In this document: piece after piece, positions 1 to 29,233 of the stretch
How positions within the stretch are numbered: position 1 is the stretch's first letter
Layout of the letters: every line of letters begins with the position of its first letter
Source: a virus
IMG/VR virus record: IMGVR_UViG_3300030055_000029
Span: 1-29,233 of that record
DNA: 29,233 nt
Reading direction: 5' to 3' (one strand)
The notes under the pieces: generated by a model
Database searches by the model: none
Seen by the model: the letters and a program-made list of their open reading frames with translations, nothing else
Told to the model about the DNA's origin: nothing
Program-made: the position numbers and the translations under genes

Positions 1-3000
1 GCTCTTTGATAGCTTCAATTAACAATGGCACTATCTTACTGTAATCAACAGTTTTAAATTTTTCACCGTCTAACTCAATAGACTCAGTAACAATTTCTGG
101 CATAATACTATTTACTTGATCTGCATTAATACCGTAATCATGTTTACCTGCTTTCATTTCAGTATGTTGGAAACCATGCTTCCATGTAAATGTACCACCA
201 TCCAACTTAGAAATCATTTCAAGAGGATTTTGAATACGTGTGAAGTTTTCTTTTAATCTTGGATCAGAATATGCAGATACGTTACCAGCAGCAACCGTAT
301 TTCCAGATGGGTCAGTGTACCATGACCAAGCTGCACGAGACCAACCACCAATACCAAAGTATCCATCTGCACGAACACCCATCTTGATAGCATATGTATC
401 ATTGTAAAATGATAAACCAGCTAAATTAGTATCGCCAGCTCCAGATGCTCTACACACAAAAGAACCTGGTGATGTATCATTGACAGCCATTCCAACACCA
501 CTTGTTCTACCAGTTATCAAGCTCGTCTGAGCAGTAGCGCTTAAGTATGTAGCAGTACCTGCATTTCCAGAAATGTTGGTTTGATCACCGGTATTAACAC
601 CAGATAGAGTAGTTATACCTAATTTAGTTTTAATCGTGGCGGCAGTTTCATCACCAGTATTGCTACCAGAAACTGCATCAAGTTTAATTTTATCAGCAGC
701 TGACATGAAACCGTTAATAGCGGTAGTTACTACAGCATGAGCAGCACCATTGGAACCAACGTGGGCCAATGGTGCACTTGCAGCAATTGCGGCAGCTTGT
801 GCACCATTAATGGCTGACGCTTGAGCTGTTGATACTGGCTTATTAACATCTGATATATTATCTACGTTACCTAATCCAACATCAGCCTTAACCAATGTTA
901 CTACACCTGTCTTACCAGCAACAGAATCAACTGCGCCAGAAGTAATGTAAACATAACTACTACCAGACCATCTGTAAGTCTTGTTGGTATCTAAAGCAAC
1001 ATAAATCTTACCTGATTCACCAGTTGCTGGGAATGCTGCTAAGTTGGCAGCTTCGATAACATCATCAACATAACTTGGCAACTGAGTTGTTGGAACTTTT
1101 CCAGTATTATCAAGTGTTGCAACTCCATTTAATGCGCCCAAAAGAGAACTTGCAACCCTACTAGTAGAATCAATAGCATTAATTATTATGTCTGCTGAAC
1201 CGTTAAAAGAAACCCCGTTGATAGTACGGGCTGTTTGCAACGTTGTTGCTGTTGCAGCGTTACCTGAAATAGTAGTCTGTATTTGGTGAACGTGATCTGC
1301 TCTAGCAGCAGTAGTACTAGTTCCAACAGCAGCAGTTCCATTATTTAATGGGGTTGTTGAAGAAAGACCGGTAATAGAATTAAATGATGTTCCAGTGATA
1401 GCTCCGGTAACTGCGAGTGAGCCAAGAGTTCCAAGAGATGTTATGTTAGGTTGTGCGGCAGTTTGAAGTGTACCAGCAAATCCAATAGCAGATAATATTC
1501 CAGTGCTAGGAATAAAAGAAAGTTTTGAATTTGAAACGTTCAATGTTTGATCGCCTGAAATATCACTCACCCATACTGGATAAACAGCAGTAGATGGAAG
1601 AACATCATTCGTTACATTAGATGCTGCAGATGAAGATGCAGAGACAGTTGATGTTGAGATACCAGTTACCAAACCCTTAGCATTAACTGTCACAATTGGA
1701 ATTAATGTAGCAGAACCAAATGTTCCAACATTGGAATTTACTGTAGCCAATGTAGCATTTATTGTAGCATTTGCACTACCATTAAATGATGCTGAACCAG
1801 ATATATCAGCAGCTAATGTGATAGTTCTTGATGTTGCAAGTGCATTTGCAGTAGAAGCATTTCCAATTAAGCTAGCAGTTATTGTTCCAGCTGAAAAATT
1901 ACCAGATGTATCTCTTGAAACTATAGTGGATGCAGTATTTACAGATGTTGCATTAGAGTCTATGATTATATTTCCATTGACGCCATCAGGATTCGTTATG
2001 GATAATCCTACACCAGTAACAGCGACAGAACGAGAAGCACTAGCACCACTAGCTATTTTAACAATTAAACCATTTGATGATAATCCAGTGACAGATGTAA
2101 GCAATGTGTTTAATGGTTGTGCATCAGTAATTCCATAACCTGTTAATGTGGTTGGAGTATTGACAATCGTTGACCACGGTTGAGTTGAAGATGCAGAAAT
2201 AACTCTACCGTAAATATCAACTGTTACATTTGAATAAAGTCCAGCAGATACACCAGTAGCTGCCAAATCAATAGTGTCAACATCAACGGTAATTCTTGAA
2301 GATGATGCAGTACCGACACTGAATGTATTACCAGATTTTGTTAAACCAGCACCAGCAACTAATTCACCAGGTCTACTGAACACTGAGAATGCTAATGGTG
2401 AAGTACCTAAAACTATGGTGCCATACGTTACTAAGATCCAAGAACTGTTTCCATTTAATGTTCCAGTTTCAACATATACAAGGTCACCAGCAGCAACTTC
2501 ATTGGTTGGAGATCCATCAAAGTCAGTAGCTCTTGCCCATGCACCAGAAGAAACAACATAAACACCGTTTTCAGCAGCATTCGTTTGATCTTTTACCAAT
2601 ACACGTGTTCCAGAACCAGCAATAACACCATCTAAAGTTTGGATACCAGATAATGCAATATTTGCAGTTGTTGAAGTTAACACTGCTAAATGTGGTGACA
2701 CACCAGCAGCAATATTATCAACGTAATCTTTTGTTGTTAAATGAGAACCAGATACTGGTGAAGCTCCAGTTACAGGAGAAGAGAATGTCCAGGAACCGGT
2801 AACTGTTTCATTTCCAGCAACTCTCGTAAGAACATTTGCATCTGCGATCTGTGATTCATTTATTGAAAGAGCTGCTTGGTGTTGTGTTACATTGTTAGAA
2901 GAGATTCTAGAATTATTAAATGTACCAGAAACTATAGCAGATGTATCAATGCTCGGTGAATTATTTGATGCTGAAGAAATTCTACCCTTTGAATCAACAG

Positions 3001-3541
3001 TGAATGATGGAATAGAAGAATTGGATCCATAAGTCCCTGCACTTACTCCACTAGCTGATAATGTGAGTGTTATAGATGTTGAACCTGATCCAACACCATC
3101 ACCTGAAATACTAATATTCTGGTTAGCTGAAAGATATGAATTTGTGTCTAGAGTCCAAGTATTGACTGCAATTTTCTTTAATGTACCAAAACTTCCAGAG
3201 AGTGCAGCAATGGAAGTAAGATCACCATCAAGTGATTGTGCATCTGTTATTCCATAACCAGCTAACGTTGTTGGTTTAGAACCACCTACAACTAGTCCCT
3301 TACTATTTACATTTACCAATGAATATGTACCAGCAGAAATCACGGCGGGCAACAACAATGTTAAATCAGAAGAAGCACTCAATTGAGGAACCCATGATGC
3401 ACCATTGTTAACAAAAAGTTGATCCAAATCTGACTTATAAAAAAGTTCTCCTATTTGTCCAATAGGTAAAACCGTACCAGAAGAAACTGCTAAATTTGAA
3501 ACCTCTGATCCATCTACCATTTTGATACTGTCGAATAACAT
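1..3541 (-). CDS. Long tail fibre protein with C-terminal S74-type chaperone domain (3' end cut off by window)
   Basis: Reading the minus strand from the ATG at 3541 gives 1180 codons without a stop, running off the window at base 1. AGGAG lies just upstream of the start. Residues 25-52 (LPIGQIGELFYKSD and on) resemble the start of many phage fibre proteins. Degenerate fibre repeats follow: TTLAGYGITDAQ at 91-102 with a second copy near 462-474, and several copies of a GTYGS...TVDSKGRI unit (about 68-83, 168-188, 431-447 and later). From about residue 1092 SDPRLKEN opens a Peptidase_S74 intramolecular chaperone domain, with DGGTFTWK and YGINADQV further on. In known S74 proteins this domain trimerises the fibre and then cuts itself off. 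The final coiled coil is outside the window. It is probably a receptor-binding fibre expressed late. Which fibre position it occupies cannot be told. Confidence 0.9.
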   Translation of the reverse strand, partial: MLFDSIKMVDGSEVSNLAVSSGTVLPIGQIGELFYKSDLDQLFVNNGASWVPQLSASSDLTLLLPAVISAGTYSLVNVNSKGLVVGGSKPTTLAGYGITDAQSLDGDLTSIAALSGSFGTLKKIAVNTWTLDTNSYLSANQNISISGDGVGSGSTSITLTLSASGVSAGTYGSNSSIPSFTVDSKGRISSASNNSPSIDTSAIVSGTFNNSRISSNNVTQHQAALSINESQIADANVLTRVAGNETVTGSWTFSSPVTGASPVSGSHLTTKDYVDNIAAGVSPHLAVLTSTTANIALSGIQTLDGVIAGSGTRVLVKDQTNAAENGVYVVSSGAWARATDFDGSPTNEVAAGDLVYVETGTLNGNSSWILVTYGTIVLGTSPLAFSVFSRPGELVAGAGLTKSGNTFSVGTASSSRITVDVDTIDLAATGVSAGLYSNVTVDIYGRVISASSTQPWSTIVNTPTTLTGYGITDAQPLNTLLTSVTGLSSNGLIVKIASGASASRSVAVTGVGLSITNPDGVNGNIIIDSNATSVNTASTIVSRDTSGNFSAGTITASLIGNASTANALATSRTITLAADISGSASFNGSANATINATLATVNSNVGTFGSATLIPIVTVNAKGLVTGISTSTVSASSSAASNVTNDVLPSTAVYPVWVSDISGDQTLNVSNSKLSFIPSTGILSAIGFAGTLQTAAQPNITSLGTLGSLAVTGAITGTSFNSITGLSSTTPLNNGTAAVGTSTTAARADHVHQIQTTISGNAATATTLQTARTINGVSFNGSADIIINAIDSTSRVASSLLGALNGVATLDNTGKVPTTQLPSYVDDVIEAANLAAFPATGESGKIYVALDTNKTYRWSGSSYVYITSGAVDSVAGKTGVVTLVKADVGLGNVDNISDVNKPVSTAQASAINGAQAAAIAASAPLAHVGSNGAAHAVVTTAINGFMSAADKIKLDAVSGSNTGDETAATIKTKLGITTLSGVNTGDQTNISGNAGTATYLSATAQTSLITGRTSGVGMAVNDTSPGSFVCRASGAGDTNLAGLSFYNDTYAIKMGVRADGYFGIGGWSRAAWSWYTDPSGNTVAAGNVSAYSDPRLKENFTRIQNPLEMISKLDGGTFTWKHGFQHTEMKAGKHDYGINADQVNSIMPEIVTESIELDGEKFKTVDYSKIVPLLIEAIKE

Positions 3542-3570
3542 GCAAGACTCCTAGTTATATTAATTACTTG

Positions 3571-3578
3571 TATTTATT
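3571..3578 (-). promoter_or_regulatory. Late-promoter-like box for the fibre gene
   Basis: On the minus strand this reads AATAAATA, one base away from the T4 late consensus TATAAATA, about 30 bases upstream of the fibre start codon. It sits back to back with the perfect plus-strand box at 3596. A late promoter fits a structural gene. The single mismatch and AT-rich surroundings make this tentative. Confidence 0.45.
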
Positions 3579-3595
3579 GAATGATGCTAATTCTG

Positions 3596-3603
3596 TATAA
3601 ATA
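3596..3603 (+). promoter_or_regulatory. T4-type late promoter TATAAATA
   Basis: An exact TATAAATA lies 30 bases upstream of the ATG at 3633, in the short gap between the divergent fibre and effector genes. In T4 this octamer is the only conserved element of late promoters, read by gp55 with the sliding clamp. It would place the nucleotidyltransferase-fold gene and the three ART-like genes in the late class, as expected for packaged proteins. Confidence 0.7.
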
Positions 3604-3632
3604 CTACGTTATTACTATTCGGAAATCATGTG

Positions 3633-4514
3633 ATGCTTTCATTTAAATCTTTTCTTTTTGAGGGTGGGAATGCTGTTCAAAAATACAACGTATCAAGAGC
3701 AAATCCTGCTGATGTGAAGGCCTGTTTAGAATTTGTATCCAAGCATTTGGGTATACCATATGATGAAATTAAAAATGACTTATTAGGTTCAACAGAACTA
3801 ACATTTCTTGGTAAGAAAAAAGATAGCGGTGATGTTGATATTGCCTTTTCATTAGAACATGTTGATGTGAATGATGTTAACAAAAAGATGTTAGCTGCTG
3901 TAAATGGAGAAGGTACCTATAATGCAGGTACAAAAGTTGGATCTTATGCTGTCCCAGTAAATGGGAAGAAGATTCAGGTCGATTTAATGTTTGTGTCAAA
4001 TAAAATTTGGGCTAAATGGATGTACCATTCTTCACAAGGTAATGGATCTGCTTATCCTGGTGTAGTTAGAAACATTTTACTTTTTACAACACTAGCACAT
4101 ACACAGACCCCTGGTAAAGATTTCGTGTTAAGAGACACTGAAGGTAAACCCGTCATACGTGCATCAAAGTCAATTAATATGGATGCTGGTATGAAGAGAC
4201 TTTTTAAGATGTCAAAAGTAAATTCAAAAACCGGTAAATACAATAAGTCAATTGACACAGTCGAACCATCTGAGATTGAATCACATTTGAAATCTATAGG
4301 AAAAAATATCCCATTTTCAAAGGATAGAGATTTCACTGACAAACCTGATGATGTTGCTAAATTTATTTTTGGAGATTCTGTTAAAGGAACAGATTTAATG
4401 ACGGCAGAAAATGTCATTTCTCAGATTAAGAAACTGAAAAATGCAACTGAAATAATAAATGCATCAAAGAAAGAACTAACACGTCTCAATTTACCAATAC
4501 CTAAAGAACTATGA
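3633..4514 (+). CDS. Nucleotidyltransferase-fold protein with capsid-targeting-like leader
   Basis: The 293-residue protein starts at ATG 3633; a GTG one codon upstream is possible but less likely. After a short leader (MLSFKSFLFEGG) the motifs of a polymerase-beta-type nucleotidyltransferase appear: GS at 52-53, DVD at 67-69, and a third acidic residue D117 in VDLMF. Such folds transfer NMPs to proteins, RNA or small molecules; the target here is unknown. The leader ends in LFE followed by G, matching the (L/I)xE|(A/G) sites cut by the T4 prohead protease gp21. The stop overlaps the next ATG (ATGA), tying it to the ART-like genes. A distant paralogue without the leader lies at 23166-24152. 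The fold is moderately sure; packaging is inference. Confidence 0.65.
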   Translation: MLSFKSFLFEGGNAVQKYNVSRANPADVKACLEFVSKHLGIPYDEIKNDLLGSTELTFLGKKKDSGDVDIAFSLEHVDVNDVNKKMLAAVNGEGTYNAGTKVGSYAVPVNGKKIQVDLMFVSNKIWAKWMYHSSQGNGSAYPGVVRNILLFTTLAHTQTPGKDFVLRDTEGKPVIRASKSINMDAGMKRLFKMSKVNSKTGKYNKSIDTVEPSEIESHLKSIGKNIPFSKDRDFTDKPDDVAKFIFGDSVKGTDLMTAENVISQIKKLKNATEIINASKKELTRLNLPIPKEL

Positions 4515-5428
4515 AACTACATGAACTATTTGAAGGCATCAAAAAAGATGACCAATTCAAAAAAGATTTAGCACTATTCATTAACAATTTGAACGCAATG
4601 ATAAAAGCTAAGAAGCTACTTTTCAGGGGTTTAGATAACATGGGCATCAATATGAAATCCACATCTGTGGAAAATGGGGATGATTTAATTTGGAAAATTA
4701 TAAAAGGTCGAGTAGATTCTATTAAGTCAGGAAATCGTGGTCCTAGAGAATCACTAACAGGAATAAATTTAATTTTGAATGTGACTACAAATTTCCCTTC
4801 ATGGAGTAAAATACCTAAAAGAAAGTTTAGTACTAGTTGCACCAGTTCTGGATATGATGCTAGTTTTTTCGGTGATGTATTTGTTATTGTTCCCGCTGAC
4901 AATGTTAAAAAATTCGCAATGTCAACAGGAGACTTTAATGAGTTGAGGATTAATAGTTCACCAATAATATCTTTAACACCAGCACTAAGTAATATTACTA
5001 AAACTTATATCGAAATAAATAATTTAAATATAAAGGAATTAGTTTCCTATGATCAATTTAAGGCTTTTTACAAGTGGGCTGATGCTAATTTATTAACACC
5101 TCCAACAAAACCATCTATTGGAAAAATAAATAAGTCGCATTATTCACTTACTACTGGTGCAGATGCAATATCATTTTTGAAAAACATGAAATGTTCTTCA
5201 TTTGAAGAATTCTTTGAAGATAGGTTGTCACCATCAAAATTGGGAATATTAGAGTTTGATTCAATTGATGAACTTTTAAATAATCCAAAATCATCTAAGT
5301 CAAATGAGGTTTGGTTTGAGGGTGATTATTTACTCATCACTTCTGATTTCTTTGATAATTATTCTGGCATGAATCAATCTGGTTTAACCACACAATTTTC
5401 AAAAATGATAAAACGGGTAATAGGGTAA
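4511..5428 (+). CDS. Putative virion-packaged ADP-ribosyltransferase, copy 1
   Basis: This 305-residue protein is first of three tandem paralogues. It opens with MKLHELFEG, which resembles the MELITELFDE start of T4 Alt and ends in a gp21-like site (LFE|G). R-S-E type ART motifs can be traced: R39 in LLFRG, an STS at 107-109 in KFSTSCTS followed by FGDVFVIVP, and E266 in NEVWFEGDY. A conserved PRES..G.NL block sits at 78-87. The position two before the catalytic-type Glu is Ser, so the ExE pair of arginine-specific ARTs is missing and another acceptor is possible. T4 Alt enters with the DNA and modifies host RNA polymerase; a similar role is plausible. The start overlaps the upstream stop, suggesting coupled translation. 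Confidence 0.6.
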   Translation: MKLHELFEGIKKDDQFKKDLALFINNLNAMIKAKKLLFRGLDNMGINMKSTSVENGDDLIWKIIKGRVDSIKSGNRGPRESLTGINLILNVTTNFPSWSKIPKRKFSTSCTSSGYDASFFGDVFVIVPADNVKKFAMSTGDFNELRINSSPIISLTPALSNITKTYIEINNLNIKELVSYDQFKAFYKWADANLLTPPTKPSIGKINKSHYSLTTGADAISFLKNMKCSSFEEFFEDRLSPSKLGILEFDSIDELLNNPKSSKSNEVWFEGDYLLITSDFFDNYSGMNQSGLTTQFSKMIKRVIG

Positions 5429-5431
5429 AAA

Positions 5432-6343
5432 ATGAAACTACATGAATTGTTTGAAGATCAGAATGGTGATCAAGATTTAATCGACATCTTAAGAAAGCAC
5501 TGTCCCAATAACTTAAAAGCTATGGCTTCAGGAAGGGCCCCAATGTTGTGGAGGGGTATGAATTGGGATGCTAGTATTGAAACTCCTAAATACAAGTGTG
5601 ACACGGTTAGTACACAGAAAACAAAACGCGAATCGAAAACTGGATCAAATCTGATAATGAGTTTCTTTTCAACAAACAAAGACTGGGTTGAATCAACTGT
5701 TAATAGATCACTTTCTACTTCCACTTCCTGTTCGTACGATTACGCTTCACAGTTTTCTGGTCCAACATGGTTGGTTATTCCATTTGATAATGTCAAACGT
5801 TTCAGTTATACATATACGGATTTAAATTTAGTTGATGTAAATGATACCTCGCTTATTGATTTGAATCACCAAATGAAGGATATTTCTAATGCAATAGAAG
5901 GTTTTCGTCATTGGAATTATGATAAGCTAGATAAAGATATTGCTAGAATAGCGCATGCTGATATTTTTGATTATGATATTGGGTCTCACCATTATTCAAC
6001 TGAAGAAATAAAAGAATTTTCAAATCAGCTTGAAAAAATATTTGTATTGTTAAAGAATACAAAGAAAAGAAAAACACTAGCAGTAACAGATGCAGCAACT
6101 TTCAAAGATATGGAAGAAGAAATGAATGACTCCTCCATGTATCGTTGGATGTTAAATGAACTCTCTCCATCTGCATTAGGTATAAAGACATTTAATTCTA
6201 TAACTCAAATTCCTAATCATGTTAAAAAAGCTGAAGTATGGTTTGATGGGGATTATTTTATTTTTAGCCCAGTAGCATCTCAGTTAACAGCATCACAACC
6301 TTTTAATATAGAATGGTTCAAAGAAATAATTGCAAAGGTATAA
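5432..6343 (+). CDS. Putative virion-packaged ADP-ribosyltransferase, copy 2
   Basis: This 303-residue paralogue of the 4511 gene starts three bases after its stop. The leader is again MKLHELFE but the next residue is D, a weaker gp21-type site. ART-like landmarks are R41 in MLWRG, STS at 95-97, the block FSGPTWLVIPFDN at 108-120, and E268 in AEVWFDGDY. RES at 66-68 aligns with PRES of copy 1. Residues 150-245 are poorly conserved between copies and may set the target. The residue two before the Glu is Lys, so no ExE. Family membership rests on short motifs and is moderately sure. Confidence 0.58.
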   Translation: MKLHELFEDQNGDQDLIDILRKHCPNNLKAMASGRAPMLWRGMNWDASIETPKYKCDTVSTQKTKRESKTGSNLIMSFFSTNKDWVESTVNRSLSTSTSCSYDYASQFSGPTWLVIPFDNVKRFSYTYTDLNLVDVNDTSLIDLNHQMKDISNAIEGFRHWNYDKLDKDIARIAHADIFDYDIGSHHYSTEEIKEFSNQLEKIFVLLKNTKKRKTLAVTDAATFKDMEEEMNDSSMYRWMLNELSPSALGIKTFNSITQIPNHVKKAEVWFDGDYFIFSPVASQLTASQPFNIEWFKEIIAKV

Positions 6344-6344
6344 T

Positions 6345-7277
6345 ATGAAGTTGTTTGAACTATTTGAACAGAAGAATGATTTAGCATCAGCAATAAAACA
6401 ACACAGTCCCGATAATTTTAGAGCATTGATATCAGGCAGTGCACCAGCATTATATCGCGGAGTACATAGTAGAGTATTAGAAGAAGGAAATTTCAACTAC
6501 GATATAGTTAAAGAAAGAACTCAACCCAGAGAATCAATGACAAGATCAAATTTATTTTTAGATTTTACATCTGAAAGTAAAAGTTGGAAATCATTGGGGG
6601 TTGACAGAGCATTTTCTACATTCGTTACGGTGAATGTAGAAAATGCTGAAATATTTGGTGATCCATTTTTAATCATTCCATTTGACAATGTTTCAACTTT
6701 TGCATCAACACGTGCAGATTTCAATTTAGTAACATTTGGTAAAAATAAAAATTCTATATCACAGATTTCTAGAACAATAGGATTTGTTTGTACTACGGTT
6801 ATTCAGTTTGGGCAAAAATCAGGTTTCTTCAATAAGGTTTTACCAAAGGATTTTATCAACGTTATTAAAAATGGATTTATAACAAAATTTAGGAACATTA
6901 AACATTTTACACAGGATGACATTAAAAAATTATCTGATTCACTTGGTGCACTTAAATCACTGCCATTTGATTTAGAGATTGAAAAGTTAAAATCTAGTGG
7001 ATCACAAGAGTTAGCCATTATTCATTTAGAAGATCTTCAGAGCCAATTATTTACTTTAGATAAGATGCTATCAGGTAAATCGTTAAATGATTGGTTACAA
7101 TTTAACATGTCACCTAAAGCTGTAGGCGTAAAAGTTTTTGAACATTATCAGGATATTATCGTTTCAAAAAATGCTGAACTTTGGTTTAGAGGACAGTATA
7201 TAATGATAAATCATGAATCAATTAAAATTGAAAAGTTATATTCTTCTAAAGAATTTGAAAATCTGATGCAAGTTTAA
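6345..7277 (+). CDS. Putative virion-packaged ADP-ribosyltransferase, copy 3
   Basis: The start is ATG 6345, preceded by AAAGG; a TTG at 6330 would add five residues in front of the conserved leader and is rejected. The protein has 310 residues and begins MKLFELFEQ, the same leader with Q after LFE. Landmarks: R38 in ALYRG, PRES at 61-64, STF at 91-93 (the third Ser of the other copies is Phe), FGDPFLIIPFDN after it, and E278 in AELWFRGQY. It is the most diverged copy. The three genes look like an amplified and diversified effector family. Confidence 0.57.
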   Translation: MKLFELFEQKNDLASAIKQHSPDNFRALISGSAPALYRGVHSRVLEEGNFNYDIVKERTQPRESMTRSNLFLDFTSESKSWKSLGVDRAFSTFVTVNVENAEIFGDPFLIIPFDNVSTFASTRADFNLVTFGKNKNSISQISRTIGFVCTTVIQFGQKSGFFNKVLPKDFINVIKNGFITKFRNIKHFTQDDIKKLSDSLGALKSLPFDLEIEKLKSSGSQELAIIHLEDLQSQLFTLDKMLSGKSLNDWLQFNMSPKAVGVKVFEHYQDIIVSKNAELWFRGQYIMINHESIKIEKLYSSKEFENLMQV

Positions 7278-7301
7278 CAGATATCAACTTCATAGTATAA
7301 T
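7273..7301 (+). promoter_or_regulatory. Possible sigma-70-type promoter for gene 42 region
   Basis: TATAAT at 7296-7301 is preceded by TTTAAC at 7273-7278 with a 17-base spacer, 28 bases upstream of the dCMP hydroxymethylase ATG. This would start the nucleotide and modification operon separately from the late effector genes. The -35 is weak and overlaps the end of the preceding gene. Confidence 0.4.
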
Positions 7302-7304
7302 GAT

Positions 7305-7321
7305 CCAATAATAATTATTGG
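7305..7321 (+). promoter_or_regulatory. Hairpin touching the ribosome binding site of gene 42
   Basis: CCAATAA-TAA-TTATTGG is a perfect 7-bp stem with a 3-base loop. Its last two bases are the first two of the GGAG (7320-7323) that serves the ATG at 7329. The stem is AT-rich and may only modestly limit ribosome access, but the position is that of a translational operator. Confidence 0.35.
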
Positions 7322-7328
7322 AGCGTCT

Positions 7329-8072
7329 ATGCTTGGTTTATCTCTAAGAACACACAATGTTCGAAATCTCTTTATTTCCATCCTTGAACAAAAACTCTTT
7401 ACTTCTGTAAATCGAGAAGGGTCAATGACTGACCTGGTTGGTAATACAACAATCGAAATTGTTAATGCATCGTTCATTGCAGATGAACCTTCAATCTTCG
7501 GTGAAGTCAATTTAGATTATGTCAGACGTGAAGAAGAATGGTATAATTCAATGTCACTTAACGTGAATGATATTCCAGGTGGAGCTCCAGCAGTCTGGAA
7601 AGCAGTGGCTGATGAAAATGGTTTTATCAATTCCAATTACGGTTGGGCTATCTATTCTCCAGATAATGGTTTTGATGAACTACCTCTCAACGAGAATAAT
7701 GAATTAAACTCTCAGTACGGTTCCGTAGTAAAAGAACTCCGTAAAAATCCTGAATCACGTCGAGCAATGATGATCTACACTCGACCTTCAATGTGGTTAG
7801 ATTACAACAAGAATGGTCGTTCTGACTTCATGTGTACGAATGCAGTCCAATATCTGATACGTGGTGGCAAAATCCATTCAATAGTTCAGATGCGCAGCAA
7901 TGATGCAGTGTTCGGTTACAAAAATGATTGGGCATGGCAAAAACACGTACTTGACAAATTAGCAAATGATTTAAGTATTCCATCTGGGAATATTTTCTGG
8001 AATGTTGGAAGTCTTCATGTATATTCAAGACATTACCACCTTGTTGATCCAATTAACTACAGTAGGAAATAA
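7329..8072 (+). CDS. 42: Deoxycytidylate 5-hydroxymethylase (T4 gp42 homologue)
   Basis: The enzyme makes 5-hydroxymethyl-dCMP from dCMP and methylene-tetrahydrofolate. The 247 residues match T4 gp42 (246) in length and in many blocks: ASFIADEPSIFG at 47-58, NSNYGWAIYS at 101-110, FMCTNAVQYLIR at 167-178, RSND at 189-192 and WNVGSLHVYSRH at 224-235. Cys169 is the catalytic nucleophile position. Asp200, eleven residues after the Arg of RSND, sits where thymidylate synthase has Asn177; Asp there is the known mark of the dCMP enzyme. The C terminus is a little shorter than in T4. It implies the phage replaces cytosine with hydroxymethylcytosine, and agrees with the BGT-like gene at 12255. Confidence 0.93.
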   Translation: MLGLSLRTHNVRNLFISILEQKLFTSVNREGSMTDLVGNTTIEIVNASFIADEPSIFGEVNLDYVRREEEWYNSMSLNVNDIPGGAPAVWKAVADENGFINSNYGWAIYSPDNGFDELPLNENNELNSQYGSVVKELRKNPESRRAMMIYTRPSMWLDYNKNGRSDFMCTNAVQYLIRGGKIHSIVQMRSNDAVFGYKNDWAWQKHVLDKLANDLSIPSGNIFWNVGSLHVYSRHYHLVDPINYSRK

Positions 8073-8074
8073 AA

Positions 8075-8317
8075 ATGTGTGATTGTGGAACTTGCAACGA
8101 CATCAAACGTTGGAAAGATGTCATTAAGAATGGTACCGTAGACGAACGTTTTGAAGTGTTCAATGAAATGTTTGGTCGCATTGAACTAGCAGAAACTGAT
8201 CTTCTGTATTATCAATCCATTTTAAATGGATCATGGCCAAATGCTCAAAGCATTTTAGAAAGAAAATTGGCATTCATAAAGGAGAAAAATGCACAGAATC
8301 TACCTCTCACGGACTAA
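8075..8317 (+). CDS. Small unknown protein with N-terminal Cys pair
   Basis: An 80-residue protein beginning two bases after the gene 42 stop, likely in the same transcript. It starts MCDCGTCNDIKRWK: three cysteines in the first seven residues, possibly metal binding, followed by a mostly helical, charged stretch. I do not recognise the family. The next gene begins inside its 3' end. Confidence 0.65.
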   Translation: MCDCGTCNDIKRWKDVIKNGTVDERFEVFNEMFGRIELAETDLLYYQSILNGSWPNAQSILERKLAFIKEKNAQNLPLTD

Positions 8318-8483
8318 TCTCCTTGCTCTCCTTGCTAAGTTGGATAGTCAGAATGGTGAATTTGAACCAAATGCGACATCAATTATCAAGCATGATAAAC
8401 AGGATCCAAGATTTGATCAGACACTTCCGATAGTTTGTGTTACTGCTATCGAAGATGAAATTTATTACGGTAAAAAATCATGA
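8289..8483 (+). CDS. Small unknown protein, first copy of a duplicated pair
   Basis: A 64-residue protein starting inside the upstream gene in another frame, with AAGGAGAAAA just before the ATG. It matches the product of the following reading frame (8480-8731): TNLLALLAKLD aligns with NLLTLLSKLD, and VCVTAIEDEIYY with VVTAIDDEEYY. So it is one of two tandem duplicates of an unrecognised short acidic domain. Its stop overlaps the next ATG (ATGA at 8480-8483). Another frame through 8233-8433 is treated as a shadow. Confidence 0.65.
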   Translation: MHRIYLSRTNLLALLAKLDSQNGEFEPNATSIIKHDKQDPRFDQTLPIVCVTAIEDEIYYGKKS

Positions 8484-8731
8484 TAACTGCACCTCAACAC
8501 GTCTATTTATCTCGGTGAAATCTCTTAACCTTGCTTTCAAAACTTGATAGGCACGCAAGTGGTGAAGATACATTGTGCACCATTATTAAATACGATGATA
8601 CACATGCAAAGTATCCTCAGTCGTGCCCAGCAATTGTTGTCACCGCTATTGACGATGAAGAATATTATTCTACACGATCATCAGGTATGGCAGGTGATGT
8701 TCACCCTTTAGATGATCCTGACACAAAATGA
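8480..8731 (+). pseudogene. Second copy of the duplicated small gene, interrupted by in-frame TGA
   Basis: Starting at ATG 8480, which overlaps the previous stop, the frame reads MITAPQHVYLSR, then TGA at 8516-8518, then NLLTLLSKLD and on to 8731. The first copy reads IYLSRTNLLALLAKLD, so homology continues across the stop, which replaces a Thr codon. The rest of the frame is intact, so the mutation may be recent, or a product of up to 66 residues may be made from the TTG at 8531, or TGA may be read through. The end overlaps the next ATG. Alternatives to a pseudogene cannot be excluded. Confidence 0.6.
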
Positions 8732-8886
8732 ACCAACCAGACCCAAAACTCCACAAACTCATAAGTCTCTGTAAAAGTGCATTACGCATTTTAGCAGGGG
8801 CGGCATTACTGTCTCAAAGTTTTTATGCTTCTGGGTTACTGTTTATAATAGCAGAAATACTAGGTATCATTGAGGAATTAGTATGA
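8728..8886 (+). CDS. Small hydrophobic, probably membrane, protein
   Basis: A 52-residue protein read from the ATG at 8728, which overlaps the preceding stop; its own TGA overlaps the next ATG at 8883. The N-terminal 18 residues are polar and basic (MNQPDPKLHKLISLCK). Residues 19-48 are hydrophobic, with GAALLSQSFYASGLLFIIAE in the middle, enough for one or two short membrane helices. Gap-free overlaps on both sides support a real gene. The function is unknown; small phage membrane proteins often act on the host envelope, but nothing here shows it. Confidence 0.6.
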   Translation: MNQPDPKLHKLISLCKSALRILAGAALLSQSFYASGLLFIIAEILGIIEELV

Positions 8887-9101
8887 GTGAACAATTCAAT
8901 TATGTGATAGCAGCTCCTTGGCCAAAAGGGGTGGGTGGTCTATGCACATTTAGTTCTTTCGGTGAAGTTCATTTCGGTGATTCAGATGATGCTCAAAATT
9001 CACTCGACTATGCAATACAACAAATCGAGAAAGATGTTGAACGTTATGATCATCAGCCTAAAGCACAAGATTTTAAAATTTACAAAGTAGTATCGATTTA
9101 A
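8883..9101 (+). CDS. Small unknown protein
   Basis: A 72-residue soluble-looking protein in the chain of overlapping genes. Its TAA shares its last base with the helicase ATG at 9101. A hydrophobic and aromatic first half (NYVIAAPWPKGVGGLCTFSS) is followed by a helical, acidic second half. Not recognised. Coupling to the helicase gene suggests matched expression. Confidence 0.65.
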   Translation: MSEQFNYVIAAPWPKGVGGLCTFSSFGEVHFGDSDDAQNSLDYAIQQIEKDVERYDHQPKAQDFKIYKVVSI

Positions 9102-10840
9102 TGAAATATCAAAAAGAAATTTTCCTAGCATTTGAACGGCTAGGGTTTAATCCACGAAAAGGACAAGCAGAAGCAGTCAACAAGGTTCTTGAAGCCTTCT
9201 TGGATGAGAACATGAAGAACGTTGTAATGTCTGCCCCAACTGGTACTGGTAAAAGTATCATTGGGGCAGCGACAGCAGAAGCATTGTCTATTGTTAGAGG
9301 TGTTGAACATAATGCTCCCAAGTCAAGCATCATGTTATGTTCAACAAATACTCTATCGAAACAGTATGATGAAACCTTTTCTGAACTAGCTAAGCACAAC
9401 AAGTACATAATGATCAAGGGTGCAAATAATTATCCTTGTTCAGCACTTTCTCAGAATGGTGAAGAAGAAAATGCAGAAAGCTGTGCTTGGTATTCAATGG
9501 TCAAATCATCTGAATTTGCTGACACGATTTGCAATCATTGCGATAGGTGTGAATTCCTTAATGTCAAGAAACGAAAAAACACTATTCGACATCTAACAAC
9601 AAACTATTCATATTTCTTTGTTGATAGGATGTACACTGGAAAGTTTGAAGAACGCGATTTGGTTGTATGGGATGAAGCTCACTTGATCAACGATTTGTTC
9701 AGTGAACACAATGCGATTTACTTCTCTCAAAAGAGAATGTTGGCAATTGCTAAAGAGCTTTCTGAAACACTTTCATTAGTCGAAACAGATATTGCGAAAA
9801 CAGTAATGGCAATCGCAAATGACTGCACCAAAAAAGACAAAATTAATGAAACAAACTATCGTGCATATCTATTAGGATTGCAGAAGGTTTACGAGTATGC
9901 AAAGACTAGAGGTGAAGCTGAAGCTGAAAAAGCATTGAGAGCTAACTCAATGAAACGATATACTAGCATGAACAAGTTTGTGCGAAAGTATGAAGGTTTG
10001 AGCTGTAAAATTTCTGATTTCTTTACATATGAATACGATCATGTATTTGAAAATAAAGAAGATGAAGAATCCTGTAGCGTAAAGCCAGTGTTTGTTGGAG
10101 CTATGATGGAAACCCTTCAATGTTCTAATCACAATCTGTTTATGTCTGCTACTATTTCTAAAAACTTTCTAGAACGTACGCTTCAGTTAGTACCAGATAA
10201 AACCAAATTTATCAAATTGGAACCAACATTTCCTAGAGAAAATAAAGAGGTAGTGTTCTTTGATCCACTATCATTGAATTTTACTTCTCTAAAAAATCCA
10301 GATACTGTGAAAGCACTGAGGAAAAATGTTTTCAAAATTGTAAATAAGCATGTCAATGAAGGTGATAGAGGTATCATTTTGACACCATCATTCAAGCTTC
10401 AAAATGAGTTGGTTGATGAGATTAAATCATTAGCTACATCTGGTAAAATGAAGCTATTTGAACATGTTCAAGGAACCAAACTTGAAATAACACTAGCATC
10501 CTTTAAGTCCTATACTGGTGATTTACCAGCAGTTCTTATTTCTCCATCCATATTTGAAGGTATCGACTTACCTGGTAAGTTATCCAAATTTCAAATTTTA
10601 GTTAAGGCTCCCTTCCCATCTTTGGGTGACAAACGTATGAAGTATATTCTGGATAGATACCCAGATATCTATCAACAGATTATGATTATGAAAGCAGTTC
10701 AAGGCGCAGGCCGATCTGTTCGATCTGAAACTGATAGTGCTGTCACTTATTGCACAGATCAAAATTTGTCAAGAGCATGGGGATCAAATGCTAACATTTG
10801 GCAAGATGAATTCAATACACGGTTTACGCGTTTTATTTAA
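9101..10840 (+). CDS. DinG/XPD-like superfamily 2 DNA helicase with probable Fe-S cluster
   Basis: The 579-residue protein has Walker A APTGTGKS at 45-52, a DEAH box at 191-194 (VVWDEAH), MSATIS as motif III, and motif VI QGAGRSVRSETD from 534. Between motifs I and II lie C113, C128, C144, C147 and C150, the place and approximate pattern of the 4Fe-4S domain of XPD and DinG helicases. Those enzymes unwind DNA 5' to 3'. The late-part block SPSIFEGIDLPG also matches that family. It differs from the T4 helicases gp41, Dda and UvsW. It sits among DNA precursor and modification genes, so a role in replication or repair is likely. The family is confident; the exact role is not. Confidence 0.85.
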   Translation: MKYQKEIFLAFERLGFNPRKGQAEAVNKVLEAFLDENMKNVVMSAPTGTGKSIIGAATAEALSIVRGVEHNAPKSSIMLCSTNTLSKQYDETFSELAKHNKYIMIKGANNYPCSALSQNGEEENAESCAWYSMVKSSEFADTICNHCDRCEFLNVKKRKNTIRHLTTNYSYFFVDRMYTGKFEERDLVVWDEAHLINDLFSEHNAIYFSQKRMLAIAKELSETLSLVETDIAKTVMAIANDCTKKDKINETNYRAYLLGLQKVYEYAKTRGEAEAEKALRANSMKRYTSMNKFVRKYEGLSCKISDFFTYEYDHVFENKEDEESCSVKPVFVGAMMETLQCSNHNLFMSATISKNFLERTLQLVPDKTKFIKLEPTFPRENKEVVFFDPLSLNFTSLKNPDTVKALRKNVFKIVNKHVNEGDRGIILTPSFKLQNELVDEIKSLATSGKMKLFEHVQGTKLEITLASFKSYTGDLPAVLISPSIFEGIDLPGKLSKFQILVKAPFPSLGDKRMKYILDRYPDIYQQIMIMKAVQGAGRSVRSETDSAVTYCTDQNLSRAWGSNANIWQDEFNTRFTRFI

Positions 10841-10851
10841 TAGGAGAGATT

Positions 10852-11172
10852 ATGAAAAAGAGTTTGATTAGTTTGGCAATGTTTATGTTTTGTGGTGCTG
10901 CATTTTCTGTGCAGTGGATGCCCATTGTCACTTTGGATGATGGAACAAAAGTATCAATTGATGTTACGAGCGTGACAAAACCCGCGGCTCGCCAACGTCA
11001 AGGAACGATTCGTTGGGATTCAACAGGTGATTCATCTACCATCGTTGTCAACTGTACCAATCACACTTTTCATGTACCACCTGAACAATGGACAAAGATT
11101 CATTATCCATCTATTGCTGGTGGATTTGAAAACACAACCTGTGGTGTTCCAGATAGTAAGTTTGGATACTGA
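10852..11172 (+). CDS. Exported small protein with signal peptide
   Basis: The 106-residue product begins MKKSLISLAMFMFCGAAFS, a typical Sec signal peptide with a likely cut after residue 19. C68 and C97 could form one disulphide in the periplasm. The spacing of conserved-looking features (opening VQWMPI, a VSIDVTSV strand, CTNHTF, late Cys) loosely recalls the surface-adhesin E domain found in short exported bacterial proteins, but this is weak. AGGAG precedes the start. A periplasmic phage protein expressed with replication genes could alter envelope physiology or block superinfection; neither is shown. Confidence 0.75.
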   Translation: MKKSLISLAMFMFCGAAFSVQWMPIVTLDDGTKVSIDVTSVTKPAARQRQGTIRWDSTGDSSTIVVNCTNHTFHVPPEQWTKIHYPSIAGGFENTTCGVPDSKFGY

Positions 11173-11201
11173 TTCCAGATTTCTTTTATACGTGTATGAC
11201 A

Positions 11202-11207
11202 TATAAT
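11202..11207 (+). promoter_or_regulatory. Possible -10 box
   Basis: TATAAT lies in the 55-base gap between the exported protein and the next gene, 21 bases before its ATG. There is no convincing -35 and no TG just upstream. It could reinforce expression of the dNMP kinase and glycosyltransferase genes. Confidence 0.3.
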
Positions 11208-11227
11208 AATTTTTTAGGAGAATAATA

Positions 11228-11680
11228 ATGCAAAAATTGAAATATAAACCATCAAAGGGACAGTATCGTCTTTATCTAACCAATGTTGAAGCTGAACTAC
11301 TTGCTTTTTTACTACAACACGTTCGTCTCGGTAAAGGCGATGAATACAAAGAAGCAGCCCTGGACCTATGTCAAGCATTTCGTGAAACAGATGAATTTGA
11401 ATTCTCTGAGCTAGAGCATTACATGTCATTGAGCGTGAGTGATACTGAAAGTGAAGGACCAGGAATTACGGTAAGTGAACTACATCAGAATGAAAATGAT
11501 CACGGCGATACATGTTGTGGTAAATGTTCAGGTGCTTGCAGTGATCAACATATCAGTATCTCAACACCAGGTGATATTGAGTTTGTTACTGGATCACTTT
11601 TGACATCATCAGATATCATTGAAGAGATTAGGCGTCGCAAGCGTTTGTTGGAAGAAACTTCACGTCAACAGAATCTATGA
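11228..11680 (+). CDS. Unknown protein with CCxxCxxxC cluster
   Basis: This 150-residue protein starts after a good AGGAG. Its first 65 residues look helical and globular. C96, C97, C100 and C104 with H92 and H108 on either side could bind zinc. The C terminus is a basic helix (IRRRKRLLEE). Its stop overlaps the dNMP kinase start. No family recognised. Confidence 0.7.
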   Translation: MQKLKYKPSKGQYRLYLTNVEAELLAFLLQHVRLGKGDEYKEAALDLCQAFRETDEFEFSELEHYMSLSVSDTESEGPGITVSELHQNENDHGDTCCGKCSGACSDQHISISTPGDIEFVTGSLLTSSDIIEEIRRRKRLLEETSRQQNL

Positions 11681-12258
11681 TTACAAATTTTTTAATTGAG
11701 GGACTAGATAGATTAGGAAAGGATACCCTTATCGATGGATTATTAAATCGATATGGGTATGCTGAAGTCCATCATCGTAAGAAACCATTATCGCTTTCCT
11801 TTTACAACAATTTTGCTACTCCAAATCGTTCAGGTTTACAGCTTTATCAATCTTCGTGTTTCAAACATGACATGCAATTATTGAAAGTTTCTGAATTATG
11901 TGGTATTAAAAATATCTTCAATCGTGCATGGTTGGGTGAAGCTGTTTATTCAAATCTCTACCGAGGATATGACGGCAATTACGTCTTTGAATTGGAAAAT
12001 GAATGTGATCTTCACAAATTACAATCAACTCGACTGATTCTTTTAATTGAAGATTTTAATACTTCCAAACACTTTGTTGATGATGGTGACTCATTTGACA
12101 TTTCTAAACGTGTTGAGGAACAGGACATGTTCGTTAGAGCGTTTGATAAATCATTGATCAAAGATAAACGAATTGTATGTGTCACTGATTTTAGGACCGG
12201 TCAATTCAAAAGCAAAGAACAAATACTTGAAGAAGTAACAATGGAGATTACCACTTGA
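11677..12258 (+). CDS. Deoxynucleoside monophosphate kinase (thymidylate-kinase-like)
   Basis: A 193-residue P-loop kinase: IEGLDRLGKDT at 7-17 is the Walker A of the thymidylate kinase family (EGxDxxGKxT), and NRAWLGEAVYSNLYRGY at 82-98 resembles the DR..GE..Y...YRG segment of phage kinases of this fold. It is most likely a dNMP kinase. In an hmC phage one is needed to phosphorylate 5-hydroxymethyl-dCMP, which the host kinase does not do well; in T4 this is gp1. Position just before the BGT-like gene fits. The stop overlaps the next start codon (TTGA). Confidence 0.75.
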   Translation: MITNFLIEGLDRLGKDTLIDGLLNRYGYAEVHHRKKPLSLSFYNNFATPNRSGLQLYQSSCFKHDMQLLKVSELCGIKNIFNRAWLGEAVYSNLYRGYDGNYVFELENECDLHKLQSTRLILLIEDFNTSKHFVDDGDSFDISKRVEEQDMFVRAFDKSLIKDKRIVCVTDFRTGQFKSKEQILEEVTMEITT

Positions 12259-13469
12259 AAGTAGCAGTAATTAAATTGGGGTCCCGCATTTCTTTTAATG
12301 CCAATGATACATCCGGGGCAAACGGTGAAGCTCGAAGTATCTGTAAAATGTTGAAGCTTGGTGGAGCCGAAGTTCATATTTACACAAAAATATTGAAGAA
12401 AGATAATCTTATCGAAGATTATCATTGGCATTCTTTAAACACTGTAGAAGCATCTAAAGTAAGTGATATTGAAGAACGTATTTTTGTTGATAAATATTCA
12501 AGCACTTATATTGAACACCGTAAAATTCAATTAGTTGGTGACCTATCTAATATGGATGCATTGGTTGTACTAAATGGAACAGTTCAATTTTATGGTGGTG
12601 AGGAAGATCCAGAACAATTGTTGAATTATTTTATCATCAACAACTTCAAGGGTAAAGTGTTCTACATTTACTGTGATCCAGAACTTACATTGAAGCAGGT
12701 ATGGCCTTCAGTTTCAAAGAAGCCTTGGGCTAGTAACTGGTCACAATCTGATCTTGAGATAACCCGTACAGATATCGTTTATTTAAGTCAACCACATAAT
12801 GTTAACCACATTTTAGATGACCTTAAAAAGAACGAAGTTATTCCTCGAGAAATTATTCACTACCCTTTTGAACAGTTTCCGTGTTTGAATGAACAACTCC
12901 CATTCAATCCATCTCCTGAAGTTGATCTATCTTATGGTGGAACAATGCGTGGTGGTAAACGTGAAAAGAAGATGGCAAGATTTTACTTTGGACATACTTC
13001 AGAACTTTCTGTTGAAATGTTCGGTAAGATTAAAGAGGAAGATTTCAACCCTAAAAATATCTTCGGTTTAACAACACCAACATTTTCTGGTCCAGTCAAG
13101 TACGATGACATGCTTCCTAAAATGAATAAGTCGATGGCACATTGTGTTATCGGTGATCCATATTATGAAAAGATTGAAGATATGGCACAACGTTGCTATG
13201 AATCTATCTGGTCAAATGTTGTGACTTTCATTGACAGTGACATGGATAAGTTACGACGAGTGTATGGTAAAGATAGAGTTTTGTCTGATTTTCTTTATGT
13301 CACAGATCGTCAAGAGCTAGCAGAAAAGATTCTTCTACTCAAGGAAGATAATGATCTAAGAAAACAAATTCTTCAAGATCAACTAAAGGCGGTGAACTTC
13401 AATCCTGAAAAATACTGTACAGATTTTGTTAACCTTATTAAACTTTTTGCATCACTAAAATATGATTAA
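12255..13469 (+). CDS. Beta-glucosyltransferase-like DNA hydroxymethylcytosine glycosyltransferase
   Basis: The 404-residue protein aligns along its length with T4 BGT (351). MKVAVIKLG matches MKIAIINMG, fixing the start at an unusual TTG with GGAG eight bases upstream. Later matches are VVLNGTVQFYGG at 104-115, VWPSVSKKPWA at 149-159, YPFEQF at 203-208 and YGGTMRGGKREKKM at 227-240. Equivalents of the T4 active site are visible: E25, D141 (catalytic Asp), R232 and R236 (UDP binding), D301 and E316. It should transfer a sugar from a UDP-sugar to hmC in DNA. Extra residues near 45-95 and the sugar-nucleotide genes downstream leave the sugar open: glucose or something else. Confidence 0.88.
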   Translation: MKVAVIKLGSRISFNANDTSGANGEARSICKMLKLGGAEVHIYTKILKKDNLIEDYHWHSLNTVEASKVSDIEERIFVDKYSSTYIEHRKIQLVGDLSNMDALVVLNGTVQFYGGEEDPEQLLNYFIINNFKGKVFYIYCDPELTLKQVWPSVSKKPWASNWSQSDLEITRTDIVYLSQPHNVNHILDDLKKNEVIPREIIHYPFEQFPCLNEQLPFNPSPEVDLSYGGTMRGGKREKKMARFYFGHTSELSVEMFGKIKEEDFNPKNIFGLTTPTFSGPVKYDDMLPKMNKSMAHCVIGDPYYEKIEDMAQRCYESIWSNVVTFIDSDMDKLRRVYGKDRVLSDFLYVTDRQELAEKILLLKEDNDLRKQILQDQLKAVNFNPEKYCTDFVNLIKLFASLKYD

Positions 13470-13875
13470 ACTTACAATTGGTACTAGAGTTCAAACCTCA
13501 TTCACTCCTATTGACATGTATGAACTTGTTGTCACAGGTATGAGCGGTGATGGTGATCACTATGAAAAAACTTCTGATTATGGTGATCAAGAACAGATAG
13601 CTGAATGGATTAATATTCTTAATGCCGTCTCTGGTTTAGGATGGAATGCACGATGTTGTGATGATGACGCGGTTTTTGCTGCTATTTCAAAGCGTGCTGA
13701 AGAATTGGAAACTGACCCCGAAGAAGCGGTAGATTGGTATTCTGATATGGTTGGTAGTGATATCACCTCAAATGACGGATTACATGCAATGTTTACTGGT
13801 GCAGAAGTATTCTGGTATGATCCAGATGGTGAAAAATTTAATGTGAACGTTGAAGGGTTAATCACCCCCGCCTGA
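13462..13875 (+). CDS. Unknown acidic protein
   Basis: A 137-residue acidic protein whose start lies inside the last codons of the glycosyltransferase gene, so it is probably translationally coupled. An N-terminal beta-rich part (LTIGTRVQTSF) is followed by a helical middle. DDDAVF near 68-73 and DPDGEKF near 124-130 are Asp-rich, but no clear EF-hand is seen. Function unknown; its place between the glycosyltransferase and the sugar genes may be informative. Confidence 0.7.
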   Translation: MIKLTIGTRVQTSFTPIDMYELVVTGMSGDGDHYEKTSDYGDQEQIAEWINILNAVSGLGWNARCCDDDAVFAAISKRAEELETDPEEAVDWYSDMVGSDITSNDGLHAMFTGAEVFWYDPDGEKFNVNVEGLITPA

Positions 13876-13929
13876 TTGAATTTCCCGTAAATACAACGTG
13901 CCCGGATTTCGGGAGATAAGGAGAAAAAT

Positions 13930-15789
13930 ATGAAGATAGTTATTTGTTCAGGTGGTACAGGTTCAATTGCATTACAAACAGGATTGTACAAAACGTTCCA
14001 AGATATTGATGGGGTCGATATCAAAATTTTGATTAATGCATATGACAATGGTAAGTCAACGGGTGATGTTAGACGGGTTGCTGGAGGTAAAATTCTTGGA
14101 CCTTCAGATATGCGCAAAAATCAAACCACGCGTTTATCTTTAGAAAATATCAAGTCACCATGGTTAAGCTATCTTGATATTCGTTTTACTGAAGAGTCAA
14201 CTAAAGCTAAACAGTACTGCGAAGAACAGACTGACATTCTTAGAAGTCAAATTACTGATGACATTTCAGAAGTGTATGAAGCTATTGACATTTATTTCAA
14301 GAAACATTCTGCAGAAAAAATTAACTATACGGATTTTGCTCTAGCTAATATCGTTTATGCAGGCTTATCTATTAAGCACAATAATTCACTTCGTATGGCA
14401 GGAAGTGTCATGGCTAGATTGATGGGAATTAGTGACAACGTTATTCTCAATGACGACACATCATTGTTTTTAGGAGCAATCTCTAAGTCAGGTGAACACG
14501 TTTCTGATGAAGGTGATATTGTTGCTTGGGGTAAAAAAGATGACCCATTTGTGAATGTCTATTTTACTGATACTGAAGGATATAGTTTCAAACCAATTTT
14601 GTGTGATGAAGCACGAGATGCTTTGATTGATGCTGATCTAATTATTCTTTCTTCTGGAACATTTTGGGCTTCATTGATGCCTACTTATGTCAGTATTGGT
14701 TTTAAAGAAGCCATGGCACAGACAAAGGCAAAGGTGCTAATGGTTATGAATCGTTTCCCTGATACAGATAGTCCAGGTCAAACGGGTACGGAAATTATCA
14801 ATGCACTGGTGCCAAGCATCTTTAAAGAAAAGCAGATTACGATTGTTGCAGACTCGTCTGGTTCTCCACAGATGAATGCATTTGAGAAAGATATTTTTAA
14901 TCTCATTGATAGGTTGTATGTTGACAATTTAATGATGACTGGAGAAACTTCGCCATCTGACATGAAGAAACATAATCCTATTAAGCTAGCACGACTTGTT
15001 GGTGTTGCTTATTTCGGTGATGCTTTAACATCATCTCATTTTATGTTTGATTATGATGACACGTTAGTTGGTAGAGGTAATAAATTGCCTAAATCATCTA
15101 GAGTCAATATTGTTGAACTTAACAGATTGAATTCAAAATTAAAGAACAGTTTATCAATATGCACTGGGAACAGTATCAAGGCAATCGATTTAAATATTGG
15201 TGAATGGCATGTTGATCTTATTAGAAGTATAAATATTTTTGCAGATGGTGGAGTAAATAATTACACTTATCTAGAAGATACATCAAGCACCGATGACAAT
15301 AATAGAAAGATAACATTTAATGGATGTGTAAACGATTCATACATTATTCCAGAAGAAGTTATTAATCAATTGGTTTGGCGTTTAAGAGATGCTGGAATTC
15401 AATTCTACAAAATTGAAATCCGCGGCGGTGTTATGATTTCTATTAAGCCTATTGAACAGGAATATAGAAAACCAATTCTGACATTAGTCAAGATGATCTT
15501 AGCAGAATTTGTGAACATCGAATTGGTAGCTAAATTATCTGGTAGGACCACTATTGAAATAGCTCATAAAGATATTTCAAAAGCTGATGCACTTAGAAGC
15601 ATTCTTCAACAACCCAATGTTACAAGTATCACATATGTGGGAGATGAATTGCTAAGTGGTAATGATTCACCCATCGCAATGTTAGCTCAACAGGATAGTA
15701 GAATTAAAACTCTAAATGTATCATCTCCTTCTCAGACAGCATTTTTCCTAAAAACGCTGTCACGTGGAAAGTCATCATACTCTTTATAA
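13930..15789 (+). CDS. YvcK/CofD-like domain fused to a HAD sugar-phosphate phosphatase or mutase-like domain
   Basis: In this 619-residue fusion, residues 1-365 look like the CofD/YvcK (UPF0052) family: SGGTGSIALQTGL at 7-19, NAYDNGKSTGDVRRV at 36-50, GKILGPSDMRKNQ at 53-65. YvcK proteins bind UDP-sugars and CofD transfers a phospho-lactyl group. Residues 366-619 form a HAD-IIB-like domain with all four motifs: DYDDTL 374-379, CTGNS 411-415, a Lys in the KDISKAD segment (547-553), and GDELLSGND 571-579, the last resembling the phosphomannomutase-type motif GDxxxxGGND. With the neighbouring sugar nucleotidyltransferase it probably makes or handles an activated sugar. The exact reaction is inference. 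A good GGAG precedes the start. Confidence 0.75.
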   Translation: MKIVICSGGTGSIALQTGLYKTFQDIDGVDIKILINAYDNGKSTGDVRRVAGGKILGPSDMRKNQTTRLSLENIKSPWLSYLDIRFTEESTKAKQYCEEQTDILRSQITDDISEVYEAIDIYFKKHSAEKINYTDFALANIVYAGLSIKHNNSLRMAGSVMARLMGISDNVILNDDTSLFLGAISKSGEHVSDEGDIVAWGKKDDPFVNVYFTDTEGYSFKPILCDEARDALIDADLIILSSGTFWASLMPTYVSIGFKEAMAQTKAKVLMVMNRFPDTDSPGQTGTEIINALVPSIFKEKQITIVADSSGSPQMNAFEKDIFNLIDRLYVDNLMMTGETSPSDMKKHNPIKLARLVGVAYFGDALTSSHFMFDYDDTLVGRGNKLPKSSRVNIVELNRLNSKLKNSLSICTGNSIKAIDLNIGEWHVDLIRSINIFADGGVNNYTYLEDTSSTDDNNRKITFNGCVNDSYIIPEEVINQLVWRLRDAGIQFYKIEIRGGVMISIKPIEQEYRKPILTLVKMILAEFVNIELVAKLSGRTTIEIAHKDISKADALRSILQQPNVTSITYVGDELLSGNDSPIAMLAQQDSRIKTLNVSSPSQTAFFLKTLSRGKSSYSL

Positions 15790-15801
15790 GGATAATCAAA
15801 A

Positions 15802-16584
15802 ATGGCAACTGATATAACAGCCGATCTTTACATTATTGCAGCAGGTAAAGGAACACGCATGGGTAATAAGTTGCCAAAAGCACTTATCCCATTCAATGGA
15901 GAACCATGTTTAACACACACACTTAAAAACATAGGACAACATTTCAGAAATGTTTTTGTTGTTATAAATGAAGATATTCAAGATGTGTGGGATAGATACA
16001 AGTCAGAAATTTCACTTAGTAGTCACCCATTCTCAATGAATGTTCAGTTTATTCCTATCAAATCTGGTTTGGGAGATGGACATGCTACCTTAATGGCTCT
16101 TGAAAAAGCGCCCGCTATAGCAACATTATCTCCAGAAATAGTAGTATGTTGGGGTGATGTTTATTTTCATCAACCAGAAATAATTACTGAACTTCTTAGC
16201 ATGAAGATGTCTTCTAATGGAATAGTTCCAGCTCTACTTGAACAAAATCCGTATGTTACTTTGTTGGTTGATGATACTCTAAACTGTATGTCAGCGGATT
16301 TCTCAAAATACGGTGAGCAACACCCAAGTGGTTTTCATGATCAATCAGTCTTCAGACTGAAGTATGATGTGACTGTTGCTGCTCTTTCAAGACTTCATAA
16401 AGCATTTTGGAAAAATGGAAGATATGCAACCCCTGGTGGCGAGCTTTCACTGTTGTATATTTTCCATTACTTGTACAATCTAGAATGCCCAGTAACAGTA
16501 TATGAAACTAGTCACTCGACAAAATCTTTTAACACTGACACAGAAGTCAAATTAATACGCGAGGAAATTTTAAATGACAAATAG
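15802..16584 (+). CDS. Sugar-1-phosphate nucleotidyltransferase-like protein
   Basis: A 260-residue GT-A type NTP transferase. IIAAGKGTRMGNKLPKAL at 11-28 is the nucleotide-binding signature (xxAGxGTRMxxxxPKxL), SGLGDGHATLMAL at 88-100 is the second nucleotide/sugar segment, and WGD at 117-119 supplies the metal-binding Asp. Such enzymes join a sugar-1-phosphate or similar alcohol phosphate to an NTP to give an NDP-sugar or NDP-polyol. It follows the CofD-like/HAD gene by 12 bases and overlaps the next gene, so the pair probably acts in one pathway, most simply to feed the BGT-like enzyme. The substrate cannot be read from the sequence. Confidence 0.8.
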   Translation: MATDITADLYIIAAGKGTRMGNKLPKALIPFNGEPCLTHTLKNIGQHFRNVFVVINEDIQDVWDRYKSEISLSSHPFSMNVQFIPIKSGLGDGHATLMALEKAPAIATLSPEIVVCWGDVYFHQPEIITELLSMKMSSNGIVPALLEQNPYVTLLVDDTLNCMSADFSKYGEQHPSGFHDQSVFRLKYDVTVAALSRLHKAFWKNGRYATPGGELSLLYIFHYLYNLECPVTVYETSHSTKSFNTDTEVKLIREEILNDK

Positions 16585-17236
16585 ACAACAGCCCATTCTA
16601 ATCACATTGACAGCCCCATCTTGTGGAGGTAAAAGTTATCTTCTTAACTACATACGTGACATTGCAAAAATGCCATGTTTGATCTCAACCACTACAAGAC
16701 CTCCTCGAGCAAATGAAGTTGAAGGAGTTGATTATTATTTCATCACCGAAGAACAGTCTATTCAGTTAGCAGTTATGGATCAATTTGCTGAATTAGCAAT
16801 CTATAACGGTGTTCGATATGGGGTGACACGTAAAGAACTTAAAGAAAAACTTTCATCTGGTTATGCATTCCTGATTATCGAACCAGGTGGTCTCGAAGGG
16901 TACGTTCAATCTGCTATTGATATGGGTGCGAAGCATCTTAAGTACTACATCCATACTGATCCAGAAACACGCATTGAAAGATTCTATGATCGCGTGAACA
17001 AAGACGTTACAAAATTATTCGGAAAAACTCTTGATCGTGAATATACGAAACTCGATTTAGAAAGTGATACTAAGGAAATAATTCATGCATCACTGACAAG
17101 GTTCAGAAATATGCTAACAACGGAAATGACATGGGGCAGTGATTACCAATGGGACAGAATACTATTTGGTACAACATTTCCAGAAGAAAATTTACAAATC
17201 ATTCAAAATGATATTAGGGAATTGATTAAAAGCTGA
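16574..17236 (+). CDS. gmk: Guanylate kinase
   Basis: A 220-residue protein with P-loop APSCGGKS at 14-21 (GPSGxGKS in the family) and STTTRPPRANEVEGVDYYF at 38-56, the near-invariant GMP-binding signature. Length is close to the usual 200-210. It converts (d)GMP to (d)GDP. The Cys in the P-loop is unusual. It overlaps the preceding gene by 11 bases after GAGGAAA. In this operon it would supply dGTP for phage DNA; a role in activating another nucleotide is less likely. Confidence 0.88.
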   Translation: MTNRQQPILITLTAPSCGGKSYLLNYIRDIAKMPCLISTTTRPPRANEVEGVDYYFITEEQSIQLAVMDQFAELAIYNGVRYGVTRKELKEKLSSGYAFLIIEPGGLEGYVQSAIDMGAKHLKYYIHTDPETRIERFYDRVNKDVTKLFGKTLDREYTKLDLESDTKEIIHASLTRFRNMLTTEMTWGSDYQWDRILFGTTFPEENLQIIQNDIRELIKS

Positions 17237-17284
17237 CAGTCTATTAAATAAATAAATCATCAAATAACACATAAAGGATAACAC

Positions 17285-17713
17285 ATGACAAATACTACTC
17301 CCTCTTTCTGGCCAGCTGATATTGAAGATATGCACACTAAATTCGGTGTGAATAAAGTTGTTGCTACTCTCGATAAAGAACAACTCAAAACATATTTGAA
17401 GTTTCGTCTTGACATGGTCCAAGAAGAAGTAACTGAAGCAATGAGTGCATTCGCATCTGGAGATGCAGATGGTGTCGTTGATGCTTTGATTGACAATATC
17501 GTTTTTGCTATTGGTACATTGGATGTTTTCGGAATTGATCCATATGCTGCTTGGAATGAAGTCCATTCAAAGAATATGGAAAAATCACCAGGTGTAAAAG
17601 CTGGTCGTCCAAATCCATACGGATTCCCTGACCTTATTAAGCCACCGTCATGGCAGGCGCCGGTTCATTTAGATAATCTAGGGTTGTTATCTAAAGTATT
17701 CCCACAGGAGTAA
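17285..17713 (+). CDS. MazG-like all-alpha NTP pyrophosphatase (possible dCTPase)
   Basis: The 142-residue protein shows the metal-binding pattern of the all-alpha NTP pyrophosphohydrolases: QEEVTEA at 46-52 (E47, E48, E51) and DALIDNIVFAIGTLDVFGID at 66-85 (D66, D70), followed by EVHSKNMEK. These enzymes cut NTP to NMP and pyrophosphate. A phage with hmC DNA must destroy dCTP, as T4 gp56 does, and gp56 belongs to this broad fold; I infer dCTP, possibly dUTP, as substrate. AAGGATAA precedes the start. Confidence 0.78.
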   Translation: MTNTTPSFWPADIEDMHTKFGVNKVVATLDKEQLKTYLKFRLDMVQEEVTEAMSAFASGDADGVVDALIDNIVFAIGTLDVFGIDPYAAWNEVHSKNMEKSPGVKAGRPNPYGFPDLIKPPSWQAPVHLDNLGLLSKVFPQE

Positions 17714-17876
17714 TCATGAATAACCAGGGAGCATCTGCTAAAAAATTCTTATAATGGGACTCCCTGTGTCTGGTAAATGCAAATGAAGTATTAAGCGGTA
17801 GTTGCTGCCATTTATTGAGTTGAATAGATAATCCAATAAATAAATTATCTATCAATTATCGAGAGCTATTCACATT
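17714..17876 (+). other. Non-coding gap with inverted repeats before the ATPase gene
   Basis: No convincing gene; the only start, at 17716, gives 12 codons. CAGGGAG at 17725-17731 can pair with CTCCCTG at 17760-17766, enclosing a TATAAT at 17750-17755. Further on, ATAGATAAT (17824-17832) pairs with ATTATCTAT (17844-17852), with AATAAATA (late-promoter-like, one mismatch) in the loop. It may hold a promoter and leader for the ATPase gene. Confidence 0.35.
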
Positions 17877-19844
17877 ATGAAACTACTAGCATTTGCAAAT
17901 GCACAACATGAACTGAAAGAAGCTTCAGTCAAATCTGAGAATGTCCATCTTGCAATGGACAAAATGATTAAATTCATTCAAAAGAAACTTGATGTGAAAT
18001 TATTAAAGGTACCAGGTGTAGAACATTTTAACAATTCCAGCGACCACGGTTATGGAGTACGTTACATTTTCTCTGGTTCAACAAAATGTTTAAGATTTAA
18101 TTGGGCATCTGATGGTCAAGCTGGAAAGTCAAATGAAATTGTGTCAGTTGATATTTTCAATGGAAAAACTTCACACCCAAATTTCAATGTACATTGTAAA
18201 GGAATTTCCTTTGTAAGAGCCCTGCCTGTTATTATTGACATAATTGGTTCACCTTCTTTAGGAAAAGTAACTGCTTTCCCTGTTAATCCAACTGAAGCAA
18301 TTTCAGAATCTTTTCTGATTGAAGTCGCACGTGATGCTTTTACTGCTGAACGTGCACTAACTGACTTCCTAAAAAGATTAGGAGCAGGTAACGCATTGAC
18401 GAGATCAGATTTTATCGGATCATATCACATTGTTAATGTTGGTATTTTCGATACCATCATGCGCGATTTCAAAGATTCTTTTAGTATCTCAGGCAAACGC
18501 GTATCAATAAAAGTAGGTTCAAATTTGGGTGATCTGAAAGAATCAATCCTTTCAAAGTCGGGATCTGTAATTGTAACCGCTGGTGGTACAGATGAAAATT
18601 ATTTGAAGACTCCTCAAGAAGATGAACTTGCTGAGGAAGAAGGAAGTGACCACGTTCCATATAGTGATGCATTAGAACATCTTGAAGGTCTAGTTACTGG
18701 TACTATCAAGGGAGCATTCAATGCTTTGTTTGTTGCTGGTAAAGGTGGATGTTTTTCAGGTGACACAAAGATCAACATTGTTGTGAATGATTTAGTTCAT
18801 ACTGTTACGTTTTTTGAAATTGAACAAAGGGTAAAACAGTCATATGGTTTAGCTAGCCTTTTGTTGAATGAGTTTTATAAGATGGATGACGTAAAAGTTG
18901 AGACTCCAACCGGTTATTTGGACGTTTTGAGCTTTGTTAAGAAATCTGGTACAAAAGCTGTTGTGACTTTTCAATCTGGAATAGTTCATGAATGTCTTTC
19001 CAACCATCTTTATATCAATACCTCCGGTCATGCTGTTGCTGTCTATAATTTATATCCTGGTTCTCCAATAAGAATGAGGGATGGTACGTTAGATTTTATT
19101 AAATCAGTTGCGTTGACTGATGAACCAATGTTAGCATTCGATTTATCTGTTAGCGGTATCGATAGCATTTATGTTACGACTGATGGTATTCAATCTCACA
19201 ACACTGGTAAAACAACCATTGTTGAAAAGGTTTTACATTCACATGGATTGACAGATGGAAACGGTTATTACAAAAATACTGGTTCAGCGTCCGCAATCGG
19301 GATTTATCAATCTCTTTACAAAAATAGAAACAGCATTATTCTATTCGATGATTGTGATGGAGCACTATCTGATACAGATGCACGCAATCTTATTAAAGCA
19401 GCAACTGACACAAAGAAGAATAGAAAAATCGTATGGAATAAAAGAACATCTGGTAGCTATGACCCAAATGACATGAATGCTGCTTTGTATGCTGAAGATC
19501 CAGATAGATTTCCTACACACTTTGAATTTACTGGTCGTGTTATTTTTATTTCTAACTTACCACTTTCAAAATTGGATCCAGATGGTGCTATTAGAACACG
19601 TGCCTTCGTGATTAACATCAACCCAACTGATGATGAAATGTACGAACACATGGAAAAAATTCTTCATAACATCCGTCTTGAAGAAGGTCTTTCTCTATCA
19701 AAAGACGAAAGAGAAAACGTGTTTAAGGTTGTCAAAACATCCAAGCGTAAGGGTGATGTATCAATTAGAAAATTGGTTAGAGCTTTAAATCTAGCAGCAA
19801 CACACGCACCAGGTTGGGAAAAACTTGTGGACCTGTACGCCTGA
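17877..19844 (+). CDS. AAA-type ATPase containing a mini-intein in its Walker A loop
   Basis: The precursor has 655 residues; removing the intein (292-442) gives a 504-residue ATPase. The extein joins AGKGG to TGKTT, a complete Walker A. Walker B is IILFDDCD around 487-494, followed by a VIFISNLP sensor-like strand and an IRTRAF arginine segment. The C-terminal part and motif order match the product of 27273-28241 (GEGGLGKT, IIIFDDCD, FISNLP, IRSRA), so the two are paralogues. The first 250 residues are specific to this copy; an LKE|A at residues 13-16 resembles a prohead protease site but may be chance. Function unknown: a phage P-loop motor or remodelling protein. The SD is weak. Confidence 0.8.
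   Translation: MKLLAFANAQHELKEASVKSENVHLAMDKMIKFIQKKLDVKLLKVPGVEHFNNSSDHGYGVRYIFSGSTKCLRFNWASDGQAGKSNEIVSVDIFNGKTSHPNFNVHCKGISFVRALPVIIDIIGSPSLGKVTAFPVNPTEAISESFLIEVARDAFTAERALTDFLKRLGAGNALTRSDFIGSYHIVNVGIFDTIMRDFKDSFSISGKRVSIKVGSNLGDLKESILSKSGSVIVTAGGTDENYLKTPQEDELAEEEGSDHVPYSDALEHLEGLVTGTIKGAFNALFVAGKGGCFSGDTKINIVVNDLVHTVTFFEIEQRVKQSYGLASLLLNEFYKMDDVKVETPTGYLDVLSFVKKSGTKAVVTFQSGIVHECLSNHLYINTSGHAVAVYNLYPGSPIRMRDGTLDFIKSVALTDEPMLAFDLSVSGIDSIYVTTDGIQSHNTGKTTIVEKVLHSHGLTDGNGYYKNTGSASAIGIYQSLYKNRNSIILFDDCDGALSDTDARNLIKAATDTKKNRKIVWNKRTSGSYDPNDMNAALYAEDPDRFPTHFEFTGRVIFISNLPLSKLDPDGAIRTRAFVININPTDDEMYEHMEKILHNIRLEEGLSLSKDERENVFKVVKTSKRKGDVSIRKLVRALNLAATHAPGWEKLVDLYA
18750..19202 (+). mobile_element. 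Mini-intein (151 residues, no homing endonuclease)
   Basis: The in-frame insert begins with Cys (CFSGDTKI, a typical block A) and ends SHN before a Thr. The C-terminal block F is visible (AFDLSVSG...TTDGIQSHN). Block B is atypical: in CLSNHLYIN the His is present but the usual Thr three residues earlier is Leu. At 151 residues there is no room for a LAGLIDADG or HNH endonuclease. The insertion splits the Walker A between G and T, a common choice of conserved site for inteins. Splicing should restore the ATPase using +1 Thr. Confidence 0.88.
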
Positions 19845-19865
19845 TGGAATAAATCAGCACTTTCT

Positions 19866-19873
19866 TATAAATA
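19866..19873 (+). promoter_or_regulatory. T4-type late promoter TATAAATA for the GIY-YIG gene
   Basis: An exact late octamer, the second in a gene gap in this window. Initiation would fall about 6-7 bases downstream, near 19880, at the end of the 5' arm of the hairpin described next. Late transcripts would then carry the ribosome binding site unpaired. Confidence 0.65.
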
Positions 19874-19899
19874 CTCCTATCTAAATAATAGGAGTATTT
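19869..19899 (+). terminator. Hairpin burying the ribosome binding site, also a likely terminator
   Basis: Bases 19869-19880 pair perfectly with 19888-19899 (12 bp, 7-base loop), followed by TTTTT overlapping the stem end. The 3' arm contains GGAG (19891-19894), the only Shine-Dalgarno for the ATG at 19902. Readthrough transcripts from the ATPase gene would be terminated here or carry an inaccessible start. Confidence 0.75.
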
Positions 19900-19901
19900 T
19901 T

Positions 19902-20756
19902 ATGTCTGAAAATAGAAGAGCATCCCAAAGAACATATCACATTATCTATAGAACTACATGTGATATTACGGGTAAATGGTATATTGGGATGCACAGCACT
20001 GATAAACTTGATGATGGATATTTAGGTTCCGGAATGCACTTATGGAGATCAATTGATAAGTATGGTAAAGATCACCATAGAGTTGAAATAATAGAATATC
20101 TTTCTGATAGAAAATCTTTATCAGAAAGAGAAAGAGAACTTCTAAAAGAAGCAAAAAAAGATCCACTATGTATGAATATTGCTTGGGGAGGTGAAGGATA
20201 TTATGATCGTCCTCCTACAACCGAAGAAACTGCTGCTAAACTTTCTAAAGCATCTAAGAATTATGTTCGTACAAAAGAATGGTATGAAAAAGCTGTTGCT
20301 ACTAGAATGGCAAATGACGGTTATAATGTTACAAGTGAGACAAAAGAAAAGATTAGAACTGCTCTTACTGGAAAAACTCTTACAGAAGAACATAAGCAAA
20401 AAATTTCTATTGGTGGTACTGGACAAAAGAGAACAGAAGAAACTTGTAAGAATATTTCCAAAGCTCTTAAGGGAAAAAAGTTCAAATCTGGATTGGATAG
20501 AAAACCAGTATCTAAAGAAACACGAGAAAACACAAGTAAAATTCGTATGGGGCAAAAGCTAACAGAAGAGCAACGTCAACAGCGGGCATTGAATAAATTG
20601 AAACGTATTGAGCTCGGTATTCAAAAAGCAAATGTGCGTCCAACTAAAAAGTGTACGGTTGATGGTATCAAAATTTATGCATCTGTTAGAGAGATGGTGA
20701 AGGAACTTGGCTCAGGTAAAAATGGAACACATTCTCCTTCATTTAGATTTATTTAG
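19902..20756 (+). CDS. Free-standing GIY-YIG homing endonuclease with NUMOD3 repeats
   Basis: A 284-residue protein. The GIY-YIG core is HIIY (13-16) with WYIG (26-29), then an Arg in LWRSIDKYG, VEIIEYL, a Glu-rich helix (ERERELL) and NIAWGGEG. Residues 100-240 hold repeated NUMOD3 DNA-binding motifs, such as SETKEKIRTALTGK, LTEEHKQKIS, TEETCKNISKALKGK and LTEEQRQQRA. T4 Seg proteins and I-TevI relatives are built this way. It lies 57 bases downstream of the intein-bearing ATPase gene and probably cuts a nearby site in related phages, spreading itself and perhaps the intein. Expression appears restricted by the upstream hairpin. Confidence 0.88.
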   Translation: MSENRRASQRTYHIIYRTTCDITGKWYIGMHSTDKLDDGYLGSGMHLWRSIDKYGKDHHRVEIIEYLSDRKSLSERERELLKEAKKDPLCMNIAWGGEGYYDRPPTTEETAAKLSKASKNYVRTKEWYEKAVATRMANDGYNVTSETKEKIRTALTGKTLTEEHKQKISIGGTGQKRTEETCKNISKALKGKKFKSGLDRKPVSKETRENTSKIRMGQKLTEEQRQQRALNKLKRIELGIQKANVRPTKKCTVDGIKIYASVREMVKELGSGKNGTHSPSFRFI

Positions 20757-20776
20757 TTTATGATAAATTTGTGTCG

Positions 20777-20785
20777 TGATATAAT
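20777..20785 (+). promoter_or_regulatory. Extended -10 promoter TGATATAAT
   Basis: A perfect TGnTATAAT. The predicted start of transcription (7 bases after the hexamer) is the A of the ATG at 20792, so the mRNA would have no leader. Five near-identical copies occur at 24165, 24398, 24943, 27231 and 28282. Confidence 0.6.
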
Positions 20786-20791
20786 TATTTC

Positions 20792-21157
20792 ATGAAATTT
20801 TTCACTTCACTAATTAATAAAATGTTTGTTAAAAAAGATGCAGAACGCGAATTTGTTCTAGACCCGGTGACGTCTAGTGATAGAGCTTTTATTTCCAAGC
20901 ATATACCCCAAAATAATGCAGATATAACTTGGTCTGGAATGCAAGATGAGAAATACGTTCTACCAACTAATGTCACTGCATATTATGGAAAAGGTCGAAT
21001 AAACTTTTTCAAACATAAAGGGCAATTAACTGCTGATGTTGGTTTTTATAACTCAAGTTATGATGCACAACATCCTCATATATCTCCAATCACAATCTTT
21101 GAAGAGAAAATTTCTACTGATGAAGATATGATTAAACTTAAGGAGATGATAGCATGA
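20792..21157 (+). CDS. Unknown protein, possibly leaderless mRNA
   Basis: A 121-residue protein with a hydrophobic-basic start (MKFFTSLINKMFVKK) and a mixed alpha/beta remainder. No Shine-Dalgarno is seen before either the first ATG or the internal one at residue 11. It overlaps the next gene by four bases (ATGA). The family is not recognised. Confidence 0.6.
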   Translation: MKFFTSLINKMFVKKDAEREFVLDPVTSSDRAFISKHIPQNNADITWSGMQDEKYVLPTNVTAYYGKGRINFFKHKGQLTADVGFYNSSYDAQHPHISPITIFEEKISTDEDMIKLKEMIA

Positions 21158-21528
21158 GTGAAATAGACACAACGTGGCATGGTAGCAAACAAGATTTGAA
21201 TTGGTATGAGCTTTACAAAAGCAATTCAGTAAAAGTAAAAACTAAAAATCATTCTGGTATTGGTGGTCAACCACGTGGAACATACACCATTAGAAGTATG
21301 AAGAAGGTAAGTCCATCTAAAGCAGATTTCACAATTAATTTTGATGGTGGACAGGTAACAGCATCAGTTGATTTAGACAATCCCCAAATGGTAGTTGATA
21401 AAAAATATGACACTGTGCTTGCGTTCAAATTCTACAGTGGAGATATGCCAATCACAGCGCGTCAAGCATTCAATCTTTTTCAGATTAGATCAACAAAAGA
21501 TTTGATTAAGCATAATGTCAGTGTATAA
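21154..21528 (+). CDS. Unknown protein
   Basis: A 124-residue protein coupled to the previous gene; AAGGAG lies before its start. It is basic in the N-terminal half (VKVKTKNHSGIGGQPRG) and beta-rich, with a helical C terminus (ITARQAFNLFQIRS). No motif recognised. It ends just before a terminator, closing a two-gene unit with the 20792 gene. Confidence 0.65.
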   Translation: MSEIDTTWHGSKQDLNWYELYKSNSVKVKTKNHSGIGGQPRGTYTIRSMKKVSPSKADFTINFDGGQVTASVDLDNPQMVVDKKYDTVLAFKFYSGDMPITARQAFNLFQIRSTKDLIKHNVSV

Positions 21529-21535
21529 TCACTCT

Positions 21536-21560
21536 ATCTTAAATTATTAAGATTTTTATT
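21536..21560 (+). terminator. Rho-independent terminator
   Basis: ATCTTAA-ATTA-TTAAGAT is a 7-bp stem followed by TTTTATT. It is AT-rich and therefore weak, but correctly placed between the 21528 stop and the next gene start at 21581. Confidence 0.55.
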
Positions 21561-21580
21561 TTGAAAAGGAGTTAGAATTA

Positions 21581-21862
21581 ATGTTTCTTTTAGTAATCTT
21601 GGAAGTGTTTCTGGTTATCGGTGTCGTTCTGATACTGTTAACTCAGATCATTATGCCAATGCTATTTGGCACACGATTGTTTCCATTGTTCAGGAATTCT
21701 GAACTGAAAAAGAAGGTCGAGGAAACACGACATCAAGTTGAAGACTTGAAAGACCAAAATGAACAACTTGATGTTCTCTCTGGTCTACTTGCAGAGCGCA
21801 AGGCTCTCGAGGAACAAATTGCAAAAATCGAAAATCAATCAACTGAAAATGGAGTTAAATAA
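21581..21862 (+). CDS. Small membrane protein with coiled coil
   Basis: A 93-residue protein after a strong AAGGAG. Residues 1-30 form one long hydrophobic helix (LLVILEVFLVIGVVLILLTQ), then a basic stretch (RLFPLFRNSELKKK) and a charged coiled coil to residue 85. It is anchored in the inner membrane, with the coil probably cytoplasmic. Its TAA overlaps the ATG of the SPFH protein (TAATG), which suggests a shared complex. Function unknown. Confidence 0.75.
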   Translation: MFLLVILEVFLVIGVVLILLTQIIMPMLFGTRLFPLFRNSELKKKVEETRHQVEDLKDQNEQLDVLSGLLAERKALEEQIAKIENQSTENGVK

Positions 21863-23100
21863 TGATCGCAAATAAGAAGTTTGTTTTGGGTGCTATTGCT
21901 GCCGCTGCTACTGTTGTCACCTTGGTGCTTTCACCGATGCTTGTTGAAAACGTTGATGCCGGTAACATCACTGTTATTCAATCCCCGGTTTCTGGTGACT
22001 TGACTGTTTACTTTGATGGTGGTTGGAAGTGGCAAGGTTTTGGTAAGGTAACGACTTATCCTCGTCGTGATATTTTTGATTTCAGCATCAAGAAAGCCGA
22101 GGGTGCCGATAAAGCTGTTCCAGGTGATGAATCTGACAAGTCTATCCCAACTCGTTTTAATGATGGTGGTAATGGTAGCATCTCTGGTACCATGAACTGG
22201 CAAATGCCTTTGAAGGCTGATAGTGTTATTGCTTTGCACAAGGATTTCGGTTCTGTAGCAGCAATTGAACAGCAATTGATTCGTACTGCTATGCAGAAAG
22301 TTGTTTACAACGTTGGTCCAACAATGTCGTCTACCGAATCTTCTGCTGAAAAACGTCCAGAAATTCCAAAGTATGTTGATGACCAATTGATTCATGGTCC
22401 CTACTTGACGAAGACTGTTCAAATGATTCAACAAGACCCCGTGACTGGAAAAGATAAGCAAGTTGCAGTAGTGCAAATTGCTATGAGTGACAATGGTCAA
22501 CCACTCCGTGAATCCAAATCTCAGATTACTGAGTATGGCATCATGCTTCAACCAGTGTCTATCAATCAAATCCGATACAACAAGATTGTTGAAGATCAAA
22601 TTGCTCAACGCCAAATTGCAACAACCCAAGTTCAAATTTCTATTGCGAATGCTCGAAAAGCTGAACAAGAAGCAATCACTACTGAGCAACAAGGTAAGGC
22701 AAATGCTGCAAAAGCTAAGTGGGAACAAGAAGTTGAAAATGCTAAGACCATCGCTGATGCACAAGCAAAGATCATTATTGCTGATGCTAACGTAAAGGAA
22801 GCCGAAGCATTCAAGAAGTCTGAAACTCTCCGCGGTGAAGGTGAAGCTGCTCGTAAGCGGTTGGTTATGGAAGCCGACGGTCAATTGGACAAGAAGCTTG
22901 AAGCTATTGTGAAGATCAACTCGCTTTATGCTGATGCAATCAAGTCTGCTCAACCCGGCGCATGGAGTCCTTCTGTTGTTATGGGTGGTTCTTCTGGTAC
23001 AAATGGTGGTCAAAATGCTTCAACTTTGGTTGATCTCATGACTGCTAAAACTGCCAAGGAAATTGGATTGGATCTTTCTGTCCGCACAGGTAAGAAGTAA
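21862..23100 (+). CDS. SPFH/band-7 (stomatin-prohibitin-like) membrane protein
   Basis: A 412-residue protein. Residues 5-26 are an N-terminal membrane anchor (VLGAIAAAATVVTLVLSPML). Residues 33-240 look like an SPFH domain (NITVIQSPVSGDLTVYFDGGW early, SITEYGIMLQPVSINQIRY-like strand late). About 245-345 are a long Ala/Glu/Lys-rich helix with repeated KAEQEA, GKANAAKAK and GEGEAARKR units, as in flotillin and HflK/HflC. Such proteins assemble rings that organise membranes and regulate proteases such as FtsH. A phage copy could replace or poison host HflKC. Its codons look richer in G and C than the neighbours, which produces a long open antisense frame. Expression with the preceding coiled-coil protein is likely. 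Confidence 0.78.
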   Translation: MIANKKFVLGAIAAAATVVTLVLSPMLVENVDAGNITVIQSPVSGDLTVYFDGGWKWQGFGKVTTYPRRDIFDFSIKKAEGADKAVPGDESDKSIPTRFNDGGNGSISGTMNWQMPLKADSVIALHKDFGSVAAIEQQLIRTAMQKVVYNVGPTMSSTESSAEKRPEIPKYVDDQLIHGPYLTKTVQMIQQDPVTGKDKQVAVVQIAMSDNGQPLRESKSQITEYGIMLQPVSINQIRYNKIVEDQIAQRQIATTQVQISIANARKAEQEAITTEQQGKANAAKAKWEQEVENAKTIADAQAKIIIADANVKEAEAFKKSETLRGEGEAARKRLVMEADGQLDKKLEAIVKINSLYADAIKSAQPGAWSPSVVMGGSSGTNGGQNASTLVDLMTAKTAKEIGLDLSVRTGKK

Positions 23101-23118
23101 TTCTTAACTAACTAAAAA

Positions 23119-23146
23119 GAGAGGAGTACAATTTTGTACTCCTCTT
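23119..23146 (-). terminator. Hairpin with terminator features on the minus strand
   Basis: AGAGGAGTACA (23120-23130) pairs with TGTACTCCTCT (23135-23145), an 11-bp stem with a 4-base loop. On the plus strand it is followed by GTTGCA, not a T run; on the minus strand it is followed by CTTTTT. It may stop antisense transcription, act as a weak plus terminator, or protect the SPFH mRNA 3' end. Confidence 0.5.
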
Positions 23147-23165
23147 GTTGCATAAGGAGATAATT

Positions 23166-24152
23166 ATGGGTGGTTGGTCAAACGTCATAACACAAAGTTC
23201 AAAAATCCTACCAAGTGATATTCCTTTGGTCGTGGATGTACTTAAGACATTTGAAAATGAGTTCAATGAATTTATTGATAGGGATCATCATCAACCTATC
23301 AAGTTTGGAAATGTTGTAGGTTCAACAGCGTATTTTGAGAGGGATTTAATAGAAAATCCAACAAAGGAATACGGCGACATTGATGTCATTTTTGTTATTC
23401 CTAGAATGTGGCAAATGACTGAGAGTGCAAACACCACATTATATAGGCAGCTAATTGAAAACTTTATTCATACCACCACCCCAATTTATTTGTTAGCAGA
23501 TGATACAGTAAATGGTGCAAATATAATTTTCATCATTAACGGGAAATTTATCCAAATAGATTTCATCACTACATTTCCAGAATATGAGAAATGGGCGACC
23601 TTTAGGATGACTCCAGAATACGGTCTTAAAGGTATATTCATGGGATTCCTTTTTGCGTCTTTGGCTGAAGTTCTCTATTTGAGTATTGGAACATCAGGGA
23701 TCCAAGCTAAATTTGCTGAAGGAAAATTGATTCCATTTAAGAAGAGAAAATTTGATACCACAGAACATGTCACCAGTTCTATTGAATATTTTGCTGTTGA
23801 TATTGTTACTTTTTTCTCTTATCTCAAAAATATAAACCCAAATGTGTGCACAGAGTTATTGGATAATCCCAACATGCACGAAATATCTTTTAAGAATTTG
23901 GTATCTATGATCATTGGTATTGGAAAATCCTTAGAGCTAAATGGTTTATTTGGTGTTGGTAATCTAAGCCATATTAAAAACCATGATGACTACATCACAC
24001 AAATTGTTTCTGTGTTTAATAGAAAGGCTGATGAATCTGCAAATGCTTCTAAGTTCAACAAAGCATCAACAGAAGAAGCAATCAACAAAGCAAATGCAAC
24101 TAAGAAACTAATTACTGAGAAATCAAAAGAATTAGTGAAATTACTGGCATAA
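23166..24152 (+). CDS. Nucleotidyltransferase-fold protein
   Basis: The start is ATG 23166 with AAGGAG ahead; an upstream TTG at 23145 lies in the hairpin and is rejected. The protein has 328 residues. Polymerase-beta-type motifs: VGST at 51-54, GDIDVIF at 70-76 (D71, D73) and D132 in IDFITT. GS falls at residues 52-53 in both this protein and that of 3633-4514, and both have Trp after the third Asp and a Lys-rich end, so they are likely distant paralogues. This one has no LFE leader and lies among probable early genes, so it would act in the cell rather than be packaged. The substrate is unknown. Confidence 0.65.
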   Translation: MGGWSNVITQSSKILPSDIPLVVDVLKTFENEFNEFIDRDHHQPIKFGNVVGSTAYFERDLIENPTKEYGDIDVIFVIPRMWQMTESANTTLYRQLIENFIHTTTPIYLLADDTVNGANIIFIINGKFIQIDFITTFPEYEKWATFRMTPEYGLKGIFMGFLFASLAEVLYLSIGTSGIQAKFAEGKLIPFKKRKFDTTEHVTSSIEYFAVDIVTFFSYLKNINPNVCTELLDNPNMHEISFKNLVSMIIGIGKSLELNGLFGVGNLSHIKNHDDYITQIVSVFNRKADESANASKFNKASTEEAINKANATKKLITEKSKELVKLLA

Positions 24153-24173
24153 TCATAGATTCTATGATATAAT
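24152..24173 (+). promoter_or_regulatory. Extended -10 promoter overlapped by an inverted repeat
   Basis: TGATATAAT at 24165-24173. ATCATAGA-T-TCTATGAT (24152-24168) is a perfect inverted repeat whose right arm runs into the -10, as an operator would. It serves the small gene at 24208, with a leader of about 28 bases. Confidence 0.6.
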
Positions 24174-24207
24174 TACTTTATCGATTAATCAACCTGGAGT
24201 ATTTAAA

Positions 24208-24366
24208 ATGGCATCAGCATTTGTTTCCCGTTCACCAGCCCCTCAATCCAAAGAACAAAAGAAGATTTCTTCTTTGGCTCAACGCCCAAGCAAAGCAGCA
24301 AATGAACGTGCTAAATCCGGTAAATGTGTTGTTCTTTATCGCAAACCAGATATGGTTCCTGCATAA
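24208..24366 (+). CDS. Small basic protein
   Basis: A 52-residue, Lys/Arg/Ser-rich product (opening MASAFVSRSPAPQSKEQKK) with its own promoter and CTGGAG seven bases or so ahead of the ATG. It looks disordered and could bind nucleic acid or a host protein. Early phage genes of this size are often host-takeover factors. No family recognised. Confidence 0.6.
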   Translation: MASAFVSRSPAPQSKEQKKISSLAQRPSKAANERAKSGKCVVLYRKPDMVPA

Positions 24367-24391
24367 TGAAAATAACCTGGTAAATTAATGA

Positions 24392-24418
24392 GATTCATGA
24401 TATAATACATCATGAATC
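24392..24418 (+). promoter_or_regulatory. Extended -10 promoter inside a 10-bp inverted repeat spanning the start codon
   Basis: GATTCATGAT (24392-24401) and ATCATGAATC (24409-24418) are perfect inverted arms with a 7-base spacer. Between and within them lie the -10 TATAAT (24401-24406) and the ATG at 24412. Predicted initiation is at about the ATG itself. Confidence 0.55.
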
Positions 24419-24741
24419 AAATTATCAAAAAACGCAAACGTCGCTCAGATAGGCTTCATATTTTATATATGCTGCAAAATCTGGTGACGTTAGAGTCGTA
24501 TGTTGGTGTTGCAGTATGCATAGACCGATCTGGTAAAGAGACTTTAGCTGCTAGATGGTCAAGGCATGTAGGACGAGCATTTAACCAAGACAAGAGCTGG
24601 AAACTTTGTGAGTCTATAAGGAACTACGGGCCAGAAGTATTTCACAAAGAGATCATTACTTTTGTCAGAGGAAAAGAAGCTGCATTTGCTCTTGAGACAG
24701 AAATTCGCAAACTTGATAAACCGGAACTGAACACACTATGA
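24412..24741 (+). CDS. Small GIY-YIG nuclease-like protein
   Basis: The 109 residues carry a compact GIY-YIG domain: HILYML (16-21) and SYVGVA (29-34) as the two strands, RW at 48-49, RNYG at 70-73, Glu95 as candidate metal ligand, and a closing PELNT. No DNA-binding extension is present, so it may be a minimal nuclease or a remnant. No Shine-Dalgarno is visible; starting at the next Met (20) would remove the first motif strand. It overlaps the following gene by ATGA. Confidence 0.7.
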   Translation: MNQIIKKRKRRSDRLHILYMLQNLVTLESYVGVAVCIDRSGKETLAARWSRHVGRAFNQDKSWKLCESIRNYGPEVFHKEIITFVRGKEAAFALETEIRKLDKPELNTL

Positions 24742-24938
24742 ATGATCTAAACCACATCCCAGTAAAAATGCATCAAGATGTTATTGCTGTTTATTGGCAG
24801 ATGCTTCGTGAATGTGAAAATAAAGCCCATGATGGAAATGATCCAATTCTTAAACACATGGTTGAATGCTGGTATCATCAGTGGAATGAATTTGCACAAG
24901 ACAACAAAAAGCCAGTTTGGGTTGAAAAATATCTGTAA
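24738..24938 (+). CDS. Small unknown protein
   Basis: A 66-residue protein coupled to the GIY-YIG gene by a four-base overlap. It is rich in Trp, His and Tyr, and helical (VIAVYWQMLRECENKAHDG, ECWYHQWNEF). Not recognised. It ends just before the next promoter. Confidence 0.6.
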   Translation: MNDLNHIPVKMHQDVIAVYWQMLRECENKAHDGNDPILKHMVECWYHQWNEFAQDNKKPVWVEKYL

Positions 24939-24951
24939 CCTGTGATATAAT
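24922..24951 (+). promoter_or_regulatory. Promoter with TTGAAA and extended -10
   Basis: TTGAAA at 24922-24927, an 18-base spacer and TATAAT at 24946-24951 preceded by TGA. It is the only member of the TGATATAAT set here with a good -35. The leader RNA begins with a 10-bp hairpin (24951-24976 approximately, one bulge) before the ATG at 24981. Confidence 0.65.
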
Positions 24952-24980
24952 ATCTTCTATCAAATGATAGAAAGATTGTT

Positions 24981-25621
24981 ATGAAACCAAGAGCCATTTT
25001 GAAACAAGACGTTCTTCCCGGTTTTACTCTTTTTACCCCAACTAAAGGGTATGAGAGAATCAAAACGATGTCTGTTGAAGAAGGTATCTATTTCATTAAA
25101 CATTATGACAGTACCAAATTAGTGTCTCTTGAAGGACCAGATGGTAAACCTCTATTGATTAAAGATTTGATGGACCCACAGGCCGGTCGAATTAAATTAT
25201 TCAAACGTGGTAAAACAACCTGCATTGGTTGTGGAATCCAAGGGAATCATTTTATGTTGAGCGACACATAAATGATAAGCGTGACGTTTTCACTTTGAAT
25301 CTGTATGGAATTAATTCATATGGTAAAGAAGTATTGATGACATGGGATCACATCATTCCAAAATCGCTTAATGGAAGCAACTCAGCTGAAAATGCGCAAT
25401 GTATGTGTGCATCATGTAATTCAAGAAAAGGAAACGTTCTTGAACTGTCTGAGATTTTGAAGATTGTTGCTAACCCTAAAATATTGAAGATGTATTCTTG
25501 GAATGCAAATCCAATTGCTAGTCAGACTAGTATTTTGGATACAGTTACGAAAATGAAAAAGACCGTTGAAATTATCTCAACTCAAATTAGGAACAATGAC
25601 AGATGCTTAATAAATCATTAA
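24981..25621 (+). pseudogene. HNH endonuclease split by a -1 frameshift
   Basis: Two frames together encode one HNH protein of about 213 residues. The first (24981-25271) carries the first Cys pair, TTCIGCGIQGNHF, then goes out of frame and stops. The -1 frame (open from 25229) continues YVERHINDKRDVFTLNLYG, then TWDHIIPKSLNGSNSAENAQ and CMCASCNSRKGN: the HNH core and second Cys pair. The join lies at CATTTTAT around 25249-25255, where a ribosome on TTT could slip back onto TTT. It may be a broken homing gene, a programmed frameshift, or a sequence error. The last 19 bases overlap the next gene. Confidence 0.75.
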
Positions 25622-26856
25622 AATGTTTTTCACAACTTTTTGTTGGTAGGAGATCATCTGGATCAGATGATGTTTTGGCTTTCGCTACACCATACGAAAC
25701 CAATGCCCAAGGGTTGAAGCGACAAGAAACCGTAAAATCGTGGATGCGATGCTACGATGAAAACAGTGAACAATACAAGAAACGCGTTTCTATTGTTGAC
25801 AATGTTCCACGTACTGGATTCAAGGTCACCGATGACATTAAAAGGGTCTATTGGGGCAGTGGCAATGTCGTGTTTCGGGTGATGGATCCAGATGGTTGGG
25901 AAATCGAAATTCAATCAAACAATCTCATGACATTGATAAGTGAAGTTGGTATCAATAAAGGTGGTGAAATTCCTGGTAAATGTATTTGGGTTAGAGATGG
26001 CGCATTGAATATTCTCCTTCACGAAAATAGTGAAGAGTTTAAAAACTTGATGATGAATGCTGAATCAATTTCAAATATCAAGAAATCCGATAGGGTCATT
26101 GGCTCAACATATCGTCTTAAAAATGGGTATGTGGGACAATATTTGGGTGAATGTTGGGTACAGGCATTGAGTAATGAAGGTAGTGAAAAAGGTAATTACA
26201 CTACCATTTTGCTTAATGGAAAAGAAAATGTGGCACTTAAGGAAGACCATCATTTTGTTCAGCAGAAATATGAAGCTATTTTCTTCGCTGATGAAAATGC
26301 TATCAGGTTTTATAAAACAGCCAACGTTATTGAACGCCTAGATGAAAAGGTAATTGATAAAGAAGATGCAATTTCATTCATCAATAGCATCTACACTAAA
26401 AAATATGCTGTTACTAATTACAATCACACGATCTTACGTGCTGTTCAATGTAAGATTGATAATCCTGTTATTTCATTATGTGATGTTACAGATGACGATG
26501 TTAAACAACTTAGCAAGAAAGTAACTGAATCATTTAAATTCCGCAAATCATTGTTTTATTTTCTACGAGGTGCTGATGTAGTTAAAGTACATGATAATGG
26601 AGAATATAGTTGGGGCGCACAATATGGACATCAGAATTTACTGTGTAATACCCCAGCTATCATCACTGAAAAACATATCACTTCAATGCACATCGATGAA
26701 TGGTATTCAGCACGCAGCTCTGGAATTAAGGATAATCAACGTCATAATGCTACTATCATTGAGAGTTATGAAAATGTCAAACAGGCTCAAGAAGCATTCT
26801 TAGAATTGGTCATCAACAAAAAGCTGAAAATAATTAAAGTGGTGGAGAAACAATGA
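25603..26856 (+). CDS. Unknown protein, 417 residues
   Basis: It starts inside the end of the HNH frame, with no clear Shine-Dalgarno at the ATG. A short early segment (DDVLAFATPYETNAQGLKRQ) has the look of a conserved phage motif. The rest alternates beta-rich and helical parts without membrane segments or a known catalytic motif. Its TGA overlaps the ATG of the AbrB-like gene. I do not recognise it. A start further in, such as ATG 25744, is possible. Confidence 0.65.
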   Translation: MLNKSLKCFSQLFVGRRSSGSDDVLAFATPYETNAQGLKRQETVKSWMRCYDENSEQYKKRVSIVDNVPRTGFKVTDDIKRVYWGSGNVVFRVMDPDGWEIEIQSNNLMTLISEVGINKGGEIPGKCIWVRDGALNILLHENSEEFKNLMMNAESISNIKKSDRVIGSTYRLKNGYVGQYLGECWVQALSNEGSEKGNYTTILLNGKENVALKEDHHFVQQKYEAIFFADENAIRFYKTANVIERLDEKVIDKEDAISFINSIYTKKYAVTNYNHTILRAVQCKIDNPVISLCDVTDDDVKQLSKKVTESFKFRKSLFYFLRGADVVKVHDNGEYSWGAQYGHQNLLCNTPAIITEKHITSMHIDEWYSARSSGIKDNQRHNATIIESYENVKQAQEAFLELVINKKLKIIKVVEKQ

Positions 26857-27215
26857 GTACCTTTACTGTCGAATTAGAAGTTAATGACAATGGCGATTTC
26901 ATATTGCCTATTCCACAAGAGATTATCGAGAAACTAAACCTTAAGGTTGGTGATTCCATTTATTGGGAACACACTGATAATGGAATTGCTCTTAACAAAT
27001 GTAAAGGCAAATCCAAGGAATATCAATGTGTCTATCTTGACTCCAGGTACACCCTCTGGCATGATGAACATGAACCTATTCTGTTCGAGACTGATGATCT
27101 CTCAGAGGCAATCGGTTATGTCTATGAACGATTTATGAAAGAACATAAAAGTATAGCAGTCTGGCAGCCATCGGCAAAACACTACAGAGAACATTATTTT
27201 ACTGAAATACCCTGA
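26853..27215 (+). CDS. SpoVT/AbrB-like domain protein
   Basis: Residues 5-47 fit the AbrB/MazE swapped-hairpin domain: a DNGDFILPIPQEIIEKL segment, LKVGDSIYWE, and NGIALNK. These domains bind DNA as dimers and are common in transcription regulators and antitoxins. Here a C-terminal extension of about 70 residues (aromatic-rich, CVYLDSRYTLWHDEHEP) replaces the short antitoxin tail, and no toxin partner is next to it. The start overlaps the upstream stop, with GGAG just before. It may be a phage regulator. Confidence 0.7.
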   Translation: MSTFTVELEVNDNGDFILPIPQEIIEKLNLKVGDSIYWEHTDNGIALNKCKGKSKEYQCVYLDSRYTLWHDEHEPILFETDDLSEAIGYVYERFMKEHKSIAVWQPSAKHYREHYFTEIP

Positions 27216-27230
27216 TTACTCGAAAAGCTG

Positions 27231-27239
27231 TGATATAAT
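27231..27239 (+). promoter_or_regulatory. Extended -10 promoter TGATATAAT
   Basis: Perfect TGnTATAAT 33 bases before the ATPase ATG at 27273; no good -35. The context CTGTGATATAATA is shared with the sites at 24943 and 28282. Confidence 0.6.
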
Positions 27240-27272
27240 AAACACTTATCAAATTTACTCTTAAGTTAAAAA

Positions 27273-28241
27273 ATGTCAAATACAGCACTTCTTTCCCTTG
27301 ATAGTCGCACAAACAAATGGACAGCAATTTATGCTGGTCAAGTGGTAGCAGCATCTTTCAGTAAGGACTATGTTGTTAACGGTATTAAAGAAGGTCGATG
27401 CGGTAAAGCCAAAAAGCTGAATGTGACAAACGTTCGAGAATTTGGAACCCCCGTTTTTGAACTTGATGCACCAACCATTGAATCCTCTGAACGTTTTAAC
27501 ATCAATGAACGTTTTGATTTTCTTTCTGATTTTGTCAGAATGGTTGCTACTGGAACTTCACCTTCTCTCATTGTTACGGGTGAAGGTGGTCTGGGTAAAA
27601 CATTCACAGTCAACAAAACGTTGGTTAAATGTGGAATGAAGAAGATCGATTCTGTCACTTCTGATGGAACCCCTACTGAAGTATGTGCTCACGGTGGAGA
27701 TTCAAAATCCTACGTTGTCATTAAAGGCTTCTCTACAGCTAAAGGTCTCTACCGAATCCTTTATGAAAACCGCAAGCGAATCATTATTTTTGATGATTGC
27801 GATGATGTTCTGAAGAACCCAACTGCACTGCTTATTCTTAAAGGTGCATTGGATAGTTATGAAGAACGTGTTGTTGATTGGCGGTCTGAAGGTTTCATGG
27901 ATGATGGTCTCCCTCGGTCCTTCATGTTTGAAGGTGGAGTTATCTTCATCAGCAATCTTCCTATCTATAAAGTTGATCAAGCAATCCGCTCTCGTGCAAT
28001 CTGTGTTGATGTGTCAATGACTGTTGATCAGAAAATCGAACGTATGGGTAACATCATCAAGTCTGGTGATTTTCTCCCAGATCACAGCGATGAGACTAAA
28101 GAAGCTGCTCTCGCATTCCTCACTCGGATGCGGAATGAAGCGAAGGAACTTTCTCTTCGTACTTTGATCTCTGTCACGAAGGTTGCAAGTCTCGGAGATA
28201 ACTGGGAACGTCGAGCAGAATACCTGTTGACTTCTGTCTAA
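27273..28241 (+). CDS. AAA-type ATPase, intein-free paralogue
   Basis: A 322-residue protein. Walker A GEGGLGKT is at 103-110, Walker B RIIIFDDCD at 169-177, a FISNLP sensor-like strand follows GGVIFI, and IRSRA supplies the arginine finger region. The C-terminal helical lid matches that of the 17877 ATPase. The first 60 residues are a distinct small domain (SLDSRTNKWTAIYAGQVV). The duplicated family occurs once with an intein and long N-terminal domain and once, here, in a short form. A phage-specific remodelling or DNA transaction ATPase is likely. Its codons are richer in G and C than adjacent small genes. Confidence 0.8.
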   Translation: MSNTALLSLDSRTNKWTAIYAGQVVAASFSKDYVVNGIKEGRCGKAKKLNVTNVREFGTPVFELDAPTIESSERFNINERFDFLSDFVRMVATGTSPSLIVTGEGGLGKTFTVNKTLVKCGMKKIDSVTSDGTPTEVCAHGGDSKSYVVIKGFSTAKGLYRILYENRKRIIIFDDCDDVLKNPTALLILKGALDSYEERVVDWRSEGFMDDGLPRSFMFEGGVIFISNLPIYKVDQAIRSRAICVDVSMTVDQKIERMGNIIKSGDFLPDHSDETKEAALAFLTRMRNEAKELSLRTLISVTKVASLGDNWERRAEYLLTSV

Positions 28242-28249
28242 AAATAAAA

Positions 28250-28285
28250 ATCACATAACCCAACACTAAACTTGGGTTATGTGAT
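28250..28285 (-). terminator. 14-bp hairpin between ATPase and next gene, terminator-like on the minus strand
   Basis: Bases 28250-28263 pair perfectly with 28272-28285 around an 8-base loop. The plus-strand 3' side is ATAATAAATC with no T run. On the minus strand the stem is followed by TTTTATTTTT. The right arm contains the TGAT of the next promoter, so it could also be an operator. Confidence 0.55.
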
Positions 28286-28290
28286 ATAAT
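28282..28290 (+). promoter_or_regulatory. Extended -10 promoter TGATATAAT overlapping the hairpin
   Basis: TGnTATAAT formed by the last bases of the 14-bp inverted repeat plus ATAAT. Transcription would begin near 28297, about 25 bases before the ATG at 28322. Confidence 0.6.
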
Positions 28291-28321
28291 AAATCATCTC
28301 AATAAATTTTGAAAGTTCAAA

Positions 28322-28681
28322 ATGTTTGCTAATCAATTTGTTCGTGTCACGAATGGTTTTACTGATCGTCAACGGCAGGCTGCCGAACTTCTTATTGCAG
28401 GAGTTGCCTTTCAAGAAGATGGTAAAACTTGGCATGTTATTAGCCATGATGGTGATGAAATTGGTAAGATGAGCACGTTCATTGTGAGTGAAACAACTCA
28501 CATGTTGAAAAAGGCTGGATTGAAACTGAATAACTCGGAGTTCTACAGAGGCCCACATGCCCACCCCTGCCCGCCCTTTCCTGGTGCACAAGTTGTTACT
28601 TTTGCACATAATGGATTTCCACGAGATGAGATGGAAACAATGATGAATCGTCGGTTCAAACGACCACTGACACTTATGTAA
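28322..28681 (+). CDS. Unknown protein with His/Pro/Cys-rich segment
   Basis: A 119-residue protein with its own promoter. A helical N-terminal half (QRQAAELLIAGVAF) leads to HVISHDGDEIG, and a GPHAHPCPPFPGA segment near 77-89 may bind metal. Weak Shine-Dalgarno. No family recognised. Confidence 0.65.
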   Translation: MFANQFVRVTNGFTDRQRQAAELLIAGVAFQEDGKTWHVISHDGDEIGKMSTFIVSETTHMLKKAGLKLNNSEFYRGPHAHPCPPFPGAQVVTFAHNGFPRDEMETMMNRRFKRPLTLM

Positions 28682-28692
28682 AAGGAATTTTT

Positions 28693-29091
28693 ATGACAGA
28701 AGTATATGCTCCATTTATTGCGGCCATGAAGAAGTTCGCCGAGGCACAGGAATTGATGTCTCGGGGTCCAGGTGATTTCTATGTTAAGCAAATGGTGGGG
28801 GCTTACATTTATTTGATGGAGAATTTTGCTCCATTCAAAGCAGGTGACAAAGTGGTTCTAGTTAAACTACTGTCTCCATTTCCTAGCGGTTGGGCACATT
28901 GTAAACACTTTATCAAAATTGGGGCAAAGTGTGAGGTACGTCATATCATCTGCGATGAAAATGGATTTATCGTAGAAGTAATGTTTGACGATGAAAGTTG
29001 GGTTGACAGCGCAGGTGGAATAAATCCAGTCGAAGAATTCAATAAACATACTTTCACTTTTAGAAGTGATTCGTTTTGTGAAGATTTCTAA
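28693..29091 (+). CDS. Unknown protein with SH3-like barrel features
   Basis: A 132-residue protein after AAAGGA, 11 bases beyond the previous stop and probably co-transcribed. Residues 1-45 are helical. From about 48, FKAGDKVVLVKL, then GAKCEVRHIICDENGFIVEV and MFDDESWVD, read like an SH3 or KOW-type barrel. No specific family is recognised. Confidence 0.65.
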   Translation: MTEVYAPFIAAMKKFAEAQELMSRGPGDFYVKQMVGAYIYLMENFAPFKAGDKVVLVKLLSPFPSGWAHCKHFIKIGAKCEVRHIICDENGFIVEVMFDDESWVDSAGGINPVEEFNKHTFTFRSDSFCEDF

Positions 29092-29102
29092 AGGTGACTC
29101 AG

Positions 29103-29233
29103 ATGAATGATATATGTGCATGCTTAGGTCCCAGAGATGATGAACCGTATTGTATGTGTGAAATGATTAGACGCGGTTTAAAGACCTCGAAAGATTATGA
29201 ATGGTCTCAAGAAGAAAAGGACCGTCTTACACT
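29103..29233 (+). CDS. Cys-rich small protein, cut by window end
   Basis: From the ATG at 29103, with AAGGTGA eight bases ahead, 43 codons are open to the window end. The start has paired cysteines (NDICACLG, EPYCMCEM) that could hold a metal, followed by a charged helix. The 3' end is missing. Not recognised. Confidence 0.5.
   Translation, partial: MNDICACLGPRDDEPYCMCEMIRRGLKTSKDYEWSQEEKDRLT

What the first reader, a model, noticed from the sequence alone, without database searches (positions are those of the whole stretch)
7329..17713. Cytosine hypermodification locus that may make its own sugar donor
Seen: gp42-like dCMP hydroxymethylase with the diagnostic Asp, dNMP kinase, MazG-like pyrophosphatase, BGT-like transferase with conserved active residues, then a CofD/YvcK-HAD fusion and a sugar nucleotidyltransferase. 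Known: T4 uses host UDP-glucose and needs no sugar-nucleotide genes. Inference: this phage may attach a different sugar, or a phosphorylated one, to hmC.
Basis: partly seen in the sequence, partly recalled or inferred. Interest (0 to 1): 0.82.

Follow-up and report, generated by a model that had tools for sequence, protein, structure and literature searches.

The report
Phage DNA-glycosylation locus with sugar-donor genes
A large phage carries the genes to replace cytosine with hydroxymethylcytosine and glycosylate it, next to a travelling three-domain cassette that looks like a sugar-nucleotide factory, so its DNA may carry a sugar that the phage helps to make itself; neither the sugar nor the chemistry has been shown.

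Summary
The genes are real. The window (an IMG/VR phage fragment) encodes a dCMP hydroxymethylase (58% identical to T4 gp42, with the Asp), a T4-type β-glucosyltransferase (BGT) with the T4 catalytic and UDP-binding residues, a GlmR/YvcK-like CofD domain fused to a HAD domain, and a GlmU-like sugar-1-phosphate nucleotidyltransferase (NTase). (1) The HAD domain is of phosphomannomutase/α-phosphoglucomutase type (profile E 5e-17), suggesting hexose-6-P → hexose-1-P → NDP-hexose → hydroxymethylcytosine. (2) CofD, HAD and NTase form one unit, in the same stretch in 37 of 38 loci, with several fusion arrangements. It shares a record with a DNA glycosyltransferase in 26 of 27 phages: BGT in 22, the unrelated TET-associated glycosyltransferase in 4. 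Bacterial homologues mostly sit near glycan glycosyltransferases. In two sister phages the glycosyltransferase was swapped while the cassette stayed. Phage-made donors for DNA glycosylation are known (RB69, Thanatos, SP-15); I found no description of this cassette in the papers I could search. Open: the sugar (plain glucose is possible, the BGT donor site being T4-like), the CofD reaction, and whether a phosphodiester decoration is made.

The parts
7329..8072 (+). dCMP hydroxymethylase (T4 gp42-like)
   Evidence: 58% identity to T4 gp42; C169 and D200 (T4 D179) conserved; PHROG 160 E 3e-48
11677..12258 (+). putative deoxynucleoside monophosphate kinase (assignment weak)
   Evidence: PHROG 761 E 1.7e-6; conserved place in relatives
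12255..13469 (+). BGT-type DNA glycosyltransferase
   Evidence: PHROG 7922 E 1.9e-51; T4 catalytic and UDP-binding residues conserved, loop at T4 14-21 different
13930..14955 (+). CofD domain of GlmR/YvcK type (residues about 1-342 of the fusion)
   Evidence: TIGR01826 E 6e-17; profile to 2PPV E 1e-27; model pLDDT 92.5, best PDB folds are YvcK, then CofD and FbiA; invariant D39 and N274 equal GlmR D40 and N198 (mapping by eye)
15013..15789 (+). HAD-IIB domain of phosphomannomutase/alpha-phosphoglucomutase type (residues about 362-619)
   Evidence: profile to PMM E 4.7e-17 and to alpha-PGM 4BND 2.8e-11; Foldseek PMM, PGM and trehalose-phosphatase; D374, D376, T412, K551, D572, D579 present
15802..16584 (+). 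GlmU-like sugar-1-phosphate nucleotidyltransferase
   Evidence: model pLDDT 95; Foldseek best GlmU, E 1e-16, TMq about 0.8; D119 and N244 match GlmU Mg ligands D105 and N227
16574..17236 (+). guanylate-kinase-like enzyme, overlaps the NTase gene
   Evidence: TIGR03263 E 3e-18, below its curated cut-off, PHROG 1815 1e-27; found in the nearer relatives and in LR756500 only
17285..17713 (+). MazG/PRA-PH-type nucleotide pyrophosphohydrolase (possible dCTPase)
   Evidence: PF01503 E 5e-10, PHROG 671 E 8e-21; no BLAST similarity to T4 gp56

Best explanation
This is a T4-like hydroxymethylcytosine glycosylation locus with a phage-borne sugar-nucleotide cassette. Inferred pathway: the HMase and the kinase make hm-dCTP, which replaces dCTP (MazG-type enzyme removing dCTP). 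The mutase-type HAD domain turns a hexose-6-phosphate into hexose-1-phosphate, the GlmU-like enzyme activates it to an NDP-sugar, and the BGT transfers the sugar to hmC in DNA. The GlmR-like CofD domain, fused to the HAD, binds a nucleotide or nucleotide sugar; it either performs a further nucleotidyl- or phosphosugar transfer on this route or regulates it. A gluco-like but possibly non-glucose or modified sugar is my best guess. Shown: the genes, residues, folds and conserved linkage. Inferred: every reaction and the identity of the sugar.
For: HMase Asp/Cys and BGT active site conserved. HAD is PMM/alpha-PGM-like by profile and fold. NTase has the GlmU fold with both Mg ligands. CofD-HAD and NTase lie in the same stretch in 37 of 38 independent loci (<95% identity), phage and bacterial, in most as adjacent genes. 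The domains are rearranged as CofD-HAD|NTase, CofD|HAD-NTase (L040), CofD|HAD|NTase (L067, L072) and a CofD-(short HAD piece)-NTase fusion (L071). Of 27 independent phage loci 22 have BGT and 4 have TAGT/PHROG 842 DNA glycosyltransferases, near the cassette in 3 (L019, L022, L023) and about 150 kb away in L021. Sister phages L018 (BGT + HMase) and L019 (TAGT) keep cassette and neighbours while the glycosyltransferase differs. Bacterial copies sit beside GT2/GT8 and, in L064, next to genes that look like nonulosonate synthesis (the latter from sequence starts). Precedents: SP-15 PMM + UTP-Glc-1-P uridylyltransferase (PMC5977210), Thanatos TH1_063 UDP-xylose pyrophosphorylase (PMC12838424), RB69 UDP-arabinose module (PMC6024577); GlmR itself makes UDP-GlcNAc (PMC10128056).
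Against: No biochemistry. A mutase plus an NTase would suffice to make an NDP-sugar, so the obligatory CofD domain is unexplained. T4-type phages glycosylate hmC without such genes. One BGT record of this lineage (L038, 154 kb fragment) shows no cassette. The HAD could be a phosphatase rather than a mutase. One PMM substrate Arg (the one in IGR of PMM2) appears missing in my by-eye reading, and three bacterial copies (L064-L066) have altered motif-IV residues.
Confidence: 0.5

Rival explanations
1. CofC/CofD logic: the NTase activates a phospho-compound or sugar-1-phosphate, the CofD domain transfers the phosphorylated group from the nucleotide to a hydroxyl of the DNA-linked sugar (or of hmC), giving a phosphodiester decoration, and the HAD trims a phosphate. 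DNA would carry a phosphoglycosyl-type hypermodification.
For: CofD family includes F420 phospholactate transferases (folds 3C3D, FbiA match). NTase and CofD are inseparable, as CofC and CofD are in F420 synthesis (analogy from knowledge). Phosphodiester-linked glucuronolactone exists on SP-15 DNA (PMC5977210).
Against: The CofD domain is nearer to GlmR/YvcK than to CofD, and GlmR is reported as a uridyltransferase (PMC10128056). The NTase is nearest to GlmU, not CofC. The HAD is of sugar-phosphomutase type.
Confidence: 0.2
2. The cassette merely boosts ordinary UDP-glucose (glucose-6-P to glucose-1-P to UDP-Glc) and the DNA carries T4-like glucosyl-hmC; the CofD domain senses UDP-sugar, as YvcK does.
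For: HAD resembles alpha-phosphoglucomutase 4BND. The BGT active-site residues E22, E163, D258 are the same as in T4. YvcK binds UDP-Glc (PMC5482804).
Against: At the base-recognition Gln76 of GlmU the NTase has Ile86. The BGT loop at T4 14-21 differs, though also in L038, which lacks the cassette. The cassette persists beside unrelated glycosyltransferases.
Confidence: 0.2
3. The CofD-HAD/NTase cassette serves another glycan (cell surface, protein or phage structural glycosylation) and is beside BGT by chance or as part of a general takeover region.
For: Several bacterial homologues lie in apparent surface-glycan clusters. Megaphage LR756500 has other apparent sugar genes nearby.
Against: 26 of 27 phage loci have a DNA glycosyltransferase in the same record, of two unrelated families; gene order conserved.
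Confidence: 0.1

Closest known systems
T4 hmC glycosylation (gp42, gp1, gp56, BGT)
   Same: gp42-like dCMP hydroxymethylase with the Asp, BGT with the T4 catalytic residues, kinase- and pyrophosphatase-type genes
   Different: No alpha-glucosyltransferase in the records searched; own sugar-nucleotide cassette; MazG-type enzyme not related to gp56 by BLAST
Bacillus phage SP-15 DHPU cluster (PMC5977210)
   Same: Phage genes annotated as phosphomannomutase and UTP-glucose-1-phosphate uridylyltransferase next to glycosyltransferases for DNA
   Different: Modified uracil instead of hmC, and no CofD-HAD fusion among the genes listed in that paper; UDP-Glc dehydrogenase there
RB69 arabinosyl-hmC module (PMC6024577) and Shewanella phage Thanatos (PMC12838424)
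   Same: Cytosine glycosylation with phage-encoded genes proposed to make the donor; Thanatos TH1_063 shown to make UDP-xylose
   Different: Different transferases and donor enzymes; pentoses; no CofD/PMM-type HAD in the passages read
GlmR/YvcK (PMC10128056, PMC5482804) and CofD/FbiA
   Same: Fold and part of the nucleotide-site residues
   Different: Fused to a PMM-like HAD and tied to an NTase; function untested
TAGT (TET-associated glycosyltransferase) phages
   Same: The same cassette occurs in such phages (L019, L021, L022, L023)
   Different: No TET, no HMase and no BGT found in those partial records (the TET search had no positive control); different glycosyltransferase family

Membership tests
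T4-type hydroxymethylcytosine biosynthesis | TS-fold HMase with Asp at the TS Asn177 position and catalytic Cys | tested here: met
   D200 and C169, aligned to T4 gp42, 58% identity
T4-type hydroxymethylcytosine biosynthesis | hm-dCMP kinase | tested here: inconclusive
   weak PHROG match only, E 1.7e-6
T4-type hydroxymethylcytosine biosynthesis | dCTPase (gp56-like) | tested here: inconclusive
   MazG/PRA-PH present but not gp56-like by BLAST
GT63 beta-glucosyltransferase (BGT) | T4 D100, E163, R191, R195, D258, R269, E272 | tested here: met
   all identical in the window protein
GT63 beta-glucosyltransferase (BGT) | UDP-glucose as donor | not testable with these tools
   needs an enzyme assay; loop 14-21 differs from T4
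GlmR/YvcK | CofD fold nearest YvcK; GlmR catalytic residues D40, D41, N198 | tested here: inconclusive
   fold met; D39 and N274 invariant over 31 sequences, D41 is N40 in most (correspondence set by eye)
CofC/CofD F420 pair | CofD-proper (not YvcK-type) transferase together with a CofC-type NTase, by nearest relatives | tested here: not met
   NTase nearest GlmU, CofD domain nearest YvcK
CofC/CofD F420 pair | transfer of a phospholactyl-type group from the nucleotide to an acceptor hydroxyl | not testable with these tools
   needs assay
Eukaryotic-type phosphomannomutase / alpha-PGM (HAD-IIB) | HAD motifs and PMM-like profile over core and cap | tested here: met
   profile E 4.7e-17; motifs D374, D376, T412, K551, D572, D579
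Eukaryotic-type phosphomannomutase / alpha-PGM (HAD-IIB) | mutase rather than phosphatase activity | not testable with these tools
   needs assay
GlmU-type sugar-1-P NTase | GlmU fold, G-x-G-T-R-M...K motif, Mg ligands D105 and N227 | tested here: met
GlmU-type sugar-1-P NTase | UTP recognition by Gln76 | tested here: not met
   Ile86 in the window protein, so the nucleotide is unknown; it works like a sugar-1-P NTase but is not filed as GlmU

The most novel reading that the evidence does not exclude
The GlmR-like CofD domain is an active phosphosugar or phospho-group transferase, so that these phages carry a phosphodiester-linked (sugar-phosphate) hypermodified cytosine made by a CofD-HAD-NTase cassette which bacteria also use to decorate glycans.
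Probability: 0.15. Interest if true: 0.85.

Novelty: new variant of a known kind. Interest (0 to 1): 0.62.

Why it matters
If right, a mobile sugar-donor cassette plugs into unrelated phage DNA glycosyltransferases (BGT, TAGT) and into bacterial glycan loci, so new DNA sugars and new enzymes for glycosylating DNA could be found by following it. It also gives the GlmR/CofD superfamily, whose activity is little understood, a pathway context in which it can be tested.

Tried and rejected
Megablast of the locus in the phage collection: no match. T4-like phages with BGT do not show the cassette: 120 phage records have BGT, 5 have a CofD relative, 1 of them full-length. TET dioxygenase in TAGT phages: none found, but the control rang nowhere, so this is not evidence of absence. 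C5-methyltransferase: only in the L021 phage. Alpha-glucosyltransferase: not found in 7 BGT records, T4 control rang. BFVD viral fold search: no full-length CofD-HAD match, only a HAD of an Acinetobacter phage. An Acaryochloris plasmid CofD is standalone with no annotated glycan genes near it. NTase nucleotide specificity could not be read from residues. The idea that the HAD is a generic Cof phosphatase was replaced by PMM-type after the profile search.

Full report
What is there. The window is a 29,233-base virus record; a longer IMG/VR contig (81.6 kb) has the same genes, nearly all at 100% protein identity, over the stretch compared. All genes in the finding are intact. The HMase is 58% identical to T4 gp42 and keeps the Cys and the Asp that mark dCMP as substrate. 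The BGT keeps T4 E22, D100, E163, R191, R195, D258, Y261, R269 and E272; the loop at T4 14-21 is different. The kinase assignment is weak, and the MazG-type enzyme is not gp56-like.

The sugar cassette. The 619-residue protein has a CofD domain nearest to GlmR/YvcK and a C-terminal HAD-IIB domain. A profile of 26 HAD domains finds phosphomannomutases first (E 4.7e-17) and alpha-phosphoglucomutase (2.8e-11); Foldseek of a confident model (pLDDT 92.5) agrees, with trehalose-phosphatase also high. The next gene is a GlmU-fold NTase (pLDDT 95, TM about 0.8) with both Mg ligands, but without the uracil-recognising Gln of GlmU.

Linkage. In the relatives fetched, CofD (with or without a fused HAD) and NTase lie in the same stretch in 37 of 38 loci differing by more than 5%, in most of them as neighbouring genes (several genes lie between them in LR756500/L020; two in L072); the exception, L074, is a distant relative. 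The domains are split and joined differently in L040, L067, L071 and L072, as expected of one functional unit. Of 27 phage loci 22 have BGT and four have a TAGT-type DNA glycosyltransferase: near the cassette in L019, L022 and L023, 150 kb away in L021. L027 has only a weak glycosyltransferase-like neighbour. The phages with TAGT had no HMase or BGT in the parts held. In the tree, L018 (BGT) and L019 (TAGT) are sisters with full support and share the neighbouring genes, so the glycosyltransferase was exchanged while the cassette stayed. Several bacterial copies lie with GT2 and GT8 glycosyltransferases and, in L064, next to NeuB-like and CMP-sugar-like genes, a reading from sequence starts only.

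Mechanism. The simplest reading is hexose-6-P to hexose-1-P (HAD), to NDP-hexose (NTase), to glycosylated hmC (BGT). Each reaction is inferred from family. The CofD domain's role is open: GlmR is reported to be a uridyltransferase (PMC10128056) and to bind UDP-sugars (PMC5482804); CofD proper transfers a phospholactyl group (established knowledge). This leaves the donor route (0.5), a phosphodiester decoration (0.2), a plain UDP-glucose booster (0.2) and an unrelated glycan (0.1).

Known or new. Phage-made donors for DNA glycosylation exist or are proposed: SP-15 (PMC5977210), RB69 (PMC6024577) and Thanatos (PMC12838424). Among the papers listed in a search for CofD with phage, glycosyltransferase and DNA modification, none mentions CofD, and phosphomannomutase with hydroxymethylcytosine and phage occurs in one paper, on SP-15. 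Only open-licence papers were searchable, and one key survey of phage base modification was not held, so priority is not certain. I file it as a new variant of a known kind.

Limits. All relatives are metagenomic fragments or MAGs except T4, E. coli and the plasmid record; LR756500 is also metagenomic. Residue correspondences for GlmR and PMM were made by eye. Counts depend on what the pattern-based scans returned, and the loci were found through CofD, BGT or NTase queries, so the co-occurrence counts are not a random sample of phages.

Noticed in passing
17877-19844: A mini-intein of about 150 residues sits in the P-loop of an AAA+ ATPase (GKGG|CFSG...QSHN|TGKTT); relatives L006 and L007 have the uninterrupted GKGGTGKT. 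A NUMOD3/GIY-type gene follows at 19902.
   Followed up: partly
4511-7277: Three tandem paralogous genes of about 300 aa with no Pfam match. By eye they have R-G, S-T-S and E-x-W-F motifs that recall ADP-ribosyltransferases (host takeover?); untested.
   Followed up: no
16574-17236: Guanylate-kinase-like gene overlapping the NTase, with GMP-site residues conserved in relatives; present with the nearer BGT phages and LR756500 only. Might supply GTP or dGTP, or hint at a guanine nucleotide donor.
   Followed up: partly
L071:6305-8557 and L040:3924-6288: Natural fusions: CofD plus a short HAD piece plus NTase in a Desulfobacteraceae MAG, and HAD fused to NTase with CofD separate in a phage.
   Followed up: yes
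L008:3715-6346: Megaphage LR756500 has, about 8-10 kb from its BGT, what looks from sequence like a sialyltransferase-like gene and a DegT-like sugar aminotransferase (by eye only).
   Followed up: no
8233-8731: Two short similar ORFs (8289 and 8531 starts) look like a tandem duplication of a small unknown protein; two copies match in L002.
   Followed up: no
L038:10001-11113: A BGT of this lineage in a 154-kb fragment without a detectable CofD-HAD, yet with the same BGT loop, so the loop is not a marker of the cassette.
   Followed up: partly

Follow-up and report, generated by a model that had tools for sequence, protein, structure and literature searches.

The protein that fuses a CofD/GlmR-like domain with a HAD domain and the nucleotidyltransferase encoded by the following gene form a conserved two-gene sugar-nucleotide cassette, which phages combine with DNA glucosyltransferases. 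The cassette was analysed in a window of 29,233 nucleotides from a virus (positions 1 to 29,233 of the IMG/VR record IMGVR_UViG_3300030055_000029), whose relevant features are collected in Table 1. We propose that it probably provides the phage with its own supply of a sugar nucleotide, a UDP-hexose, feeding a DNA glucosyltransferase that acts on hydroxymethylcytosine. The proposal is built on the domain identities, the conserved active sites, the gene linkage, the co-inheritance and the co-occurrence with glucosyltransferases that were observed, from which we infer the reactions, the identity of the sugar and the step of the CofD domain.

Table 1. Features of the cassette and of the associated DNA modification genes in the window.
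Feature	Position	Strand	Evidence
Thymidylate-synthase-family (TS) dCMP hydroxymethylase-like protein, Asp at TS Asn177 position	7329..8072	+	profiles, alignment
P-loop nucleotide-kinase-like protein (phrog_761), in 11/12 BGT-phage loci	11677..12258	+	
T4-type DNA beta-glucosyltransferase (BGT), 404 aa	12255..13469	+	profiles; active-site residues conserved
Shine-Dalgarno-like AAGGAG, 6 nt 5' of the fusion ATG	13918..13923	+	sequence
CofD/GlmR-like + alpha-phosphohexomutase-like HAD fusion, 619 aa	13930..15789	+	ORF, profiles, alignment, model
YvcK/GlmR-CofD-fold domain, N-terminal, residues 1-345	13930..14964	+	structure match, alignment
HAD domain, C-terminal, residues 366-613, PMM2/alpha-PGM type	15025..15768	+	profiles, structure, alignment
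GlmU-N-like sugar-1-phosphate nucleotidyltransferase, 260 aa	15802..16584	+	profiles, structure, linkage
Guanylate-kinase-like protein, candidate (hydroxymethyl-)dNMP kinase	16574..17236	+	
MazG/PRA-PH-like nucleotide pyrophosphohydrolase, candidate dCTP-depleting enzyme	17285..17713	+	

Domain architecture of the fusion protein

The original prediction described a single 619-residue chain with a UPF0052-type N-terminal half and all the HAD motifs. This is confirmed by the open reading frame, which runs through 619 codons without an internal stop, by profile searches and by an AlphaFold model, and the CofD-HAD domain fusion is real. The N-terminal half matches the Pfam family PF01933 (CofD) over residues 3-298 (E 3.1e-17, 63 bits for a cut-off of 30) and the YvcK model TIGR01826 (E 6e-17), yet in the latter case its 62 bits stay below the curated cut-off of 196. 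The C-terminal half scores 42.3 bits with TIGR01484 (HAD-IIB, E 8.4e-11), barely above the cut-off of 41.8, and 19.7 bits with Pfam Hydrolase_3, slightly below the cut-off of 20.9. Weak profile scores had been named as evidence that would count against the fusion, and those obtained are adequate for either half. The GAK-system CofD model TIGR04357 was rejected for the fusion (score of 36 for a cut-off of 340), and no matching family was found in PHROGs.

The HAD motifs are complete (D374-x-D376-x-T378, T412-G-N, K551 and G571-D572-E573...G577-N-D579). When 31 fusion homologues were aligned, D374, D376, T378, N414, K551 and E573 were invariant, and Asp572 of motif IV was replaced by Asn in the bacterial polysaccharide clade. 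This alignment was the input to the AlphaFold model, in which both the YvcK/CofD and the HAD folds were confirmed (pLDDT 92, pTM 0.91). Residues 1-359 of the model match the YvcK of Bacillus halodurans (2o2z; Z 31.5, 2.3 A over 293 residues), FbiA and CofD being poorer matches of this half (Z 20-21), and residues 361-615 match trehalose-6-phosphate phosphatase, phosphomannomutase (PMM) and alpha-phosphoglucomutase (alpha-PGM), tied at Z 17-18.

The nucleotidyltransferase partner

The region singled out in the original prediction, 13930-15789, ends one gene short of the nucleotidyltransferase at 15802-16584. This protein matches the GlmU fold (Z 27.4), with G15, R19, K26, the WGD motif, D119 and N244 invariant. 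The loci were gathered by searching with the fusion alone, not with the nucleotidyltransferase, and the latter is present in cis in 35 of the 35 loci with a CofD-HAD pair. The two genes overlap or are less than 80 bp apart in 33 of these loci, and a distance of 1.2 kb is seen in two near-identical huge-phage records. One of the 35 (L035) has CofD and HAD in separate frames, the HAD frame touching the nucleotidyltransferase. In a further locus outside the 35 (L042, 6305-8560, Desulfobacteraceae), a single protein of 751 aa contains both CofD and nucleotidyltransferase, and all that separates them of HAD is a remnant (motif I, VIFDVDQTL), as if the HAD domain had been lost. The trees of the fusion and of the nucleotidyltransferase contain the same three main groups: (i) the BGT phages, (ii) bacterial polysaccharide loci with one phage (L017), and (iii) a Christensenella/Clostridia group with three phages; LR756500 forms a long branch whose placement is unsure.

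Link to DNA glycosylation genes

Among the 16 viral records carrying the fusion, 12 have a BGT (PF09198) and three a TET-associated glycosyltransferase (TAGT), which gives 15 records with a DNA-type glucosyltransferase. The TAGT gene lies near the cassette in L018 and L019, and L017 has two TAGT genes elsewhere in its 352-kb contig. The last record, L022, has neither BGT nor TAGT and shows a weak glycosyltransferase match only. Some records are near-copies (LR756500 of L016, L012 of L013), so that the viral cases amount to about 14 independent ones, including the virus of the window itself (L001). Whether the fusion always occurs with BGT-like and nucleotidyltransferase genes had been put forward as a check: the nucleotidyltransferase accompanies it in all CofD-HAD loci, and BGT in 12 of the 16 viral records. 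Frequent occurrence in phages devoid of modification genes, named as an argument against the prediction, was not observed, a recognised DNA glucosyltransferase being absent from just one viral record.

In the BGT of the window, E25, D141, R232, R236, R313 and E316 align with E22, D100, R191, R195, R269 and E272 of the T4 enzyme, which we take to be its active-site and UDP-site residues; since these are kept, a UDP-sugar is expected to be the donor. The TS-like proteins of the BGT phages have Asp at the Asn177 position in 12 of 12 cases, as in dCMP hydroxymethylases, whereas Asn stands there in the true TS that the same virus encodes. Two kinase-like genes are found near the cassette in 11 of the 12 BGT phages. 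BGT relatives are present in 120 of 50,697 phage records, and LR756500 is the only one of these that also has the cassette. A cytosine-C5 methylase was found, among nine records, in the L017 phage only. For the TET dioxygenase (PF12851), the source of hydroxymethylcytosine sought in the non-BGT phages, no match was obtained, the control genomes being equally silent. A queuine tRNA-ribosyltransferase-like gene (7122-8342) lies close to the CofD-HAD pair of L022 and could indicate 7-deazaguanine modification.

Proposed pathway

The supply route would comprise three steps: (i) the HAD domain would convert a host hexose-6-phosphate, most simply glucose-6-phosphate, into an alpha-hexose-1-phosphate; (ii) the GlmU-like nucleotidyltransferase would combine the hexose-1-phosphate with UTP to yield the UDP-hexose; and (iii) BGT, or TAGT in other phages, would place the hexose on hydroxymethylcytosine, itself formed by the dCMP hydroxymethylase-like protein of the phage and phosphorylated to the triphosphate level by its kinases. 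T4 obtains its UDP-glucose from the host (PMC6024577). An own route to UDP-glucose seems needless where the host supplies this compound, as for T4, and therefore the sugar may not be glucose.

The "unusual sugar-phosphate chemistry" foreseen from the sequence stands as regards the link to sugar phosphates, in view of the YvcK/CofD and phosphomannomutase-like modules and of the BGT and nucleotidyltransferase neighbours. The word unusual does not suit two of the three activities, a mutase and a pyrophosphorylase amounting to NDP-hexose synthesis; it still suits the CofD domain. A literature search among open-licence papers returned no paper linking CofD/YvcK proteins to phage DNA modification (hypermodification, TET, glucosyltransferase) or to phage UDP-glucose supply.

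Role of the CofD/GlmR domain

The CofD domain is the best-conserved part of the fusion, with about 25 invariant positions, among them D39, N40, S43, G45, R48, D60, R62, K63, N64, D193, E194, W246, N274, D278 and D280. D39 corresponds to the first Asp of the GlmR catalytic pair (D38/D39 in B. subtilis), the second position being N40. The Staphylococcus YvcK/GlmR sequence likewise has Asp-Asn at this pair, and the GlmR of S. aureus has been reported to be active (PMC10128056). The FbiA metal-binding pair is D45/D57 (PMC7253369), of which the invariant D39/D60 are plausible counterparts, and the metal site of the CofD/GlmR domain is probably catalytic. BLAST matches in "Listeria" and "Staphylococcus phage" records resemble YvcK/GlmR genes of the host and were rejected as phage fusions; the Listeria and Staphylococcus matches served for residue comparison only. 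Asn198 of Listeria, reported as catalytic, was left out of this comparison, its position being Thr when the numbering is set by D40/D41. An Acaryochloris conjugative plasmid (L005, 11983-13080) encodes a CofD protein that belongs to the same subfamily and stands alone, without HAD domain.

GlmR is an accessory uridyltransferase forming UDP-GlcNAc from GlcNAc-1-P and UTP (PMC10128056), an activity required in vivo (PMC13046274), and it is also a regulator controlled by UDP-GlcNAc (PMC10128056, PMC13046274). By analogy, the CofD/GlmR domain would bind a UDP-sugar or sugar-phosphate of the kind handled by the rest of the cassette and, since its two-aspartate site seems intact, would most likely perform or control a transfer step on this pool. 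Whether by analogy this step could be a GlmR-like uridylyl transfer is a question on which we lean slightly to the negative: such a step would duplicate the nucleotidyltransferase, never missing from the CofD-HAD loci, and this counts against it. As the neighbouring nucleotidyltransferase seems suited to the uridyl step and both are always kept, either each would have a substrate of its own, or the nucleotidyltransferase would be controlled or followed by the CofD domain.

In a variant of the supply cassette, the CofD/GlmR domain would be a mere UDP-sugar sensor or scaffold, by which both the HAD mutase and the nucleotidyltransferase would be controlled in the way that GlmR controls GlmS. The GlmR of B. 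subtilis binds UDP-GlcNAc and switches partners (PMC7525490), and fusion to a mutase would suit control or channelling; the invariant D39/D60 site and the many other invariant residues suggest, however, catalysis beyond sensing, and we regard a purely regulatory domain as somewhat unlikely.

Role of the HAD domain

When the HAD domain alone was used as a profile, the top PDB matches were the L. lactis alpha-PGM 4bnd (E 1e-13), the Plasmodium PMM 7myv (E 5e-13) and PMM2 (E 6e-8); the best phosphatase, 1nf2 (E 4e-7), came behind the mutases. The cap pattern E-x-R...P...R with G-x-T-T-I-(D/E) aligns with PMM chains. R498 and R513 of the fusion align with R123 and R141 of PMM2, R134 being without a clear counterpart, and we take R123, R134 and R141 (PMM2 numbering) to be the substrate arginines of the cap; R498 is absent from some members of the Christensenella/Clostridia clade. 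Glucose phosphates, too, are interconverted by Plasmodium PMM (PMC8808168). The best reading of these sequence comparisons is that the HAD half would be a hexose-phosphate mutase of the PMM2/alpha-PGM type; the unmatched R134 and the Asn at position 572 in the bacterial polysaccharide clade count against it.

Alternatively, the HAD half could be a phosphatase of the trehalose-6-phosphate or sucrose-phosphate type, by which the product of the cassette would be dephosphorylated. Structural comparison does not separate mutase from phosphatase, the Z of 18.2 for trehalose-6-phosphate phosphatase tying with that of 17.7 for PMM, and weak matches to Hydrolase_3 and to the SPP subfamily are in favour of a phosphatase. 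The sequence profiles nevertheless put alpha-PGM and PMM first and trehalose-6-phosphate phosphatase far below (5dxi, E 0.099), and we consider a phosphatase unlikely.

A scheme modelled on CofC and CofD

In F420 synthesis, the nucleotidyltransferase CofC/FbiD acts first and the transferase CofD/FbiA second (PMC7253369). Since the CofD domain and the nucleotidyltransferase of the cassette are always kept although either may serve the uridyl step, a scheme of this kind is retained. The nucleotidyltransferase would make an NDP-X, the CofD domain would move phospho-X onto a hydroxyl of a sugar or of a hydroxymethyl base, giving a phosphodiester-linked decoration, and the HAD domain would trim or move phosphate. 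The scheme would explain the constant retention of both proteins; a MobA/GlmU-like nucleotidyltransferase is present in every CofD-HAD locus and fused to CofD in L042, and no part of the fusion is as invariant as the CofD site. However, the domain is nearer to YvcK/GlmR (Z 31) than to CofD/FbiA, the closest relatives of the nucleotidyltransferase are sugar-1-phosphate enzymes, and the nucleotide sugar that the DNA glucosyltransferase needs would not be supplied directly; we consider the scheme distinctly unlikely. A phosphodiester-linked group placed in this way on the glycosylated or hydroxymethylated cytosine of the phage, again by analogy, is quite improbable; we know of no description of such a DNA hypermodification.

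Occurrence in bacteria

The CofD-HAD fusion is not phage-specific. It was found at full length in 18 further cases in gut-bacterial contigs, many of them within polysaccharide clusters, contrary to the earlier statement that no standard bacterial protein with this domain order was known. The contigs belong to Lachnospiraceae, Oscillospiraceae, Erysipelotrichaceae, Christensenellaceae and others, and the fusion is rare (2 of 397 genomes in a sample of Lachnospiraceae). Its neighbours include GT2 and GT8 glycosyltransferases, flippases, a cytidylyltransferase and a GDP-mannose-dehydratase-like gene. Two contigs of the Christensenella/Clostridia clade (L034 and L041) carry replication or ATPase genes of a phage-like kind and are possibly of phage origin. 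The location of the bacterial homologues in polysaccharide clusters could also mean that the cassette serves the remodelling of the host envelope or exopolysaccharide during infection and not DNA, but most phages have it within a few genes of BGT/TAGT, of a dCMP-hydroxymethylase-like gene and of nucleotide kinases, and this explanation is very unlikely.

On a Dysosmobacter contig (L030, 13798-15366), a nucleotidyltransferase-APH protein, relative of RB69ORF052c, is encoded beside the CofD-HAD pair, and a SIS-domain gene adjoins; relatives of this protein occur in 353 phage records. Because a relative of the RB69 protein adjoins the cassette in one bacterial contig, polysaccharide loci may be a common source of the cassette and of the RB69-type protein.

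Other genes in the window

The AAA+ ATPase encoded by ORF 17877-19844 contains a 151-residue mini-intein-like insert (18750-19202; C...HN followed by T) exactly in its Walker A loop, between GKGG and TGKT, which is absent from the relatives in L002, L010, L011, L013 and L015. A GIY-YIG/NUMOD3 homing-endonuclease-like gene (19902-20756) comes directly after the intein-bearing gene. The SPFH/Band 7 protein encoded at 21862-23100 has 44% identity to one of the 462-kb phage LR756500. Three genes in a row at 4511-7277 (303-315 aa) are probably a tandem family, as their matches are to uncharacterised PHROGs that are identical or related (12810, 11975).

Significance and comparison with known systems

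Phage DNA glycosylation is usually seen as the work of a transferase using host UDP-glucose, RB69 being the noted exception. If our proposal is true, the cassette would add to the RB69 module another one for sugar supply, unrelated to the first; it occurs in huge phages and is shared with bacterial polysaccharide clusters, and the sugar on the DNA of these phages may differ from that of T4. The cassette is a defined enzyme pair open to testing. For the YvcK/CofD superfamily, which is poorly understood, it provides a new setting: with its two likely partner activities linked or fused to the CofD domain, it can be decided whether the chemistry of the superfamily is uridyl transfer, phospho-transfer or control.

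The HAD half resembles the L. lactis alpha-PGM (4bnd), its best sequence match, and PMM2 in the catalytic motifs and in part of the cap signature; these are, in contrast, free-standing enzymes, and Arg134 of PMM2 is unmatched in the fusion. With the 2-phospho-L-lactate transferase CofD/FbiA and its partner CofC/FbiD, the cassette shares a fold (Z 20-21), a partner nucleotidyltransferase and plausibly the two-aspartate site, whereas the fusion domain is closer to YvcK; the scan of the window genes by general profiles revealed no F420 gene. The GlmR/YvcK of B. subtilis and L. monocytogenes has this fold as well (Z 31), together with the first catalytic Asp and a role in UDP-sugar biology, and acts in cells beside the mutase GlmM and the uridyltransferase GlmU, as the CofD domain stands beside a mutase-like HAD domain and a nucleotidyltransferase. 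It differs in that the fusion scores far below its curated cut-off (62 against 196 bits) and has new invariants (K63, N64, W246, D278 and D280) and a HAD domain.

The arabinosyl-hydroxymethylcytosine module of RB69 (ORF053_052c, ORF055c) is likewise encoded by the phage and is proposed to produce a nucleotide sugar not available from the host (PMC6024577); it feeds a glycosyltransferase acting on hydroxymethylcytosine and has diverged bacterial homologues. It is made of nucleotidyltransferase-like and sugar-isomerase-like proteins, in contrast to the CofD-HAD fusion and stand-alone nucleotidyltransferase described here, and the scan of the window genes brought to light neither an ORF053_052c-like nor a sugar-isomerase-like gene of this type. 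T4 glucosylation of hydroxymethylcytosine (gp42, BGT) is alike in its hydroxymethylase-like TS homologue and in a BGT with a conserved active site; T4 relies on host UDP-glucose (PMC6024577), whereas here the supply cassette travels with the BGT.
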